A stretch of DNA of 64,000 nucleotides from a bacterium (GTDB lineage Bacteria; BMS3Abin14): positions 187,597-251,596 of the forward strand of contig CP070719.1 in assembly GCA_020350725.1 (NCBI GenBank). Reading direction: 5' to 3'. The position numbers were made by a program, and so were the translations under genes. Positions 1-64,000 of this stretch are shown piece by piece. The notes below the pieces were generated by a model that was not told the origin of the DNA, did no database searches, and saw nothing but the letters and a program-made list of their open reading frames with translations. Position 1 is the first letter of the stretch. Every line of letters begins with the position of its first letter.

Positions 1-588
1 CTCGTCGAAGGGTTTTCCGGCTTTGATCTCCTCCAGGACCCGGACAGCCCGGTCCTTTATGACCTCCTGATCGCCGCCGGATGAAGCGTCATCGACCTTG
101 AACAGGATGTGGCTCAGGGTAAATTTGATCCGGCTGCGATAGCGCTCCCTGTAGCCCCTGTCCAGGTCCTGATCGTCCAGTCTCACCCGCCTCTGGACGG
201 CCTCCGATGCGGCCTTGGACGTTATCAGCTGATCCCGCAGATTGTCCTTGAAGACCTCGAAGCTCTCTCCCCTCGAAACCAGAACCTCCCTGAATTCCTG
301 GACGGACAGCCCGTTCCGTTCGCTGATCGACGCCAGAACCCTCTCCAGCTCATCGTCCGAAACGACGATGTTGTTCTCCTCTGCCCAAACCAGGGCCAGA
401 CTCCTTTCGATGAGTCGCTGGAGTGCACCGTCATAGGTCATGTCTGGGCTCTCAGACCTCAGAGACAGGACCTCGAGATGGGTGATGGGAAGGTGCTGAA
501 CACGCGCGACAACCCTGTCGCCGCCGTGAACGGTGACGGGACTGAGGATCACCGCAGCGAGAAGGGCCGCCGTGAAATGCCGGCACAT
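1..588 (-). CDS. SurA/PpiC-type peptidyl-prolyl isomerase, 3' end beyond window
   Basis: Partial gene: 196 codons are visible and the frame is open to the left edge. The protein begins with a short hydrophobic signal-like stretch (MCRHFTAALLAAVILSP), then a SurA N-terminal-like helical region (PITHLEV, YDGALQRLIERSLALVWAEE, VSDDELERVL), and the start of a parvulin domain (KFTLSHILFKVDD). This layout suits a periplasmic chaperone/prolyl isomerase for outer-membrane protein folding. The ATG abuts the TGA of the upstream isomerase gene, so the two are probably translationally coupled. The C-terminal parvulin domain lies outside the window, so whether it is true SurA or a relative cannot be told. 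Confidence 0.8.
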   Translation of the reverse strand, partial: MCRHFTAALLAAVILSPVTVHGGDRVVARVQHLPITHLEVLSLRSESPDMTYDGALQRLIERSLALVWAEENNIVVSDDELERVLASISERNGLSVQEFREVLVSRGESFEVFKDNLRDQLITSKAASEAVQRRVRLDDQDLDRGYRERYRSRIKFTLSHILFKVDDASSGGDQEVIKDRAVRVLEEIKAGKPFDE

Positions 589-1563
589 TCAGGACAACTC
601 CCTCAGGTTCTCGGGGTAGACGACGATCTGGGCCTGCTCCTTCAGGGATGTGAGCCACTCGTTGAAGAAGGACTCCTGGCGTCCCTGGAAGATCCGCTTG
701 CGGATGTCCTCCCGGACCTCCTCCAGGGCTAGGGTGCGCGGCGGGATCCGTTCATCCACCCGGAAGACATGAAAGCCGTAAGGTGACTGGACGACACGTG
801 TAATGGTCCCGACGCGGTACCGGAAGACGACCTGGTCGAACTCGTCGGGCATCTGTCCCTTGCCGAAGGTGCCCAGGTCTCCTCCCTGTTCGGCATCGGG
901 GCTCAGCGAATAGAGGCGCGCCAGTTCGGCAAAATCCTCTCCCCGGAGGAGCCTTGACCGCAGCGCTTTGGCCTCCTCCTCAGTGGCGACCACGATCTGC
1001 CGGGCCCTGACCATGAGCGGCTGCTTGAAATCCCCCTTGTTGGCACTGTAGTATTCGGCCACCTCGTCGTCGCTGACGTGGATAATGCTGTCGATCTCCC
1101 TGTCGATGAGCTTGTCTATGAGAAGTTTCTCCTTCCGGTCCTCTTTCCACTCCTCGAGCTTCATGCCGATCCTCTCCAGCGCCTCGTTGAGGGTTTCCTT
1201 GGGATAATCCTGCTTGAGGTGGTCGATCTCCCGGTTCAGCTCCTCGTCGGTAACGGCCAGCCCCCTCACCTCAGCTTCCTGGAGAAGGAGTTCCGTCTCG
1301 ATAAGCTTGTTCAGGAAACTCATCTTCACTTCGTCGGTGGCGCCCGCCGATTTCTCCCTGGGAAGATTGAATCGGCTTGCGAACCGATCATAGCTTCTGC
1401 GGAACGCATCTGCCGTTATGGGCCGACCGTTGACCGAGGCCATCAGCTTGATCTCGGGCTTGACCTCCTTCGGGGGGATGACCAGTAGGTCCCCCATGAA
1501 GTAGAGACCTGCAACCAGAGCCGCCGCGGTCACAAGCACTGCAGGGATCAGGAGCTTCCTCAT
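589..1563 (-). CDS. peptidyl-prolyl cis-trans isomerase, parvulin (PpiC/SurA) family
   Basis: 324 residues. An N-terminal membrane segment (about residues 4-24) without a clear lipobox is followed by a SurA_N-like helical region (residues 40-175) and one parvulin domain (about 180-275), recognised by RARQIVVATEEEAKAL, the GGDLGTFGKGQM signature and PYGFHVFRVDE. It probably acts as an anchored periplasmic foldase for exported proteins. It lies 23 bases after mfd and directly before a second SurA-like gene, so two foldases sit in tandem. No convincing Shine-Dalgarno precedes the ATG, so the start is slightly uncertain. PrsA- or PpiD-like naming is possible; the family call is firm. Confidence 0.88.
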   Translation of the reverse strand: MRKLLIPAVLVTAAALVAGLYFMGDLLVIPPKEVKPEIKLMASVNGRPITADAFRRSYDRFASRFNLPREKSAGATDEVKMSFLNKLIETELLLQEAEVRGLAVTDEELNREIDHLKQDYPKETLNEALERIGMKLEEWKEDRKEKLLIDKLIDREIDSIIHVSDDEVAEYYSANKGDFKQPLMVRARQIVVATEEEAKALRSRLLRGEDFAELARLYSLSPDAEQGGDLGTFGKGQMPDEFDQVVFRYRVGTITRVVQSPYGFHVFRVDERIPPRTLALEEVREDIRKRIFQGRQESFFNEWLTSLKEQAQIVVYPENLRELS

Positions 1564-1586
1564 AGAGGCTAGTTAGTATCAGATAG

Positions 1587-4500
1587 TCACAACGACCGCA
1601 AGATTTCCTTAAGGTAGGAGATCCTGTCGTCCTTGATCGCCATGCCGGACACGTCGAGCCTGAGGATGGAAGGGGGCACGAAACGGGTCCGGCTGTCCGA
1701 GGAGAGCAGGCCGACAAGCCGGTCGGGAGAGATCCTGGCCCCCGGGTGGAAGGTGAGAAGGTAATAGGGGCCGGCGATGTCGATCCTTTCCACCCCCAGA
1801 TCCCCGGCCAGGATGATAATCTCCATCCTGGTGAAGAGCCCATCGACCTCTGCCGTGAATCGCCCAAACCGGTCGGCTGTCTCCTCCCTGAGGGCATCGA
1901 GTTCCTTCTGGGACCGGGTGTTGGCGAGCCTCTTGTACAGGGTGAGCCGTTCTCCCACGTCGGGCAGATAGTCCTCCGGCAGCAGGGCCGGGATGTCGAG
2001 CTTGACGGACGGTTCGACGGCCCGGTCCGGAGGCTGGCCGGTGGCTTCCCGAACGGCCTGTTCCAGGAGCTGGGAAAAGAGGTCGAGCCCCACCGCCCCG
2101 ATGTGGCCGGACTGCTCTTCACCCAGGAGATTGCCTGCCCCTCTTATCTCGAGGTCGTATGCGGCGAGCTTGAAGCCGGACCCCAGGTCGGTGAGATCGC
2201 GGAGGCTGGCCAGGCGCTTCCTGACCTTCTGGGACAGGCTCCCTCCACCCGGAACGAGGAGGTAGGCGTAGGCCAGCACGGAAGAGCGGCCGACCCGTCC
2301 TCTGAGCTGATAGAGCTGAGCCAGTCCGAACCGGTCCGCCCGGCTGACGATCAGCGTGTTGGCGTTGGCGATATCGAGTCCGGATTCGATGATGGCGGTG
2401 CTGATGAGGACGTCGATCTCGCCTTTGAGAAAGGAGACCATAACCTTTTCGAGATCGCGTTCTCCCATCTGCCCGTGTGCCATTCCGATCCGGGCGTGCG
2501 GAACAAGCCTCTGCACCATGTCCCTGAAGGGTCTGATGCTCATGACGCGATTGTGAACGAGGTAGACCTGTCCGCCCCTCTCGAGTTCCCTGTTGACGGC
2601 GTCACGGATGAGGTCCTCATCAAAGGTGCGGATCTCGGTATGAACGGCCTTCCGGTCGGCAGGGGGGGTATGGATGAGGGAAAGCCCCCTCAACCCGGAG
2701 AAGGCCTGGAACAGGGTCCTCGGAATGGGAGTGGCCGACAGGGTGAGGACGTCCATGGTTTCCTTGATCGCCTTGAGCTTCTCCTTGTGGCGGACGCCGA
2801 AACGGTGCTCTTCGTCCACAATAAGAAGGCCGAGGTCCTTGAATGTCACGTCATCGGAAAGCAGACGGTGGGTCCCGATCACGATGTCGATCCGGCCGCC
2901 GGCCAGGTCATCCAGGACCGTTTGCTGTTGGGCCGGACTGACAAAACGGCTGAGCATGGCTACCCTGACGGGGAAATCTCCGAGGCGTTCGGCGAAGTTC
3001 TGAAAATGCTGTTGGGCCAGAACGGTCGTTGGGACCAGGACGGCCACCTGCTTGCCTCCGAGGACGGCCAGGTAAGATGCCCTGAGGGCCACCTCTGTTT
3101 TTCCGAAACCGACATCGCCGCAAACCAGCCTGTCCATGGGGACGGGGGAGGACATATCCGTCAGAACCTCCTCGATGGCACGGCTCTGATCGGGGGTCTC
3201 CGTCCAGGGAAAGGACGCCTCGAACTCGGCGAAAAAGTGGTCGGGTTTCGGGAAGGAGTAACCGGGCGTCGTGCGGCGTTTGGCCGACAGGCTCAGCAGC
3301 TCATCGGCCATGAGCCTGAGGGATCTCTTCACCCTGGCCTTGGCCCTTTTCCAGGCAGTCCCGCCCAGCTTGCTGAGCTGGGGCGGCGTCTCGGATGAGC
3401 TCCGATAGCGCTGCACTTTGGCCAGGTCCTCCACCGGGACATAGAGGGAATCCCCGCCGGCGAAGGACAGATGAAGGTAGTCGTCCTTCGATTCGGCCAC
3501 CTGCAGCTGTTTCAACCCCATGTAAAGGGCGATACCGTGTTCGACGTGGACGACCGTATCCCCGTCAAGCAGGGTGCCTATGGGGAGATCCCAGTCACCC
3601 AGGCTCACGCCCCGGGAGAACCTCTCCCTGACGGGTCCGAAAAGGTCCGCTTCACTGATAAAGGTGATCCCGGCGTCAGGGAGGGCAAACCCTTCAGAAA
3701 GGCTTCCCTGTATCACCCCTGCTCCCCGACCGGGCTTGAGTATTGCGGATGCATCCATCTTGAGGACATCGACACCCATACCATCGAGCAGGGAAGACAT
3801 CCTGTCGAGGGCGGCCGGCGAGCGGGCGGAAAGGACGACCCTTTCCTCGGGCTTCGACTCCACCAGAAGGGCCAACTGCGAAAGACGGTCATGACGGGAG
3901 GCGGGTCGAGTGGCTGGTCGATCGGGGTCAGGACCCTCATCCGTGCCCGGCCCCGCGCCGGTCTTCCGAAAACGCTGTGGCGGCCGAAAGGGAGGCAGGC
4001 AGCGGATCTCATGGCCTCCGTCCGCCCGGAAGGCGCGAATGTGGATCGCCCTGCTGCGGGAAAGGGACTGCCAGACCATATCGGGTTGCCCGTAGATGCC
4101 CTCGAGGCCCGGGTGTCCCTCCGCGGTCCGGGCAGCGATGGCTGTATGGAAGGCGGCCAGGGATTGTCTGATCGCCTCGGGCTCCACGAGGATGAGGGTG
4201 TTCACACCGGTCAGGAAGTCCGTGGGATAGAAGGCCCTTCCATAGATGGCGGGGAGGAAAAGGGAGATGCCCGGAAAATCCATCCCCTCGTCCCACTGGT
4301 CAAGGATCCGGGCCCGTTCCCTGGCCGAAAGTCCCATGGCCGAGAGGCAGGACACCATGTTCTCCCTGCCCCGGGACATGAACTCGGGACTTCGGATCAC
4401 CTCCGTCACGGGAAGAAACACGGCCGATCCCATCGAGGCGAGGGACCTCTGTGTTTCCGGGTCGAAGGTTCTTATGGACTGGATCTCGTCACCCCAGAGC

Positions 4501-5042
4501 TCGATACGAAAGGGGAATTCCTCGGAGGGGCTGAACAGATCGATAATGCCGCCGCGGACGGCCATTTCTCCGGCCTGGGACACAACGGGGACCCTCCGGT
4601 ATCCCACCGCGGAGAGGTGTCTGAGGAGGGCGTCGCGATCCATGTCGCGTCCGACTTCGGGGGACAGGGAACAGGCGGAGAGGGTTTCCGGCGGCAGTGT
4701 CGGTTGCATCAGAGCCGGAGCGGCGATGACCGTCGGCGCCGCTCCGGTGGACATGGCCCACAGCGACCGGATCCGAAGTACGTAATGTTCGACATCGGGT
4801 ATCATCCATTCGAAGGGAACCCTCTCCGTCGGCGAGAGGTGGAATATCCTCTCCGTCTGCCGGAAGAAGCGGAGGTCCGAGGCGAACGATCTGGCTGAAT
4901 CCTCGTCCGGCAGGACAACGACGATCCTGCCCGGATCGGGCAGGCAGGCGCAGAGGTAGGCCGCGGCGGCCGGGGGGATGCCGTAGACGGAGGAACTGCC
5001 TTTGCGTTCGAGGTCCTCGAGGACCCCGTCGAGGGGGATCAT
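1587..5042 (-). CDS. mfd: transcription-repair coupling factor Mfd
   Basis: 1151 residues, normal Mfd length. It removes RNA polymerase stalled at DNA lesions and recruits UvrA. The order is an N-terminal UvrB-like region, an RNA-polymerase-interacting CarD-like domain (VEHGIALYMGL), a RecG-like DNA translocase with Walker A (CGDVGFGKTEVA), DEEH box (VDEEHRFG), SATPIPRT and RGRVGRS motifs, and a C-terminal TRCF domain (LYKRLANTRS). It starts 3 bases after the heptose-1-phosphate adenylyltransferase gene and is probably co-transcribed with the LPS heptose genes. The several long open frames on the opposite strand are composition artefacts. Confidence 0.98.
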   Translation of the reverse strand: MIPLDGVLEDLERKGSSSVYGIPPAAAAYLCACLPDPGRIVVVLPDEDSARSFASDLRFFRQTERIFHLSPTERVPFEWMIPDVEHYVLRIRSLWAMSTGAAPTVIAAPALMQPTLPPETLSACSLSPEVGRDMDRDALLRHLSAVGYRRVPVVSQAGEMAVRGGIIDLFSPSEEFPFRIELWGDEIQSIRTFDPETQRSLASMGSAVFLPVTEVIRSPEFMSRGRENMVSCLSAMGLSARERARILDQWDEGMDFPGISLFLPAIYGRAFYPTDFLTGVNTLILVEPEAIRQSLAAFHTAIAARTAEGHPGLEGIYGQPDMVWQSLSRSRAIHIRAFRADGGHEIRCLPPFRPPQRFRKTGAGPGTDEGPDPDRPATRPASRHDRLSQLALLVESKPEERVVLSARSPAALDRMSSLLDGMGVDVLKMDASAILKPGRGAGVIQGSLSEGFALPDAGITFISEADLFGPVRERFSRGVSLGDWDLPIGTLLDGDTVVHVEHGIALYMGLKQLQVAESKDDYLHLSFAGGDSLYVPVEDLAKVQRYRSSSETPPQLSKLGGTAWKRAKARVKRSLRLMADELLSLSAKRRTTPGYSFPKPDHFFAEFEASFPWTETPDQSRAIEEVLTDMSSPVPMDRLVCGDVGFGKTEVALRASYLAVLGGKQVAVLVPTTVLAQQHFQNFAERLGDFPVRVAMLSRFVSPAQQQTVLDDLAGGRIDIVIGTHRLLSDDVTFKDLGLLIVDEEHRFGVRHKEKLKAIKETMDVLTLSATPIPRTLFQAFSGLRGLSLIHTPPADRKAVHTEIRTFDEDLIRDAVNRELERGGQVYLVHNRVMSIRPFRDMVQRLVPHARIGMAHGQMGERDLEKVMVSFLKGEIDVLISTAIIESGLDIANANTLIVSRADRFGLAQLYQLRGRVGRSSVLAYAYLLVPGGGSLSQKVRKRLASLRDLTDLGSGFKLAAYDLEIRGAGNLLGEEQSGHIGAVGLDLFSQLLEQAVREATGQPPDRAVEPSVKLDIPALLPEDYLPDVGERLTLYKRLANTRSQKELDALREETADRFGRFTAEVDGLFTRMEIIILAGDLGVERIDIAGPYYLLTFHPGARISPDRLVGLLSSDSRTRFVPPSILRLDVSGMAIKDDRISYLKEILRSL

Positions 5043-5045
5043 CGC

Positions 5046-5531
5046 CTAGGGATCGGTCTCCGTGATTCGATGGATGAGTTCAGTTGTTGAGAGACCGGTG
5101 TGAAAGGGCAGGCTGACGACCTCTCCGCCATGCCTTCTGACGAAGTCGGCGCCCACGATACTCTCGACCGGCCAGTCTCCTCCCTTGACGAGAAAGTGGG
5201 GGACGACGGCCTCAATGAGGGCAAGGGGAGTGGGATCCGAGAAGATGACTACCGCATCGACCCAGCGAAGGGAGAGGAGGACTTCACCGCGTTCCCCCTC
5301 GTTCATGACCGGACGGCCGGGACCCTTGAGCTGCCTTACCGATTCGTCCGCGTTCAATCCCACGACAAGGACATCGCCCAGCTGACGGGCTTCGCGGAGA
5401 TAACGGGTGTGGCCCGGGTGGATGATGTCGAAACATCCGTTGGTGAAAACGATCTGCAGGCCCGCCTGCCGCCATTCTCCGGCGGCTTCGGCGATGGCCG
5501 GCAGGGTGTAGGTTTTGGGTTCGATGGTCAT
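5046..5531 (-). CDS. D-glycero-beta-D-manno-heptose 1-phosphate adenylyltransferase (RfaE2 type)
   Basis: 161 residues from the chosen ATG. It is a cytidylyltransferase-fold enzyme that makes ADP-heptose for the LPS inner core; it corresponds to the C-terminal half of E. coli HldE as a stand-alone protein. Visible signatures are FTNGCFDIIHPGHTRYL (HxGH nucleotide site), the VVGLNADESVRQLKG segment and the C-terminal LSTTELIHRI (STT motif). The open frame extends 20 codons upstream, but GGAGGTG lies about 9 bases before this ATG and family proteins start here. It sits between gmhA and mfd. A separate kinase domain (HldE N-terminal half) is not in the window. Confidence 0.93.
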   Translation of the reverse strand: MTIEPKTYTLPAIAEAAGEWRQAGLQIVFTNGCFDIIHPGHTRYLREARQLGDVLVVGLNADESVRQLKGPGRPVMNEGERGEVLLSLRWVDAVVIFSDPTPLALIEAVVPHFLVKGGDWPVESIVGADFVRRHGGEVVSLPFHTGLSTTELIHRITETDP

Positions 5532-5696
5532 GGGATCCGGCACCTCCGCCCGCCGAATTCCGCTCCGGCGGGACCCACCGGACCCGACCAAGCCGGACCA
5601 TCCCCGGCCTCGAGAAGACCCCGGACGGCCGGCCCGGACCGATAACCGCCCGGCCCGAATCCACCCATTTCGTCAGTGAAGGGCACCGATTTTCGC

Positions 5697-6287
5697 CTAT
5701 GCGTTGCTGTGGGAAAAGAGCATGATCTCCACGAGCTCCGCGATTATATGGAGGACCAGATGATGAACCTCCTGGATCCGGGGAGTGGAACTCTGGGCCA
5801 CGCTGAGGCAGATGTCACAGAGGTGAACGACCTGGGCGCATTCTCCGCCCGTGAGCCCGATGGTGAGCATGGACTGGGCGTTGGCCTTTTCCAGGGCGCG
5901 GACGATGTTTCCCGATGAACCGCTGGTGGTGATGGCTATCAGAGCGTCCCCCTCCTCACCCAACGCCTCAACCTGTCTGCTGAACACCTGGTCGTAGGAG
6001 TAGTCGTTGGAGATCGAGGTGAGGATGGAGGTGTCGGTGGTCAGGGCCAGGCACGGGACCGGCCTCCGTTCCATCAGGAACCGGTTCACGAGTTCAGCGG
6101 AGAAATGCTGGGCGTCGGCGGCGCTGCCGCCGTTTCCGGCCACCAGGATCTTGCCACCCTCCTGGATGGTCTTGACCAGCGATCTCGCCGTCTGGTGAAC
6201 TCTGGCCGCCTCCGCGAAGCAGAATTCCTCGATGGCGGAGGCACATTCCCGGCCGCGCTGGCGGATCAGATCTTCAGGGTTTTTCAT
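5697..6287 (-). CDS. gmhA: phosphoheptose isomerase (SIS domain)
   Basis: 196 residues, usual GmhA length. It converts sedoheptulose 7-phosphate to D-glycero-D-manno-heptose 7-phosphate, the first step of LPS heptose synthesis. A single SIS domain shows GNGGSAADAQHFSAELVNRF, the LTTDTSILTSISND segment, ITTSGSSGNIVRAL and the C-terminal QEVHHLVLHIIAELVE, all diagnostic. DiaA is a close relative, but the neighbouring heptose adenylyltransferase supports GmhA. It begins 15 bases after rex and sits in the same leftward transcript. Confidence 0.95.
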   Translation of the reverse strand: MKNPEDLIRQRGRECASAIEEFCFAEAARVHQTARSLVKTIQEGGKILVAGNGGSAADAQHFSAELVNRFLMERRPVPCLALTTDTSILTSISNDYSYDQVFSRQVEALGEEGDALIAITTSGSSGNIVRALEKANAQSMLTIGLTGGECAQVVHLCDICLSVAQSSTPRIQEVHHLVLHIIAELVEIMLFSHSNA

Positions 6288-6302
6288 GGCTGCCGATCCC
6301 GC

Positions 6303-6947
6303 CTAATCGCTGCTCATCTGAAACGCGATGCCCTCGAGATCAATGGCGAAATCCACATTCTTCAGGATGGCTCCCGGGGGCACCTTGATGGTGGTAGGGG
6401 TAAAGTTCAGGATCCCCTTGACACCGGCGTCGATGAGGCTGTGAGCCACTTTCAGGGCATTCTCGGGGCTGACGGCGATGATGCCGATCTTGATGCCGAA
6501 TTCGGAAACAACCCTCTGCATGTCGTCCATGCCGAACAGGGGGATGTCCTGGAAAGAGCCCATCTCGACGAGAATGGGGTCCCTTTCGAAAATGGCTGAG
6601 ATCTTGAACCCCCTCTTGGCGAGGGAGTCTGTGCCCAGCAGGGCGAAGCCCAGGTTCCCTGCCCCGACCAGGGCGCAGTTCCAGGACCTGTCGATTCCGA
6701 GGGCCCGCTTGATGTCCTTCTGAAGATTTTCCACGTAGTAGCCGACACCGCGGACACCGAACTCGCCAAAATAGGCGAAGTCCTTTCTGATCTGCGCCGG
6801 ATTGGTGCCGCATTTCCTGGCGATGTCCGATGAGGACACGATCCTCTTCCCTGATCGCTGGAGTTCCTCCAGGCATCTGTCGTAGAGGGACAGACGTCTT
6901 ATGGTAGCCTCCGGGATCTTGATGCGACTGACTTTCTTAAAGACCAT
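6303..6947 (-). CDS. rex: redox-sensing transcriptional repressor Rex
   Basis: 214 residues. It is a homodimeric repressor that reads the NADH/NAD+ ratio. There is an N-terminal winged helix (residues 8-80: IPEATIRRLSLYDRCLEEL, SSDIARKCGTNPAQIRKDFAYFGEFGVRGVGY) and a Rossmann domain with GAGNLGFALL followed by IFERDP. It lies 8 bases after the 12-heme cytochrome gene, so it is made with the cytochrome bc operon it may help control. A possible half-operator (ATTCACAAA) lies between that operon's promoter and first gene, but I saw no full palindromic Rex site. Confidence 0.97.
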   Translation of the reverse strand: MVFKKVSRIKIPEATIRRLSLYDRCLEELQRSGKRIVSSSDIARKCGTNPAQIRKDFAYFGEFGVRGVGYYVENLQKDIKRALGIDRSWNCALVGAGNLGFALLGTDSLAKRGFKISAIFERDPILVEMGSFQDIPLFGMDDMQRVVSEFGIKIGIIAVSPENALKVAHSLIDAGVKGILNFTPTTIKVPPGAILKNVDFAIDLEGIAFQMSSD

Positions 6948-6955
6948 TTCTCACC

Positions 6956-8329
6956 TCACTGACTGACAAGGGATCTGGCTCTCTTCAGGTCCTCGGTGGC
7001 CCCTCTGAGGATGGCCAGTGCGTACTCGGGGTTGTGGACCGGCTGGCTGGCCCGGACAAAAATGATGTTATGCCGGGCGTCCCTGACCAGCCGCCTGGCC
7101 TCGTGGACGGCTCTCGTCCTTCCGGTGGAGGCGCCGACGGCCGTTTCGACATCCCTGAGGGTCACCGTCGCCGCATCGAGGGCCTTTCGAAGGCTTGCCT
7201 TCCATTCTTTCACCAGGGGAGCGAATCCGGGTCCATGACAGGCGTCACAGGCTTCCGTTATGGCCTTCATGGTCTGACCCCTGTAGATCGTGTTCTCGTT
7301 CGGGACGTCCGCCGGGATTATGTGACATCCCCTGCACCCTACGCGGGCCTGGAACATCGGGGAAGGAAGGCTTTGGACCCCGAAAGCGCCCTTTCCCTGG
7401 TACATAAAGACGATCCCGTTATGCCTGTCCTCGTGGCATGAAGAGCAGTCCAGGTGGGACGGCTGGATCTCCTCCAGGGCGGAGTGCAGGATCGGGTCGT
7501 GGCACTGAGTGCAACCGACGCTGTGATCCGTGACATGCTCGCGGTGGAGGACCTCGACGGGCTCCGAGAGGTCCATCTCCAGCCGGCGTCCATGGCAGTT
7601 AGGGCATCTGTTTTCATCGACCCGACCCTCTCCCCGGATGACGTCCTGATGGCATTTCGTGCAGATGACGCCCCTGTCCATGTAAACGGAATGGTCGAAA
7701 CCCGTCCCGCCGGCAACCGCCCCCTCGCCGCCCGGGTTGGCGTGGCACAGGGTGCATCGGGACGTTTCGGTGTTGGTCTCCAGGTTCTTGAAATGGCAGA
7801 TAAAACAGGTGTCGGCAACGACGGTGATGTGGTTTCCCATGGCCACCTGGGAATGGCAGCTGATGCAGCGCAGGATCTTGCCCCGCCTGAGCTGCTGGAG
7901 GTGGGGACCGTGGTCAAAGAAAATGTCACCCTGAAAGGCGGCCCGTCCTTCCAGGAGCCTCTTGGAATGGCATCCGTCCTTGAGGCATCCGGCGTCACTG
8001 ACCTCGGCCCTCGTGTGGTCGCCATACGTCCGGGTAAAGTAACTCGCCACCTGCGCCAGAGCCCGGAACTTCGGGGAGATACCCTTCTCGCCCTGCTCGG
8101 GGTTGTGGCACTCCACGCATGCCACCTTATTGTGGGTAGAGGTCTTCCAGTCCTCGTAATAGGAGCGCATGATATGGCAGGTGTTTCCGCAGAACACGGC
8201 CGATTCGGTGATCTCGATGAGGCTCCACGCTCCCACCACGCCTGTGATGCACAGGAGGAGGATCACCTCGTAAAAACGGAGCTTTCTCATGAGGTCCAGG
8301 AGTTTTCCGAGCACTTCCAGGGGTTTCAT
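6956..8329 (-). CDS. membrane-anchored 12-heme c-type cytochrome, NapC/NirT-like N-terminus
   Basis: 457 residues from an ATG overlapping the upstream stop (ATGA). One N-terminal membrane helix (residues 18-40) precedes a periplasmic heme domain. There are ten canonical CxxCH sites (CVECH, CISCH, CFICH, CTLCH, CTKCH, CPNCH, CTQCH, CSSCH, CRGCH, CDACH) plus an expanded first site CGNTCH (residues 47-52) and CLKDGCH (115-121), giving up to 12 hemes. The FCGNTCHIM start with the helix resembles the NapC/NirT quinol dehydrogenase entry domain. It probably takes electrons from the adjacent cytochrome b or directly from quinol. The longer open frame upstream lies inside the neighbour and was rejected. 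Confidence 0.88.
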   Translation of the reverse strand: MKPLEVLGKLLDLMRKLRFYEVILLLCITGVVGAWSLIEITESAVFCGNTCHIMRSYYEDWKTSTHNKVACVECHNPEQGEKGISPKFRALAQVASYFTRTYGDHTRAEVSDAGCLKDGCHSKRLLEGRAAFQGDIFFDHGPHLQQLRRGKILRCISCHSQVAMGNHITVVADTCFICHFKNLETNTETSRCTLCHANPGGEGAVAGGTGFDHSVYMDRGVICTKCHQDVIRGEGRVDENRCPNCHGRRLEMDLSEPVEVLHREHVTDHSVGCTQCHDPILHSALEEIQPSHLDCSSCHEDRHNGIVFMYQGKGAFGVQSLPSPMFQARVGCRGCHIIPADVPNENTIYRGQTMKAITEACDACHGPGFAPLVKEWKASLRKALDAATVTLRDVETAVGASTGRTRAVHEARRLVRDARHNIIFVRASQPVHNPEYALAILRGATEDLKRARSLVSQ

Positions 8330-9636
8330 GGGGAGGGTCCTCCCTGGTTGTCTGCCGAGTCCTTGAGGTCGCTGAGTTTCCGGTCCTTTTCCATCTTCTC
8401 CAGCAGGCGGAGCTTGGCGGCCAACAGGCAGATCGTCAGGAAGCACAAAAGGGAGATGACGAGGAGCCCTAGCCGTCGCATGGAAAGTTCCATGGACAGG
8501 GCCTGGAGGAGATCCTCTGCTGCATTGACCTTGTCGAGGGTCATCCCCGTCAGCTCCCTGATCCGGTCCGTGCTCAGGGCGTGAAAGGCCGGCAGTATCT
8601 GGCTGAACCAGCTTTCCGCCTCCTGCAGGAGGAGATCCACCTGAAGGGTATCGAAGCCCCTGAGGGAGATATCCTCCCTTAAGCGTCTCAGGCTGTCAAT
8701 GGAAAGGGCGGTGCCCTCCATTTCCGTGACGATGGATCGACCCATTTGCAGGGCCTTGCCGTCTTCCGGGTGGCAGCCGGGGCAGGTTTCCAGGGCTGCC
8801 TGGATCGCCATCCCGGCGGGGGGCGATTCCAGGATGTGTGCTTCGTGGCATCCGGTGCAGCCCGGTTCGCCGACGACGTTCAGAGCGGCGCGGTGCGGGC
8901 CGGTGTTGAAGTAGCGGGTCTCTTCCATGTGGCATCGGCCGCATATCGCCGGTGTCAGTTCCGGGGGCGGGGCCGCCGTGCTGTGAGCACCGTGACATGT
9001 GGCGCAGTTCGGTGCCCTCAGATTAAGGTCTTCCAGCAGCGCCCGTCCATGGACGCCGGTGCGGTAGCTGTTGAAGATCCAGGGTGGACTCGATCCCTCT
9101 TTGATGTCCGTTCCCCAATCCCCCGCACCGTGGCAGCTGCCGCACAGTTCCGGTATGTTCAGGGAATACACAGGCGAGAGAGGGTCCTCCTGGGACAGAA
9201 TGCCGTGGGAACCATGGCAGGTGGTGCATGTCGGGGTGTTTTTGCCCTGCCCCTCCACCGGCCAATGATCGCTCGACCGGAACAGGGCATCCTGGTCGAT
9301 CCTCAGGGCAAAAGACCTCATCCTTCCGGCGCTGGAATGGCAACCGGAGCACAGGTCGACGACCTCCTCACCCACCGGAACCCCCGTGAACCCGGAGGTG
9401 TGACCCAAGGCCGAATCCATATTCGACGGGTCTCCGCCGTGGCAGTGGTGGCAGTTGATCCCCGCGGTGCGGTGCACGTCGCGCTCCCACTGGAAGACGG
9501 GCGCGAACAGCCTGCCGGAAAGTGTCGAATGGCAGATGACGCAGGAGTCGGTCCGCTCCCCCGGAGCTCCTGCCCAGTCCGCCTGGGCCGGCTGCGTTAC
9601 GAGGAGAAGGATGACCATAAAGGGGACCGTCCTCAT
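8326..9636 (-). CDS. 9-heme c-type cytochrome with C-terminal membrane anchor
   Basis: 436 residues. A signal peptide (MRTVPFMVILLLVTQPAQA) is followed by nine CxxCH sites: CVICH, CHHCH, CSGCH, CTTCH, CGSCH, CATCH, CGRCH, CTGCH and CPGCH. After about residue 280 a heme-free helical region leads to a C-terminal membrane segment (LGLLVISLLCFLTICLLAA) and a charged tail, so the heme domain is periplasmic and tail-anchored. The start was set at the ATG overlapping the stop of the subunit IV gene; upstream codons belong to another frame. It probably replaces cytochrome c1/f as electron acceptor of the Rieske/cytochrome b complex. The exact acceptor is not known. Confidence 0.88.
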   Translation of the reverse strand: MRTVPFMVILLLVTQPAQADWAGAPGERTDSCVICHSTLSGRLFAPVFQWERDVHRTAGINCHHCHGGDPSNMDSALGHTSGFTGVPVGEEVVDLCSGCHSSAGRMRSFALRIDQDALFRSSDHWPVEGQGKNTPTCTTCHGSHGILSQEDPLSPVYSLNIPELCGSCHGAGDWGTDIKEGSSPPWIFNSYRTGVHGRALLEDLNLRAPNCATCHGAHSTAAPPPELTPAICGRCHMEETRYFNTGPHRAALNVVGEPGCTGCHEAHILESPPAGMAIQAALETCPGCHPEDGKALQMGRSIVTEMEGTALSIDSLRRLREDISLRGFDTLQVDLLLQEAESWFSQILPAFHALSTDRIRELTGMTLDKVNAAEDLLQALSMELSMRRLGLLVISLLCFLTICLLAAKLRLLEKMEKDRKLSDLKDSADNQGGPSP

Positions 9637-10070
9637 GGCAGAAAGATCCCCTTCGGCAGAAGCCAGGTGGCCACGAAGATGAACATCATCCAGAGGAGAA
9701 ACGGGACAGCTACCCAAAAACGCCTCTTCGACGGGTCTTCCTGGCCCCGGTCGATAAAGGGAATGAAGGCGCAGAACAGAAAAGCCGCCGCGAAGACGAG
9801 GATCGTCAGGGTCGAAGAGGGCAGGATGCGGTCCACCAGCCACACCGGCCGCATCAGCCACATGGGAGCGGTTGGTTCGGGAGGCACGGGAGACAGCGTG
9901 TCGGCCACCCGTTCCATAGGTGCCGGAAACCACCCGGCCAGAGCCGCCAGGGCCGCTATGGCGCCCAGGACGGCCATGGCGTTGCGGATCACGTGATGGG
10001 GGTAAAAGGGATGGTCCCCCTTTTTCTCACGCATGATGGGGACCCTCCGTCTGCCGAGAAATCGCCTCAT
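9633..10070 (-). CDS. cytochrome b complex subunit IV (PetD-like, C-terminal half of cytochrome b)
   Basis: 145 residues with three membrane segments (MAVLGAIAALAALAGW, STLTILVFAAAFLFCAFI, WVAVPFLLWMMFIFVATW). The HPFYPHHVIRNAM start and the PPEPTAPMWLMRPVW loop (PEW-loop region of the quinol-oxidising site, here read as PTAP) match subunit IV/cytochrome b C-terminal proteins. The ATG overlaps the b6-type stop as TGATG; a second ATG at 10034 has a stronger Shine-Dalgarno (GGAGGG) and would give 133 residues. It pairs with the preceding cytochrome b6-like gene to form a split cytochrome b. Confidence 0.85.
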   Translation of the reverse strand: MRRFLGRRRVPIMREKKGDHPFYPHHVIRNAMAVLGAIAALAALAGWFPAPMERVADTLSPVPPEPTAPMWLMRPVWLVDRILPSSTLTILVFAAAFLFCAFIPFIDRGQEDPSKRRFWVAVPFLLWMMFIFVATWLLPKGIFLP

Positions 10071-10789
10071 CACAGGGGTTCCTTGATCCCGAGCCTTCTT
10101 ATAATGGCGAAGTGGATCGCCATGAAGACGATGGTCAGAATGGGCAGTACGGCCACGTGCATGGCGTAGAAACGGGTAAGCGTAGCGCCGGAGACCAACT
10201 CCCCTCCCCGGATCAGGACCAGCAGCCACTGGCCTACAATGGGGATCTGGCCGATCATGTCGGTCCAGAAGACCGTTGTCCAGAAAGCCGTCTGTGACCA
10301 GGGAAGCAGGTAGCCTGTAAGGGCGAAGGACAGTGTGAACAGGAAAAGCGCCATGCCCACCATCCAGTTCAGATCCCTGGGCCTCTGGTAAGCACCGGTG
10401 ACGAAGACCCTGATGACGTGGATGAAGAGGGCGAAGATCATGCCGTTGCCCGACCAGTGGTGGGTGCTGCGGACAAGCCAACCGAAGGGCGCCGTTCCGT
10501 TCAGGTACCGGATGCTGTGGTATGCCTCCGGGTCGGTGGGGACGTAGAAGAACATGAGAACGACGCCGGTCCCTATCTGAACGAGAAAGAGAAAAAGCGA
10601 AATGCCCCCGAAACACCCCCACCATGATATGTGGGGAATGGGCCTGCTCAGGGCTTTTTCCAGAGCGTCCCTGACCGATAGTCGCCTGTCCAGAGGGCCA
10701 TAGATGAAACCGAGCAGACCGACCCACTCCAGAAAATCGTGGAGAATACCCTTCGATTCCCGCCTGTCCCTCCTGGTTGCCAAACTCAT
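10070..10789 (-). CDS. cytochrome b6-like protein (N-terminal half of cytochrome b)
   Basis: 239 residues with four membrane helices. The four heme-b histidines are visible in pairs: THHWSGN with LFIHVIRVF in one part, and TRFYAMHVAVLP with AIHFAIIRR, spaced as in cytochrome b6. The GYLLPWSQTAFW segment is typical of the quinone-site helix, and the early STRP-like segment SRPIPHISWWGCFGG includes the cysteine that in b6 proteins binds an extra heme c (assignment inferred). It overlaps the Rieske gene start region by 4 bases upstream and subunit IV downstream, giving a compact Rieske-b6-IV core. Confidence 0.93.
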   Translation of the reverse strand: MSLATRRDRRESKGILHDFLEWVGLLGFIYGPLDRRLSVRDALEKALSRPIPHISWWGCFGGISLFLFLVQIGTGVVLMFFYVPTDPEAYHSIRYLNGTAPFGWLVRSTHHWSGNGMIFALFIHVIRVFVTGAYQRPRDLNWMVGMALFLFTLSFALTGYLLPWSQTAFWTTVFWTDMIGQIPIVGQWLLVLIRGGELVSGATLTRFYAMHVAVLPILTIVFMAIHFAIIRRLGIKEPL

Positions 10790-11223
10790 CTCCCCGCGTA
10801 GATCTTGCCCCCGGCAACGCGTATATTCAGAACGGTCAGGGGGTTGTGGGACGGCCCGCTGACGACGTTGCCGTGGACGTCATATGTACCCCCGTGGCTG
10901 GGGCAGACCAGGAGGCGTCTCGACCGGTCCCAATGGAGTATGCCGCTTCCCTCGGAACAGACGCCCGACAGGGCGTAAAGACGGCCGTTGAGGTTAATGG
11001 CCAGGTATCGGCGCCCCTGGTAGACGAAGGGAAGGGATGATCCCGGAAGGAGTCCCGCCTCGTCGGACACCGGCACCATCAGGGAGCTTTCTATAGGCAG
11101 GTGGACCCTCGGCCACAGGATCTGAAGGGGCGGGTAGAGAAATGTCCCCACCAGGAGAAGGGCGGCGGTGCCGATCAGGTAATCGATGCGGCGGTGCTTG
11201 GTGACAGAATTCTTCTGGTCCAT
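10786..11223 (-). CDS. Rieske-type iron-sulfur protein with altered cluster-binding motif
   Basis: 145 residues. An N-terminal membrane helix (residues 12-35) precedes a Rieske fold. The second cluster box is present as CPSHGGTYD (Cys and His ligands), but the first box reads GVCSEGSG where the family has C-x-H. Thus the first histidine ligand appears deleted or replaced by Glu, and the disulfide cysteines are also missing. The rest of the fold is recognisable (GRRYLAINLNGRLYALSG, DVHGNVVSGPSHNPL). It is the first gene of the bc operon, behind a good promoter. It may hold an abnormal cluster or serve structurally; family membership is firm, cluster content is not. Confidence 0.85.
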   Translation of the reverse strand: MDQKNSVTKHRRIDYLIGTAALLLVGTFLYPPLQILWPRVHLPIESSLMVPVSDEAGLLPGSSLPFVYQGRRYLAINLNGRLYALSGVCSEGSGILHWDRSRRLLVCPSHGGTYDVHGNVVSGPSHNPLTVLNIRVAGGKIYAGR

Positions 11224-11266
11224 GATCCCCCCGGGAAGACTTTGTGAATAGCAGGGGTGAATGAAC

Positions 11267-11296
11267 TATCTAGCACACCCTTTCTGCTTGTGTCAA
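11267..11296 (-). promoter_or_regulatory. promoter of the Rieske/cytochrome bc operon
   Basis: On the minus strand TTGACA (11291-11296) and TAGATA (11267-11272) are separated by 18 bases, a good sigma-70 match, about 45 bases before the Rieske ATG. Downstream, two direct ATTCACC/ATTCACA words (around 11239-11259) include a Rex-like half-site ATTCACAAA, which would fit control by the rex gene in the same operon, but the palindromic partner is missing. Confidence 0.65.
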
Positions 11297-11339
11297 CAAA
11301 GGTGGGCTTTTGGAGGATCAATCGCGACCAGATCAAGGG

Positions 11340-11369
11340 CCCCACGGAGAGAGATCTCTCTCCGTGGGG
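11340..11369 (-). terminator. 30-base perfect palindrome after the cytochrome b gene
   Basis: The sequence CCCCACGGAGAGAGA is followed immediately by its exact reverse complement. It begins 8 bases after the stop codon of the FdnI-like cytochrome b gene. The RNA would form a very stable hairpin, but no U-run follows on the minus strand, so it may act as a Rho-dependent or RNA-protecting hairpin or as a protein-binding site. Confidence 0.5.
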
Positions 11370-11377
11370 TACAAGGT

Positions 11378-12244
11378 TTAATGGATCTCCCGGAGGGCTG
11401 AATATATGATGAAGAGGATCATGATCAGGCCGATTCCGTAGGCGGTGAAGCCCACGACGCGGGACCAGACGAGGCTGACTTTGGTCGGGGCGGTCGTGCG
11501 CAGGGACTCGAGCTTTCCCGTCTCCACCAGACGTGCGTACTCCAGGGGCCTCTCGTGAATAAGCTCCTCCTCCGTGAGCCGACCGGTGAAAATAACGTAA
11601 TCCAGGGGAAACTTCTCCGGTCTCAGATGGGTGTTGAAAAAGTGAATGGTGAAGATGAAACCGGCGGCGAGAAGAGCCTCATCGCTGTGGAGGATGATCG
11701 CCACGTTAAACATCCATCCCGGCAGGAACTTTGAGAAGAAGACCGGGAACCACAGGAAGAGCCCGGAGACACCGATGATCCCGACGCCCCAGAAGACGGC
11801 GAAATAATCGAATTTTTCCCAGTACGTAAAACGATCGAACTTGGGCCTCTCGGCAAAACCGAGGAACCAGCGAAAGTGGCCGATGACGTCCTCGAGATCC
11901 TTGACCCATGGTACCATCGAGTTCGGCCCGAAGAACCACTTGAGCAGTGGTTCCTCCCTTATCCTGAGGATGTAATAGAGGGCGAAAGCCAGATGGCCGA
12001 TGAAATAGATGAAAGTGATGACACCGCAGACCCTGTGGATGTACCCTGCCGTCTGAATGCCGCCGAGGAATTGAGCGAACACCCTGGCCCACCCGGCCTC
12101 GCTGTATTTGAGGGGCATCCCCGTCAGGACAAGCCCCAGGAAACTGACAATGATCAGGGCGTGAAGAAACCTGTGGTAATAGGCGAAGCGAAGATACCAC
12201 CTTTCCTCGCCGCCCACGCTCTCAACCTGATTCAGATCATTCAT
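11378..12244 (-). CDS. di-heme b-type cytochrome, FdnI/HydC-like, membrane
   Basis: 288 residues with five hydrophobic segments. Candidate heme-b histidines are in YYHRFLHALIIV, GYIHRVCGVITF and FTIHFFNTHLRP. This is the pattern of formate-dehydrogenase gamma/hydrogenase b subunits, and the HLRPEKFPLDYVIFTGRLTEEEL tail region is also seen in b subunits paired with multiheme cytochromes. It starts 28 bases after the 11-heme cytochrome gene with a good AGGAGG site. Together they resemble a split version of Geobacter CbcL, a quinol-oxidising inner-membrane cytochrome. The function is inferred from this pairing. Confidence 0.88.
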   Translation of the reverse strand: MNDLNQVESVGGEERWYLRFAYYHRFLHALIIVSFLGLVLTGMPLKYSEAGWARVFAQFLGGIQTAGYIHRVCGVITFIYFIGHLAFALYYILRIREEPLLKWFFGPNSMVPWVKDLEDVIGHFRWFLGFAERPKFDRFTYWEKFDYFAVFWGVGIIGVSGLFLWFPVFFSKFLPGWMFNVAIILHSDEALLAAGFIFTIHFFNTHLRPEKFPLDYVIFTGRLTEEELIHERPLEYARLVETGKLESLRTTAPTKVSLVWSRVVGFTAYGIGLIMILFIIYSALREIH

Positions 12245-12272
12245 TATTATCCTCCTGTGACAGGGGCGGCGC

Positions 12273-13466
12273 TCAGGCCCGCTTGCCCTTCTCCTCGATG
12301 TAGGCCCTTATGAACCAGAGCAGGGTGTGTATCCCGAAGAAGAAGAAGACGCCGAAGAGCAGGACCACCATGGCGAGATAGACGTAGTAGAGCTGCGGAA
12401 ATCGATCAGCGTCATGGTAGTCGGCATGGGGCAGGTATTGGGTAAAACTCTCATTGGCGCCGGCATGGCAGTTGCCGCAGGTAGCGGGCAGATTGTCGGG
12501 ATAGACGCGGGAGGCCGGATCGTCTCCGGGAAGGATGTCGTGCGCGCCGTGGCAGTCGGGGCACTGGGCGGCCTCGGCATAGCCCATACCGGTGACCTGG
12601 CCATGATATGTGTCCCTGAAGGTGTCGGCTTCCTCCGGATGGCATTCGGAGCATCGATCGGTGACGGTAACCAGGAAGGAGGCATCCATGGCCCGTTCGG
12701 TGGCATGGCTGGAGTGGCAGGAGGTACAGATCGGTGCGTCCCCGGATCCCTCGGCCAGACGCTTGCCGTGGATGCTCCCGGCAAAGACGTCAACGATCCC
12801 CGTGTGACAGGAGCTGCACGTTGCATTGACATTTCCGTCGGCGACCCGGGACGATGGATCGGACTTGGATCTGATGTCATGGCTGCCGTGGCAGTCGTTG
12901 CAGACCGCCGAAAATATGAGCCCGCTCCTGATGAGGACGATACCGTGCATTCCATCCTCGTACTCCCCGCAGACGTTCGACGGGGAGGGACCGCTTTCCG
13001 AGGCGGCCTCGGTGGAGGCATGGCAGGCGCAGCAGGTGGCCGGCACGTTCAGATCAAAGACCATCGAGCGGCGGTCATTCCGCGGCAATATGGAATGCTT
13101 GCCGTGACAGTCGGCGCATCGGGGCAGGCCGCTGCCTGAGCCCCCTGATCGTCCGGTGTGTACGCTCGGCGACATTTCCTCCGCGGTGTCATCGTGACAG
13201 TTGGCGCACTCGACGGGTTCCACTGACTCATCGTGTTCATCCTCCACATCCGCCAGATCCTCATGGCAGTCCGTGCAGTCCATGTCCCCGTGCACGGATC
13301 GGGAGTAGATCTCTTCATCGATGTACAGGGAGACCTCCCGTTCCCCGACGGTCTTGGTGAGGGAGTCATCGGAGTGGCAGTCGAAGCAGTCCGAGGTGGT
13401 CAGGGCTGCTGCCGGGGATACGATGAGAAGAGGGAGGATCAGAAAAGAGAACAGAACCTTCCTCAT
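12273..13466 (-). CDS. 11-heme periplasmic c-type cytochrome with C-terminal anchor
   Basis: 397 residues. A signal peptide (MRKVLFSFLILPLLIVSPAAA) is followed by eleven CxxCH sites: CFDCH, CTDCH, CANCH, CADCH, CCACH, CNDCH, CSSCH, CTSCH, CSECH, CPDCH and CGNCH, with repeated SxHG histidines that may be distal ligands. A membrane helix lies near the C-terminus (YLAMVVLLFGVFFFFGIHTLLW) before a basic tail. The start has GGAGG about 8 bases upstream; the longer frame runs back into the atpE region and was rejected. It is paired with the FdnI-like cytochrome b. Similar octaheme-type cytochromes pass electrons from quinol to periplasmic carriers. Confidence 0.9.
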   Translation of the reverse strand: MRKVLFSFLILPLLIVSPAAALTTSDCFDCHSDDSLTKTVGEREVSLYIDEEIYSRSVHGDMDCTDCHEDLADVEDEHDESVEPVECANCHDDTAEEMSPSVHTGRSGGSGSGLPRCADCHGKHSILPRNDRRSMVFDLNVPATCCACHASTEAASESGPSPSNVCGEYEDGMHGIVLIRSGLIFSAVCNDCHGSHDIRSKSDPSSRVADGNVNATCSSCHTGIVDVFAGSIHGKRLAEGSGDAPICTSCHSSHATERAMDASFLVTVTDRCSECHPEEADTFRDTYHGQVTGMGYAEAAQCPDCHGAHDILPGDDPASRVYPDNLPATCGNCHAGANESFTQYLPHADYHDADRFPQLYYVYLAMVVLLFGVFFFFGIHTLLWFIRAYIEEKGKRA

Positions 13467-13550
13467 CCGGATTCCTCCTTTCCGGGGCCTTGCCGCAGGG
13501 CGCTTCCCCGCGGACCTTGTTAAAGTTATTCTTTTCACATATGTATCAGA

Positions 13551-13581
13551 TAAAAAGGGAGGATGCAAAGGCTTCCTCCCT
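13551..13581 (-). terminator. intrinsic terminator after atpE
   Basis: On the minus strand a stem GGGAGGA/TCCTCCC (7-8 bp, 10-base loop) is followed directly by TTTTTA. It begins 8 bases after the atpE stop, so it ends the atpZ-I-B-E transcript and separates it from the cytochrome pair. Confidence 0.88.
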
Positions 13582-13588
13582 GCCACTG

Positions 13589-13915
13589 TCAGAGCTTGCC
13601 CTGAAGGATAAAAGAGATAACGAGAGCGTAGATAACCAGGGACTCGATCAGGGCCAGACCGATGATCATGGTGGTCATAATCTTGCCGGAAGCCCCGGGG
13701 TTGCGTGCGATGCCTTCCATAGCGCCCCTGATGGCGATGCCCTGACCGAGGCCGCCGCCCAGGGCGGCGATGGCGATGCACAGACCGGTGGCCATGGCGA
13801 TCCCGAAGCCCAAGAGGCCCTCGGCCCCTCCCTCAGTCTCGGCAGCAAAAGCGGCGGGGGCCATCAAGGCTACGGCGAGCACGGCGAGCAACGCAATGGT
13901 GATCTTTTTCTTCAT
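13589..13915 (-). CDS. atpE: F0F1 ATP synthase subunit c
   Basis: 108 residues. Two membrane helices form the rotor hairpin with a GxGxG-rich first helix ([16 protein letters not shown]), the RNPG loop and the ion-binding glutamate in [12 protein letters not shown]. An extra N-terminal signal-like segment (residues 1-24, ending AAFAAE) makes it longer than the usual 80 residues. The combination of Gln in the first helix with Glu-Ser and a Tyr four residues later resembles sodium-binding c subunits, though the Thr after Ser is Leu here. AGGAGG precedes the ATG. It is the last gene of the F0 cluster; F1 genes are not in this window. Confidence 0.95.
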
Positions 13916-13973
13916 CGAGTTTTGCCTCCTTTCCCGGAAGTATATTTCTTAAATCATTGTAGGTCTGTTCAGG

Positions 13974-14720
13974 CTAATGGGCCTCTTCGAGGGCGCCTGT
14001 TATGTATATTATGGACAGCAGGGTGAAGACGAAGGTCTGGACAAAGGCCACGAAGAGGCCGAAGCCCATGAAGACCGCCGGCACCAGCAAGGCAACCAGC
14101 CCCATGAACGTGGCGACCACCAAATGGTCACCGGCCATGTTGCCCACCAACCTGACGGACAGGCTCAGGACACGGGCGAAGTGTCCAATGAGTTCAATGG
14201 GAAAGATGAGCCAGGCCAGCCACCAGACAGGGCCCATGAAATGCTTGACATACTTGGCCCCATGGGCCCGGAATCCGATCACGTGTGTGGCCACCACTAT
14301 GACGAGGGCGCAGGCAAGGGTGGTGTTGTAGTTGGTGGTGGGGGAATCGAAGCCGGGGATGCTTCCCAGGAGGTTGCAGAACAGGATGAAGAACGCGGTG
14401 GTGCCGATAAGGGGGACGAACCGCCTGGCGTGGTCGCCCATAAGGCCCTCCATGAAGGCCAGGAGGCCCGAAACCGCCATTTCAAGCAGGTTGGCAAGGG
14501 AAAAAGTCTTTCCCTGAGGGTGGATCCGGCGGTCGCCGTAGGAGCGACTGATGGCGTAGGCCGCAGCGACGAGGATGATCGATACCAGTCCGGCATGGAT
14601 AATAGGAGAGGGATCGAGCCCGTTGTTCACCATGCCCCCGAGCGTCTCGACGGTCGCCGGTTTGTCGAGGACGTCGTGGAGGGGTGTGTGGTCCAGGAAA
14701 ATGAACGTATCTGCGGCCAT
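13974..14720 (-). CDS. atpB: F0F1 ATP synthase subunit a
   Basis: 248 residues, an integral membrane stator subunit that forms the ion half-channels. The conserved arginine lies in LSVRLVGNMAGDHLVV, and the GFRAHGAKYVKHFMGP and FVQTFVFTLLSIIYITGAL segments are diagnostic. The ATG overlaps the stop of the atpI-like gene by one base (TGATG) with AGGAGA upstream. atpE follows after 58 bases. Confidence 0.97.
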   Translation of the reverse strand: MAADTFIFLDHTPLHDVLDKPATVETLGGMVNNGLDPSPIIHAGLVSIILVAAAYAISRSYGDRRIHPQGKTFSLANLLEMAVSGLLAFMEGLMGDHARRFVPLIGTTAFFILFCNLLGSIPGFDSPTTNYNTTLACALVIVVATHVIGFRAHGAKYVKHFMGPVWWLAWLIFPIELIGHFARVLSLSVRLVGNMAGDHLVVATFMGLVALLVPAVFMGFGLFVAFVQTFVFTLLSIIYITGALEEAH

Positions 14721-15109
14721 CAGGTCTCCTTTTCCTCTCCTTTATTAACGGGAAACAGAAAAAAGTCAAATAGTAACGCCACGAAGAGCGTCGACAGCCC
14801 GAGCAGCAGGGCAAAGGGCGAAACCAGCTTCAAGTAGAGAACACCTCCGATGATGGCTGCCGTCAGGCCCAGCTTGGCGAACTGGAGAAGGGGTACTATC
14901 ACCCGTCCCACGCCGGTTCCCTCGACAAAACTGCGCACGACCCGCTCGGTGCCGACAAAGTTGAAAAGAACGAGGATGCCGCCGAGAAAGAAGCCCGACG
15001 CATAGGGAATGTTGGCCAGGAACCCGAAGACGGCGGCGGGTAAAAAGCTGAAAATACCGATCCAGACCTTGATCCGGCGAAGTCTGGCGGCGTCACTGCC
15101 TGTCGCCAT
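14720..15109 (-). CDS. ATP synthase subunit I-like protein (AtpI)
   Basis: 129 residues with four predicted membrane helices (IGIFSFLPAAVFGFLANI, GFFLGGILVLFNFVG, VIVPLLQFAKLGLTAAIIG, PFALLLGLSTLFVALLFDFF). The position between atpZ and atpB and the topology match the AtpI family, which aids assembly of the c-ring. It overlaps the atpZ-like gene by 17 bases. Sequence identity of this family is low, so the name rests partly on context. Confidence 0.82.
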   Translation of the reverse strand: MATGSDAARLRRIKVWIGIFSFLPAAVFGFLANIPYASGFFLGGILVLFNFVGTERVVRSFVEGTGVGRVIVPLLQFAKLGLTAAIIGGVLYLKLVSPFALLLGLSTLFVALLFDFFLFPVNKGEEKET

Positions 15110-15347
15110 TCAGTTCATCCCCGTCACTCGGTTCATCCTCCAGGATCCCGCTCCGGACAGCCCTTACCACCGCCTTGGCGGCGGCGGCAAAGCCGAATGC
15201 CAGGAAAAGAAGCGTCAACCAGGGTTCGGTACCCAGCTTCCTGTCGAGAAACACTCCGAAGAGGAGGCCGATGACGACGGCTGCGCCCATCTCCAGCCCC
15301 AGGCTGCTGTATTTTAAAAGATCGTACCACCCGCGGGCCTTGGCCAT
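15093..15347 (-). CDS. AtpZ/AtpI-family small membrane protein
   Basis: 84 residues, two membrane helices (LGLEMGAAVVIGLLFGVFLD and LTLLFLAFGFAAAAKAVV) and an acidic tail. The SSLGLEMGAAVVIG...GVFLDRKLGT pattern is the AtpZ/AtpI signature; the protein is thought to help F0 assembly or magnesium/calcium handling. The start was moved 77 codons downstream of the open frame's first codon because GGAGGT lies 8 bases before this ATG and upstream codons are low-complexity Arg/Gly/Pro. First gene of the F0 cluster. Confidence 0.85.
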   Translation of the reverse strand: MAKARGWYDLLKYSSLGLEMGAAVVIGLLFGVFLDRKLGTEPWLTLLFLAFGFAAAAKAVVRAVRSGILEDEPSDGDELNGDRQ

Positions 15348-15732
15348 AGCCTGCGAACCTCCGCCCAAATTCTGTCCTCGCCCTGTGGACAGGCCGGGCC
15401 CATCCGGTGGGCCGGCAACCGCAAAAGCCGATTCGGTCTCTCGGGCGCGACCACACCGGCGGGGTCTGGGACGGCAGCCGACCGCGGTGACGCGAACGGA
15501 TCGACCCACCGTCCGGCCAGGCCGGACGCGGGACGGGACCGATGACCCCACTCCCCCGCACAGGGCGAGCCGGCACACCCTAACAGACTGATTTTCAGGT
15601 TGTCAAGAACTGTCGGAACACCTTCTCGGCGAGGATCCGGGTGACCCGGGGGGATGCCTGCCTCGGTGGCGGCGTCGCTCCGGAGGATACCGCGAGGCAT
15701 GCAGGTGCCGCCCGACAGACAGCCCGGCCGGC
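15348..15732 (-). other. 385-base intergenic region: atp leader and hemL 3' side
   Basis: No credible gene is seen; the open frames here are Arg/Pro/Gly-rich shadows. The right part carries the atp promoter. The rest would be an unusually long, GC-rich 5' leader of about 220 bases before atpZ, in which I could not recognise any known riboswitch. Confidence 0.6.
15578..15606 (-). promoter_or_regulatory. promoter of the atpZ-I-B-E cluster
   Basis: On the minus strand a perfect TTGACA (15601-15606) and TTAGGG (15578-15583) are 17 bases apart, in a locally AT-richer patch between hemL and atpZ. The -10 match is moderate. The predicted transcript has a leader of about 220 bases. Confidence 0.6.
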
Positions 15733-17013
15733 TTAGAGAACTCTGCCCAGGGCCCTCTCGTGGGCGGCAACCGTCTCGGCGATATCCCGGTCGGTGTGGG
15801 CGAGGGATACAAAGGCAGCCTCGAACTGGGATGGGGCCAAATAGACGCCCTCCTCGAGCATGGCCGAAAAGTAGGCACCGAACCGGCCTGTGTCCGAGCT
15901 CTTGGCTCCGGAGAAATCGGTGACCGGGCCGGGGGTGAAGAAGGTGGTGAACATCGACCCCACCCGGTTGAATGCCAGTTGCACTCCGGCTTTCACGTTG
16001 ACCGCCGACAGTCCCTCGGCCAGGGCGGCAGAGGCGGACTCAAGTGCCTCGTAGGTACCAGGCCTGTTCAGGATGCGGAGGGTGGCAATCCCGGCCGCCA
16101 TGGCGAGGGGGTTGCCGGAGAGGGTTCCCGCCTGGTAGATGGGACCCTCGGGTGCTATCTGGTTCATGAATTCAGCCTTACCCCCGTAGGCTCCCACCGG
16201 CAGGCCGCCCCCGATGATCTTTCCCAGGGTGGTCAGGTCGGGGTCGATCCCATAGAGCTCCTGGGCTCCCCCCAGCGCCACCCGGAATCCGCTCATGACC
16301 TCGTCGAAAATGAGAAGCGCCCCCTCGGATCGGGTGAGTTCCCGCAGGCCCTGCAGGAAACCGTCGGCGGGGATCATGACTCCCATGTTGCCGGGTATGG
16401 GTTCGACGATGACGGCGGCGATGGCATCCCGGTTCCCATCGAAGAGCTCCCTGACCGAATCGAGATCATTGTACTCCGCCACCAGGGTATTCCGAGCGTA
16501 ATCTGCCGGCACTCCGGGGCTGTCCGGGACACCCAGGGTCAAAGCCCCCGATCCGGCTCGAACCAGGAGGCCGTCAGCATGTCCGTGGTAGCAGCCGTTG
16601 AACTTGATGATCCTGTCCCGGCCGGTCGCGCCGCGTGCGACGCGGATGGCGCTCATGGTGGCCTCGGTCCCGGAGTTGACCATTCGGACTTTCTCGATGG
16701 AGGGAACGGCCGAGATGACCAGTTCGGCCAACTCGGTCTCCCTGGCGGTCGGTGCTCCGAAGCTGGTTCCGTTTCGAGCGGCCTCGATAACGGCCTCCAG
16801 GACCTCCTCGTTGGCGTGGCCGACGATCATGGGGCCCCAAGACCCGACGTAATCGATATACACCCTGCCATCCGCGTCCTCGATCTTCGATCCGTAGGCC
16901 TTCTGGACAAAGAGGGGGTCGCCGCCGACGGATTTGAATGCCCGGACGGGACTGTTGACGCCGCCTGGAATGACGTCCCTGGCGTGGCCGAAAAGATCCT
17001 GCGATCTGGTCAT
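15733..17013 (-). CDS. hemL: glutamate-1-semialdehyde 2,1-aminomutase
   Basis: 426 residues, full family length. This PLP enzyme makes 5-aminolevulinate, the entry point of heme synthesis, which fits the heavy cytochrome load of this locus. Visible are [20 protein letters not shown] at the N-terminus, GSGxEA-type [37 protein letters not shown] and the PLP lysine in [18 protein letters not shown]. It has its own promoter and reads away from the nuo operon. GGGGAGG lies just before the ATG. Confidence 0.98.
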
Positions 17014-17060
17014 GGAACCTCCCCGTTTTTAAAAAATATCTTTAAAAATTAAAGGCTTTC

Positions 17061-17089
17061 CATCTACCACAGCCCGAAATGGCTGTCAA
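17061..17089 (-). promoter_or_regulatory. promoter of hemL
   Basis: On the minus strand a perfect TTGACA (17084-17089) and TAGATG (17061-17066) are separated by 17 bases. Initiation would be about 40 bases before the hemL ATG, inside an AT-rich leader. Confidence 0.65.
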
Positions 17090-17092
17090 GAT

Positions 17093-17129
17093 AAAAGGCC
17101 CGCCGCCGCCCCCGGGATGGGGGGGCGGC
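17093..17129 (-). terminator. GC-rich hairpin with T-run upstream of hemL promoter
   Basis: A 9-bp stem GCCGCCCCC/GGGGGCGGC (17105-17113 with 17121-17129, loop GGGATGG) is followed on the minus strand, after 8 bases, by TTTTA. It could stop leftward read-through antisense to the nuo leader. No gene upstream needs a terminator here, so the role is unclear. Confidence 0.35.
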
Positions 17130-17190
17130 CCGGAAAAAACCCAGACCGGACCTTGTGAATTTTTAGACTGGACTTTCATTCCGCATTTTT

Positions 17191-17221
17191 GTATACCTGA
17201 ACGCTGCAAATTCTTGTATAC
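17191..17221. promoter_or_regulatory. tandem TTGTATAC words before the nuo operon
   Basis: Two copies of TTGTATAC occur with their GTATAC cores at 17191-17196 and 17216-17221, 25 bases centre to centre. GTATAC is itself palindromic and is the core of several GntR-family operators. The second copy touches a possible -10 (TATATT). A role as operator is an inference. Confidence 0.4.
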
Positions 17222-17321
17222 ATTATATTGAATGCACGACCTGGCCCTTTTTCGTCCACCATAACAGGGCAATAAGTATAAAATCCGGCTCTTGGCCGAT
17301 CAACGACCTGGAGGCAGATCC

Positions 17322-17696
17322 GTGCAGGAAGAGCTGATCCTCGGTTACCTCCCCATTCTCGTGTTTCTCATCATCGTCACCTGCGTAGGGGCGGGAATGA
17401 TCATCGCCTCGGCCCTCATCGGCCGAAAAAACCCCAATTCCGAGAAGATCTCGACGTACGAGTGTGGAATGGTGCCCATAAAGGACGCCCGGCAGCGGTT
17501 CGACGTCCGCTTTTATCTCATCGCCATGCTCTTTATCCTCTTTGACATCGAGGTGGTCTTCCTCTATCCCTGGGCGGTGCTCTTCGACCGGTTCAACCCG
17601 GTGATCTTCGGTTTTATCGAGATGGTCCTGTTTATAGTCATTCTTCTCTTCGGGTACATTTACATTTGGCGAAAGGGTGTTCTGAGCTGGTCATGA
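17322..17696 (+). CDS. nuoA: NADH-quinone oxidoreductase subunit A
   Basis: 124 residues with three membrane helices. [23 protein letters not shown] holds the conserved loop, and [13 protein letters not shown] is diagnostic of NuoA/ND3. The GTG start is preceded by GGAGG at 7 bases; a TTG ten codons upstream lacks a good ribosome site. First gene of the complex I operon; its stop overlaps nuoB. Confidence 0.96.
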
Positions 17697-18247
17697 AGAA
17701 GAATCCGACACGTATCTATCGCGGACCCGGCCCCAAAGAGGGCAATATCTTTCTGACATCCGTCAGCACCATCGTCAACTGGACCCAGAGGTCTTCCCTC
17801 TGGCCCCTTCAGTTCGGCCTTGCCTGCTGCGCCATTGAGATGATCGCCGTGGCCTGTTCCCGATACGACATGTCACGGTTCGGCTGGGAGGTTTTCAGGG
17901 CTTCCCCGCGCCAGGCGGACCTCATGATCGTCGCCGGCACGGTGACCAACAAGATGGCGCCGGTCCTCAAGAAACTCTACGATCAGATGTCGGAGCCCAA
18001 GTGGGTCCTCGCCATGGGCAGCTGTGCCGTATGCGGGGGGATCTTCCAGACGTACAGCGTGGTGCCCGGGGTGAACAAGATCGTTCCCGTGGATGTCTAC
18101 GTTCCAGGCTGTCCACCCCGACCGGAGGCCCTTATCCACGGGCTCATGACCCTTCAGATGAAGATCGACGGACAGATCAACTTCAGTGCGGAGGACAGGA
18201 AGATCGAACCCGGTTTCCGCGGTCCGACCGAGGAGATAGCCCCATGA
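17693..18247 (+). CDS. nuoB: NADH-quinone oxidoreductase subunit B
   Basis: 184 residues. It holds cluster N2, which reduces quinone. Ligand cysteines are in GLACCAIEM (tandem Cys), GSCAVCGG and [11 protein letters not shown]. The ATG overlaps the nuoA stop (ATGA). NuoC follows with the same kind of overlap. This is a peripheral-arm subunit bound to the membrane arm next to NuoD and NuoH. Confidence 0.98.
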
Positions 18248-18753
18248 CGATCGACTGGAACCGGCAGAATTTCCCCGGCGACGATCGGGAGAGCCATCCC
18301 GCAGTCCAGGCTCTGCGGGATCGCTTCGGGAATGATGTCCTTGAGGTCGGAACGTTCCGTGGGGAGGTGTGGGTGGTTGTCGCCCCGGAGAGATGCAGGG
18401 AGGTCCTCCTTTTTCTCCGCGACGAGCCCTCGCTGTCCTTCAATTTTCTCTCCGATCTGACTGCGGTTCACTGGCCGAGGCGGGCGGATGCCCCCCTCGA
18501 GGTCGTCTATCAGCTCTATTCCATTGCCGGCCGGATGCGCTTCCGGGTCAAGACAAGGATCCCAGACGACAGCGAGGTCGACAGCGCCGTACCCGTCTGG
18601 GCCTCGGCCGAGTGGCTGGAGAGGGAGGTCTACGACATGTTCGGCATCCGCTTTGCCGGACATCCGGACCTCAGGAGGATCCTCAATCCCGAGGGTTTCG
18701 TGGGCTACCCGCTGCGCAAGGAATTCCCCGTGGGAGGTCGGGTGAAATGGTGA
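18244..18753 (+). CDS. nuoC: NADH-quinone oxidoreductase subunit C
   Basis: 169 residues. The 30-kDa subunit signature is clear: [12 protein letters not shown], the acidic [20 protein letters not shown] and the C-terminal [12 protein letters not shown]. The start is the ATG overlapping the nuoB stop; codons further upstream are a nuoB shadow. NuoC and NuoD are separate here, not fused. Confidence 0.97.
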
Positions 18754-19937
18754 GGGACACTCAAGTGGCCAGGCAGGAAATCATGACGATCAACATGGGC
18801 CCCCACCATCCCTCCACCCATGGGGTCCTCAGGGTCATCCTGGAGCTGGACGGCGAGGTGGTGGTCAACGCCATTCCGGATATCGGGTTCCTGCACCGGG
18901 GGGTGGAGAAGCTGGCCGAGGACAAGAAATATCTCCAGGTGCTTCCCCTGACGGACCGGTTGGACTATCTCGCTTCCGGTACCAATAATCTGGCCTACAT
19001 CCTGGCGGTTGAGAAGCTGTTTGAGCTCGAAGTGCCGCGGAGGGCCAGATACGTCAGGACCATTTTCGCCGAGCTGGCCCGGATCGCCAGCCACCTCCTC
19101 TGGCTCGGGACCCACGCCGCCGACATAGGAGCGGTAACGGTCCTCATGTACGCCATGCGGGAGCGCGAGGATGTCCTGGACATCCTGGAATCCGCCGCCG
19201 GAACCAGGCTGATGATGACCTATTTCCGGCCGGGGGGACTGGTGCGAGACATTCCCGAGGGCTGGGAGGCGATGATCCTGAAGTTCGTCAACATGTTCGA
19301 AAGCAGGGTTGACGAATACGAGCGGCTCCTGACCAAGAACCGGATCTGGCTGAAAAGAACGGTTGGCGTAGGGGTGATCGGCCGCGAGGATGCCATTGAC
19401 CTGGGCCTGACCGGACCCTCCCTGCGTGCCTCCGGAGTCGACTGGGATATCCGGAGGGACGAACCCTATGAGGCGTATGACGAGATCAAATTCGAGGTTC
19501 CCGTCCGTCAGGAGGGTGATGTTTACGCCAGGTATTTGGTGAGGCTCGGGGAGATGAGACAGAGCGCGAGGATGATCCGGCAGCTTGTCGAGGGGCTGCC
19601 GGAGGGACCCTTCATCGAGCGCGCCGCGAAATACGTCCTGCCTGACAAGAGCCGCCTCGACACCTCCATTGAGGCCATGATCCATCACTTCAAGCTGGTC
19701 GTCGAGGGGATGACCCCTCCCCCGGGCGAGGTCTACTCGACCATCGAATGTCCCAAAGGCGAGCTCGGGTTCTATATCGTGAGCGAGGGTTATCCCAAGC
19801 CCTACAGGCTGAGGATACGACCGCCGTCTTTCGTCAACCTCCAGTCCTTGCTGACCATGTCCAAGGGAAACATGATAGCCGATGTGGTGGCCATTATCGG
19901 GAGCCTGGACATCGTTCTCGGGGAGATCGACAGATGA
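18747..19937 (+). CDS. nuoD: NADH-quinone oxidoreductase subunit D
   Basis: 396 residues, the 49-kDa subunit forming the quinone chamber with NuoB. INMGPHHPSTHGVLR, DIGFLHRGVEKLAE, RIASHLLWLGTHAADIGA, and the C-terminal RIRPPSFVNLQSL...GSLDIVLGEIDR are conserved. The ATG overlaps nuoC by 7 bases and has GGGAGG upstream. A second ATG twelve codons in is possible. Confidence 0.97.
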   Translation: MVRDTQVARQEIMTINMGPHHPSTHGVLRVILELDGEVVVNAIPDIGFLHRGVEKLAEDKKYLQVLPLTDRLDYLASGTNNLAYILAVEKLFELEVPRRARYVRTIFAELARIASHLLWLGTHAADIGAVTVLMYAMREREDVLDILESAAGTRLMMTYFRPGGLVRDIPEGWEAMILKFVNMFESRVDEYERLLTKNRIWLKRTVGVGVIGREDAIDLGLTGPSLRASGVDWDIRRDEPYEAYDEIKFEVPVRQEGDVYARYLVRLGEMRQSARMIRQLVEGLPEGPFIERAAKYVLPDKSRLDTSIEAMIHHFKLVVEGMTPPPGEVYSTIECPKGELGFYIVSEGYPKPYRLRIRPPSFVNLQSLLTMSKGNMIADVVAIIGSLDIVLGEIDR

Positions 19938-20425
19938 TCCGGAGCGCCGAGATCTTCAGCTCCCAGGAGCACAGGGACATGGAGGCGATCGTGGCCCGTT
20001 ACGACAGCCCGGCATCGGCGATCCTCCCCCTGTTCCACTACATCCAGAAGATCCAGGGATATCTCTCCGAGGACGCTCTCACCTTCGTGGCCGAATTCGT
20101 CGGGGTCCCCCACGTCAGGGCATTCGAGGTGGCGACCTACTACACGATGCTTTTCACCGATCCGCCCGGCAGGCATCTCATCCAGTTATGCAGGAACCTG
20201 AGCTGTCACGTCAACGGGGCCGAGGACATTCTGGAGAAACTGAAGGAAGAGCTGGGTATCCAGGTCGGGGGGACCTCGGGCGACGGTCTGTTCACTCTCG
20301 TCGAGGTCGAGTGCATTGGCGCGTGCGACCTGGCGCCGGCGGTCATGGTCGACGGAGACCTCCACGGCCGCGTCTCGGCGGATGCGGTCCGCGGAATCCT
20401 GGATTCGTACAGAGGGAAGGCGTAG
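19934..20425 (+). CDS. nuoE: NADH-quinone oxidoreductase subunit E (first copy)
   Basis: 163 residues, thioredoxin-like [2Fe-2S] subunit of the NADH-input module. The four ligand cysteines are in LCRNLSCHVNGA (CxxxxC) and ECIGACDLAP (CxxxC). The N-terminal helical domain (SAILPLFHYIQKIQGYLSEDAL) is normal. The ATG overlaps the nuoD stop. A paralogue occurs 5 kb downstream in the same operon. Confidence 0.96.
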   Translation: MIRSAEIFSSQEHRDMEAIVARYDSPASAILPLFHYIQKIQGYLSEDALTFVAEFVGVPHVRAFEVATYYTMLFTDPPGRHLIQLCRNLSCHVNGAEDILEKLKEELGIQVGGTSGDGLFTLVEVECIGACDLAPAVMVDGDLHGRVSADAVRGILDSYRGKA

Positions 20426-20430
20426 GAACG

Positions 20431-21708
20431 TTGAAGATCCTGACCAGAAACATCGACAGGCCAAACCCCGCGCACATCGATTCCTACCTCGTCAACGAGG
20501 GCTATGTGGCGCTTCCCAGAGCCCTCAATGAGATGAAACCGGAAGAGGTCATCGACGAGGTCAAATTCTCCCGACTTCGGGGCCGGGGCGGAGCGGGTTT
20601 CCCGGCGGGCATGAAGTGGGATTTCGCGTCGCGGGACAGGAGGAAGCCCAAGTACATCATCTGCAATGCCGACGAAGGTGAACCGGGGACCTTCAAGGAC
20701 AGGGTGCTCATCGAAAAGGACCCCCACGCCATACTGGAGGGAATGGCGATCGCCGGCTATGCGGTAGGTGCCGAATACGGCTTCATCTATATCCGGGGTG
20801 AGTATCCGGTGGGAGCCAGGATATTGGAGAGGGCCATCGCCGAGGCGGAGAAAAGGTCCTTTCTGGGCAGGAACATCCTCAATTCGGGTTTCAACTTCCA
20901 CATCGTCGTCCACCGTGGCGCCGGCGCCTACATCTGCGGGGAGGAAACGGCCCTCATAGAGTCTCTCGAGGGAAAGCGGGGGCAGTCCCGCATAAGGCCG
21001 CCGTTCCCCGTGAACGTGGGCTACAGCAACCTGCCGACGGTGGTCAACAACGTCGAGACCCTCGCCTCCGTCGCCCCCATCATCCTGAGGGGCGGCAACT
21101 GGTATGCCAATATCGGGACCCACGAGTGTCCCGGGACGAAACTGTATTCCGTGAGCGGCCATGTCCGGAATCCCGGCGTGTACGAGCTCCCAATGGGAGT
21201 GACCTTGAGGGAACTGGTCTTCGAACACGCCGGGGGGATGAGGGAGAACCGGACCTTCAAGGCGGCCTTCCCCGGCGGTGCCTCATCGGCCTGCCTGGAC
21301 GAATCCGAACTGGACGTCAGGCTCGACTTCAATTCCCTGGCGGCGGTGGGAAGCATGCTGGGGTCCGGGGCGGTGATGGTTCTCGACGACACCGCCGACA
21401 TGGTCAAAGTGGCCCACGTCCTCATCAAATTCTTCGAGCACGAGTCCTGCGGCAAGTGCACACCCTGCAGAGAGGGGCTCTTCTGGGTCAGGAGGGTTCT
21501 GGATGCCATCCTCGAGGGGAGAGGCACGGAGGCCGACCTGGACCTTCTCCTGGACGTGTGCGAGGGGATACGCTCCACATCCTTCTGCGGCCTCGGTGAG
21601 GCATCCATCAACCCCGTAGTGAGCACCATTAAGAAATTCCGCCACGAGTACATGGCCTATATCAGGGGGCAAAGCCTGGCCGAAAGCAGTATGGAGGAGG
21701 CGTCGTAA
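20431..21708 (+). CDS. nuoF: NADH-quinone oxidoreductase subunit F (first copy)
   Basis: 425 residues. This is the NADH- and FMN-binding subunit. GRGGAGFPAGMKW and CNADEGEPGTFKDR bind FMN/NADH, GAGAYICGEETALIESLEG is the glycine-rich loop, and ESCGKCTPCREG plus the later SFCGLG cysteine bind cluster N3. A TTG start five bases after nuoE with AGGA upstream gives the family's normal N-terminus. Adjacent to nuoG with a one-base overlap. Confidence 0.97.
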   Translation: MKILTRNIDRPNPAHIDSYLVNEGYVALPRALNEMKPEEVIDEVKFSRLRGRGGAGFPAGMKWDFASRDRRKPKYIICNADEGEPGTFKDRVLIEKDPHAILEGMAIAGYAVGAEYGFIYIRGEYPVGARILERAIAEAEKRSFLGRNILNSGFNFHIVVHRGAGAYICGEETALIESLEGKRGQSRIRPPFPVNVGYSNLPTVVNNVETLASVAPIILRGGNWYANIGTHECPGTKLYSVSGHVRNPGVYELPMGVTLRELVFEHAGGMRENRTFKAAFPGGASSACLDESELDVRLDFNSLAAVGSMLGSGAVMVLDDTADMVKVAHVLIKFFEHESCGKCTPCREGLFWVRRVLDAILEGRGTEADLDLLLDVCEGIRSTSFCGLGEASINPVVSTIKKFRHEYMAYIRGQSLAESSMEEAS

Positions 21709-24386
21709 TGGTCCGGCTGACGATCGACGGTAGCCAGATAATGGTGGACGGGAACCTGAAGGTCCTCGATGCGGCGAAGAAGCTCGGCATTCACATCCCC
21801 ACCTTCTGCGATCATCCCCGGCTGAGCGAGCTGGGCGCCTGCAGGATGTGTCTCGTCGAAGTCGAGGGAATGGGCAAGCTCCAGACGGCCTGTACCCTTG
21901 CGGTGGCTGACGGGATGGTGGTCCTGACGGACACACCCCGCGTGGAACACGCCCGGAAGATGATGTTGGAGTTCCTGCTCATCAACCACCCGCTGGAGTG
22001 CACGGTCTGCGACGCTTCCGGCGAGTGCACACTCCAGGACTTCGCCTTCAAGTACGGCAGCGCCGAGACCCGTTTCAGGGGAGAAAAGAGGGTGTTGAGG
22101 GACCACATCATCAGCCCCCTTATCGACCGGAACCTCAACCGATGCATCCAGTGCAAGAGGTGCGTGCGGATCTGTGATGAGATACAGGGAGTAACTGCTC
22201 TGGGGATGTCCTACAGGGGAGCGGCCACCGTGGTCGGGCCCTTCATGGACAAGGACCTCGACTGCGAGTACTGCAGCCATTGCATCTGGTCCTGCCCCGT
22301 CGGAGCCATCACGTCCCGGGCCATGAAACAGAAGGTGAGAACGTGGGAACTGGAGAAGGCCGAGGCCATATGTCCCTTCTGCAGCTGCGGCTGCACCCTT
22401 CTCTACAACACCAGGAACAACATCGTCCACCGCGTGACCCATGCCGAGGGGAGAGGAGTCAATCAGGGGAGTCTGTGCTCAAAGGGCTATTTCGGTTACG
22501 ACATCATTAATCATCCGGACAGGATCACCAGCCCCCTGGTCCGGGATCCGGAGGGATCTCTCCGGACCGCCACCTGGGATGAAGCCCTCGACACCGTTGC
22601 CGGCAGGCTGAGCCAGATCCTCGAGGAGAGCGGGGGAGAGTCCATCGGGGGGATCGCCACGGACCGGCTCACGAACGAGGAGCTCTTCCTGTTCCAGAAG
22701 CTGTTCAGGGTGGGTTTTGCCAGCAACAACATCGACATTCCGTCCGGGGTCTGGTCCCGTGCGGTCCTTCCCGTCCTGGAGGAGCGCCTTGGCGTCTTCG
22801 CCGCCACCAACTCGATGGACGAACTCAATTACGTCAACGCCCTTCTCCTCATCGGCTGCGACATCACCGTCGCAAGCCCGATAGCCGGTCTCAAGGTCAA
22901 GCACGCCATCCAGCGGGGCGGGCTGGTCACGGAGATCACCCCCAAGGGAACGGCTCTGTCCCGGCTGGCCAAAAGGTCCCTGGTCGTGTCCTTGGGCAAG
23001 GAGTTGGCCTTCGTCAAGGGTCTCATCAAGGTTGTCCTGGAGGAGGGACTCTACGACGAGAAGGCCGTCGGGGGGCACAAGAGGTTCTCCAACCTCGAGT
23101 TTTCCGTCAAGGGACGGGACCTGAAAACCATCGCCCGTGACCTTGACCTGACGGTGGACGATATCGCGGATACCGCCCGCGAATTCGCCTCGGCCCAGAA
23201 AGCGTCTGTCGTCTTCGGGGAGACGGCGGCCCTGCAGCCAGGCGGTCAGGACCTGATCAACGCGCTGATCGATCTGATGATCCTTACCGGCAAACTGGGT
23301 CAGGAGGGATGTGGTCTCTATCCGGTCATCACCAACACCAATTTCCAGGGTGCCGTCGACATGGGGGTTGATCCGGGCCGACTGCCGGGGCACGTCCCGG
23401 CCGACTCGCCTTCTGTCAGGAAACATCTGGAGAAGATCTGGAAGGCGAAGCTGCCGAAAGCGAAAGGGATGAACGCCCTCGAGATGATCCAGGCCGCTTC
23501 GGATGGCAGTCTGAAAGCCCTTTATCTGGTGGGCGTCAATCCCGTGGCATCCTTTCCCGGCGGAAGCGGTGTCACGGAAGCCCTGGAGAAACTGGATTTT
23601 CTGGTTGTCCAGGAACTCTTCCTCACCGAGACGGCCCTCAGGGCCGACGTGGTCCTGCCGGCTGTCTCCACGGCGGAGAAGAACGGTACCTTGACGAGCA
23701 TGGAACGGCGCATTCAGAGGACCCAGAGGGCTATTGAGGGGGTGGGCCATTCCATGCCCGACTGGAGGATATTCTCCCAGCTGGGAACCGCCTGCGGCAA
23801 AGAGGTGATGAAATACGTGAACGCGGCCGAGGTGCTGGAGGAGATCGCCGAGGTGGTCCCGTACTACTCCGGTGTAAGCCACCGCATCCTGGCCGACAAC
23901 GGACTGCAGTGGCCCTTTTCCAAAGAGGACGCGCGGGAGATCTACCACGAGGGATACCTTGGTACACGGCATCTTCTGGGAGACGGCCTTCCGTCGGACA
24001 AACAGAGGTTCGCCGCCGTTGAGAACTGGGAAACGATCAGCCCCGACGCCGACTTTCCCATGACGCTGGTCCTGGGTGACCTTCTCTTTCATTCGGGAAC
24101 CTTTACCAGGTATTCGGAATCCCTGAACAAGCTGGCCTCCGAGGCCACCTTGTTCATGAACCCCCAGACGGGTATCGGGCTGGACGTGCCCGAAGGCAGC
24201 GCCGTGCGGGCCATTTCCGCCCAGGGGGAGTTCTCCGTAAGGGTCGCCTACGCGGAGGAACTCGCTCCGGGCGTGCTTTTCATACCGCGTCATTTCGCCA
24301 ACGCCCCGGCAGGCACTCTCATGGTGTCGACCCGGGAGGGCGGGACCGAGACCGCCGTGGTCCGTGTCAGGGTAGTGAAGGCGTGA
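21708..24386 (+). CDS. nuoG: NADH-quinone oxidoreductase subunit G (first copy)
   Basis: 892 residues. In order: [2Fe-2S] domain (CDHPRLSELGACRMC, AC), His-Cys [4Fe-4S] region (HPLECTVCDASGEC), two ferredoxin-like clusters (CIQCKRCVRIC, CEYCSHCIWSCPVG), an extra [4Fe-4S] (CPFCSCGC...CSKG) and a molybdopterin oxidoreductase-like domain with a C-terminal MopB-binding-like part. The position of the catalytic Cys/Sec of formate dehydrogenases (after NNID, about residue 349) is not Cys, so the domain is probably not catalytic, as expected for complex I. Confidence 0.95.
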   Translation: MVRLTIDGSQIMVDGNLKVLDAAKKLGIHIPTFCDHPRLSELGACRMCLVEVEGMGKLQTACTLAVADGMVVLTDTPRVEHARKMMLEFLLINHPLECTVCDASGECTLQDFAFKYGSAETRFRGEKRVLRDHIISPLIDRNLNRCIQCKRCVRICDEIQGVTALGMSYRGAATVVGPFMDKDLDCEYCSHCIWSCPVGAITSRAMKQKVRTWELEKAEAICPFCSCGCTLLYNTRNNIVHRVTHAEGRGVNQGSLCSKGYFGYDIINHPDRITSPLVRDPEGSLRTATWDEALDTVAGRLSQILEESGGESIGGIATDRLTNEELFLFQKLFRVGFASNNIDIPSGVWSRAVLPVLEERLGVFAATNSMDELNYVNALLLIGCDITVASPIAGLKVKHAIQRGGLVTEITPKGTALSRLAKRSLVVSLGKELAFVKGLIKVVLEEGLYDEKAVGGHKRFSNLEFSVKGRDLKTIARDLDLTVDDIADTAREFASAQKASVVFGETAALQPGGQDLINALIDLMILTGKLGQEGCGLYPVITNTNFQGAVDMGVDPGRLPGHVPADSPSVRKHLEKIWKAKLPKAKGMNALEMIQAASDGSLKALYLVGVNPVASFPGGSGVTEALEKLDFLVVQELFLTETALRADVVLPAVSTAEKNGTLTSMERRIQRTQRAIEGVGHSMPDWRIFSQLGTACGKEVMKYVNAAEVLEEIAEVVPYYSGVSHRILADNGLQWPFSKEDAREIYHEGYLGTRHLLGDGLPSDKQRFAAVENWETISPDADFPMTLVLGDLLFHSGTFTRYSESLNKLASEATLFMNPQTGIGLDVPEGSAVRAISAQGEFSVRVAYAEELAPGVLFIPRHFANAPAGTLMVSTREGGTETAVVRVRVVKA

Positions 24387-24399
24387 GGAGGTAGGACAG

Positions 24400-24867
24400 A
24401 TGATCGACGTTAGCGAACTGAAGGAACTGGAATCGCTCAAGGGTGTGTCCGACGGGGCTCTGAGCTTCCTTGCCGACGCTTTCCAGAAGCGCAGTTACAA
24501 CGACAAGGAACCCGTTTTCAACGAGGGGACACCGGGCGCTGATCTCTACATGGTGGGAGAGGGGAAGGTCAAGATCTCCAAGCGGGCCAAGGAGGGGGAG
24601 GCCCAGAGCCTGGCCATCGTGCCCGCCGGCCAGTTTTTCGGCATCATGACCTTTCTGACCGGGGGCAACCATTCGGCCAACGCCAGCGCTCACGGCAGCT
24701 GCTCTCTCTACATGCTGGACCGCGAGTCCTTCGACCGCTTCGCCGACCAGTTCCCCGCCGATGCGGTCAAGGTCATGAAACTGTTCATCGAACGACTGGT
24801 CGACTCCCTCAGGAGCATGAACGAGCGTTACATCGACATGGTGAACTATATGTGGAGGTGGCGGTGA
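24400..24867 (+). CDS. stand-alone cyclic nucleotide-binding (Crp-type) domain protein
   Basis: 155 residues. The whole protein is one cNMP-binding beta-roll followed by a helix: FNEGTPGADLYMVGEGKVKI, the PAGQFFGIMTFLTGG region at the phosphate-binding cassette, and a dimerisation-like helix VKVMKLFIERLVDSLRSMN. No helix-turn-helix follows, so it is not a DNA-binding regulator. The phosphate-binding Arg of true cAMP receptors is not evident (FGIMTFLTGGNHSANA). It starts 13 bases after nuoG and its stop overlaps the second nuoE (GTGA). It may gate or anchor the second dehydrogenase module; that is inference. Confidence 0.85.
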   Translation: MIDVSELKELESLKGVSDGALSFLADAFQKRSYNDKEPVFNEGTPGADLYMVGEGKVKISKRAKEGEAQSLAIVPAGQFFGIMTFLTGGNHSANASAHGSCSLYMLDRESFDRFADQFPADAVKVMKLFIERLVDSLRSMNERYIDMVNYMWRWR

Positions 24868-25409
24868 GCGCCGATGTAACATTGGAGGACGTCAGGCAGG
24901 ACGCCGGTCTGGAAGAGACGGAAGAACCCCTCGATCTGGCTCCCGTCCAGAGGATCATAGAGTCCCTCGGAGAGACCAAGGGCATGCTCATCCCGGTCCT
25001 CCAGGAGGTCCAGAAGGTCTACGGATACGTCCCCGAGGAGGCGGCCGATATGGTGGCCGATCTCATGGGGATCTACCCCAGTCAGGTGTTCGGTGTCCTG
25101 ACCTTTTACACCCAGTTCCACCTGACCCCGCGGGGACGGCACATCATCAGAGCCTGCTCGGGCACCGCCTGTCACGTCAGGGGTGGAAAAAGCGTCATCT
25201 CGAAACTGGAACACATGCTCGGTATCGGTCACGGTGAGACCACCGAGGATATGTTCGCCTCCTTTGAGAAAGTGGCATGCCTCGGGGCATGCGGGCTCGC
25301 CCCGGTGATCATGATCGACAACGATGCCCACGGGCAGCTCGATGCCGTCAAGACCGAGAGGATCATGGAGAACCTTCGGGAGATGGATATGATGAAGAGG
25401 GGAGAATAG
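24864..25409 (+). CDS. NuoE-like [2Fe-2S] subunit (second copy)
   Basis: 181 residues, thioredoxin-like 24-kDa family. Cysteine ligands are RACSGTACHVRGG (CxxxxC) and VACLGACGLAP (CxxxC), and the N-terminal helical part reads MLIPVLQEVQKVYGYVPEEAAD. A 25-residue acidic N-terminal extension differs from the first NuoE. GTG start overlaps the previous stop, with GGAGG 5 bases upstream; GTG at 24852 is an alternative. It feeds the adjacent NuoF-like fusion in a second NAD(P)H-input module, as in HydABC- or Nfn-like enzymes. Confidence 0.93.
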   Translation: MSADVTLEDVRQDAGLEETEEPLDLAPVQRIIESLGETKGMLIPVLQEVQKVYGYVPEEAADMVADLMGIYPSQVFGVLTFYTQFHLTPRGRHIIRACSGTACHVRGGKSVISKLEHMLGIGHGETTEDMFASFEKVACLGACGLAPVIMIDNDAHGQLDAVKTERIMENLREMDMMKRGE

Positions 25410-25439
25410 AGGGCGCTCCTCGGGAGGACAAGGCGTTAC

Positions 25440-28400
25440 ATGGGATACGACAGCGATAAACTCATTGTGATCGGAATGGGGACCTGCGGTCTCGCCTCCG
25501 GAGCGAGGGGGGTCCTGACCGAGGTGGAGCAGCAGATGGATGCCCTGTCCATCGACGTCCCCATCCTCAAGACGGGCTGCATCGGTATGTGCTACCAGGA
25601 GGTTCTGGTCGACGTCTCCCTTCCGGGCAGGGCCCGGGTCACTTACGCCAAGGTCGAACCGGAGATGATCGCCGCCATCGTCAAGAGCCACGTGGTCAAC
25701 GGGAAACCGGTGACCGACTATGCCATCGGCCAGATCACCAAAAACGGCGAGAAGATCTACAAGGGCATTCCAACCTACGAGGAGCTCGATTTTTTCAAGA
25801 AGCAGACGCGCATCGTCCTCAGACGGTGCGGGTTCATCGATCCGGACAGGATCGAGGACTACCTGGACTCGGACGGCTACCTGGCAGCCGAGAAGGCCAT
25901 CAGGACCATGTCTCCCACCATCGTCCGTGAGGTGGTCAAGAAATCAGGGCTGAGGGGGCGCGGGGGAGGCGGTTTTCCCACCGGCTTGAAGTGGGAGTTC
26001 TGCGCCCATGCCGCCGGCGACCCGAAGTACCTCATCTGCAACGCCGACGAGGGCGACCCGGGGGCCTTCATGGACCGCAGCGTCCTGGAGGGCGATCCCC
26101 ACGCCGTGATCGAGGGCATGATCATCGCCGCTTTTGCCATCGGGGCGCGGTACGGATACATCTACTGCCGGGCCGAGTACCCCCTCGCCATCGAGCGCCT
26201 CATCACGGCCATCGCCCAGGCAGAGGAGAGGAACTACCTCGGCGAGAACATCTTCGGCACGGATTTTTCCTTCCACCTCAGGATAAAGGAAGGTGCGGGT
26301 GCCTTCGTGTGCGGGGAGGAAACTGCCCTCATGGCCTCCATCGAGGGGAGAAGGGGCATGCCCCGATCACGTCCCCCCTTTCCGGCCCACAGGGGGCTCT
26401 GGAATCAGCCGTCCAATATCAACAATGTCGAGACTTTCGCCTGCGTCCCCCCGATCATCCTCAAGGGGCCGGACAGTTACGCCAGCATCGGCACTGAGGG
26501 GACCAAGGGGACCAAGGTCTTTGCCCTCACCGGCAAGATCAATCACACGGGGCTCATTGAGGTTCCGGCCGGGACCCAGCTGAAGGAGATCATCTACGAC
26601 ATCGGAGGCGGCATCGTGGGAGGGGGCAAATTCAAGGCCGCCCAGCTCGGGGGACCGTCGGGCGGCTGTCTGCCCGCCGAGATCGTCGAGACACCCATCG
26701 ACTACGACTCCCTCATCCAGGCCGGAGCCATGATGGGATCCGGCGGCGTGGTCATCATGGACGACAGGACCTGCATGGTGGACGTGGCCAGGTTTTTCCT
26801 CACCTTCACCACCGCCGAGTCGTGCGGGAAGTGCGTGCCCTGCAGAATGGGGACCCGGACCATGCTGGGCATCCTGGACCGTATCACATCCGGTACGGGG
26901 ACCATGGAGGACCTGAAGAATCTCGAGGAGCTCGGTGGCGAGATCAAGAACACCTCGCTCTGCGGTCTGGGTCAGACCGCCGCTAATCCGGTGCTGTCCA
27001 CCATCCGCTATTTCCGCAAGGAATACGAGTCCCATATCACCGAGAAGCGCTGCCCCGCGGTCGTCTGCAAGACGATCATCTCGTCTCCCTGTCAGCACGT
27101 CTGTCCCATCGAGACGGATGTGCCGGCCTACGTCACCCTCATCGGCCAGGGTAAGTACAGCGAGGCCCTGGAGCTCATCCGGCTGACAAACCCTCTGCCC
27201 GCCGTCTGCGGACGGGTATGCCACCACCCCTGCGAGAGCAAGTGCCGCCGCGGCGATCTCGATGAACCCATCAGTATCCGCACGCTCAAACGGGTGGCGG
27301 CGGATTTTGCAGCCCAGGATGAGGCCACCGGGAAATACAGTATCAACGTCAAGCAGATCTCGGGGACGGGAAAGAAGGTCGCCATCATCGGCGGCGGGCC
27401 GGCGGGGCTGACGGCGGCCCATTTCCTGGCCCAGGCCGACTTCTCGCCGGTGATCTTCGAGGCCCAGCGCGTTGCCGGCGGCATGCTCATCCTGGGGATC
27501 CCGGAGTACCGGTTGCCCAGGGAGACCCTGAGCCATGAGATAGCCGCCATCGAGAGGATGGGCGTCCAGTTCCACCTCAATACTCCGGTGGGACAGACCG
27601 TCTCCTTCGATCAGATACGCATGGAGCATGAGGCCGTGTTCATCGCCACGGGAGCCCATGTCGACCTGAAGATGGGCGTCCCGGGGGAGGATGCGAAGGG
27701 CGTCTACGAGAGCCTCTCCTTCCTCAGGAGATTCAATCTCGGAGAGGAAGTGCCGCTGGGCAAGAGGGTTGCGGTGGTCGGAGGGGGCAACACGGCCATC
27801 GACGCCTGCCGGGTTGCGCGGAGGATGGGGGCCGAGGTCACCATCCTGTACAGAAGGACGCGCAGAGAGATGCCCGCCGACGACATGGAGATCGAGGAGG
27901 CCATCAACGAGGGGGTCGACCTTCAGACCCTGGTGGCTCCGGTCCAGATCCTGACCTCGGGGGGCAGGATGACCAAAGTCCAGTGCATCCGGATGGAACT
28001 GGGGGAGCCCGATTCCTCGGGCCGCCGCCGCCCGGAACCCGTTGAGGGCTCGGAGTTCGAACTGGAGTTCGACAACCTGATCGTCGCGGTCAGCGGCCAG
28101 CCAGACCTCTCCTTCCTGGGAGAGGGGCACGGGCTCAGCATCAGCAAGTGGAACTCCATCGACGTCCACCCCTTCACCCAGATGACCGACGTCGAGGGCA
28201 TTTTTGCCGGGGGCGATGTGGTGACCGGTCCCTGGATGGTCATCGACGCGATAGCGGCCGGCAAGAGAGCCGCCGTCCACATGGAACTCTACCTGAACGG
28301 CGAGGAAGTGTCTCCTCAGTACCGCATAACGAGGCCGAACATCGAACCTGTGGAGGCCATTGAGCTGACCGAGGAGGACATGCACCTGACGAGACCGGGC

Positions 28401-28520
28401 ATGCCCACCATGGAGATCGAGAAGAGGCTCCGCGATTTTGCTGAGGTCGAGCTGGGCTACACCAAGGAGATGGCCATGAAGGAGGCGAGGCGCTGTCTCC
28501 GGTGTGACACCGAGGATTGA
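25440..28520 (+). CDS. fused NuoF-like and GltD/NfnB-like flavoprotein
   Basis: 1026 residues. Residues 1-95 are a thioredoxin-like domain with three visible cysteines (16, 47, 51). Residues 165-345 are NuoF: GRGGGGFPTGLKW, CNADEGDPGAFMDR, GAGAFVCGEETALMASIEG. An SLBB part and the ESCGKCVPCRMG cluster site follow (460-510). From about 535 the chain continues as a GltD/NfnB-type protein: cysteines CxxxC near 551-555, CGRVCHHPCESKC (590-602), FAD site GGGPAGLTAAHFL (651-663), second dinucleotide site VVGGGNTAIDACRVARR with LYRRTRREMPA, typical of NADPH binding, and a closing GGDVVTGP. Thus one chain could use FMN with NADH and FAD with NADPH. SfrB of Geobacter and NfnB are the nearest analogues to the second half. 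It lies inside the nuo operon. Confidence 0.92.
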   Translation: MGYDSDKLIVIGMGTCGLASGARGVLTEVEQQMDALSIDVPILKTGCIGMCYQEVLVDVSLPGRARVTYAKVEPEMIAAIVKSHVVNGKPVTDYAIGQITKNGEKIYKGIPTYEELDFFKKQTRIVLRRCGFIDPDRIEDYLDSDGYLAAEKAIRTMSPTIVREVVKKSGLRGRGGGGFPTGLKWEFCAHAAGDPKYLICNADEGDPGAFMDRSVLEGDPHAVIEGMIIAAFAIGARYGYIYCRAEYPLAIERLITAIAQAEERNYLGENIFGTDFSFHLRIKEGAGAFVCGEETALMASIEGRRGMPRSRPPFPAHRGLWNQPSNINNVETFACVPPIILKGPDSYASIGTEGTKGTKVFALTGKINHTGLIEVPAGTQLKEIIYDIGGGIVGGGKFKAAQLGGPSGGCLPAEIVETPIDYDSLIQAGAMMGSGGVVIMDDRTCMVDVARFFLTFTTAESCGKCVPCRMGTRTMLGILDRITSGTGTMEDLKNLEELGGEIKNTSLCGLGQTAANPVLSTIRYFRKEYESHITEKRCPAVVCKTIISSPCQHVCPIETDVPAYVTLIGQGKYSEALELIRLTNPLPAVCGRVCHHPCESKCRRGDLDEPISIRTLKRVAADFAAQDEATGKYSINVKQISGTGKKVAIIGGGPAGLTAAHFLAQADFSPVIFEAQRVAGGMLILGIPEYRLPRETLSHEIAAIERMGVQFHLNTPVGQTVSFDQIRMEHEAVFIATGAHVDLKMGVPGEDAKGVYESLSFLRRFNLGEEVPLGKRVAVVGGGNTAIDACRVARRMGAEVTILYRRTRREMPADDMEIEEAINEGVDLQTLVAPVQILTSGGRMTKVQCIRMELGEPDSSGRRRPEPVEGSEFELEFDNLIVAVSGQPDLSFLGEGHGLSISKWNSIDVHPFTQMTDVEGIFAGGDVVTGPWMVIDAIAAGKRAAVHMELYLNGEEVSPQYRITRPNIEPVEAIELTEEDMHLTRPGMPTMEIEKRLRDFAEVELGYTKEMAMKEARRCLRCDTED

Positions 28521-28567
28521 GCAAGAAGCCTCGACACGGACTTTCAGGGATAGACAGAGGAATATAG

Positions 28568-31345
28568 ATGTTCACAGTCACCGTAGACGGCAAAGAGGTC
28601 AAGGTTCCGAGGGGATCGACCATCCTGCAGGCTGCCCGCAAGCTGGAGATCGATATCCCCACCTTCTGCGATCACAAGTACCTGCTCCCATTCGGCTCCT
28701 GCCGCATGTGCGTGGTTGAGGTAGAGGGGACCGACAGGCTCTTCGCCTCCTGCGTCGTGCCGGTCACGGACGGGATGGAGATCCACACCAACACGGCCCG
28801 GGTCAGGAGGGCCAGGGAGACCGTCCTCGAGCTTCTCCTCACCTATCATCCCCTCGAGTGCCCCGTCTGTCCCCAGTCCGGGCGGTGCCTGCTTCAGGAC
28901 ATGGTGTTCGAGCACGGCAAGGACTACGGACGGTTCGGTCACATACACGTGGAGAAGAGGATCGACCACCTCTCTCCGCTCATCGAGATGAACCAGAACC
29001 GGTGCATTCTCTGCGGCCGGTGCAGCAGGATCTGCGACGAGGTGCAGGGGGAAGGCGAGCTGGATTTCTCCGGCCGCGGTTTCCCCACTGTGGTCGAGCC
29101 CGCTTTCGCCAAGCCCATGGACTGCGAGTTCTGCGGCCAGTGCATCCAGGCCTGCCCTGTGGGATCCCTGTACAGCAGGATCTTCAAACACACCGCCCCG
29201 GTGTGGGAGCTGACACCCGTTCGCACTACCTGCCCCTTCTGCGGAGTCGGGTGCACGCTTCACCTGGAGGTCAAGGGCGACCGCATCTACCACGTCCTGG
29301 GTGTCGACGACGAGGGCTCCAACAACAACGGTTTTCTCTGCTGCAAGGGCCGTTTCGGTTACGAATACGTCCACCATCCGGACAGGATCAAGGAGCCGCT
29401 TGTCCGCGAGGGCGGGGAGCTGGTCCCGTCGACATGGGAGGATGCCTACGCGAGGATCCTCGACGGCATGGAGAGGATCCGCCGGGCCAGCGGGCCGGAT
29501 GCCCTGGGGGGGATCGCATCCGCGCGGTGCACCAACGAGGAGAACTACCTCCTGCAGAAGTTCATGCGGGCGGTTGTCGGGACCAACAACGTCGACTCCA
29601 TCGCCCGATTCGGGCACTTCCCGGGCATGGAGGCGCTGAGGAAGGCGTTCGGAGTGGAGGCTCCCTCCAACTCGCTGGGCGATCTTCAGCACTCCGACCT
29701 CATCTTCGTCCTGGATTCGAACGTCACTGAGGACGACCACGTCGCGGGCCTGAAAGTCCTCAAACAGGTCCGGTCGGGAAAGGCCAAACTCATAGCGGCC
29801 AACAGCAGGGGGGTCAAGATCACCCGGTTCGCCGACGCCTGGCTGAGACACGCGCCGGGGACCAGCGTGGCGCTGCTCAATTCCATGGCTTTCACGGTGT
29901 TGGAGGAGGGGCTCGAGGACGGTGAATTCTGCCGGCATCGGGTGGGGGGTCTGGAAGAGCTTCGGGCGTCCCTGGCGGACTCCTCTCCGGAGAAGATGGA
30001 GGAGATAACGAGGGTCCCGGCCGATCTGGTCAGGAACGCAGCCCGTTCCTTCGCCGAGGCCAGGAACGCCACCGTCCTGATCACCCTTGGCGGCGCCAGT
30101 CCGTACACGGGGGAGGATACCGTGGCCGCTGCCGTCAACCTGGTCCTCATCACCGGCAACGTCGGCCGGATCGGAGCCGGTATCATACCCCTGTCCGAGT
30201 ACAACAACATCCAGGGCTCCATGGACATGGGAGCTCTGGCGGAGTTCTTCCCCGGCTATCAGTCCGTTGCCGACGACGGCATCAGGGAGTGGTTCGAGGG
30301 TCAGTGGGGTGCGAAGCTGCCCGACCAGCCGGGGATGAACGCCATGAGCATGATCAGGGCTGCAGCCGAGGGTGGTCTGAAGGGCCTTTATGTCATGGGA
30401 GAGAACCCCCTGTCCTCCTTCCCGGATCAGGGTGTGGTGATGGACGCGCTTGAGAAACTGGACCTGCTGGTGGTTCAGGACATGTTCCTCACCGAGACGG
30501 CACTCTTCGCCGACGTCGTCCTGCCCGCCTCCTGCGGGCCGGAAAAAAACGGGACCTTCACCAATACCGACCGCCGCGTCCAGCGGGTGAGAAAGGCCAT
30601 CAACTCCCCGGCCGGAACGAGGGACGACTGGAAGATCATCACCGAACTGGCCACGGCCATGGGATACGAGATGAAGTACGATTCAGCAATGGACGTGCTC
30701 AGAGAGATCACCACCACCATCCCCTTTTACGCCGGTATCCTTCCCGAACGGCTGGACGACCGGGGCATTCACTGGCCCTGTCCCCGTCCCGACCACCCGG
30801 GGACCGAGGTGCTTCACGTGGACCGTTTCCCCAGCGGCCTGGGGCGCGCCCGACCGGTCCCGTATCGGGAGCCCAGGAAGGCCTCCGCCAACTATCCCTA
30901 CACCCTCGTACCCGGGACCCTGCTCTATCACTCCGGCACGACGACGACCATGGCGAAAGGTCTCAATGTGATCGCCCCCACGGCGAAGGCGGAGATCCAC
31001 CCCTCGGATGCGGAGGAGTTGGAACTGACCGCGGGCGACTGGGTCAGGATAACCGGCATGAGGGGCATCATCGAGGTGGAGGTCAAAATCTCCAGGAGAA
31101 GCATGCCCGGGACCGTTTTCGTCCCCACCCATTATCGCGACGTGTCCGTCAATGCCCTGATGGGTTATGACACCGCCAAGGAGAGCAGCATCGCCCACGT
31201 TTCCGTGAAGCGGATCGAGAGGGTCGAGATCAAGGGAAAGGAAGCTGAGGGGCCGGTTTCGAGACTGAAGAGGACGGTCCAGGAGATACAGGAAAAACGG
31301 CGCCAGGTTGCTGATGAAGCCGGCCCGGATGTTTCAGGAGGGTAA
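28568..31345 (+). CDS. NuoG/formate dehydrogenase alpha-like iron-sulfur protein (second copy)
   Basis: 925 residues with the same order as the first NuoG: [2Fe-2S] (CDHKYLLPFGSCRMC), HPLECPVCPQSGRC, two ferredoxin clusters (CILCGRCSRIC, CEFCGQCIQACPVG), [4Fe-4S] CPFCGVGC...CCKG and a molybdopterin domain. It is closer to formate dehydrogenase than the first copy, yet the catalytic Cys/Sec position reads ARFGHFPG (Gly349, His350), so formate oxidation is unlikely. A charged 40-residue tail follows the MopB-binding domain. It probably partners the NuoF-GltD fusion, as SfrA does SfrB. An in-frame start with AGAGGAA upstream was used. Confidence 0.9.
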   Translation: MFTVTVDGKEVKVPRGSTILQAARKLEIDIPTFCDHKYLLPFGSCRMCVVEVEGTDRLFASCVVPVTDGMEIHTNTARVRRARETVLELLLTYHPLECPVCPQSGRCLLQDMVFEHGKDYGRFGHIHVEKRIDHLSPLIEMNQNRCILCGRCSRICDEVQGEGELDFSGRGFPTVVEPAFAKPMDCEFCGQCIQACPVGSLYSRIFKHTAPVWELTPVRTTCPFCGVGCTLHLEVKGDRIYHVLGVDDEGSNNNGFLCCKGRFGYEYVHHPDRIKEPLVREGGELVPSTWEDAYARILDGMERIRRASGPDALGGIASARCTNEENYLLQKFMRAVVGTNNVDSIARFGHFPGMEALRKAFGVEAPSNSLGDLQHSDLIFVLDSNVTEDDHVAGLKVLKQVRSGKAKLIAANSRGVKITRFADAWLRHAPGTSVALLNSMAFTVLEEGLEDGEFCRHRVGGLEELRASLADSSPEKMEEITRVPADLVRNAARSFAEARNATVLITLGGASPYTGEDTVAAAVNLVLITGNVGRIGAGIIPLSEYNNIQGSMDMGALAEFFPGYQSVADDGIREWFEGQWGAKLPDQPGMNAMSMIRAAAEGGLKGLYVMGENPLSSFPDQGVVMDALEKLDLLVVQDMFLTETALFADVVLPASCGPEKNGTFTNTDRRVQRVRKAINSPAGTRDDWKIITELATAMGYEMKYDSAMDVLREITTTIPFYAGILPERLDDRGIHWPCPRPDHPGTEVLHVDRFPSGLGRARPVPYREPRKASANYPYTLVPGTLLYHSGTTTTMAKGLNVIAPTAKAEIHPSDAEELELTAGDWVRITGMRGIIEVEVKISRRSMPGTVFVPTHYRDVSVNALMGYDTAKESSIAHVSVKRIERVEIKGKEAEGPVSRLKRTVQEIQEKRRQVADEAGPDVSGG

Positions 31346-31350
31346 ACGCT

Positions 31351-32349
31351 ATGATCTGCCCGGAATGCAATCTGCTGATTCCAGATGACAGCAGGTACTG
31401 TAAGGAGTGCGGCAGCAGGCTGGAGGCCACCGTCGAGGAGCAGGAGACCCTCTCCAACCAGGAAAAGGCGGAGAGGCTCTACCGGGAGGGGATCTCCCTC
31501 TATCACCAGGGACTCTTCGACGAGGCCATCAAGAACTGGGAGGAGACGCTGGAGCTGATCCCGGACTTCCAGATGACCTCCTATTACATGGGGGCCGCCT
31601 TCTACGACAAGGGCATGCTGAGCAAGGCCCTGGAGTGCTTCAAGAAGGCCGAGGCCGCCAACCCAACCTCCCCCGCCGTCCATTACAGGCTGGGCATGGC
31701 CTGCTACGCCATGGGGCTTCTTCCGGATTCCGAGTTCCACTTCAAGAAGGTCCGGAGCATCATTCCCGACACCGCCCAGATCCATTACCGGCTCGCTCTC
31801 CTCCACCAGAAGAACGCCAATCTGGACGAGGCCGTCTCGGAGCTGAACAGGGCTCTCGAGATATCACCCCAGTTCGCCAGGGCCCTGTACATATTGGGAA
31901 CGGTCTACTACCAGAAGGGAATGCTCGCCGAGGCCGCCGAATCCCTGCGGCAGGTTGTCGGGATCTCCCCCGGTTACGTGATGGCCTATTACTGGCTGGG
32001 GCAGGTCTATTTCCACAAGGGGAACATGGGAGACGCCATCGAGTCCTACGAGAAAGCCATCGCCCTGTCCCCCAAGTTCACCGCGGCCTACTATCACCTG
32101 GGGGTGGCTCAGGCACGGAAGGGCCAGCACGAGGACGCGGCGGCAAGCTTCAACAAGGTCAAGGAACTGGATCCCACGGACTCGAGCGCCCTCTATCACC
32201 TCGGTAACAGCTACGTCCATCTGGGGATGCTGGACAAGGCGGAAGAGATCCTCAACGAGGCCATTAAGCTCAACCCCGAGAACACCCAGGCCTATTTCCT
32301 CCTTGAAAAAGTCGGCGAGATCAAGCGGTCCGGCGCCATGGAGTACTGA
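31351..32349 (+). CDS. zinc-ribbon and TPR-repeat protein in the nuo operon
   Basis: 332 residues. A four-cysteine zinc ribbon (CPECN...CKECGSRL, residues 3-23) is followed by about eight tetratricopeptide repeats (LYREGISLYHQGLFDEAIKN, ALECFKKAEAANPTSPAVHY, and so on) to the end. No signal peptide, so cytoplasmic. It lies 5 bases after the second NuoG and 23 bases before nuoH, in the same direction. TPR proteins bind partner proteins, so an assembly or docking factor for the second dehydrogenase module is plausible, but unproven. Confidence 0.88.
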   Translation: MICPECNLLIPDDSRYCKECGSRLEATVEEQETLSNQEKAERLYREGISLYHQGLFDEAIKNWEETLELIPDFQMTSYYMGAAFYDKGMLSKALECFKKAEAANPTSPAVHYRLGMACYAMGLLPDSEFHFKKVRSIIPDTAQIHYRLALLHQKNANLDEAVSELNRALEISPQFARALYILGTVYYQKGMLAEAAESLRQVVGISPGYVMAYYWLGQVYFHKGNMGDAIESYEKAIALSPKFTAAYYHLGVAQARKGQHEDAAASFNKVKELDPTDSSALYHLGNSYVHLGMLDKAEEILNEAIKLNPENTQAYFLLEKVGEIKRSGAMEY

Positions 32350-32372
32350 GGATCGTATAGCAGAGGAGAATC

Positions 32373-33395
32373 ATGGAAAACCTCGGTCCCACCCTTACCA
32401 TATTGCTGACCCTCGTCAGGATCGTCCTCGTCATGACGATAGCTCTGCTCAGCGTGCCCGTCATGGTCTGGGTGGAGAGGAAGGTCTCCGGACACATCCA
32501 GAACCGCCATGGTCCGCTCTACGTCGGTCCCATAGGCACCCTGCAGCCATTTGCCGACGCGCTCAAGCTGCTCCTGAAGGAGGACATCACGCCGGCCAAC
32601 GTCGACAAGACCCTCTATTACCTCGCGCCGCTCATGGCGTTCGTCCCGGCCCTGATGACCTTCTCGGTCATACCGTTCGGACCCTGGCTCAAGATAGCCG
32701 ACGTCAATATCGGGGTGGTCCTCATCCTGTCGGTCTCCTCACTGGGAATCTACGGGCTCGTCATGGCCGGATGGTCCTCCAACAACAAATACGCCCTTCT
32801 CGGGAGCCTGAGGTCCTCGGCCCAGATGATCAGCTACGAGATCGCTCTCGGCCTGTCGGTCATCGGCGTGCTCATGCACTCCCGCTCCCTCTCGCTGGTC
32901 CAGATCGTCCAGCGGCAGGCGGAGACGACCTGGTTTGTCATTCCCCAGTTCCTCGGTTTCGTTCTCTTCACTGTGGCCGCTTTCGCGGAGACGAACCGGC
33001 TTCCCTTCGATCTCCCCGAGGCGGAACAGGAGCTGGTGGCGGGCTACCACGTCGAATATTCCAGTATGAAGTTCGCCATGTTCTTCATGTCCGAGTACGT
33101 CGCCATGCTGTCGCAGGCCTGTGTTCTGACCGTTCTCTTCCTGGGCGGATGGCTGCCTTTTCCCATCATCGGTCCCCTCGTGGAAGGCCTTCTGCCGGCT
33201 GTGGTCGTGGAGTGGGTCATGCCCCTCTTCTGGTTCTTCCTGAAAGTGGGCGGGTTCATGTTCTTCTACGTCTGGGTCCGATGGACTTTTCCCCGACTCC
33301 GATACGATCAGCTCATGGCCCTCGGCTGGAAGGTGCTTCTTCCCCTGGCCCTGTTTAACGTGTTTTTAACCGGTTTCATCCGGCTCAGCCTTTGA
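32373..33395 (+). CDS. nuoH: NADH-quinone oxidoreductase subunit H
   Basis: 340 residues, eight membrane helices. VWVERKVSGHIQNRHGP, the KLLLKEDITPANVDK loop, AETNRLPFDLPEAEQELVAGY and YVWVRWTFPRLRYDQLM are hallmarks of the quinone-site subunit. It resumes the standard subunit order after the five-gene insertion. Confidence 0.98.
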   Translation: MENLGPTLTILLTLVRIVLVMTIALLSVPVMVWVERKVSGHIQNRHGPLYVGPIGTLQPFADALKLLLKEDITPANVDKTLYYLAPLMAFVPALMTFSVIPFGPWLKIADVNIGVVLILSVSSLGIYGLVMAGWSSNNKYALLGSLRSSAQMISYEIALGLSVIGVLMHSRSLSLVQIVQRQAETTWFVIPQFLGFVLFTVAAFAETNRLPFDLPEAEQELVAGYHVEYSSMKFAMFFMSEYVAMLSQACVLTVLFLGGWLPFPIIGPLVEGLLPAVVVEWVMPLFWFFLKVGGFMFFYVWVRWTFPRLRYDQLMALGWKVLLPLALFNVFLTGFIRLSL

Positions 33396-33414
33396 ACTCA
33401 AGGAGCGCTCTAAA

Positions 33415-33873
33415 GTGGGTTTAATGACCAATATCCTTCAGACCGACCTGATCAAGGGGCTGACCCTCACCCTCCAGAACTTCTTCAAGAAGCCCGTCAC
33501 CCTTCGCTACCCCGAGGTCAGGTACGAACTCCCCGACACGTTCAGGGGGGCCCAGATCCTCAAGAGGGATTCGGAGGGGAGCGAGCGCTGCGTGGGGTGC
33601 GGGCTGTGCCCGGAAATATGCCCATCCAAAGCCATCACCCTGATCACATCCGAGGATGAGGAGGGTGAAAAGAGGGTGGATTTCTACCAGATCCACCTCG
33701 GCCTCTGCATCTACTGCGGATACTGTCAGGAGGTCTGCCCGGTGGATGCCGTCTGGATGGGACGGGATTACGAACTTTCCCTGACGGATCCGTCCAGGCT
33801 CAAGGTCACCAAGGAGGAGATGCTGCAAAAGGGGGATGACCCCCACTACGATCGTCTCGGGGAGAGCAGGTAA
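33415..33873 (+). CDS. nuoI: NADH-quinone oxidoreductase subunit I
   Basis: 152 residues. Two [4Fe-4S] ferredoxin motifs, CVGCGLCPEICP and CIYCGYCQEVCP, carry clusters N6a/N6b. The N-terminal amphipathic helix (LIKGLTLTLQNFFKK) lies on the membrane. GTG start with AGGAG 9 bases upstream; ATG three codons later is the alternative. nuoJ follows after one base. Confidence 0.97.
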   Translation: MGLMTNILQTDLIKGLTLTLQNFFKKPVTLRYPEVRYELPDTFRGAQILKRDSEGSERCVGCGLCPEICPSKAITLITSEDEEGEKRVDFYQIHLGLCIYCGYCQEVCPVDAVWMGRDYELSLTDPSRLKVTKEEMLQKGDDPHYDRLGESR

Positions 33874-33874
33874 A

Positions 33875-34396
33875 ATGGGACTTCAATCCTTTCTTTTCTA
33901 CTATTTCGCCATCGTGATCATCGCCACGGCGGCGCTGACGGTTTCCCGCAGGAATCCCATCCATTCGGTGATGTTTCTCGTGCCCTGCTTTATCCACACG
34001 GCGGGCCTGTTCCTCCTGTTGGGGGCGGAGTTCCTGGCGGCCATCCAGGTCCTCGTCTACACGGGTGCCATAATGGTCCTCTATCTGTTCGTGGTCTTTC
34101 TCCTCGACCTTCCCTCCTTCCGGATCAAGAAGATCACCCATCAGCAGACGCCCCTGGCGGTCCTCGCGGGCCTTGTCCTGGTGGTCCAGATCATCGTTCT
34201 GACCGTCGTCGCCGTCTTCCCGAGGCCGGCGGCCGAGGTCAAGGCCCCTTATTTTCTAGGCAACACGGAGGCGGTAGGGGCAAGCCTTTACACGACTTTC
34301 CTGTTCCCCTTCGAACTCGCGTCCCTGGTCCTTCTGGTCGCCATCTTCGGAGCGGTCGTGCTGGCCCGCAGGGAGAGAGGGGAGGAGCTACCGTGA
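33875..34396 (+). CDS. nuoJ: NADH-quinone oxidoreductase subunit J
   Basis: 173 residues, five membrane helices. The helix with [23 protein letters not shown] is the conserved pi-bulge helix of NuoJ/ND6. The start is ATG immediately after nuoI; the longer frame overlaps nuoI. Its end overlaps nuoK (GTGA). Confidence 0.96.
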
Positions 34397-34695
34397 TCAC
34401 ACTGACTCACTATCTCGTTCTTGGCGCCATCGTCTTCCTCATCGGCATCATGGGTGTGCTTCTGAGGAGGAACGTTATTATTATTCTGCTCTCCATCGAG
34501 TTGATGCTCAACGCGGTCAATATCAACATGGTGGCCTTCTCCGATTACCTGCAGAATATGTCGGGCCAGGTCTTTGTCTTCTTCATCATGACGGTGGCTG
34601 CCGCCGAGGCGGCCATCGGGCTGGCTATTGTGGTTGTCCTGTTCAGAAATCGGGAGACGATCGATGTGGACAGGATCAACGTCATGAGGTGGTAG
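34393..34695 (+). CDS. nuoK: NADH-quinone oxidoreductase subunit K
   Basis: 100 residues, three helices, normal NuoK/ND4L length. [22 protein letters not shown] contains the membrane glutamate, and [15 protein letters not shown] the second. GTG start overlaps nuoJ. Confidence 0.97.
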
Positions 34696-34703
34696 GAGCC
34701 GTT

Positions 34704-36647
34704 ATGACCGATGCAGTTGCACTGGTACCCCTGTTTCCCCTTCTGGCCGTCCTGGTCAACCTCTTCATCGGCAAGAGGCTGTCAAAGAAGGCGGTTGGAA
34801 TCCTGGCCTGCGGCGCCGTCGGCGCCTCCCTGGGCGCCTCGGTCCTTGCCGTCGCCGGGCTCATGGCCATGGAGGTCGGTCACCGGTCCGTCGAGGTGAT
34901 CCTCTTCCCGTGGATCGTCTCGGGCGGTTTCCAGGTCCCCATCGGGTTCCTGCTGGATCCCCTGTCCGCGGTGATGATCCTCGTCGTCACCGGTGTCGGT
35001 TTCCTGATCCACGTCTACAGCACGGGATACATGCACGAGGACGCGGGTTTCGCCCGCTATTTCCTCTTTCTCAACCTCTTCGTGTTCGCCATGCTCCTCC
35101 TCGTGCTCGGCAACAGCTACCTCCTGCTCTTCATCGGCTGGGAAGGGGTCGGCCTCTGCTCCTACCTCCTGATCGGTTTCTGGTTCACCAAGGACAGCGC
35201 CTCCGACGCCGGCAAGAAGGCCTTCATCGTCAACCGGGTAGGGGACTTCGGTTTCATCCTGGGCATGCTCCTGATCGTCTATCACTTCGGGACCCTGCAT
35301 TATGGGCAGGTTTTCGCCAGAGCGCCTGAACTCTTTCACGCCGGAGACCTGCCGATGGTCCTCATCACCGCTCTCCTGTTCGTGGGCGCTATGGGCAAAT
35401 CGGCCCAGCTTCCCCTTCACGTGTGGCTTCCGGACGCCATGGAGGGTCCGACACCCGTTTCCGCCCTGATCCACGCCGCCACCATGGTGACGGCCGGCGT
35501 ATACATGGTCTGCCGGAGCAGCGCGCTCTATGAACTGGCGCCTGTCATCCTGAGCCTGGTGGCCGTCATCGGGTGTCTGACCGCTTTCTTTGCCGGCACC
35601 ATCGCCCTCGTCCAGAACGACATCAAACGGGTGCTCGCCTATTCCACGGTCAGCCAGCTGGGGTATATGTTCCTGGCCGCCGGGGTAGGCGCCTACGTGG
35701 CGGCCATTTTCCATCTCGTCACCCATGCCTTTTTCAAGGCCCTCCTCTTTCTCGGGTCCGGCAGCGTTATCCACGCCCTCCACGAGGAGCAGGACATTCG
35801 AAAGATGGGAGGGCTCAAGAAGTATATGCCGACCACCCACAGGACCTTCGTCATCGGATCGCTTGCCATAGCGGGCATTCCCCCCCTGGCCGGGTTCATG
35901 TCCAAGGACGAGATCCTCTACGAGGTTTTCAACGCGGGGAAGGGAACAGGCTGGGTCCTTCTCTGGATCGGCGGTATCGTTACGGCCCTGATGACCGCCT
36001 TCTATATGTTCCGACTGGTATACCTTACCTTCTACGGCGAATCGAGGATGGACGAGGAAGTGGAGAAACACGTTCATGAATCACCCCCTCCCATCACCGT
36101 TCCCCTGACCATCCTCGCCGTACTCTCCGCTGTGGGTGGTTTTCTGGGCATTCCCGTCATCAAGAAGTGGAACATCATGCACAACTGGCTGGGAGAGGCA
36201 TTCCACGCTGCCGCCGAGCACACCACCGAGGCGGCGACGCACGCCGCCTCCGCCGTTTCCCATCTGACCGTTGAGCTGGGGCTCATGACGGTCTCGGTGG
36301 TTGTTGCGGTGAGCGGCATCCTTATCGCCAGGACCATCATCCTGCGCAGGCCGGCCCTTGCCGAGAAGATGAGGAACGACTACAGCTTCCTCTATAGCCT
36401 GTTCCTCAACAAATGGTGGGTCGACGAACTCTACGACCTCACGATAGTCAATCCCCTCAAGAGATTCGCTGATATGTGCTGGTCGGTGTTCGACGTCAAG
36501 GGGATCGACGGCACGGTCAACGGGACAGCGAAGGTGGCCAACGTTTCCGGGGGAGTGCTGAGGAAACTCCAGACCGGGTTTGTCCAGAACTATGCCCTCG
36601 GCATCGTCATCGGTCTGGCCCTGATGCTGGTGCTGGCGTTCTTCTAA
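34704..36647 (+). CDS. nuoL: NADH-quinone oxidoreductase subunit L
   Basis: 647 residues, antiporter-like proton pump with a C-terminal lateral helix (LYDLTIVNPLKRFADMCW and a final membrane helix). EGVGLCSYLLIGFW, LPDAMEGPTPVSALIHAATMVTAGVY and the Lys-containing SKDEILYE are conserved. ATG with AGGAG at 5 bases was chosen over a GTG inside nuoK. Confidence 0.97.
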   Translation: MTDAVALVPLFPLLAVLVNLFIGKRLSKKAVGILACGAVGASLGASVLAVAGLMAMEVGHRSVEVILFPWIVSGGFQVPIGFLLDPLSAVMILVVTGVGFLIHVYSTGYMHEDAGFARYFLFLNLFVFAMLLLVLGNSYLLLFIGWEGVGLCSYLLIGFWFTKDSASDAGKKAFIVNRVGDFGFILGMLLIVYHFGTLHYGQVFARAPELFHAGDLPMVLITALLFVGAMGKSAQLPLHVWLPDAMEGPTPVSALIHAATMVTAGVYMVCRSSALYELAPVILSLVAVIGCLTAFFAGTIALVQNDIKRVLAYSTVSQLGYMFLAAGVGAYVAAIFHLVTHAFFKALLFLGSGSVIHALHEEQDIRKMGGLKKYMPTTHRTFVIGSLAIAGIPPLAGFMSKDEILYEVFNAGKGTGWVLLWIGGIVTALMTAFYMFRLVYLTFYGESRMDEEVEKHVHESPPPITVPLTILAVLSAVGGFLGIPVIKKWNIMHNWLGEAFHAAAEHTTEAATHAASAVSHLTVELGLMTVSVVVAVSGILIARTIILRRPALAEKMRNDYSFLYSLFLNKWWVDELYDLTIVNPLKRFADMCWSVFDVKGIDGTVNGTAKVANVSGGVLRKLQTGFVQNYALGIVIGLALMLVLAFF

Positions 36648-36714
36648 GGGCGGGAGATGGAGTCCAGGAAACAGCCTTCAGAGTAAAAAACCTTGAGGTG
36701 AGAAAAGAGAGCCG

Positions 36715-38304
36715 ATGGAATCACTAAATTTCCCGATACTATCTGCAGTCGTCTATCTGCCGGCGATCGGAGCGCTGTTGATGGCCATATTCGTTCCGGG
36801 GAGAAGGGTGGACGCAATACGCCGCATCGCCCTGGGCGTGGCCCTGGCTGATTTCTTCCTGTCCCTGGCCATTCTGCCGAGATTCAGGATGGACGTCGCC
36901 GACTTCCAGCTCATGGAGAGGGCCGACTGGATCCCGTCACTTGGCATCCAGTACCTCATGGGTACCGACGGCATCAGCCTCCTGCTGGTCCTGCTCACCA
37001 CGGTCCTGGGCGTCCTTGCTATCCTCTCGTCATTCTCGGCCATCACGGAGAGGGTCAAGGAGTACATGATCGCGCTCCTCATTCTGCAGACGGGCATGCT
37101 GGGTGTCTTCTTCGCTCTGGACATCGTCCTGTTCTACGTGTTCTGGGAAGTGATGCTCATCCCCATGGCCCTTCTCATAGGTATCTGGGGCGGCGCCAGA
37201 AGGGTCTACGCCGCTGTGAAGTTCTTCCTGTTCACATTAGTGGGCAGCCTTTTCATGCTTATCGGGTTCCTGGTCCTCTATTTCTCGTTCCACAGGGCCA
37301 CCGGCATCTACACCTTTGACCTCATTCGGCTCCTGGATTTCAGCTTCCCGGTGGGAGTCCAGGTGTGGGCCTTCTGGGCCCTGTTCCTGGGTTTTGCCAT
37401 CAAGGTGCCGCTGTTCCCCTTCCACACATGGTTGCCCGACGCCCATGTCGAGGCTCCCACCGCCGGTTCGGTGATCCTGGCGGGCGTTCTCCTCAAGATG
37501 GGGACTTACGGATTCATCCGCTTCTCCCTGCCCATGCTGCCCGAAGCGTCCCTCCAGGCCATCCCCGCCATAGCCGTGCTCTCCATCGTGGGCATCATCT
37601 ACGGTGCCCTGGTGGCCTGGGTGCAGCCTGACGTGAAGAAACTCGTCGCCTACTCCTCCGTCAGCCACCTGGGTTTTGTCATGCTGGGTCTGTTCACGGT
37701 GACCATCCAGGGGGTTCAGGGCGGTGTTCTTCAGATGATCAATCACGGCCTGTCCACCGGTGCCCTGTTCCTCCTGGTGGGCATTCTTTACGAGCGCAGG
37801 CACACCAGGATGATCGAGGCCTTCGGAGGGCTCGCTGCCCAGGTGCCCCTGTTCACGGCTGTCTTCGGCATCGTGACCTTCTCGTCCATCGGCCTCCCGG
37901 GTCTCAACGGCTTCATCGGTGAATTCCTCATCCTTCTGGGGTCCTACAAGGCACGGATGTGGGTTTTCGGGGCCCTGGCGGCCTCCGGGGTGATCCTGGG
38001 GGCGGTGTACATGCTGTCCATGTTCCAGCGGGTGATGTACGGGACACTGGACAAGGAGGAGAACCGGAACCTGCCCGATCTGAACGTGCGGGAGATGTTA
38101 ACACTGGTCCCGATCGTCATCCTGATCTTCTGGATCGGGATCTACCCCAAGCCGTTTCTTAAAATGGTTGAACCGTCTGTCATCAAGGTCGTGTCGAGGC
38201 TCGAGAACGCCAGGGTCAACGCCGGATCCACGCCCCTCGTTCTGGCGCCCGACGAGGTCAAGGTCGCTCTGGACAAACACGGTGCTGCCCCGGACGGGGA
38301 ATAA
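36715..38304 (+). CDS. nuoM: NADH-quinone oxidoreductase subunit M
   Basis: 529 residues, second antiporter-like subunit. FYVFWEVMLIPMALLIG with the key glutamate, PLFPFHTWLPDAHVEAPTAGSVILAG, and LPGLNGFIGEFLIL are typical. A 67-base gap follows nuoL. The cytoplasmic tail after residue 490 is slightly longer than usual. Confidence 0.97.
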   Translation: MESLNFPILSAVVYLPAIGALLMAIFVPGRRVDAIRRIALGVALADFFLSLAILPRFRMDVADFQLMERADWIPSLGIQYLMGTDGISLLLVLLTTVLGVLAILSSFSAITERVKEYMIALLILQTGMLGVFFALDIVLFYVFWEVMLIPMALLIGIWGGARRVYAAVKFFLFTLVGSLFMLIGFLVLYFSFHRATGIYTFDLIRLLDFSFPVGVQVWAFWALFLGFAIKVPLFPFHTWLPDAHVEAPTAGSVILAGVLLKMGTYGFIRFSLPMLPEASLQAIPAIAVLSIVGIIYGALVAWVQPDVKKLVAYSSVSHLGFVMLGLFTVTIQGVQGGVLQMINHGLSTGALFLLVGILYERRHTRMIEAFGGLAAQVPLFTAVFGIVTFSSIGLPGLNGFIGEFLILLGSYKARMWVFGALAASGVILGAVYMLSMFQRVMYGTLDKEENRNLPDLNVREMLTLVPIVILIFWIGIYPKPFLKMVEPSVIKVVSRLENARVNAGSTPLVLAPDEVKVALDKHGAAPDGE

Positions 38305-38326
38305 ATAGGCCAAGGGAGAGGAATAA

Positions 38327-39796
38327 ATGCTCGATATTCTTGTTCCGGATTTTCGGGTCATCGCACCGGAACTCATTCTCATCGTCACCGCCTTCGTTAT
38401 CATTTTCTGGGAGCTGATCACCCGCACCGCCAGGCACGGCATGTCCATTTTTCTCGGAGCGGCCGGAACCCTGGTGGCCCTCGCGGTCACGGCCTCGCTG
38501 GCGCAGAAGACCATCTCGACATTCGGGGATGCCCTCGTCCTCGACCCCTTTGCCTCCTTCTTCAAGATGATCTTCCTCGTCGGGTTGCTGCTCACCATCG
38601 CCATATCGACCAGATACATGGTCGACGAGGGGACCAAGGATCATTCGGAGTACTACGGCCTTCTCATTCTTGCCGTCGTCGGGATGATGGTCCTGGCCAC
38701 CGGCAGGGAACTGATCACCATCTTTCTGGGACTGGAACTCATGTCCATGTCCCTCTACGTCCTCGCCGGTCTCTTCAAAACGGACGTACGGTCCAACGAG
38801 GCCGCCCTGAAGTACTTCGTCCTGGGGTCCTTTGCCACCTGTTTCATGCTCTTCGGCATGTCGTACATCTACGGCATCGCGGGCACGACCCACCTGAGGC
38901 AGATCGGCCGCGCCATCGCCGAGAACCCGGCCCTCCTGGCGGACAAAGGACTTATCCTCGGGATGTTTACCCTGCTGGTCGGCTTCGCATTCAAGATCTC
39001 GGCTGTTCCCTTTCACCAGTGGACTCCGGACGTCTACGAGGGCGCGCCGACTTCCGTCACGGCCTTTATGTCGGCCGGACCGAAGGCGGCAGCCTTTGCG
39101 GCCATGATCAGGGTCCTCATGGAAGCCCTCCCCCTGATGAAAACCGACTGGGAGCTCCTCTTCACCGTGGTGGCCGTTCTCACCATGACTGTTGGAAACC
39201 TGGTCGCCCTGGCCCAGGAAAGCGTCAAGAGGATGCTGGCCTACTCATCCATTGCGCATGTCGGCTACATCCTCATTGCCTTCGTCGCCTCCGTGGGCGG
39301 CCATGCCGACCGGGCCCTGTCGGCGATCCTGTTCTACCTCCTCGCGTACACTTTCATGAATACGGGGGCTTTCGCCATCCTCATCTTCCTGAGGAGGGAG
39401 GGGATCTCCGGCGAGAAGCTGGATGATTTCGCCGGCCTTTCCAGGCGGTCGCCCATCGGCGCCCTGGCCATGCTCATCTTCCTGTTCTCCCTGGCGGGCA
39501 TACCGCCGACGGCCGGTTTTGCGGCTAAGCTCTCCGTGTTCTACGCTGCCGTCCAGGGTGGATACTATGCTCTGGTCGTCATCGGTGTGATCAACAGCGC
39601 AGTGGCGGCGTACTACTATCTTCGTGTCGTGGTGGTCATGTACATGCAGGAGCCGGCCACCGAGGGCGGCTACGCAGGAACGTCACCCCTGCTCTGGGCC
39701 GGCATCGCTCTGGCCCTGGCCGGCACCATTGTCCTCGGCGTACTGCCGGGCGGGGTGCTCGAGGCGGCGAGGCTTTCCGTCATCTCCCTGCTTTAG
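38327..39796 (+). CDS. nuoN: NADH-quinone oxidoreductase subunit N
   Basis: 489 residues, third antiporter-like subunit and last gene of the operon. FLGLELMSMSLYVLAG, AFKISAVPFHQWTPDVYEGAPT, AYSSIAHVGYILI and FAAKLSVFYAAV are diagnostic. GGAGAGGAATAA precedes the ATG. Confidence 0.97.
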   Translation: MLDILVPDFRVIAPELILIVTAFVIIFWELITRTARHGMSIFLGAAGTLVALAVTASLAQKTISTFGDALVLDPFASFFKMIFLVGLLLTIAISTRYMVDEGTKDHSEYYGLLILAVVGMMVLATGRELITIFLGLELMSMSLYVLAGLFKTDVRSNEAALKYFVLGSFATCFMLFGMSYIYGIAGTTHLRQIGRAIAENPALLADKGLILGMFTLLVGFAFKISAVPFHQWTPDVYEGAPTSVTAFMSAGPKAAAFAAMIRVLMEALPLMKTDWELLFTVVAVLTMTVGNLVALAQESVKRMLAYSSIAHVGYILIAFVASVGGHADRALSAILFYLLAYTFMNTGAFAILIFLRREGISGEKLDDFAGLSRRSPIGALAMLIFLFSLAGIPPTAGFAAKLSVFYAAVQGGYYALVVIGVINSAVAAYYYLRVVVVMYMQEPATEGGYAGTSPLLWAGIALALAGTIVLGVLPGGVLEAARLSVISLL

Positions 39797-39828
39797 GACG
39801 AATCGGGGTTCATTATTCAGGAGAACAG

Positions 39829-39855
39829 CCCGGTGATCGGTCCACGGTCACCGGG
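39829..39855 (+). terminator. hairpin after nuoN
   Basis: Perfect 8-bp inverted repeat CCCGGTGA/TCACCGGG with an 11-base loop, 33 bases after the nuoN stop. No U-run follows, so termination may need Rho; the hairpin may instead protect the mRNA end. It also lies downstream of the convergent polyketide synthase gene. Confidence 0.45.
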
Positions 39856-39990
39856 TGCGGGATCACCTGCCGTAAATTCTCCTGGACCCGGGAATCCAAA
39901 ATCCCCTTCGACAAGCCCAGGGCCGTGAGCATGCCGAACGGCAAAGTCCAAGAACCAAAGACTCCCTTCCCCATTCACCCCGGTAAAATC

Positions 39991-41049
39991 CTAGACGGCT
40001 CGAAGAAGCATGGCATGGGCCGATAGACCCGCCCCGAAGGCCACCAGGACCAACCAGGACCCCGGTTCGATCCCGCCGGCCATTATGTCCTTCAGAACAA
40101 AGAGGACCGAGGGAGAGGACATGTTGCCGCACCTCTCCAGGACCCGTCTGGAGGGGGCGAGCTTCGCCTCGGGAAGATCGACCTCCCTCCCGACCGAGGC
40201 GAGGACGCTCTCTCCCCCTCCGTGGACAGCCCAGTGATCCACGTCCGGCACGGAGAGCCCCATGGGTTCCAGAAGGGAATGAACGGCCTGGGCAACCGTT
40301 CGACCGATGACCTTCGGCAGCCTCCGGGACAGCTGGTTGTGCAGTTGGCCACCCCGGTGGATGTAACGGATGGTGTCCCGTTCCTCCGGCAGGTGTCGGG
40401 TCGAAGACCGGATGATCTCCAGGCCCGACCTCTTTTTCCCGATCACGGCGGCCGCCGCGCCGTCTGCGAAGATGGAATTGGAGAGGATGAGGCTGAGGTC
40501 GTCCGCCATCTGAAAGGTTGCGCTGCAGATCTCCACCGAGACGCAGAGGGCACGGCCGTCACCGTCGACCGGGAGAAGGCTCGCACCCATTGAGATGTTG
40601 GGGATGGCCCCTCCGCAGCCGCTCCCGACGAGATCGAAAGCCCGGACGTCCCTGAGAAGACCGAGCCTCTCGATGAGATAGCTGCTGATCCCGGGGCAGA
40701 GGTACCCGGTGCAGGTGTTGACGATCAGGGCGGAGACATCCTGCGGCGACAGGCCGGCTTCGGCCAGTGCCATGGCTGCGGATTCCACCGAGAGGGTGAC
40801 GGCCCATCGGGTGAAACGCTCGATACGGCTGTCGGGGTCCTCATCCACCAGACAGGCTGGATCCTCCAGGGCGAAATGCCTCCGCCGGATTCCCGGGTGG
40901 CCCAGGATGTTCTCCATCACCTTCAGGCTCCGGGGGGAGAGCCTGTTCCCGTAGTGTTCTCTGAAGAATGACGCCGCGAGGTCCTGATCAGCTCCGTACG
41001 GCGGGAGGGCGGTCGCCACTGTGGACAGGTAGACCGGTGGGGAGCTCAT
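39991..41049 (-). CDS. type III polyketide synthase (chalcone/stilbene synthase family)
   Basis: 352 residues, normal for the family. The catalytic triad is visible: Cys145 in GSGCGGAIPN, His276 in AVHGGG and Asn309 in GNMSSPS; the C-terminal AFGAGLS matches the GFGPG loop. These enzymes extend an acyl-CoA starter with malonyl-CoA and cyclise it to resorcinols, pyrones or phloroglucinols. The ATG overlaps the stop of the radical SAM gene (ATGA), so the two are one transcription unit. The product is unknown. A FabH-like ketosynthase is the main alternative, but the triad and loop favour type III PKS. Confidence 0.88.
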   Translation of the reverse strand: MSSPPVYLSTVATALPPYGADQDLAASFFREHYGNRLSPRSLKVMENILGHPGIRRRHFALEDPACLVDEDPDSRIERFTRWAVTLSVESAAMALAEAGLSPQDVSALIVNTCTGYLCPGISSYLIERLGLLRDVRAFDLVGSGCGGAIPNISMGASLLPVDGDGRALCVSVEICSATFQMADDLSLILSNSIFADGAAAAVIGKKRSGLEIIRSSTRHLPEERDTIRYIHRGGQLHNQLSRRLPKVIGRTVAQAVHSLLEPMGLSVPDVDHWAVHGGGESVLASVGREVDLPEAKLAPSRRVLERCGNMSSPSVLFVLKDIMAGGIEPGSWLVLVAFGAGLSAHAMLLRAV

Positions 41050-42506
41050 GCAGACCTTCCCGTCGAGCATCCAGACTGAGGGATGTCCCGGCCCAGGAGA
41101 CCGAGGAGCCTCCTGATGGAGGCGGTGTGCTTCCAAAGGGGCGTACTGATGGGTAGCCGGGAGGCCAGCCGGTTGATGGCCGGCAGCCAGGGGTGGCTCA
41201 GGGATCCGGTATGGATCATGTTCAGGCGCCCCCGAGTCGATCTGTGGACCTGATCCTGGACCCAGGCCGGTTCCAGTTGGGGCGAAAAGTAGAATCGGGG
41301 TTCCAGCATCTCGCCGGGGGAAACCGAAAGCAGTCCTTCCTCCCGCGCGATGGATTCCAGCGGTGTTCCCGGATAGATCCTGATCCCGAAGTTGAAGAAT
41401 GCGACATCCTGCCTGCGGAGGATCCCCTCGGCGAAGCGAAGGGTCTTCAATACCGTGTCCGGTCCCTCTCCCGGTCCTCCGAGGAGGAAGATCCAGAAAC
41501 AGGGGATCCCGTGCCGCCGGACGGCTTCGGCGGTGCGGTAGACGTGCTGTTCCCCAAAACCCTTACCCAGGCCGGCCAGGACGGAGTCAGCGGCGCTTTC
41601 GGCGGTGATGCCGATACCGGAAAATCCGGCAAGCTCCATGGCTCGGAGCAGCCGTTCATCGACAAACCGCGGGTTGACCTCCATGGTCAACAGGCGTGCT
41701 TCCGCCGGTGAGCGGACAAGGCTTTCGCAGATCTCCAGGGCGTGATCGTAGGGGGCGTTGAACACGCTGTCGACGAACTCGATGTCCCCTGCTCCCTCGG
41801 CGGCAAGCTCACGAACGGCATCGGCGACATCATCCGGAGCATGGAGGCGCTGGATGCGGCCCTCGCTCACGCCGTAAGTGCAGTAGACACATTCGAAGGG
41901 ACAGCCTCTCTTGGATTGGATCGGCAGGGTGGCCATGCGTGACCGGTATTTTGGCACATCGATCCATCGGTGGAAGGGAACCTTCAGGTTGCCGTTTTCC
42001 AGACCGCAATCGGTATGAAGGACGGCACGGTAAACACCGTCTTGGATACGGGCTGTCCCGCTCAGATTCCCGGCCGCCCTTTCCTGCTCCAGGGCCTCCA
42101 GAACCCGGGGAAAAACGGTTTCACCGTCCCTTAGAACGGCGAGGTCCGCTCCCGTATACCTGAGAAGGGCCTCGGGCATAACGGCGACTGCCGGTCCGCC
42201 GAGAACAACAGGTGCCGCTGTCCGCCTGCGGATGGTCTCAACCAGGGGAACAAGTTCGCGAAAATATCGCGTGGGGTGGACCATGTCGTTGTCGTCGATA
42301 TTACGGACCGAAATACCTACGACGTCCGGGGACGCACCACCGAGGGCGCGGTTCACAGCCGCTACAGGATCCTGTTCGAACATCAGGTCCAACAGGGTGA
42401 CGCGGTGGCCCTTTTCCTTCACCGCCTCCGCGACGACGCAGGCACCGTATGGGATCACGGCCACAGGGTGTTCGGCCCGGTTCGCAGCAATGATCAGAAC
42501 ATCCAA
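41046..42506 (-). CDS. B12-binding domain radical SAM protein
   Basis: 486 residues. An N-terminal cobalamin-binding-like Rossmann domain (residues 1-125: VISVRNIDD-like region, VLGGPAVAVMPEALLRY) is followed by a radical SAM core with CPFECVYC (CxxxCxxC) near residue 210 and SAM-binding segments (EFVDSVFNAP, ITAESAADSVL, WIFLLGGPGEGPDTV). The axial DxHxxG motif of true cobalamin binders is not evident. TTG start with GGGGTG upstream. Coupled to the type III PKS, it may methylate or rearrange the polyketide; this is inferred from the gene pair only. Confidence 0.88.
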   Translation of the reverse strand: MDVLIIAANRAEHPVAVIPYGACVVAEAVKEKGHRVTLLDLMFEQDPVAAVNRALGGASPDVVGISVRNIDDNDMVHPTRYFRELVPLVETIRRRTAAPVVLGGPAVAVMPEALLRYTGADLAVLRDGETVFPRVLEALEQERAAGNLSGTARIQDGVYRAVLHTDCGLENGNLKVPFHRWIDVPKYRSRMATLPIQSKRGCPFECVYCTYGVSEGRIQRLHAPDDVADAVRELAAEGAGDIEFVDSVFNAPYDHALEICESLVRSPAEARLLTMEVNPRFVDERLLRAMELAGFSGIGITAESAADSVLAGLGKGFGEQHVYRTAEAVRRHGIPCFWIFLLGGPGEGPDTVLKTLRFAEGILRRQDVAFFNFGIRIYPGTPLESIAREEGLLSVSPGEMLEPRFYFSPQLEPAWVQDQVHRSTRGRLNMIHTGSLSHPWLPAINRLASRLPISTPLWKHTASIRRLLGLLGRDIPQSGCSTGRSA

Positions 42507-42789
42507 TCTTCACCCCCCACCGGCGGGTTTGCCGCCGATCGGCCCCGAGGCGGTTCGCCTCCCGCGACGGTCATGGAAAGAGTATAAGGCAAAACTGTGG
42601 GCAGTGTAACGTGAAGATGCCGATGGGATCGGCAGGATACGCCCTGTCCTCTCCGGCGGGCCTTGATTTCCCCCCGTCCTCGTGTCATTCTTTCACAAAT
42701 GAGTCATGGGTTCGCCCTGTGGCCACATCGTAGGGGAAAGGTCGGGCCGGCCGGAGGGATCGGGTCCATCATGATCGAGGAGGATGGAA

Positions 42790-43821
42790 ATGACGGGGAA
42801 ACCTCTGATGGTCGCTGTTACCTTGTCTGTGGTTCTTCTGATTGCGCCGTCGGGCCTGTCGGCGACAACGGTCAACCTCAACAAGGCCCGCGATCTTGTC
42901 GACAAGGGGCAGTGTCCCTCGGCGATTCCCCTGCTCGAGGAGATCCTCTCCGCCTCCCCGGACAGCCAGGAGGCACAGTACCTGATGGGTGTCTGTCACC
43001 TTCGAATGGACGACCTGAAAGCCGCCGATGGATATTTTCAGGGTATTTTTTCCCGTGAAGGAGGGGCCGACGAAGCCATCGCAGACCAGGTCGGCAACGC
43101 ATTCGAGGATCACATCATTTCGCATCTGGGAGGGGGTCAGGTTGAAATGGCCACGGAAGCCTTCGAGCTTCTCATGAAGTATCGGCCGTCCACAAAAGAC
43201 AGGGTGTCAAAATCCTGCGTCGACAGGGGAGAGGCATACCTTCAGCAGGGACAGGACAGGGAGGCGGCCTATCTCTTCCGGTTCGCCGCGTCCTACAGCG
43301 AGGCCCTGAAGGACAGGATCTGCGACATTCTTTTCGTCAAGGCCAAGGCCGCCACCGGCGAGGAGAGCCTCAAGCTCGTCCTGGCATCTGTCCGCTACGG
43401 CAACAAGTACCAGGACGAGACCACCCGAATGGTCCTGAGGCTGGCCAACTCCATCGAGGACCCGTCGATCAGGGAAAGCTACCTCGGGCAGGCTCTGGAT
43501 TTCATCGAGAGGGAGGTCCTCTTCAACGCTTCCGTGGATTACTTCACCAGCTCCTGGGGCCCCCCGCAGAGGATCACCCTGGTGGAGCCGGGCAGATGGA
43601 TCGGGGTGGAGAAGGCAAAGGAGAAGGAGAGGATCTTCTATCTGGCCGAGCAGTCCCTGCTGACCCGCCAGAACGGCACGCGGGTCGTCCTGGAGCCGGC
43701 TTTTCTCACGGCGAGGCCCTTTACCGGAAGCGAAACGAGAACGGACAAGGGTTACGTCACCGAGATCTGGTTCAGTGTTGACGAGAACCCCGTTACGGTG
43801 GCCTTCTGGGTAAAAGACTGA
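42790..43821 (+). CDS. exported TPR-like protein of unknown function
   Basis: 343 residues. A signal peptide (residues 1-25, ending GLSA) is followed by TPR-like helical repeats (ARDLVDKGQCPSAIPLLEEI, EAQYLMGVCHLRMDDLKAAD, EAYLQQGQDREAAYLFRFA). The last 90 residues look different: beta-rich with WIGVEKAKEKERIFYLAEQS and a TEIWFSVDENPVTVAFWVKD end. I do not recognise the family. AGGAGG lies 6 bases before this ATG, so the ATG two codons upstream is less likely. It stands alone between the radical SAM gene and a transporter. Confidence 0.75.
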   Translation: MTGKPLMVAVTLSVVLLIAPSGLSATTVNLNKARDLVDKGQCPSAIPLLEEILSASPDSQEAQYLMGVCHLRMDDLKAADGYFQGIFSREGGADEAIADQVGNAFEDHIISHLGGGQVEMATEAFELLMKYRPSTKDRVSKSCVDRGEAYLQQGQDREAAYLFRFAASYSEALKDRICDILFVKAKAATGEESLKLVLASVRYGNKYQDETTRMVLRLANSIEDPSIRESYLGQALDFIEREVLFNASVDYFTSSWGPPQRITLVEPGRWIGVEKAKEKERIFYLAEQSLLTRQNGTRVVLEPAFLTARPFTGSETRTDKGYVTEIWFSVDENPVTVAFWVKD

Positions 43822-43877
43822 TCCCGCCGGGTCCGACCATCGGTCCGAGGCCTGACCATCCTCCGGTCACGCTCACA

Positions 43878-44762
43878 ATGGCCCGCCGAAGAGATGACAT
43901 CAGCGGCGTCCTCATCATGGTCGTGGCGGTCCTGATCCTGAGCCCCGACGCCCTTCTGATATCCCTGGTCGCGGTGGATCCCTGGACGGTGGTGTTCTGG
44001 AGAGGACTGCTCACCGCGGCCACCATGACGGTCGGCCTCCTCTTCGCCCATGGACGTGATACGGTCAGCCAGATACACCACGTGGGTTGGCCGGGGGTTT
44101 TGGCCGGCTTCCTCTTCGGGTCAAGCACCCTTTCCTTTGTCCTGTCCGTGAGGCTGACCGCGGCGGCCAACACCCTGGTGATCATATCGGCGATGCCTCT
44201 CTTTGCCGCCCTCTTTACCCGCCTCTTCCTCAAAGAGAAGGTGCCGGTCCACACCTGGATCGCTGTCACCGTGGGTTTCGCGGGAATCGCCATCGTCTTT
44301 TCCGGAAGCCTGGCGGGGTTATCCGCCCTGGGCGATCTGCTGGCAATGGTCACGGCCTGTTTCATGGCCGGAAATTTCGTCATCATCCGCCGGTACAGGA
44401 AGGTGAACATGATCCCGGCCGTCATCCTCAGCGGGATCCTGACCACGGCGGCCATGGCGCCCTTTGCCGCCCCACTGAGCGTCACCGGTCCGGATGTCCT
44501 GTTCCTGGCGGTCATGGGCACCATCGTCCTGCCCATACCGCTGTCCTTCATGACGATCGCCCCCAAGCTCATTCCCGCGGCTGAGGTCAGTCTGATCATG
44601 TTGCTGGAGACCTTCCTGGGGCCGCTCTGGGTGTGGTTCGGACTGGGCCAGGTGCCGGCCGTGGAAACCTTCCTGGGGGGCGGGGTGCTGGTTCTGACCC
44701 TGGCCTGGCATTCCATGGTGAGACTGGGTGATCGGCCGGGACGCCCAATCCCCGATGTCTGA
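43878..44762 (+). CDS. EamA/DMT-family transporter
   Basis: 294 residues with ten membrane helices in two EamA repeats. FWRGLLTAATMTVGLLF, GVLAGFLFGSSTLSFVLSVRLTAAANTLVI and the second-repeat LLETFLGPLWVWFGLGQ are typical of drug/metabolite exporters. Substrate cannot be told. It starts 56 bases after the TPR-like protein and converges with the cation transporter gene. Confidence 0.9.
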   Translation: MARRRDDISGVLIMVVAVLILSPDALLISLVAVDPWTVVFWRGLLTAATMTVGLLFAHGRDTVSQIHHVGWPGVLAGFLFGSSTLSFVLSVRLTAAANTLVIISAMPLFAALFTRLFLKEKVPVHTWIAVTVGFAGIAIVFSGSLAGLSALGDLLAMVTACFMAGNFVIIRRYRKVNMIPAVILSGILTTAAMAPFAAPLSVTGPDVLFLAVMGTIVLPIPLSFMTIAPKLIPAAEVSLIMLLETFLGPLWVWFGLGQVPAVETFLGGGVLVLTLAWHSMVRLGDRPGRPIPDV

Positions 44763-44779
44763 TGTCTACCGTCGTACCT

Positions 44780-45724
44780 CTAGTTCCCCTCGCCGGCTCC
44801 CGGTAACCCGTCCGGGGGAGAAGACCACTCCTCGGGTTCCACGAAGACCCTCTTGACCTCGCCGTGGGTTCGCTTGATCAGCAGGTCCATGTCGGAGAGG
44901 ACCTTCTCCACCCTCCCCGCGGGCAGAGTGTCCACGAAATCGACGCTGATATTGACCAGGATGAACTCCGGCCCCATGTGGAGAGTGAGAACCTCATTGA
45001 CCTTTTCCACCTCCGGAAAAGACCCGGCGAGGCGCCTTATGCTGTCGACCACTTCCGGATGGGCCCCCTCGCCGATGAGAAGGCCCTTGGTCTCATAGGC
45101 CAGCCAGATGGCCGTTCCCCCCAGTATGGCGCCGATGACGATGGACGCAGCCCCGTCAAAGACGGGATTGCCCGTCATCTGGTACAGAAAGACCCCCGCA
45201 AAGGCCACCAGGAGACCCAGGAGGGCGGCGGAGTCCTCGAAAAGAACCACGAACAGGGAGGGGTTTTTCCCCCTCTTGACCGCCTCCAGGAAGCCGTGCC
45301 CCCCCCTGGCCCTGTTGAACTCCCGGATGGCGAACAGCCAGGCGATCCCCTCGAAGACCACGGCCAGGCCCAGAACAATATAGTTCACCCCGGGGTTTTC
45401 CATCGGTGTGGGATGGGTTAGGTGGTGGACGCCCTCGTAGAGGGATACGCCGGAACCGACAGCGAAGATGAGGATAGCGACCACAAAGCTCCAGAAATAG
45501 ACCTCCTTGCCGTGGCCGAAAGGAAATCTTTCGTCAGGGGGCTTCCGGGCTTTCTTCAGGCCGTGGAGAAGGAGGACCTGGTTGCCCGTGTCAACAAGGG
45601 AATGGATGCCCTCGGAGAGCATGGCGGAACTGCCGGTCATCGCCGCGGCCATGAATTTGGTCACCGCGATGAGGGAGTTGCCGATCAGGGCGGCGTATAT
45701 GGCTTTTCTGGATGAAGAGGCCAA
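44780..45724 (-). CDS. cation diffusion facilitator (CDF) transporter
   Basis: 314 residues. Six membrane helices are followed by a cytoplasmic C-terminal domain. Metal-site residues appear in EGIHSLVDTGNQ (His and Asp) and in FEDSAALLG, and GHGKEVYFWSF is a family signature of the ZIP9/SLC30A9-like CDF branch. It probably exports divalent metal such as zinc, manganese or iron in exchange for protons. The metal cannot be assigned by eye. Divergent from slyD. Confidence 0.92.
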   Translation of the reverse strand: MASSSRKAIYAALIGNSLIAVTKFMAAAMTGSSAMLSEGIHSLVDTGNQVLLLHGLKKARKPPDERFPFGHGKEVYFWSFVVAILIFAVGSGVSLYEGVHHLTHPTPMENPGVNYIVLGLAVVFEGIAWLFAIREFNRARGGHGFLEAVKRGKNPSLFVVLFEDSAALLGLLVAFAGVFLYQMTGNPVFDGAASIVIGAILGGTAIWLAYETKGLLIGEGAHPEVVDSIRRLAGSFPEVEKVNEVLTLHMGPEFILVNISVDFVDTLPAGRVEKVLSDMDLLIKRTHGEVKRVFVEPEEWSSPPDGLPGAGEGN

Positions 45725-45743
45725 AGGCCCTCCGCGGATAGGG

Positions 45744-45772
45744 TTTCCAGATTACGGTTTACAGTCTGGAAA
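45744..45772. repeat. inverted repeat in the CDF/slyD divergent region
   Basis: TTTCCAGA and TCTGGAAA form a perfect 8-bp inverted repeat with a 13-base spacer in an AT-rich patch (45741-45845) between two divergent genes. It could be an operator for either gene or part of a degenerate TCCAGATT/ATCTCCAAT-type intergenic repeat. Confidence 0.4.
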
Positions 45773-45877
45773 TTAACCTCTAATCTATTTCCTCAAATCT
45801 CCGATTTCGGATGTCTGACGGCCAATCTCCAATATCTGCACCACTGTCTGCAGCAGTTTGCCTTTCAGGAGGATCTC

Positions 45878-46360
45878 ATGAAAGCTGGCAAGGGCAAAGT
45901 TGTATCCATCGAATACACCCTCAGGGATGATCAGGGAGAAGTGATCGATACCTCGGAGGGCCGGGAGCCGCTGGATTATATCCACGGAGCCGGGAACATC
46001 ATCCAGGGCCTCGAAAATTCCCTCGAGGGCCGGGAGGCAGGTGAAAGCTTCACCGTCTCCATTCCGCCTGAGGAGGCCTACGGCTCCCGGGACGATTCCC
46101 TCCTCCATTACGTGGAGCGCCGCTTCCTCGACGTAGAGGGAGAGATCGAGGTGGGCATGCAGTTCCAGGCCCAGGCTGAGCACGGGACCGTGATCCTGAC
46201 CGTAGCCAATGTCGAGGGTGACAGCATCACCCTTGATCAGAACCATCCCCTGGCCGGTTCGACCCTCTACTTCGAGGTGGAAGTGGTCGGAGTGAGGGAG
46301 GCCACTGCCGAGGAGCTGGAACACGGCCATCCCCATGGCCCCGAGGGGTGTGGTCATTAG
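45878..46360 (+). CDS. slyD: FKBP-type peptidyl-prolyl isomerase SlyD
   Basis: 160 residues. The FKBP core with inserted flap domain is clear: GKVVSIEYTLRDDQGEVIDTS, PLDYIHGAGNIIQGLE, PPEEAYGSRDD, NHPLAGSTLYFEVEV. A short His/Cys-rich metal-binding tail (HGHPHGPEGCGH) closes the protein, as in nickel-binding SlyD. AGGAGG precedes the ATG. Confidence 0.95.
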   Translation: MKAGKGKVVSIEYTLRDDQGEVIDTSEGREPLDYIHGAGNIIQGLENSLEGREAGESFTVSIPPEEAYGSRDDSLLHYVERRFLDVEGEIEVGMQFQAQAEHGTVILTVANVEGDSITLDQNHPLAGSTLYFEVEVVGVREATAEELEHGHPHGPEGCGH

Positions 46361-46381
46361 AGCGGTATCCATAGCACCCGA

Positions 46382-46414
46382 TCCCGGATCCGGTACCGAG
46401 TGCCCGGACCGGGA
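46382..46414. terminator. hairpin between convergent slyD and sixA
   Basis: TCCCGGATCCGG (46382-46393) pairs with CCGGACCGGGA (46404-46414) with one bulged base and a 10-base loop. It lies exactly between two convergent genes, so it can serve both strands. No U-run follows on either side, so the assignment as terminator is moderate. Confidence 0.5.
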
Positions 46415-46415
46415 A

Positions 46416-46889
46416 CTACGGCCCCCCTTTCAGGGCTGACGGAGAGACCATCCACTTCAGGACCCAATTGCCCGGTCCTCCCTCCAGGCAGACCACCGTA
46501 GCCGTATCGAACCTGACGAGATCCGCCTCGGAGTTCCAGCCGAGGAGCGTGGAGGCGAGCCGGGAAAGGTGGGGAAGGTGGCCCACCAGCATGGTGTCCA
46601 CTTCGAGATCCGGCAGCCTGTCCATCCAGATCCCCGGGTCATCCATGGGCAGAAGACCGGGCGCCTCGACGACCCTGCCTGTAAAGGCCAGATGGTCGGC
46701 CAGGATCCGGGCGGTCTGTGCGGCCCTGGTCTTTGGACTGTGTACCATCTCTCCCAGATACATCTGAAATTGACCGCCGATGAACCTGGCGATCCGTGAC
46801 GCCTCCGCCTTCCCGTTCTCCGACAGGGGCCTTCCGGGATCGGCCTGTGCTTCGACCGCCTCTCCATGCCTGACCAGGAACAGATGCAA
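46416..46889 (-). CDS. sixA: phosphohistidine phosphatase SixA
   Basis: 157 residues. The histidine-phosphatase core is visible: LVRHGEAVEAQ (catalytic His in RHG), SPKTRAAQTARILADHL and LVGHLPHLSRL. It removes phosphate from phosphohistidine proteins. Length and the LSENGKAEASRIARF segment match SixA rather than larger phosphoglycerate mutases. A PAS histidine kinase is encoded divergently, but a functional link is not established. Confidence 0.92.
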   Translation of the reverse strand: MHLFLVRHGEAVEAQADPGRPLSENGKAEASRIARFIGGQFQMYLGEMVHSPKTRAAQTARILADHLAFTGRVVEAPGLLPMDDPGIWMDRLPDLEVDTMLVGHLPHLSRLASTLLGWNSEADLVRFDTATVVCLEGGPGNWVLKWMVSPSALKGGP

Positions 46890-47007
46890 AAGAACCCCTC
46901 CCTACTCCCCGTTTCCCGACGTCCCGCGGACTTCATCATACAGGAAAATAAACATCATGGAAAAGGGTTCCGGCAGGGTCCGGCGGCGACCCCTCCCGAC
47001 AGTTCCT

Positions 47008-47035
47008 TTGCAGACGGTGCGATGTCCGCTATATT
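47008..47035 (+). promoter_or_regulatory. possible promoter of the PAS histidine kinase gene
   Basis: TTGCAG (47008-47013) and TATATT (47030-47035) are 16 bases apart, about 100 bases before the start codon, in the divergent region with sixA. The -35 match is weak. Confidence 0.4.
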
Positions 47036-47139
47036 GAAGGATCGAATGGAGAGTTGGGATAGTCTCCGGCGGAGTCAGGCCCGGTAGAGAACAACCGGAT
47101 GCCGGCCGGGGGGCCGAGATCGTCCGGCCATAGGACCGA

Positions 47140-48897
47140 ATGGCGGCGCAGACCATGGAAGACAGACTGAAAAAAATCCTGGATGCCATGCCCGACATGT
47201 ACTTCCTCATGGACCGGGATGGCGTCTTCCTCGACGTCAAGGCGGCCAGAGACTTTGACCCCATCCTGCCTCCCGGAGATTTCCTCGGGAAAAGGATGGC
47301 CGACCTCCTGCCTGAGGAGATCCACACAGAGGCTTTGAAGCTGGTCGGGGAGGCCCTGGAGGTCGGGGAGGAGACACTCTTCGAGTATTCCCTCCCGGAC
47401 GGAGGCGGACTCCGTCACTACGAGGCCAGGATCGTGCCCCTGGAGGTCCAGGAGGTCCTGGTGATCGTGCGGGATGTCACGGACAGGTTCAAGGCTGAGG
47501 CGATCGTCATCGAGTCCGAGGCCCGCTACCGCAGACTGTTCGACAGGAACCCCGTTCCCATGTACATCTACGATGTCCAGTCCCTCAGGATCCTCGACGT
47601 CAACGAGGCGATGGTGAGCTGCTACGGTTACTCGCGGCAGGAGCTCGGCAGGATGTCCATGATGGACATCCGCCCCTCCGAGGAGTCCCGGGATGTGCTC
47701 GCACACCTGAGCCAGCTCGAGCCGGGGATGCTGTACACGGGTGTGTGGCGCCATCGGAAGAAGGACGGGTCTGTCATCGACGTGGATATCACCAGCGCTG
47801 ATTTCCCGTTCGGAAATCGACGGGCCAGGCTCGTCCTCTGCCAGGACGTGACCGAGAAGCTCCGGATGGAGAGGGAATTGAGGGAGTCGGAGGAACGCTA
47901 CCGGAGGCTCTTCGAGAACAATCCTCTTCCCATGATCATTTTCGACCCGGAATCACTGGAGATCCTGGCGGTCAATGAAGCTGCCGAGAGGCAATACGGC
48001 TGGTCCTGCGAGGAATTTCTGAAGATGACCGTTCTGGATATCCGGCCGGAGGAGGATGCCGATGCAGCGGCCAAGAGGATCGAGGACGTTCCCGAGGGGC
48101 TCGACAGGGTCGGCGTGTGGAGGCATACCAGGAAAGACGGTACGGTCATCTATGTGGACATCACGTCTCACAGCCTTGATTATCAGGGAAAAAAGGCCAG
48201 GATGGCTCTGTGCCACGATGTTACGGAAAAAATACGGTCCGAGAGGAGGATCAAGGCTTCCCTCGAGGAGAAGGAGATCCTCCTCAAGGAGATCCACCAC
48301 CGTGTCAAGAACAACCTCCAGGTCATCTCCGGCCTGCTTCATCTCCAGTCCCATTACATCAGTGACGAGTCGGTGAAGGGAATCTACCGGGACAGCCAGA
48401 ACAGGGTCATTTCGATGGCTCTTATTCACGAGAGCCTTTACCAGAAAGAGGACCTGGCCAGGGTGGATTTTGCCGATTATATCAGGAGCCTGGTGGGAAA
48501 CCTGTCCGCCACCTATGGTGTTGAGGGGAATCGGATAGCCACTCGGATGGATGTCGAGGACGTTCAGCTCGTCGTCGACACCGCTATTCCCTGCGGGCTG
48601 ATCATCAACGAACTGGTCACCAATGCACTCAAGCATGCCTTCCCGGATGGGTCAAAAGGGGTCGTCAGCATCGAATTCCACCAGGTCGACAGACAGTGCT
48701 ACCATCTGGTCATCTCCGACAACGGGTCAGGTTTTCCCGAGGACGTCGATTTCCGGAACACGAATACCCTGGGCCTCCAGCTGGTCACCATCCTCGTCGA
48801 TCAGCTCGGCGGAACCATCGATCTGGATCGCGATGGAGGAACGACCTTCCGGATATCTTTCACACAATATCTGGAGGCGGGGTCGGAAATGCACTAG
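47140..48897 (+). CDS. PAS-domain sensor histidine kinase, HisKA_2 type
   Basis: 585 residues, no membrane segments, so cytoplasmic. Three PAS domains are seen (about 10-115, 125-245, 250-370), each beginning with a LL/LFDRNPVPMYIYD- or LFENNPLPMIIFD-like segment and closing with DVTE/DVTDR. The phosphoacceptor box is KEIHHRVKNNLQVISGLLHLQ near 395. The ATPase domain has NELVTNALKHAFPDG and DNGSGFPEDVDF, then TNTLGLQLV. No response regulator is adjacent, so this is an orphan kinase. A second PAS pair looks recently duplicated (very similar motifs). Confidence 0.92.
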   Translation: MAAQTMEDRLKKILDAMPDMYFLMDRDGVFLDVKAARDFDPILPPGDFLGKRMADLLPEEIHTEALKLVGEALEVGEETLFEYSLPDGGGLRHYEARIVPLEVQEVLVIVRDVTDRFKAEAIVIESEARYRRLFDRNPVPMYIYDVQSLRILDVNEAMVSCYGYSRQELGRMSMMDIRPSEESRDVLAHLSQLEPGMLYTGVWRHRKKDGSVIDVDITSADFPFGNRRARLVLCQDVTEKLRMERELRESEERYRRLFENNPLPMIIFDPESLEILAVNEAAERQYGWSCEEFLKMTVLDIRPEEDADAAAKRIEDVPEGLDRVGVWRHTRKDGTVIYVDITSHSLDYQGKKARMALCHDVTEKIRSERRIKASLEEKEILLKEIHHRVKNNLQVISGLLHLQSHYISDESVKGIYRDSQNRVISMALIHESLYQKEDLARVDFADYIRSLVGNLSATYGVEGNRIATRMDVEDVQLVVDTAIPCGLIINELVTNALKHAFPDGSKGVVSIEFHQVDRQCYHLVISDNGSGFPEDVDFRNTNTLGLQLVTILVDQLGGTIDLDRDGGTTFRISFTQYLEAGSEMH

Positions 48898-48958
48898 ATC
48901 CCGGCCGTGCCGCGCCCCGCTCCGAGGTAAGGCACTGCCGCGTACCCCGACACATCCG

Positions 48959-50818
48959 ATGCTCAAGATCCAAAACCTTTCCAAATCCTACGGCGACCAG
49001 GTTCTCTTCGAGGGCTTGACCTTTAACATCAACCGGGGAGAGCGGGTCGGCCTCGTCGGTCGGAACGGGCATGGCAAAACCACTCTCCTGCGCCTTATCA
49101 TGGGAGAGGAATCACCCGACAACGGCACGATCTCCGTGCCGAAGGGCTACCGGATCGGTCACCTCCAGCAGCTTCTCGGTTTCACCCGTCCAACCGTCCT
49201 CGAAGAGGCGGCGCAAGGCCTGCGTGAGGGTGAGGGCGACCAGCACTGGAGGGTCGAAAAGGTCCTGGCGGGCCTGGGTTTCTCCAGAGGGGACATGTCC
49301 AGGCCTCCCTCCGAGTTCTCCGGAGGATTCCAGGTCAGGCTGAATCTCGCCAAACTGCTGGTCTCGGAGCCGGACCTCCTCCTCCTCGATGAACCCACCA
49401 ACTTCCTCGACGTTGTCGCCATACGCTGGCTTGAGCGGTTCTTCTCCTCGTGGCGGGGCGAACTGCTGATCGTGACCCACGACCGCAGTTTCATGGACAG
49501 TGTCATCTCCCACACCATGGGCCTGCACAGGAAGAAGCTGCGCAAGATCCGGGGTCTGACGGGCAAGTACTACGAACAGATCGCTCAGGAGGAGGAGGTT
49601 CACGAGAAGTCCCGCATCAACATCGAACGGAAGAGACAGCAGACGGAGCAATTCATCCGGAAGTTCCGGGCCAAAGCGAGGCTGGTCGGCCTTGTCCAGT
49701 CCCGGATCAGGACCCTTGAAAAAATGGAGATGCCCGAAAGGCTCGAGGAGATCCCTGAACTGAGTTTCTCTTTTCGGTCGGAGCCCTTACCAGCCAGAAC
49801 CACGCTGCAGGTGGAGGACCTGACCTTCTCTTACTCAGGATCGAGACCCCACCTCGTCGAGGATCTCAACATCATCGTCGGCAGGGAGGACCGAATAGGT
49901 GTGGTGGGGGCCAACGGCAAAGGGAAATCGACTCTCCTCAGGCTCCTGGCGGGCGAGCTGCAGCCGCTTGCCGGACGGGTCAGATGCCATCCGAAACTCA
50001 GATTGGGCTATTACGGTCAGACGAACGTCGATCGTTTGTCCGGCAATCGGATGGTGGTCGAGGAGATCCAGGCAGCCGATCCCGAGGGATCCCTGCAGCG
50101 GGCGAGGGGGGTGGCCGGTCGAATGATGTTCGAGGGGGATCAGGCCCTGAAGAGGATCTCCGTGCTCTCCGGGGGCGAGAGGAGCCGGGTCCTGCTGGGA
50201 AGGCTCCTTCTCGAGCCCCACAACCTCCTCCTCCTGGATGAGCCCACCAACCATCTGGACATGGAGTCCGGCGAGGCTCTCCTGAACGCCCTGGAGGAGT
50301 TCGCCGGTGCGGTGATCATCGTCACCCACAATGAACGCTTTCTGCACGGTCTGGCGGAACGTCTCATCGTCTTCGACAAGGGGTCTGTCACCCTCTTTGA
50401 AGGGACCTACCAGAACTTCCTCGACGAGACCGGCTGGCAGGCGGAGGAGGGCCTGCCGTCGGAGGCAGGCCCGGGTGCCCACCAAGCGGGGCGAAAGGCA
50501 GGGGGACGAAAGGAGGCCCGGCGGCTCAGGGCGCAGCTTGTCCGGGAGAGGACGGAAGAGGTCAGGCCGCTTCAGGAAAAGATCCAGAGACTTGAGAAGG
50601 CTATCAGGGAAAGGGAGATGCGGATCCAGACGGTCAACAGCGAGCTGGTCGAGGCGGCCAGTCGGCAGGTTCCCCAAAGGATCGCCGACCTGTCCAGGGA
50701 AAGCAGGGACCTGACCGAGAGGGTGGAGGCGGAATACGAGGAACTCTTCTCGGCCATGGAGGAGCTCGAGGATATCCAGAGAAACTGGACCGAGAAGATG
50801 GAAGGCAACACCGACTGA
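48959..50818 (+). CDS. ABC-F family ATPase (Uup-like)
   Basis: 619 residues with two ATP-binding cassettes and no membrane domain. Walker A: GRNGHGKTTL and GANGKGKSTL; signatures: FSGGFQVRLNLAK and LSGGERSRVLLG; Walker B: LLLLDEPTNFLD and LLLLDEPTNHLD. A charged linker (residues 235-300) and a C-terminal coiled coil follow. These proteins act on the ribosome or translation factors. The open frame extends upstream into the kinase gene; the ATG at 48959 gives the normal N-terminus (MLKIQNLSKSYG). Confidence 0.95.
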   Translation: MLKIQNLSKSYGDQVLFEGLTFNINRGERVGLVGRNGHGKTTLLRLIMGEESPDNGTISVPKGYRIGHLQQLLGFTRPTVLEEAAQGLREGEGDQHWRVEKVLAGLGFSRGDMSRPPSEFSGGFQVRLNLAKLLVSEPDLLLLDEPTNFLDVVAIRWLERFFSSWRGELLIVTHDRSFMDSVISHTMGLHRKKLRKIRGLTGKYYEQIAQEEEVHEKSRINIERKRQQTEQFIRKFRAKARLVGLVQSRIRTLEKMEMPERLEEIPELSFSFRSEPLPARTTLQVEDLTFSYSGSRPHLVEDLNIIVGREDRIGVVGANGKGKSTLLRLLAGELQPLAGRVRCHPKLRLGYYGQTNVDRLSGNRMVVEEIQAADPEGSLQRARGVAGRMMFEGDQALKRISVLSGGERSRVLLGRLLLEPHNLLLLDEPTNHLDMESGEALLNALEEFAGAVIIVTHNERFLHGLAERLIVFDKGSVTLFEGTYQNFLDETGWQAEEGLPSEAGPGAHQAGRKAGGRKEARRLRAQLVRERTEEVRPLQEKIQRLEKAIREREMRIQTVNSELVEAASRQVPQRIADLSRESRDLTERVEAEYEELFSAMEELEDIQRNWTEKMEGNTD

Positions 50819-50928
50819 GGGCCGGTCCGCCGCACCGTCAAACTGTCCACCGGGTTGCCAGTAGCGGTCCGGAGAGGTTATAAGGAGAAGGTTGCTGCCG
50901 TCCCCGGTTTATATCAAGGAGGGCCCCG

Positions 50929-51885
50929 TTGAGGATAGTCGTTCTGGACGGATACACGCTCAATCCCGGCGACCTCAGCTGGTACGGACTGCAGGCGCTG
51001 GGCCAGTGCGCTGTCCACGATCGTACTCCCCCGGAACGGGTCGTGGAACGCTGCCGGGACGCCGATGCGGTCCTGACCAACAAGGTCCTCCTGGACGCCG
51101 GGGTCATCAATTCCCTCCCCTTCCTTCGCTATATAGGGGTCCTGGCCACCGGGTACAATGTCGTCGACCTCGATGCCGCCCGTGTCCGGAACATCACCGT
51201 GACCAATGTCCCGGCCTACAGCACCCGGTCGGTGACCCAGCTGGTCTTTGCCCTCCTCCTGGAGTTGGCCCATCACGCCGGGGATCACTCACGTGCGGTA
51301 CGGGCCGGCAAGTGGGCACGAAGCCGGGATTTCACCTTCTGGGACTGGCCCCTAGTGGAGCTGGACGGCCTGACCATGGGCATTGTGGGATACGGCAACA
51401 TCGGCAGGGGGGTGGCTCGGGTGGCTGAGGCCTTCGGGATGGAGGTCCTGGTCTTTACCCGCAACCCCGACCGGGGGAACTACCCTGAAGTCAGATTCGC
51501 AGAACTGGAGGTACTCTTTGCCGAAAGCGATGTGGTCACCCTCCACTGCCCTCTGACGCCGGAGACCGAGGGTCTGGTGAATGCCGAGCGCCTGGCCCTC
51601 ATGGGCGAGAAGGCTTTCCTGATCAACACCAGCCGGGGACCCGTGGTGGACGAGTCGGCGCTGGCGGATGCGCTGAATGACGGCCGGATCGCCGGGGCGG
51701 CGGTTGATGTCCTGTCTCAGGAACCCCCCCATCCGACAAACCCCCTCCTTGGTGCCAGGAACTGCATCGTTACCCCCCACATCGGCTGGGCCACGGGGGC
51801 GGCACGGGCGAGGCTCATGGACACTGTGACGGAAAATCTGCGAGCCTGGATCGAGGGCCGGCCGGAGAATGTGGTGAACGAATAA
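50929..51885 (+). CDS. D-isomer-specific 2-hydroxyacid dehydrogenase
   Basis: 318 residues. The NAD-binding Rossmann fold shows GYGNIGRGVARVAEAFG and the catalytic residues are Arg in NTSRGPVVDE, Glu in SQEPPHP and His in TPHIGWA. It reduces a 2-keto acid such as hydroxypyruvate or glyoxylate (exact substrate not resolvable). TTG start with AGGAGGG 6 bases upstream. Confidence 0.93.
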   Translation: MRIVVLDGYTLNPGDLSWYGLQALGQCAVHDRTPPERVVERCRDADAVLTNKVLLDAGVINSLPFLRYIGVLATGYNVVDLDAARVRNITVTNVPAYSTRSVTQLVFALLLELAHHAGDHSRAVRAGKWARSRDFTFWDWPLVELDGLTMGIVGYGNIGRGVARVAEAFGMEVLVFTRNPDRGNYPEVRFAELEVLFAESDVVTLHCPLTPETEGLVNAERLALMGEKAFLINTSRGPVVDESALADALNDGRIAGAAVDVLSQEPPHPTNPLLGARNCIVTPHIGWATGAARARLMDTVTENLRAWIEGRPENVVNE

Positions 51886-51983
51886 GGATCCAGAGTCCAA
51901 TAACCAGAAGCCAAAATTACACCATGGGGTTTTTTCAATGATACCAGGGCAAAATGTCATATTAGCTTATGGACTTTGGATCC
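51886..51983. repeat. imperfect long inverted repeat between two metabolic genes
   Basis: GGATCCAGAGTCCAATAA (51886-51903) and TTATGGACTTTGGATCC (51967-51983) are reverse complements with one mismatch and one indel, flanking 63 bases of AT-rich sequence with a T6 run. It starts at the stop codon of the dehydrogenase gene. It may be a small non-autonomous element remnant or an intergenic repeat family. Confidence 0.5.
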
Positions 51984-52009
51984 TGGATTAGCACAGAAAG
52001 GTGATCCCT

Positions 52010-53077
52010 TTGGCCCCAAAACTCCCCATTGTCGACCTTCGCTCCGACACCGTGACCAGGCCGACACCGGCCATGAGGAAGGCCATGGCCGATGCGGATG
52101 TGGGGGACGACGTTTACGGCGAGGATCCGACCATCAACCGCCTCGAGGAAGAGGCCGCCGAGATGATGGGGTGCGAGGCGTCCCTTTTTATGCCCAGCGG
52201 CACCATGGGCAACCAGACGGCGCTGTTCGTGCACTGCCGACCCGGCAGTGAAGTCGTGGTAGAGGCAAGGAGCCACATCCTCAACTACGAGATGGCCGCC
52301 ATGGCGACAATCTCGGGTCTTCTTCCCAACGCCATCTATACGGAAGACGGCATCATGAAGGCCGAAGAGGTTCTCGCGGCCATCAGACCTGACATCTACT
52401 ACTACGCCAGGACCCGGCTGGTCGCCCTGGAGAACACTCACAACATGGCTGGCGGACGCGTCATCCCCCTTGAGGTCCAACGGGACATACAGTCGGTGGC
52501 CCGGGATAAGGGCCTGGCGCTCCATCTGGACGGTGCGCGCATCTTCAACGCGGCAGCGTTCCTCGGCGTCCCCGCCCGCGAAGTTGCCGCCGGTTTTGAC
52601 TCGGTCATGTTCTGTCTGTCGAAGGGCCTGGGCGCACCGGTGGGATCCATGCTGTGCGGTTCGGCACCATTCATAACCGAGGCCCGCCGGGTGAGAAAGA
52701 TGCTGGGAGGGGGCATGCGCCAGGCCGGCGTCATCGCTGCCGCGGGACGGGTGGCCCTGCAGGAGATGGTCCCCAGGGTGGCCGAGGACAATGACCTGGC
52801 CCGAAGGCTCGCCGAGGACCTGAAGGGTGTTCCGGGGCTCGTCATCATAGTTCCTCCGGAGTCGAACATCCTGATCCTGACCGTCGGCCGGGATTGGTAC
52901 GGCAGTGAAGAACCGGGGGAGGATAGCCGGGCAGAGGGCTTCGTCAGACGGCTTCGCGCCCACGGTGTCCTCGCCCTGGCCCTTGACGGAGTGCGGGTGC
53001 GGATGGTCACGCATTTTGATCTTCCTGAGAATACTGTGGACAGAGTGATGCAGGCGGTCGCGTCCGTGGGGCGCTGA
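52010..53077 (+). CDS. PLP-dependent L-threonine (low-specificity) aldolase
   Basis: 355 residues. It splits L-threonine/allo-threonine to glycine and acetaldehyde. LRSDTVTRPTPAMRKAM, DDVYGEDPTINRLEEE, the PLP lysine in FCLSKGLGAPVGSML and RMLGGGMRQAGVIAA-type KMLGGGMRQAGVIAA are signatures. The TTG start has AAGGTG upstream; a GTG three codons earlier (52001) is also possible. Confidence 0.93.
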   Translation: MAPKLPIVDLRSDTVTRPTPAMRKAMADADVGDDVYGEDPTINRLEEEAAEMMGCEASLFMPSGTMGNQTALFVHCRPGSEVVVEARSHILNYEMAAMATISGLLPNAIYTEDGIMKAEEVLAAIRPDIYYYARTRLVALENTHNMAGGRVIPLEVQRDIQSVARDKGLALHLDGARIFNAAAFLGVPAREVAAGFDSVMFCLSKGLGAPVGSMLCGSAPFITEARRVRKMLGGGMRQAGVIAAAGRVALQEMVPRVAEDNDLARRLAEDLKGVPGLVIIVPPESNILILTVGRDWYGSEEPGEDSRAEGFVRRLRAHGVLALALDGVRVRMVTHFDLPENTVDRVMQAVASVGR

Positions 53078-53293
53078 AAAGGGAGGTCCGGGCCGGGACC
53101 CCAGCCGATGAGAAGGGCCTACCCGGTCCCAGCAGTGGGCGTCAGCACCCGGCCAGGCCCGGAAAGCAGACCTGCAGACCGGAGGAAGTGGCCAGGGTAT
53201 TTACTGGTCTCCGAAAGAATGACATCATAGATCCGGATATATCGGCCTGTTCCGGAACTCGGATCCTGAAATCGTGAACCCGGAGAGTTTGCC

Positions 53294-53728
53294 ATGGACC
53301 TGATGGGGAGGAAAAAGACGCGGACAGCTGTTCTTATCTCGGTTGCCCTTGTGATATCGGCCTGTGCGTTCGGCCAGCCGCGGGGCGGACTGCGTCCCTC
53401 TGACATGGAGAGGATGCTCTCGCTGTCCGGTTTCGTTAAAAACGTGGCTGACTCGCCGGAGAAGATGGCCGAGGTCGAGGCCCTTCCCCAGGGCAGGGTG
53501 TTTCCCCAGCCTGAGGGAGACGAGGTGTACTACGTCTATGCCGATTCGGAGGACTGCCGCTGCCTTTACGTCGGCGACTCGCTGGCTTTCGCCAGGTTCG
53601 AGGAGCTGATCAGGGAGGAGAATTACTCGCGCAGCCAGTGCATCGACGAACGTCTTCGCCAACGGTCGGAACAATCCTGGCAGGCGTGGGGATCCCTGGG
53701 CGACCTCTGCTCGGACAGGCCGAGGTAG
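53294..53728 (+). CDS. small putative lipoprotein of unknown function
   Basis: 144 residues. A basic N-terminus and hydrophobic stretch end in VISAC, a lipobox, so the mature protein probably starts at Cys24 and is lipid-anchored. The remainder (120 residues) has several cysteines in DCRCLYVGDSLAF and SQCIDERLRQRS but no family I recognise. It stands alone; the convergent cytochrome gene ends 160 bases away. Confidence 0.7.
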   Translation: MDLMGRKKTRTAVLISVALVISACAFGQPRGGLRPSDMERMLSLSGFVKNVADSPEKMAEVEALPQGRVFPQPEGDEVYYVYADSEDCRCLYVGDSLAFARFEELIREENYSRSQCIDERLRQRSEQSWQAWGSLGDLCSDRPR

Positions 53729-53887
53729 GTCTGTGGAAACGGGTTTACCGGTGTGTCTGATCGGCGGCAGATGATCAAGGGTATTTCAGCGGGAACAGCG
53801 GACAAACAGGAATTCAACCGCGAAATGCACGGCGGAGAGCAGAGGAAATAATCCTTAATACCGTGTCCTGTTTTCCACCGGCGGCCC

Positions 53888-55372
53888 TCAGCCTCTCTGG
53901 TCGAAACCGAAAACAAACTTGTGATCGTGAATGCTCGGCCTGCCCCTTCTGTCCTTTTGCGGTTCGTGGCACCGGTAGCACTTTCCGCCCTCGTCGGAAA
54001 GGGGACTGTGGCGCCCATCGTTACCATCTATGTCCCGATGGCAGGTGAGGCAGTACTCCGCCAGCGTCATCAAGTCGGGTTCGGTGCTGTCGGTCGGGTC
54101 TGCCCTGCCTCCTTCAGCGGCGCGGTAACTCTTGCACAGCGTACAGTTGGCTCCAGTGGGGGCAAAAAAGCGTTTTACCCAAAATCGGTACGATCTCAGT
54201 CGGTCCACCAGGGTGCCATCGTTCCTGAAGGTATCACCCTCCTGACCTTTCTTGGGTATGAGCCCCCTGTAATACCGGGCAAGGTCTTCGCCGGGCAGGT
54301 ATCCCACCGGGTAACGGAACTCCCCGGTTCGATCGTGACCGTGTGTGTGGCAGGAGGCACATATGGAATCCCGCTGCTCCGGTTCGAGGCCGGCCGGGTT
54401 AACGATGGCCGCGCGGCCCCCGGAATCGACGTGCTGTCCGCCGGGCCCATGACACGACTCGCAGGTGACCCCCTCTTCGGCGAAGGTGTTCGTGTAGGGA
54501 TTGTAGCCGGTGTAGTGACAACCGGCGCAGAGCTCCCGCCAGGACTGTTCGCGCCAGTAACGCTGCCGCCAGCCCCCATCGACGATGGACCAGACGTCCC
54601 TCGCCACCCGGACCTCCTTATCTCTCACCAGGAGATAGCGCTGGGTCCAGTGGTTCCCCACCGTTCTTAAGATCTCGTTCTCTGCGAACGATTCCCCCCC
54701 CTCGAAGACGGCCCGGACCGCCCCCGGCTCCGACACAGGGTTTCGGAGGGTCCTCGCATGCACCGTCAGACGCCATACGGCATATTCCCTCCCGTGGCAG
54801 CTGCCGCATGTCTCCGAGCCCCTGTAGTCGGGCTCTGTCGCCGGGTGCTGCCTCGACCGGTCTTTCGAGGTTTCCTCTCTGTCGTGGCAATTCAGACAGA
54901 GCTGTCCCCTGTCGTTGGGCATCCTCAGAAAGAAGGTCCTGAAACCCTTTCCGGAGATGAAGCCCCTGATCCTGCCCAGAGGACCTTCCCGGACATAGGG
55001 TTTTTCCGAATAGGGTTCTGCGTGGGGGTCGTGACACGTCGCACAGGTCATCGTGCTCTCGAAATCGAGGGGGAGCGGCAGGTCACCCGAGAGAAAGGGG
55101 CGAATGTCCACCGGATGGGAGTCCCGATGGCGGCCGAAATGGCAATCACGGCAGAGGCTTACGATATCCCTGACAAAACCTCCATCGCCCCGTCCGGCCG
55201 GGGACAGGTGACACGTTCCACACGACTCCTTTTTCGTCATGAAATCGTGGGGATTGTAAAGGGAGGCGGTCGCCGGAACCTGTAAAAGGAGAGTCAGGAA
55301 GAAAACGCCCGCGGCCGGGTACCCGGCACTAGCCCTGCCTGAAGGCCTGAGCGCTCTTCTCAATAGCGGCAA
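53888..55372 (-). CDS. multiheme c-type cytochrome with 10 CxxCH and one CxxCK
   Basis: 494 residues. A hydrophobic signal segment (residues 20-38) precedes CGTCH, CRDCH, CATCH, CLNCH, CGSCH, CAGCH, CESCH, CASCH, then CTLCK (410-414), CLTCH and CYRCH. YAVWRLTVHARTL after CGSCH is typical of cytochrome c554-like decaheme proteins with substrate-coordinating histidines. CxxCK is the lysine-ligated catalytic heme motif of NrfA nitrite reductases, but there it is near the N-terminus; here it could equally be a degenerated site. TTG start with GGAGGAG just upstream overlaps the previous gene by 44 bases. Likely periplasmic. Confidence 0.85.
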   Translation of the reverse strand: MPLLRRALRPSGRASAGYPAAGVFFLTLLLQVPATASLYNPHDFMTKKESCGTCHLSPAGRGDGGFVRDIVSLCRDCHFGRHRDSHPVDIRPFLSGDLPLPLDFESTMTCATCHDPHAEPYSEKPYVREGPLGRIRGFISGKGFRTFFLRMPNDRGQLCLNCHDREETSKDRSRQHPATEPDYRGSETCGSCHGREYAVWRLTVHARTLRNPVSEPGAVRAVFEGGESFAENEILRTVGNHWTQRYLLVRDKEVRVARDVWSIVDGGWRQRYWREQSWRELCAGCHYTGYNPYTNTFAEEGVTCESCHGPGGQHVDSGGRAAIVNPAGLEPEQRDSICASCHTHGHDRTGEFRYPVGYLPGEDLARYYRGLIPKKGQEGDTFRNDGTLVDRLRSYRFWVKRFFAPTGANCTLCKSYRAAEGGRADPTDSTEPDLMTLAEYCLTCHRDIDGNDGRHSPLSDEGGKCYRCHEPQKDRRGRPSIHDHKFVFGFDQRG

Positions 55373-55913
55373 TTTTCTCCTCCAGGCGGGCGGAGACCTC
55401 TTCGACCGACACTTCGCCGGTCCTCATCACTTCGATCTGCTCCCTGACCTCGCCGGTTGTTCGATCCAGTATGGTGAAGTAATCGGACATCGTGTTCAGG
55501 TGGATGTTGATGAAATCGTCAAGCCCCTTGAGTACGTCCGCCTTCCTGAAACTGTCCATCAGGCTGAAATCACCCGATGACATCTCGATGAATTTTCGCT
55601 CCATCTTCCGGGCGGGACCGATCACCTTATGGGTCTCTCTCAGGGTGACGTAAGCGCCCAGGAGGGCCATGGCGACAAATGTGACGATGGTGGAGAGACC
55701 GAGGACCGGCAACAGGACCTGACGGATATCCCTGAGGCTCCTGTGGACCGTGTAGAATCCGCTCTCGATCTCCCTGTCGGTGAGGATGTAGGTGATCACC
55801 CCGGACAGGCACGTCGCAAGGACGACGACGATCAATACCTCCAGGATAAACCGAACCTGATAAGGTCTGTTGACCAAAAGCTTTCTTCTGCCCGAACGCT
55901 TTCCGGTTGCCAT
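55329..55913 (-). CDS. two-helix membrane protein with HAMP-like linker and coiled coil
   Basis: 194 residues from ATG with AGGGGG 7 bases upstream. Two membrane helices (VRFILEVLIVVVLATCLSGV and LLPVLGLSTIVTFVAMALLGAYV) enclose a short periplasmic loop (TDREIESGFYTVHRSLRD). A HAMP-like piece (VIGPARKMERKFIEMSSGDFS) and a long coiled coil follow, ending with no kinase or methyl-accepting domain. Similar proteins sit next to multiheme cytochromes in related bacteria. It overlaps the cytochrome gene by 44 bases and is probably its signalling or assembly partner; function unknown. Confidence 0.8.
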   Translation of the reverse strand: MATGKRSGRRKLLVNRPYQVRFILEVLIVVVLATCLSGVITYILTDREIESGFYTVHRSLRDIRQVLLPVLGLSTIVTFVAMALLGAYVTLRETHKVIGPARKMERKFIEMSSGDFSLMDSFRKADVLKGLDDFINIHLNTMSDYFTILDRTTGEVREQIEVMRTGEVSVEEVSARLEEKIAAIEKSAQAFRQG

Positions 55914-56193
55914 GTAAGCCCCCTGACCGTGTGTGAGTAAAAAGGATAGGCGAGATCTTATGTGAATGGAGTAATTGCCGGCTCCCCTGCTCAAAAGCAC
56001 CTCTCATTTATAGATTTGGGGGGGGCGAAGGTCAAGTCACCAAATGATCAACCCCCTTGGCCGACGTAACTCGGACCGGGCGAAAGCATCCGTCCCTTTC
56101 CCGAGCCTGGACGGACAGGCTCAAGAATGCCTCGGGGTTGAGATTGCCCCATCCTCCCGGGGTTTCCGGTCCCTGCCCGCCGTATCTCTGCTG

Positions 56194-56199
56194 TATAAT
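56194..56199 (+). promoter_or_regulatory. perfect -10 hexamer just before rlmKL
   Basis: TATAAT ends 6 bases before the ATG, so transcription would start at or near the first base of the start codon. No Shine-Dalgarno is present between them, suggesting a leaderless mRNA. No good -35 is seen. Confidence 0.5.
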
Positions 56200-56205
56200 A
56201 GACGC

Positions 56206-58368
56206 ATGCAAGACGTCCTCCGCCTGTTCGCTACCTGCCCCAAGGGCGTCAACGACCTGCTGGCCGCAGAGGTGGGAGCTTTCGGCGGTTCACCGACGTA
56301 TGAGTCGGCTGCCGGCGTCGCTTTCACAGGGACCCTCGAGGCCGCGTACCGGGCCTGCCTGTGGTCGCGAGTGGCCAGCCGCATTCTCCTCCCCCTGGCG
56401 GAACTGGAGGTTGGATCCGCAGATGATCTCTACGAGGGAGGGCGGGCTTTCCCCTGGGAGGAGCACTTTTCGGCCGGGGTCACCATGGCCGTGGACGCCA
56501 GCGGCAGAACCGGACCCCTGACCCATTCCCACTATGCCGCCCTGAAGGTCAAGGATGCCGTTGTGGACCGTCTCCGCGATCTGACCGGCCGCCGACCGTC
56601 CGTGGACCTCCGCAGGCCGGATATCAGGATAAACCTGCGCCTAAACCGGGGAAGGGGAACCTTGAGCCTGGACCTTTCGGGCGAGTCCCTGCACCAGAGA
56701 GGGTACCGGCTGGACAGGGGAGAGGCGCCCCTCAAGGAAAACCTTGCCGCCGCCATACTCATCAGGGCGGGGTGGCCCCGTGTGGCAGCAGACGGAGGCC
56801 CCCTGGTCGATCCCATGTGCGGGTCGGCGACCCTGCCCATCGAGGCGGCCCTCATGGCCGCCGACGTCGCCCCGGCGATCTTCAGGACCCACTTCGGCTT
56901 TCTGAACTGGAAAGGTCACGACGGGCGGCTTTGGGAGAGGCTTCAGGAAGAAGCGAGGTCACGCGGACAGGAGGGCATGGAGAGGCGGAGGGTGATCGTG
57001 GGCTACGATTCCGACCGGCGTGCGGTAAGAGGTGCCCTGGCCAACCTGGCGCGTGCAGGTCTGGCGGGCAGGGTTCACGTGGAGCGCCGGGATCTTTCTT
57101 CCCTCTCTCCGCCGGAAGGGGCCGGGGGGAGGCCCGGGCTTCTGGTCGCCAATCCCCCCTATGGCGAACGCCTCGGTCGGGCGGATGAGCTGAGAGGGGT
57201 ATACGCCGAGCTGGGGGATGTTCTGCGCACCCGTTTCCAGGGGTGGAGGGCGGCTGTGTTTACCGGCGATCCGGACCTCGGCAAGGCGATGGGAATAAGG
57301 GCAGTCAAGATCAACAATCTCTACAATGGACCCATCAGATGCCGCCTCCTCCACTTCGACGTCAGAGAGGAGCACGGGATCGTGCCCCGCCGGCATGAAG
57401 GTCCCGTCTCCGAGGGGACAGCGGCCGCCCCGATCCCGGGAATGTTCGCCAATCGGCTCAGGAAGAACATCCGGACCATCGGTCGATGGGCGAAGAGGAA
57501 CGGCATCGAGTGCTACCGGGTCTACGACGGTGACATTCCCGAGTACAACCTTTCCGTGGACATATACGGTTCCTGGATCCAGGTGGCCGAATACGAGGCC
57601 CCGGCCAGGGTACAGGAAAATAAGGCCGCCGCCCGCGTTAAGGAGGCGCTGGAGGCGATCTCGGATGTCCTCGCCGTCCCCGGGGAGAGGATCGTCTTCA
57701 AGGTCCGCCGCAGACAAAGAGGCGTTGATCAGTACGGGAAGCATGGCGATTCCGGCCACTTCATCGAGGTCGGGGAGGCCGGCTTCCGTTTTCTGGTCAA
57801 CCTGACCGACTACCTGGACACGGGGCTTTTCCTCGACCACCGTCCCACCCGGGCCATGATCGGGTCTCTGGCAAAGGGAAGGCGTTTCCTGAACCTGTTC
57901 TGCTACACGGGAACGGCAACCGTGTTCGCCGCCGGGGCTGGAGCTCGTTTCACCACCTCGGTAGACCTGTCCCGGACCTATCTCGACTGGGCACGCCGAA
58001 ACATGGATCTGAACAGCCTGGCCGGGCCGGCGCACAGGTTCGTCCGGGCCGACTGTCTGCGCTGGCTGGAGAAGGAAAGGGGTAGGTATGGTCTGATCTT
58101 TCTCGACCCTCCGACCTTTTCCGCCTCCAAGGGAATGGTGGAGACCCTGGATGTTCAGCGGGACCATGTCCGCCTTGTCACCGCCGCCGCGCGCCTCCTG
58201 GATGAGGACGGGACCCTCCTCTTCTCCAACAACCGCCGTGACTTCAAAATGGACAGGGATTCCCTGGCCGGGCTTCACGTCGAGGATATCACCGGCGATA
58301 CCGTTCCGAGGGATTTTGCCCGAAATCCGAGAGTCCACAACTGCTGGCGCATAACGAGGAAGGATTGA
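56206..58368 (+). CDS. rlmL: 23S rRNA (guanine) methyltransferase RlmKL
   Basis: 720 residues. It methylates 23S rRNA at G2445 (N2) and G2069 (N7). The order is ferredoxin-like/THUMP domain, first methyltransferase with NPPYGERLGRADELR, and second methyltransferase with LNLFCYTGTATVFAA and DPPTFSASKG. The long open frame upstream lacks a ribosome site; this ATG (MQDVLRLFATCPKG) matches the family's N-terminus. Confidence 0.95.
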   Translation: MQDVLRLFATCPKGVNDLLAAEVGAFGGSPTYESAAGVAFTGTLEAAYRACLWSRVASRILLPLAELEVGSADDLYEGGRAFPWEEHFSAGVTMAVDASGRTGPLTHSHYAALKVKDAVVDRLRDLTGRRPSVDLRRPDIRINLRLNRGRGTLSLDLSGESLHQRGYRLDRGEAPLKENLAAAILIRAGWPRVAADGGPLVDPMCGSATLPIEAALMAADVAPAIFRTHFGFLNWKGHDGRLWERLQEEARSRGQEGMERRRVIVGYDSDRRAVRGALANLARAGLAGRVHVERRDLSSLSPPEGAGGRPGLLVANPPYGERLGRADELRGVYAELGDVLRTRFQGWRAAVFTGDPDLGKAMGIRAVKINNLYNGPIRCRLLHFDVREEHGIVPRRHEGPVSEGTAAAPIPGMFANRLRKNIRTIGRWAKRNGIECYRVYDGDIPEYNLSVDIYGSWIQVAEYEAPARVQENKAAARVKEALEAISDVLAVPGERIVFKVRRRQRGVDQYGKHGDSGHFIEVGEAGFRFLVNLTDYLDTGLFLDHRPTRAMIGSLAKGRRFLNLFCYTGTATVFAAGAGARFTTSVDLSRTYLDWARRNMDLNSLAGPAHRFVRADCLRWLEKERGRYGLIFLDPPTFSASKGMVETLDVQRDHVRLVTAAARLLDEDGTLLFSNNRRDFKMDRDSLAGLHVEDITGDTVPRDFARNPRVHNCWRITRKD

Positions 58369-58465
58369 CCCTGCCGTACCGGGACGAACGCCGGGTTTTC
58401 CCGCAGAGCCGAGGGCAGGGGGAAAACACCCGACGTCCCTTGCCAAAATGGTACCCTTCCCCTCC

Positions 58466-58495
58466 TTGATTTCCCATCACCCCATTGTGTAATCT
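58466..58495 (+). promoter_or_regulatory. possible promoter of the class II aldolase gene
   Basis: TTGATT (58466-58471) and TAATCT (58490-58495) are 18 bases apart. A second weak -10 (TACAAT, 58593-58598) is closer to the gene. A GC-rich inverted repeat GGACCC/GGGTCC lies between (around 58566-58583). Confidence 0.4.
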
Positions 58496-58614
58496 AATCC
58501 TTGCCGGGGGGGGACGAACCGTCCCTCCCTCCGCCCCCCTTTTCTGGGAATGGCTCGCTGCCGCCGGACCCCGGTCCGGGTCCTGTCGAAGGTACAATAG
58601 TCAGGAGGTTCGCC

Positions 58615-59901
58615 ATGTCAGCACTCTCCGCACGGGATTACCAAAGGGCTCTTGAGCTGGGACGTCCGCCCACTATCGTCAAACTCTTTCCCAACTCCAA
58701 GGCGTTCATCGTCAGCGGCAAGGCGATCGACCGCGCCATGATCGCCAAGGGTAAAGCCATGACCATCGCCGCCAACGGCAGGAACCAGATGGTCGTACAG
58801 GGAGCCATGAAAGCGGCCCAGCGGGCCAATGCCGCCATTATCATAGAGATCGCCAAATCGGAGGGCGGGACCGGTGCCTACTGCGCGGTCAACTTCTGGA
58901 ACATGGCCCGGCTGGTGGACTCCCTGGCCAATGAGCTGGGTATTACCGTGCCGATAGCCATTCACGCGGACCACTACGGCATCAAGGGGGACGCGGACGT
59001 GGAGAAGGCCCGCGTGGAGATACCCTCCATGTTCGACGCCGGTGTCACCTCCATCGCCATCGACGCCTCGCACCTCCCGGACGCGGAGAACCTACTGGCC
59101 AGCATCGAGCTGAGCCAGTATGTACCCCAATGGGCAGGTCTGGAGACAGAGGTGGGAGAGATCAAGGGAAAAGAGGGCCTGTCCACCGTGGAGGAGGCCC
59201 TCTTCCTTGTCCGGGGCCTGAATGCCCACGGGATCTTCCCCGACTGGATCGCCCTCAACAACGGGACCACCCACGGGATCGAGGCATCCGACGCGGGTAT
59301 CCAGGTCGAGCTCACCTCCGAGATCCACAGGGCCCTGGAACCTTACCGGGTCTCCGGCGCCCAGCACGGCACGTCCGGCAACAGCAGTGAGAGGCTTCGC
59401 CGCATTGCCTCCGAGACCGCCACGACAAAGGCCAACGTGGCCACGGCCCTCCAGATGCTCACCTGGGGCGTGAAGGTCAACGACTACGGCAACGCCGAAC
59501 TGGATGAGGACGGAAACTTCATCAAGGTGCCGGATCAGGGCGTCACCGAAGGCCTCTGGCAGGAGATGGTCCGGCATGCCGCCGACAAGGGCTGGAAGGG
59601 GGGAGATTTCAAGAAGCTGAACCTCCCCTTCGAGAACAGGCTCCTGGCCCAACCCCGGGAGGTGCGGGAGAGGATGATCCGGTCGGCGGAGGATTTCACC
59701 TACCGCCTTCTCACCGAGGTGTTCAACGCCCGCGACACGGCCCCCCTGGCGGTCCAGGCCATCCTGGACGCCGGATCCCACGAACTCGGGGCCAAGACCG
59801 CCCGGATCGAGGATCCCTCGGACTGGGTTCCGGACAGGATCCGCCAGAGGGCCCTGACCCTGGATTCGAAGAAGGGTCCCGAAGGCGATTTTGACGACTG
59901 A
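58615..59901 (+). CDS. class II fructose-bisphosphate aldolase family protein, long form
   Basis: 428 residues, about 80 longer than common class II aldolases. Zinc-site and catalytic motifs are present: AIHADHYG (HADH), ETEVGEIKGKEG, ALNNGTTHG and SGAQHGTSGNSSERLR. The extra length is mainly C-terminal (NARDTAPLAVQAILDAGSH and following). It probably forms or cleaves fructose 1,6-bisphosphate with a divalent metal, but a ketose relative cannot be excluded. AGGAGG sits 7 bases upstream of the ATG. Confidence 0.88.
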   Translation: MSALSARDYQRALELGRPPTIVKLFPNSKAFIVSGKAIDRAMIAKGKAMTIAANGRNQMVVQGAMKAAQRANAAIIIEIAKSEGGTGAYCAVNFWNMARLVDSLANELGITVPIAIHADHYGIKGDADVEKARVEIPSMFDAGVTSIAIDASHLPDAENLLASIELSQYVPQWAGLETEVGEIKGKEGLSTVEEALFLVRGLNAHGIFPDWIALNNGTTHGIEASDAGIQVELTSEIHRALEPYRVSGAQHGTSGNSSERLRRIASETATTKANVATALQMLTWGVKVNDYGNAELDEDGNFIKVPDQGVTEGLWQEMVRHAADKGWKGGDFKKLNLPFENRLLAQPREVRERMIRSAEDFTYRLLTEVFNARDTAPLAVQAILDAGSHELGAKTARIEDPSDWVPDRIRQRALTLDSKKGPEGDFDD

Positions 59902-59990
59902 ACCGGCCATATCCCGATGCACATCCCCCGAATCTGGGTTAAGCTGAAACTAGGGGAATTGCCGGTTGCCTGCGTTCAAAGGAGAAAGAA

Positions 59991-60491
59991 ATGGCCCAGA
60001 TAACCTCGAAGGGTAAAATCACGAACACGGTTGGGGACCTGCCCGAAGTCGGTTCTGCAGCCCCGGCATTCGTTCTGACGAAGAACGATCTCTCGGACAC
60101 GGATCTCATCGATTTCAGGGGTAAAAGGATCATCCTCAACATCTTCCTCAGCCTGGAGACGTCCGTGTGCGCGACTTCCATCCGCCGGTTCAACCAGGAG
60201 GCGAGCGGGCTGGACAACACGGTGGTCCTGTGCGTCTCGGAGGACCTGCCCTTCACCCAGGCCCGTTTCTGCGGCGCGGAAGGTCTGGAGAACGTCATCA
60301 CGCTCTCTGCGTTCCGCTACAGGGCCTTCGCCAACAGCTACGGTGTGCGGATCATCGACGGCCCGCTCTCGGGGCTCACCGCCAGGGCGGTCATCGTCAT
60401 CGATGAGGAGGGGAGAGTGATCTACAGGGAACTGGTTCCCGAGATCTCCCAGGAGCCCGATTACGAGGCGGCCCTTTCCGTCCTCAGATGA
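59991..60491 (+). CDS. tpx: thiol peroxidase (Tpx, peroxiredoxin)
   Basis: 166 residues. Peroxidatic cysteine in LSLETSVCATSIRRF (family: DTPVCA; here the Pro is Ser) and resolving cysteine in ARFCGAEGLENVITLSAFR. It detoxifies hydroperoxides using thioredoxin. AGGAGAAAG precedes the ATG. Followed by the hibernation factor gene. Confidence 0.94.
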   Translation: MAQITSKGKITNTVGDLPEVGSAAPAFVLTKNDLSDTDLIDFRGKRIILNIFLSLETSVCATSIRRFNQEASGLDNTVVLCVSEDLPFTQARFCGAEGLENVITLSAFRYRAFANSYGVRIIDGPLSGLTARAVIVIDEEGRVIYRELVPEISQEPDYEAALSVLR

Positions 60492-60555
60492 AAAGGACCC
60501 GGCGCCGCCGGGTTTGGATTCCATCAACCTGTCCACAGAATCAGGAGGAATGGTT

Positions 60556-61101
60556 ATGGATACCCCTTTGAAAGTCACCTTCCGCGGTATGGATCCGTCA
60601 GAAGCCGTCAGGGCCAACATCGAGGAGCGGACAGCCAGGCTGGAGCGCGTTTATGACCGGATCACCGGCTGTCACGTCATCGTGGAGCTTCCCCACCGGC
60701 ACAAGAGCAAGGGCAAACTCTTTGACATCAATATCGAGATCGTCGTTCCCGGGGACGTGATCGTGGTCACCCGGACGCCTTCGAACAATCACGCCAGGGA
60801 GGACATCTACGTGGCCCTCCGTGACGCGTTCAACACCGCGAGAAGACGATTGGAGGATTTCGCCCGAAAGAGGCGGAAGGAGGTCAAGACCCACCAGGAA
60901 AGCCCGCGGGCGAGGGTCGTCAGGATTTTTCCGGAGGAGGATTACGGATTCCTCGCCACGCAGGACGGCAGGGAGATCTATTTTCACCGCAATGCGGTCA
61001 TCGATGGATTCGAGAGGCTCGAGGTGGGAAGCGAGGTCCGATTCGTCGAGGCAACAGGCGATGAAGGACCTCAGGCGAGCACCGTGGAAGGGGTCGATTG
61101 A
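60556..61101 (+). CDS. ribosome hibernation factor (HPF/RaiA) fused to a cold-shock domain
   Basis: 181 residues. Residues 1-110 are an HPF/RaiA fold (LKVTFRGMDPSEAVRANIEER, CHVIVELPHRHK, YVALRDAFNTARRRLEDF). After a linker, residues 125-181 are a cold-shock/S1-like OB fold (RARVVRIFPEEDYGFLA, EIYFHRNAVIDGFERLEVGSEVRF). The fusion would bind the ribosome and RNA together. AGGAGG is 7 bases before this ATG; ATG two codons earlier is too close. It is followed by an intrinsic terminator. Confidence 0.9.
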   Translation: MDTPLKVTFRGMDPSEAVRANIEERTARLERVYDRITGCHVIVELPHRHKSKGKLFDINIEIVVPGDVIVVTRTPSNNHAREDIYVALRDAFNTARRRLEDFARKRRKEVKTHQESPRARVVRIFPEEDYGFLATQDGREIYFHRNAVIDGFERLEVGSEVRFVEATGDEGPQASTVEGVD

Positions 61102-61126
61102 ACCGGAGGTCTTCCCGGTCAGGGAG

Positions 61127-61152
61127 CGCGGGGCGGGAGGCCCCGCGTTTTA
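61127..61152 (+). terminator. intrinsic terminator after the HPF-CSD gene
   Basis: Stem CGCGGGGC/GCCCCGCG (8 bp) with loop GGGAG, followed by TTTTAAT, 25 bases after the stop codon. Confidence 0.85.
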
Positions 61153-61155
61153 ATA

Positions 61156-61183
61156 TTGAGCCTGTCAGGTATTCCGTTATAAT
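61156..61183 (+). promoter_or_regulatory. promoter of the DUF3524 glycosyltransferase gene
   Basis: TTGAGC (61156-61161) and a perfect TATAAT (61178-61183) are 16 bases apart, directly after the terminator. A second -10-like TATAGT lies at 61211-61216. Confidence 0.65.
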
Positions 61184-61250
61184 TAGGTAACATTTCTTTA
61201 TTAAAATCAGTATAGTTTGTGTGGGTAGTTTCAGAGAAGATCCGTCTGTT

Positions 61251-62345
61251 ATGAAGATCCTCCTCCTTTCAGCTTACGATGCAGCCAGCCACAGGGTCTG
61301 GCGGGAGGGATTGGTGAGGCATCTCGATGATGTTCACTGGACGGTCCTCACCCTTCCCCCGAGGAATTTTGCCTGGCGCAGCCGCGGCAATGCCCTGACC
61401 TGGGCATTGGATCGACGCGCCGAGCTGACCGAGAGCTATGACCTTCTATTGGCCACCTCCATGACCGATCTGGCTGAGATCAGAGGTCTCGTGCCGGAGA
61501 TGGCCCGCCTGCCAACCATCGTCTACTTCCACGAGAACCAATTCGCCTACCCGGAGCGGTTGGAGAGGCGGGAGGGACAGAATTATCAGTTGACCAACAT
61601 CTTCACCGCCCTGGCCGCCGACCGGGTGGTCTTCAACTCGGAATACAACAGGAGTTCGATGGTCGAGGGCGCCCGGCAACTGCTCAGGACAATGCCCGAT
61701 TGCGTGCCGGACGGGATCGTCGAGAGCATCCGGGACAAGTCCATGGTCCTTCCCGTCCCGTTGGACGACGACTGTTTCGGGGGGCACGCCGGGGAAAACA
61801 ACGGCCTTCCCCTGACCCTGGTCTGGAACCACAGATGGGAACACGACAAGGCCCCGGAGAGGTTCTTTCGGGCCATATATGAGCTCTCCGACAGGGGCTG
61901 TGATTTCGTTATCCACGTCCTCGGCCAGCGCTTCCGTGACTGGCCACCGGTGTTCGATGAGGCAAGGAAGGTTCTCGGCGGGCATGTGGGTCGATGGGGC
62001 TATGTCCAGGAGAAAGAGGAGTACCGGGATGTACTCAGGTCGAGCGATGTGGTCATCTCCACCTCTCTGCACGACTTTCAGGGTCTGGCCGTCCTCGAGG
62101 GGGCTGCCGCCGGCTGTTTTCCCCTCGTCCCCGACCGCCTGGCCTACCGGGAGATCTTTCCCGACTCCTGCCGTTACCCGTCGTATCCTGAAGACCCGGA
62201 GGCCGAGCGGACGGCGGTCGTGGATCTCCTGGTGGAGATGTGCTCCGATCCGGGTGCGATCCGGGGCCGGGCCGTTCCCGACATCGGCCACCTGTCCTGG
62301 AAGAAGATGAAGAACAGGTATCGGGATCTTATTCGATCTCTATGA
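61251..62345 (+). CDS. DUF3524 family glycosyltransferase (tRNA-queuosine mannosyltransferase-like)
   Basis: 364 residues. The N-terminal DUF3524 domain shows YFHENQFAYP and a later WNHRWEHDKAPERFF motif, both typical of the GTDC1/QTMAN family, then a GT4-like C-terminal part (HDFQGLAVLEGAAAGCFPLVPDRLAYREIFP). The eukaryotic member mannosylates queuosine in tRNA-Asp; the bacterial substrate is not known from sequence. ATG chosen over an upstream GTG; weak ribosome site. Confidence 0.88.
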   Translation: MKILLLSAYDAASHRVWREGLVRHLDDVHWTVLTLPPRNFAWRSRGNALTWALDRRAELTESYDLLLATSMTDLAEIRGLVPEMARLPTIVYFHENQFAYPERLERREGQNYQLTNIFTALAADRVVFNSEYNRSSMVEGARQLLRTMPDCVPDGIVESIRDKSMVLPVPLDDDCFGGHAGENNGLPLTLVWNHRWEHDKAPERFFRAIYELSDRGCDFVIHVLGQRFRDWPPVFDEARKVLGGHVGRWGYVQEKEEYRDVLRSSDVVISTSLHDFQGLAVLEGAAAGCFPLVPDRLAYREIFPDSCRYPSYPEDPEAERTAVVDLLVEMCSDPGAIRGRAVPDIGHLSWKKMKNRYRDLIRSL

Positions 62346-62430
62346 CTTCCCTCTCGGCTATTCGGACTTACAATATAGCGACGAGGGGAAGCCCTTCCGG
62401 TGAGGGAGGCTGGGTAGATTTGGTGGCCAT

Positions 62431-64000
62431 GTGAGGATCTACGTCAGGATCACCAGGACTTTCACCCTGGGAGGAGCGCTGTGGCTCTGGACGCTGCTCC
62501 TCTGCACCACCGCTGTCGGCGGTTCCCTGTCGGGTGGAGTACATGATCTTACAGCCGGCACGGGTGCGCCCCCTCTGTGCGGTGAGTGCCACATACCCCA
62601 CTATTCCCTGGAAAGGGGTATCTGGGCCAGGGACCTGATCCCCGACGCCCAGACCGTGGACGCCCTCTGTCTGGACTGCCACGATCCAGATCGAAGCCTG
62701 CGGCCGAGCACGCCGCCTCCTCCGTCCTGGGCTTCCAAGGCGGCCGATGTCGGTTCCGTCAAGGGTTCCCTGCACGACTTCTCCGACCGGGCATGGGTGA
62801 CACGGGGTGCCTGCTCGGCATGCCACGAGCTGCACCTTCCCAACGCCAGCACCGAGGCCTACCAGGGGAGCCTCTTTCCCACCTCGAGGCTCTGGCTGAG
62901 GGATCTGACCGAGGAGATCACCGGCCTTTACCAGAGACGGAACCTGACTGAATCGGGGAATGTGAGGGCCAATTACCTGGCGGGTGCCACCTCCCTCTGC
63001 TACGACTGTCACTCCGGAGACCTCATCGACGGCGAGCCGGATGTCCTTCTCGGTTTCGCCAACACGCCCCAGGACATCGCCTTCGCCGGCGACCGGCAGG
63101 TCACGCCAGGCGGGGATGCGGGGTATTATGAGCTACCGGACGGCGTGGAACCCAACAGCCCCGGCGACGCACCCACCATGGACCAGGTAGCCGCCTCCCC
63201 CGAGGACTATGTCCCCGGCGGCCATTACGTGAAAACGGACATGGACAACGGGACGGTAACGGACAACTACGAAGTCCGAACGCCGGAGGGAGCGCTCCTT
63301 TACCGTCTCAGCGTGGCCGACAAGCTCCCCTGCGAAGTCTGTCACGATCCCCACCGGGGGGAGCTCAGCAGCGCCGATGACGATGAAGTCTTCTTCCGGC
63401 GACAGATCCTCGCCGGGATGGACACGGTCGTCGAGAACAACGATAACGATTTTTCGGGAATAGCTTTCAAGGCCAGCCCAAACAGCAGGGCCGGCCAGGG
63501 GGTCGGGGAGAACGACGGGACCGGCAGGGAGATGTGCCAGTGGTGCCACGGATCCTCGGACTGGGACGGCTCCACCGGGTCGACCAGCGTCGGCATCAAC
63601 CCCCTTCTCGTCGACACGGCCCCCAATGTCCTGACCCTTTTCGGGATCCGGGTCAGGACAGCCGGCCAGCCGGACGGGTCCACGTCCTTTCCCCCGCCGT
63701 CCACTGTGGGGGCCCATGCCTCCGCCAGCGTCCAGCCCTGCACCGATTGTCACGATCACAACAGCATCAAGCTGACCGGCGGCGGATGCCTCGCCTGTCA
63801 CCAGTCCCCCAAGACCGCCGAGAGGGAGACGCCGGCGGAGGGCACGGCCCTGGGCATCAGTCCGGCCGATTTCGAGGCGGACGGTCACGGCAATCCGTCC
63901 TGGACCCTGCAGTCCGGACGGGAGTGCGAATACTGCCACCTGACCACGGAGGACGGGCATCCGGGCACTGTCCTGGATACGGCCAACAACCCTTACCGCC
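62431..64000 (+). CDS. large multiheme c-type cytochrome, 3' end beyond window
   Basis: 523 codons are visible and the frame is open at the right edge. A signal peptide (GALWLWTLLLCTTAVGGSLS) precedes nine CxxCH sites so far: CGECH, CLDCH, CSACH, CYDCH, CEVCH, CQWCH, CTDCH, CLACH and CEYCH, with long heme-free spacers rich in Asp, Gly and Pro. Such spacing is typical of exported or surface cytochromes with doubled-CxxCH modules. GTG start with GGTGG 5 bases upstream. No membrane anchor is seen in the visible part. Confidence 0.85.
   Translation, partial: MRIYVRITRTFTLGGALWLWTLLLCTTAVGGSLSGGVHDLTAGTGAPPLCGECHIPHYSLERGIWARDLIPDAQTVDALCLDCHDPDRSLRPSTPPPPSWASKAADVGSVKGSLHDFSDRAWVTRGACSACHELHLPNASTEAYQGSLFPTSRLWLRDLTEEITGLYQRRNLTESGNVRANYLAGATSLCYDCHSGDLIDGEPDVLLGFANTPQDIAFAGDRQVTPGGDAGYYELPDGVEPNSPGDAPTMDQVAASPEDYVPGGHYVKTDMDNGTVTDNYEVRTPEGALLYRLSVADKLPCEVCHDPHRGELSSADDDEVFFRRQILAGMDTVVENNDNDFSGIAFKASPNSRAGQGVGENDGTGREMCQWCHGSSDWDGSTGSTSVGINPLLVDTAPNVLTLFGIRVRTAGQPDGSTSFPPPSTVGAHASASVQPCTDCHDHNSIKLTGGGCLACHQSPKTAERETPAEGTALGISPADFEADGHGNPSWTLQSGRECEYCHLTTEDGHPGTVLDTANNPYR

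Follow-up and report, generated by a model that had tools for sequence, protein, structure and literature searches.

We identified a complex I operon in which a second set of nuoE-, nuoF- and nuoG-like genes stands beside the canonical set, its NuoF subunit being fused to a GltD-type NADPH domain. The operon lies in a 64,000-nucleotide stretch of DNA (the window) from a complete bacterial genome of 2.78 Mb. The products of the second set, NuoE2, NuoF2 and NuoG2, probably form an alternative N-module of the operon's single complex I, with a Bfu core whose ferredoxin port has given way to one that takes NADP(H). A fuller picture, in which a complex I with two N-modules and one stem couples NAD(H), NADP(H), quinone and the proton-motive force, with NADP(H) replacing ferredoxin, has in our judgment an even chance of being right. 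Complex I is usually described as an NADH-only enzyme, and its relatives take ferredoxin or F420. For cells lacking PntAB, an N-module having a site for each of NADH and NADPH would link the NADPH pool to the quinone pool by way of the pump, and the NADPH site of the second head may open a further fuel pool of the cell to it.

The operon and its five inserted genes

The operon lies on the forward strand and, from open reading frames, Pfam matches and synteny, reads nuoA-B-CD-E1-F1-G1, cNMP-E2-F2/GltD-G2-TPR and nuoH-I-J-K-L-M-N. It starts with nuoA (17292..17696), assigned by synteny and 67-84% identical in sister genomes, followed by nuoB (17666..18247; Oxidored_q6, E 3.5e-30) and nuoCD (18369..19937; Complex1_49kDa, E 2e-117), whose true start is possibly downstream. 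The 49-kDa stem subunit is encoded in a single copy genome-wide, which is nuoCD. The canonical module comprises nuoE1 (19934..20425; 2Fe-2S_thioredx, E 1.8e-48), with an inferred start in an open reading frame reaching up to 19748, nuoF1 (20440..21708; above the TIGR01959 cut-off), its start likewise inferred, and nuoG1 (21708..24386; above the TIGR01973 cut-off). The shared membrane arm and NuoI are encoded by nuoH-I-J-K-L-M-N (32373..39796; Pfam, synteny).

Between nuoG1 and nuoH lie five genes, the first of which encodes a 155-aa protein with a cNMP-binding domain (24400..24867; PF00027 cNMP_binding, E 3e-19). It is followed by nuoE2, for a BfuC-like [2Fe-2S] thioredoxin-like subunit (24852..25409; PF01257 2Fe-2S_thioredx, E 2e-49; above the NF005722 cut-off), the gene for the 1026-aa fusion of a BfuB-type NuoF2 and a GltD/StnC-type NADPH domain (25440..28520), nuoG2, for a BfuA-like subunit of formate dehydrogenase (FDH) fold (28568..31345; Pfam NuoG/molybdopterin domains; TIGR01591, E 2e-191, below the cut-off), and the gene for a 332-aa zinc-ribbon TPR protein (31351..32349), which matches TPR families and is conserved in sister operons. 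The successive gaps from nuoG1 to nuoH are 13, -16, 30, 47, 5 and 23 bp, and the spacing among the five inserted genes is thus -16 to +47 bp. Open reading frames and Pfam matches bore out in full the first-pass annotation, which had described these five tightly spaced genes at these positions. A promoter and terminator scan returned a count near chance expectation and was of no help on the operon limits. Four further members of the phylum (G003, G007, G008 and G011) have the same five-gene block in the same order, with genes 67-88% identical, which rules out a chance arrangement or an assembly error in a single genome.

The cNMP protein has no DNA-binding domain, and its gene is present only in those operons of the phylum that have both modules; it may help to select which head is used. 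The TPR protein carries a zinc ribbon formed by Cys 3, 6, 17 and 20 and has a putative role in assembly or docking. The double-module operon would allow one to ask how a single stem chooses between two heads.

The NuoF2 fusion and NuoG2

The fusion was defined by Pfam and NCBIfam matches, PDB relatives, a 63-sequence alignment and an AlphaFold2 model. Its Pfam domains are Complex1_51K, NADH_4Fe-4S, Fer4_20 and Pyr_redox_2 (E 2e-46 to 3e-25). The NuoF/BfuB half (aa 1-548, 25440..27083) contains a thioredoxin (Trx)-like domain, the FMN/NADH site and clusters B1 and B2, and the GltD half (aa 550-1026, 27087..28517) contains two further clusters with FAD and NADPH motifs. In sequence searches, residues 1-548 group with BfuB/HydB proteins from electron-bifurcating enzymes (7t2r_B, 732 bits; StnB, 8oh5_B, 702 bits) and not with the NuoF of complex I (Thermus Nqo1, 398 bits), and against the canonical NuoF model TIGR01959 NuoF2 scores 487 bits, below the cut-off of 559. 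The B1 ligands are C462, C465, C468 and C508, and those of the Bfu-specific B2 cluster (PMC9304861) are C445, T483, H532, C538 and C543. All four B2 cysteine and histidine residues (C445, H532, C538, C543) are invariant in 63/63 aligned fusions, with position 483 mostly T, C or S.

NuoF1 lacks the B2 His and Cys residues, the N-terminal Trx domain and the GltD domain, and its NADEGEPG motif has Glu where NuoF2 has Asp. What the canonical NuoE1-F1-G1 module shares with the second one is the operon slot, the FMN/NADH fold and the NuoG cluster set. We rejected a plain duplication of NuoEFG, as NuoF2 is 47% identical to NuoF1 in their common part and carries the Bfu-only features. The N-terminal Trx-like domain of NuoF2 has only Cys 16, 47 and 51, compared with the four cysteines of a [2Fe-2S] B5 cluster; two of the B5 cysteines are missing from StnB as well. 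The cysteines of NuoE2 are at positions 102, 107, 143 and 147. Judged by sequence, NuoE2 and NuoF2 are a pair of the HydBC or "BfuBC" type and not a duplicated NuoEF. The first-pass annotation had recognized the two genes as nuoE and nuoF and had missed this HydBC (Bfu) character.

In known BfuB proteins, the C-terminus is formed by a ferredoxin domain that holds clusters B3 and B4. This domain is missing from NuoF2, and a GltD-type Fer4_20 domain starts right after the last B2 cysteine. The distal [4Fe-4S] cluster of the GltD half is predicted to be held by C551 and C555 together with the C-terminal C1019 and C1022, and the proximal cluster by C594, C598, C602 and K617. An FAD motif, GGGPAG, lies at 651-656, and an NADPH motif, GGGNTA...YRR, includes R805 and R806. 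The NADH/FMN site of NuoF2 appears intact by sequence and model, and the FAD/NADPH site of the GltD half is likewise intact as far as its sequence and a confident structural model indicate, so the proposal that the fusion carries both sites held up. Position 617 is Lys in 60 of 63 full-length fusions, the window protein included, and His in the other three. StnC, whose FAD is non-bifurcating, has Lys (K170) as the fourth ligand of its proximal cluster, and NfnB has Glu (PMC10482914). Since the residue here is the StnC-type Lys and not the NfnB-type Glu, the GltD FAD is predicted to pass electrons in and out instead of bifurcating, and an FAD that bifurcates in the manner of NfnB was rejected as our principal reading.

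These features bear on the suggestion in the first-pass annotation that the system might resemble Nfn or SfrAB. It shares with NfnAB and SfrAB a GltD/NfnB-type FAD-NADPH module, but the operon has neither NfnA nor SfrA, and the proximal cluster has Lys in place of Glu. The match of the fusion to the SfrB-like model PRK12771 is confined to 503-1022 and scores below the cut-off. On these points the likeness to Nfn has to be corrected. Deep branches of our GltD tree are weak.

The AlphaFold2 model of the fusion, built from 63 sequences, has a pLDDT of 89.9 and a pTM of 0.84. In VIA-align, the NuoF half superposes on 9bp5_B (BfuB of NfnABC/Stn) with a Z of 58.9 at 1.3 A over 532 residues; as these alignments mainly test aa 11-605, the absence of a full-length match among them carries no weight. 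The model also fits 555/584 residues of 8oh5_B with its own residues 7-614, extending into the cluster region, and this reach to residue 614 places the GltD cluster region roughly where the ferredoxin domain of StnB lies. The fold of the GltD half matches StnC and NfnL, the latter over 427 columns at 2.5 A. No chain in the Foldseek list spans both halves, the best query-normalised TM-score being 0.51.

NuoG2 looks like a formate dehydrogenase without its catalytic Cys or Sec. It scores 637 bits against the formate dehydrogenase alpha model TIGR01591, below the cut-off of 666, and its closest PDB relatives are FdsA-type enzymes. The catalytic position is Gly (ARFGH), and Gly, Ala or Ser stands there in all complex I NuoG2 proteins seen among the sisters; on this ground we rejected an active formate dehydrogenase. 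The FDH-like partners of fusions elsewhere (such as L056, L065, L105 and L118) keep Cys or an in-frame TGA, which is TGA in L056. The cluster cysteines of NuoG2 are the same complete set as in NuoG1, and with the catalytic residue lost NuoG2 is best read as a NuoG-like conduit. It has no GltD domain, and HydA is not in the operon.

Operon forms in the phylum and fusions elsewhere

Searching for the fusion and its neighbourhood across genomes, we found the block recurring within the phylum and a nuo-linked fusion in an unrelated family. In the phylum, sampled as one family of 12 genomes, complex I operons take three forms, all at the position between nuoCD and nuoH. G006, assembled from two contigs, has only the canonical EFG1, G002 and G004 have the Bfu-type E2F2G2 as their only N-module, and eight genomes (G000, G001, G003, G005, G007, G008, G009 and G011) have both, the operons of G001 and G005 being seen in part because of assembly gaps. 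An apparently split fusion in G001 proved to be a scaffolding error, with a run of N joining unrelated sequence. There is one nuoH each in G002, G004 and G009 and one 49-kDa gene in G000. These forms and the single 49-kDa subunit in the genome lend good support to the earlier idea that the second module could swap onto the complex I stem. In G004 an E2 and fusion pair also occurs on its own, with no G subunit nearby, and the two proteins may thus be able to function independently of a stem as well.

The C-terminus of NuoF2 varies at this same operon position, being ferredoxin-type in G002, G004 and G009 and GltD in the rest. G003 (GltD) and G009 (ferredoxin-type) are members of the same genus with syntenic operons, in which E2 and F2 are 79% and 84% identical, compared with 85% for G1, 90% for cNMP, 92% for G2, 94% for TPR and 93% for nuoH. 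The lower identity of E2 and F2 is the pattern expected of a cassette swap and suggests that E2-F2 was replaced between the two. The G009 NuoF2 falls with G003 in one tree and with G002 and G004 in another, which had a badly extracted outgroup (L083), so that the case for replacement is the one made by identity. Among 106 BfuB sequences, a quick tree, whose sampling favours fusions, shows at least 12 changes of C-terminal type. We read this alternation, at one locus and on the tree, as a sign that the ferredoxin and NADPH ports may be functionally equivalent, with NADP(H) in the role of ferredoxin. If true, the "low-potential port" has been swapped between ferredoxin and NADPH in nature, and the exchange of domains among close relatives is a natural experiment on Bfu bifurcation. 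It raises the question of whether the B2/FMN/E2 centre still gates electrons with NADPH as the low-potential partner.

The fusion as such has a wide distribution. Of 80 named loci found by junction alignment, in a scan of a genome collection that leaves out near relatives, about 70 match over the whole junction, and none of the 80 has the fusion within a complex I operon. The hosts include Moorella, Pelotomaculum, Spirochaetota, Planctomycetota, Acidobacteriota and Hydrogenedentota (e.g., L084), among others. Fusions elsewhere mostly adjoin subunits of [FeFe]-hydrogenases or active FDHs; that most adjoin hydrogenases and not complex I counts against the N-module reading. In an unrelated family, the fusion directly precedes nuoA-B-C-D-G-H-I-J-K-L on one strand in G064 (L184) and nuoA-B-C-D-G, up to the contig end, in G032 (L165). 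To judge from these gene orders, a GltD-type head also occurs on complex I outside this phylum, the unrelated family having it independently.

Several described systems share parts of this arrangement. Nuo-Bfu complexes using ferredoxin and NADH were proposed in 2022, for example in Geobacter sulfurreducens (Schut et al., PMC9304861), and NUO-2 of Nitrospina and Kuenenia has a similar ferredoxin-bearing NuoF2. As in Nuo-Bfu, the Bfu-type E/F/G genes lie in the middle of the nuo operon, and G002 and G004, where they replace NuoEFG, fit that description; the window operon differs in also keeping the canonical EFG1, so that BfuABC adds to NuoEFG, and in having a BfuB with a GltD/NADPH domain in place of the B3/B4 ferredoxin domain. 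The BfuB-GltD fusion was described in 2024 as BfuB sub-type I of Hydrogenedentota group A3 [FeFe]-hydrogenases (PMC11406978), with the same BfuB core and a DPD_II with two [4Fe-4S] clusters and an FAD/NAD(P) domain replacing B3/B4. The partner there is a hydrogenase; in the window it is a NuoG of FDH fold, encoded within a complex I operon. The soluble transhydrogenases Stn and NfnABC (Sporomusa ovata, 8oh5; Caldicellulosiruptor, 9bov; Thermococcus sibiricus, 9n5u) share a homologous BfuBC core and GltD domain, a Lys-type proximal cluster and a permuted C-terminal CxxC. In Stn, however, the GltD domain is inside the NuoG-like StnC and StnB keeps its ferredoxin domain, while in the window protein GltD is on the NuoF C-terminus.

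The first-pass annotation had considered the block a candidate new system. Nuo-Bfu complexes and BfuB-GltD fusions are each already published, separately, and what appears undescribed is their combination in a complex I operon. In the open-access literature searched, we found no description of double nuoEFG operons, of a GltD fusion together with two N-modules in a complex I operon, or of a ferredoxin port exchanged for an NADPH port at one locus.

Proposed role and alternatives

An alternative N-module is supported by the three interchangeable operon forms at one nuoCD-nuoH slot alongside a single 49-kDa gene, by the GltD fusion in the nuo operon of an unrelated family, and by the existing proposal of Nuo-Bfu with ferredoxin. 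NuoG2 would dock on NuoI and NuoCD in the manner of NuoG, and the enzyme could be fitted with one of two heads, the canonical EFG1 or E2F2G2. In the E2F2G2 form, NADH would be oxidised at FMN and NADPH at FAD, and their electrons would meet around FMN, B2 and E2, from where they would pass through NuoG2 and NuoI to quinone, with proton pumping. The forward reaction would be a confurcation in which NADPH stands in for reduced ferredoxin. In reverse, the proton-motive force and quinol could make NADPH and NADH, and such reverse production of NADPH is plausible in a genome that lacks PNTB (PntB). Co-location in an operon is no proof of co-assembly, which counts against the N-module reading.

The redox potential of NADPH is about -380 mV and that of ferredoxin -500 mV. 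For menaquinone as acceptor and a stoichiometry of 4 H+ per 2 e-, arithmetic from textbook potentials gives a permitted proton-motive force of ~103 mV for NADH and ~128 mV for NADH+NADPH, compared with ~158 mV for NADH+ferredoxin. NADPH is the weaker partner for confurcation, and this also counts against the N-module reading.

Alternatively, though we consider it unlikely, E2-F2-G2 might be a soluble NADH:NADP(H) oxidoreductase or transhydrogenase, perhaps with a third partner reached through NuoG2, that is co-transcribed with complex I and undocked. The relatives Stn and NfnABC are soluble, the stand-alone E2 and fusion pair of G004 has no adjoining G subunit, and a genome without PNTB could plausibly use another transhydrogenase. 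However, E2F2G2 is the only N-module in the G002 and G004 operons, the fusion of the unrelated family is also in a nuo operon, and NuoG2, whose own catalytic residue is gone, retains the full set of NuoG clusters.

Rather less probable is a Stn-like enzyme with three substrates, in which ferredoxin docks elsewhere on F2, E2 or G2 and GltD adds NADP(H). The B2 and FMN surroundings of bifurcating BfuB are fully kept, and Rnf-like genes at 1.42 Mb of the genome (a PF01512 match and open reading frames) suggest that reduced ferredoxin is probably present. Against this, the ferredoxin-interacting B3/B4 domain is absent, the GltD clusters replace it in sequence and roughly in the model, and ferredoxin-type and GltD-type NuoF2 alternate at one locus as if equivalent.

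Double bifurcation has been raised for the Hydrogenedentota hydrogenases (PMC11406978), and the GltD half might bifurcate by itself in the manner of NfnB. R691 (equivalent to NfnB R201 and StnC R239) is invariant in the 63 fusions and the fold matches NfnL, but the StnC-like Lys in place of the NfnB Glu and the lack of an NfnA partner gene in the operon make this very improbable here. Least probable of all, a formate:NAD(P)H or formate:quinone enzyme built on NuoG2 is suggested by the resemblance to FdsA-type enzymes and the 637-bit match and is largely refuted by sequence, the score being under the cut-off and the catalytic position being occupied by Gly in NuoG2 and by Gly, Ala or Ser in the sister proteins, where genuine FDH partners have Cys or TGA.

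Further partners and copies of the Bfu-type modules

The fusion of NuoF2/BfuB to a GltD domain is also found beside other partners. At six loci (L051, L053, L057, L058, L068, and L110), it is adjoined by HydA and by a second, shorter BfuBC pair that lacks the ferredoxin domain, and such side-by-side BfuBC pairs are a common arrangement. At another locus, L056, the partner is a formate dehydrogenase-like protein (11580-14276) whose catalytic position is occupied by an in-frame TGA stop codon, which probably encodes selenocysteine. Within the window's phylum, G004 carries a stand-alone pair of E2 and BfuB-GltD (locus L040, 9745-13343) with no adjoining G subunit, and the F2 of its complex I is of the ferredoxin type. 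The window's own genome, G000, encodes a second Bfu-like set at about 336 kb (5772-8800 in locus L163), comprising an E subunit, a ferredoxin-type BfuB of 617 aa, and a short BfuA/HoxU-like protein of 228 aa.

Genes within and upstream of the nuo operons

The cNMP-binding protein of the window (24400-24867) consists of that domain alone, in 155 aa, and among NCBIfam models it comes nearest to family 2B encapsulin shells, in their cNMP region. Its gene is present only in complex I operons that carry both N-modules. In the second lineage, further genes separate E2 from the fusion (L184, 11423-13485; L049, 6279-9122). Named by eye from sequence rather than by search, they comprise genes for a Trx-like [2Fe-2S] protein and a PHP-type protein, one for a small protein resembling a HATPase, and a small ORF of unknown identity.

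Upstream of nuo in the window, on the opposite (minus) strand, lies a gene group (6303-13781) whose content suggests a respiratory chain that feeds multihaem cytochromes. It encodes a Rex-type redox regulator with Put_DNA-bind_N and CoA_binding domains, a Rieske protein, several multihaem cytochromes of the c type, and a protein resembling b561, and it includes a weak match to the cytochrome b C-terminal domain.

The interrupted fusion gene of G001

The break inside the fusion gene of G001, a genome of the window's phylum, is a scaffolding error, as runs of N in the scaffold (L041/L042) connect both operon halves to unrelated sequence.
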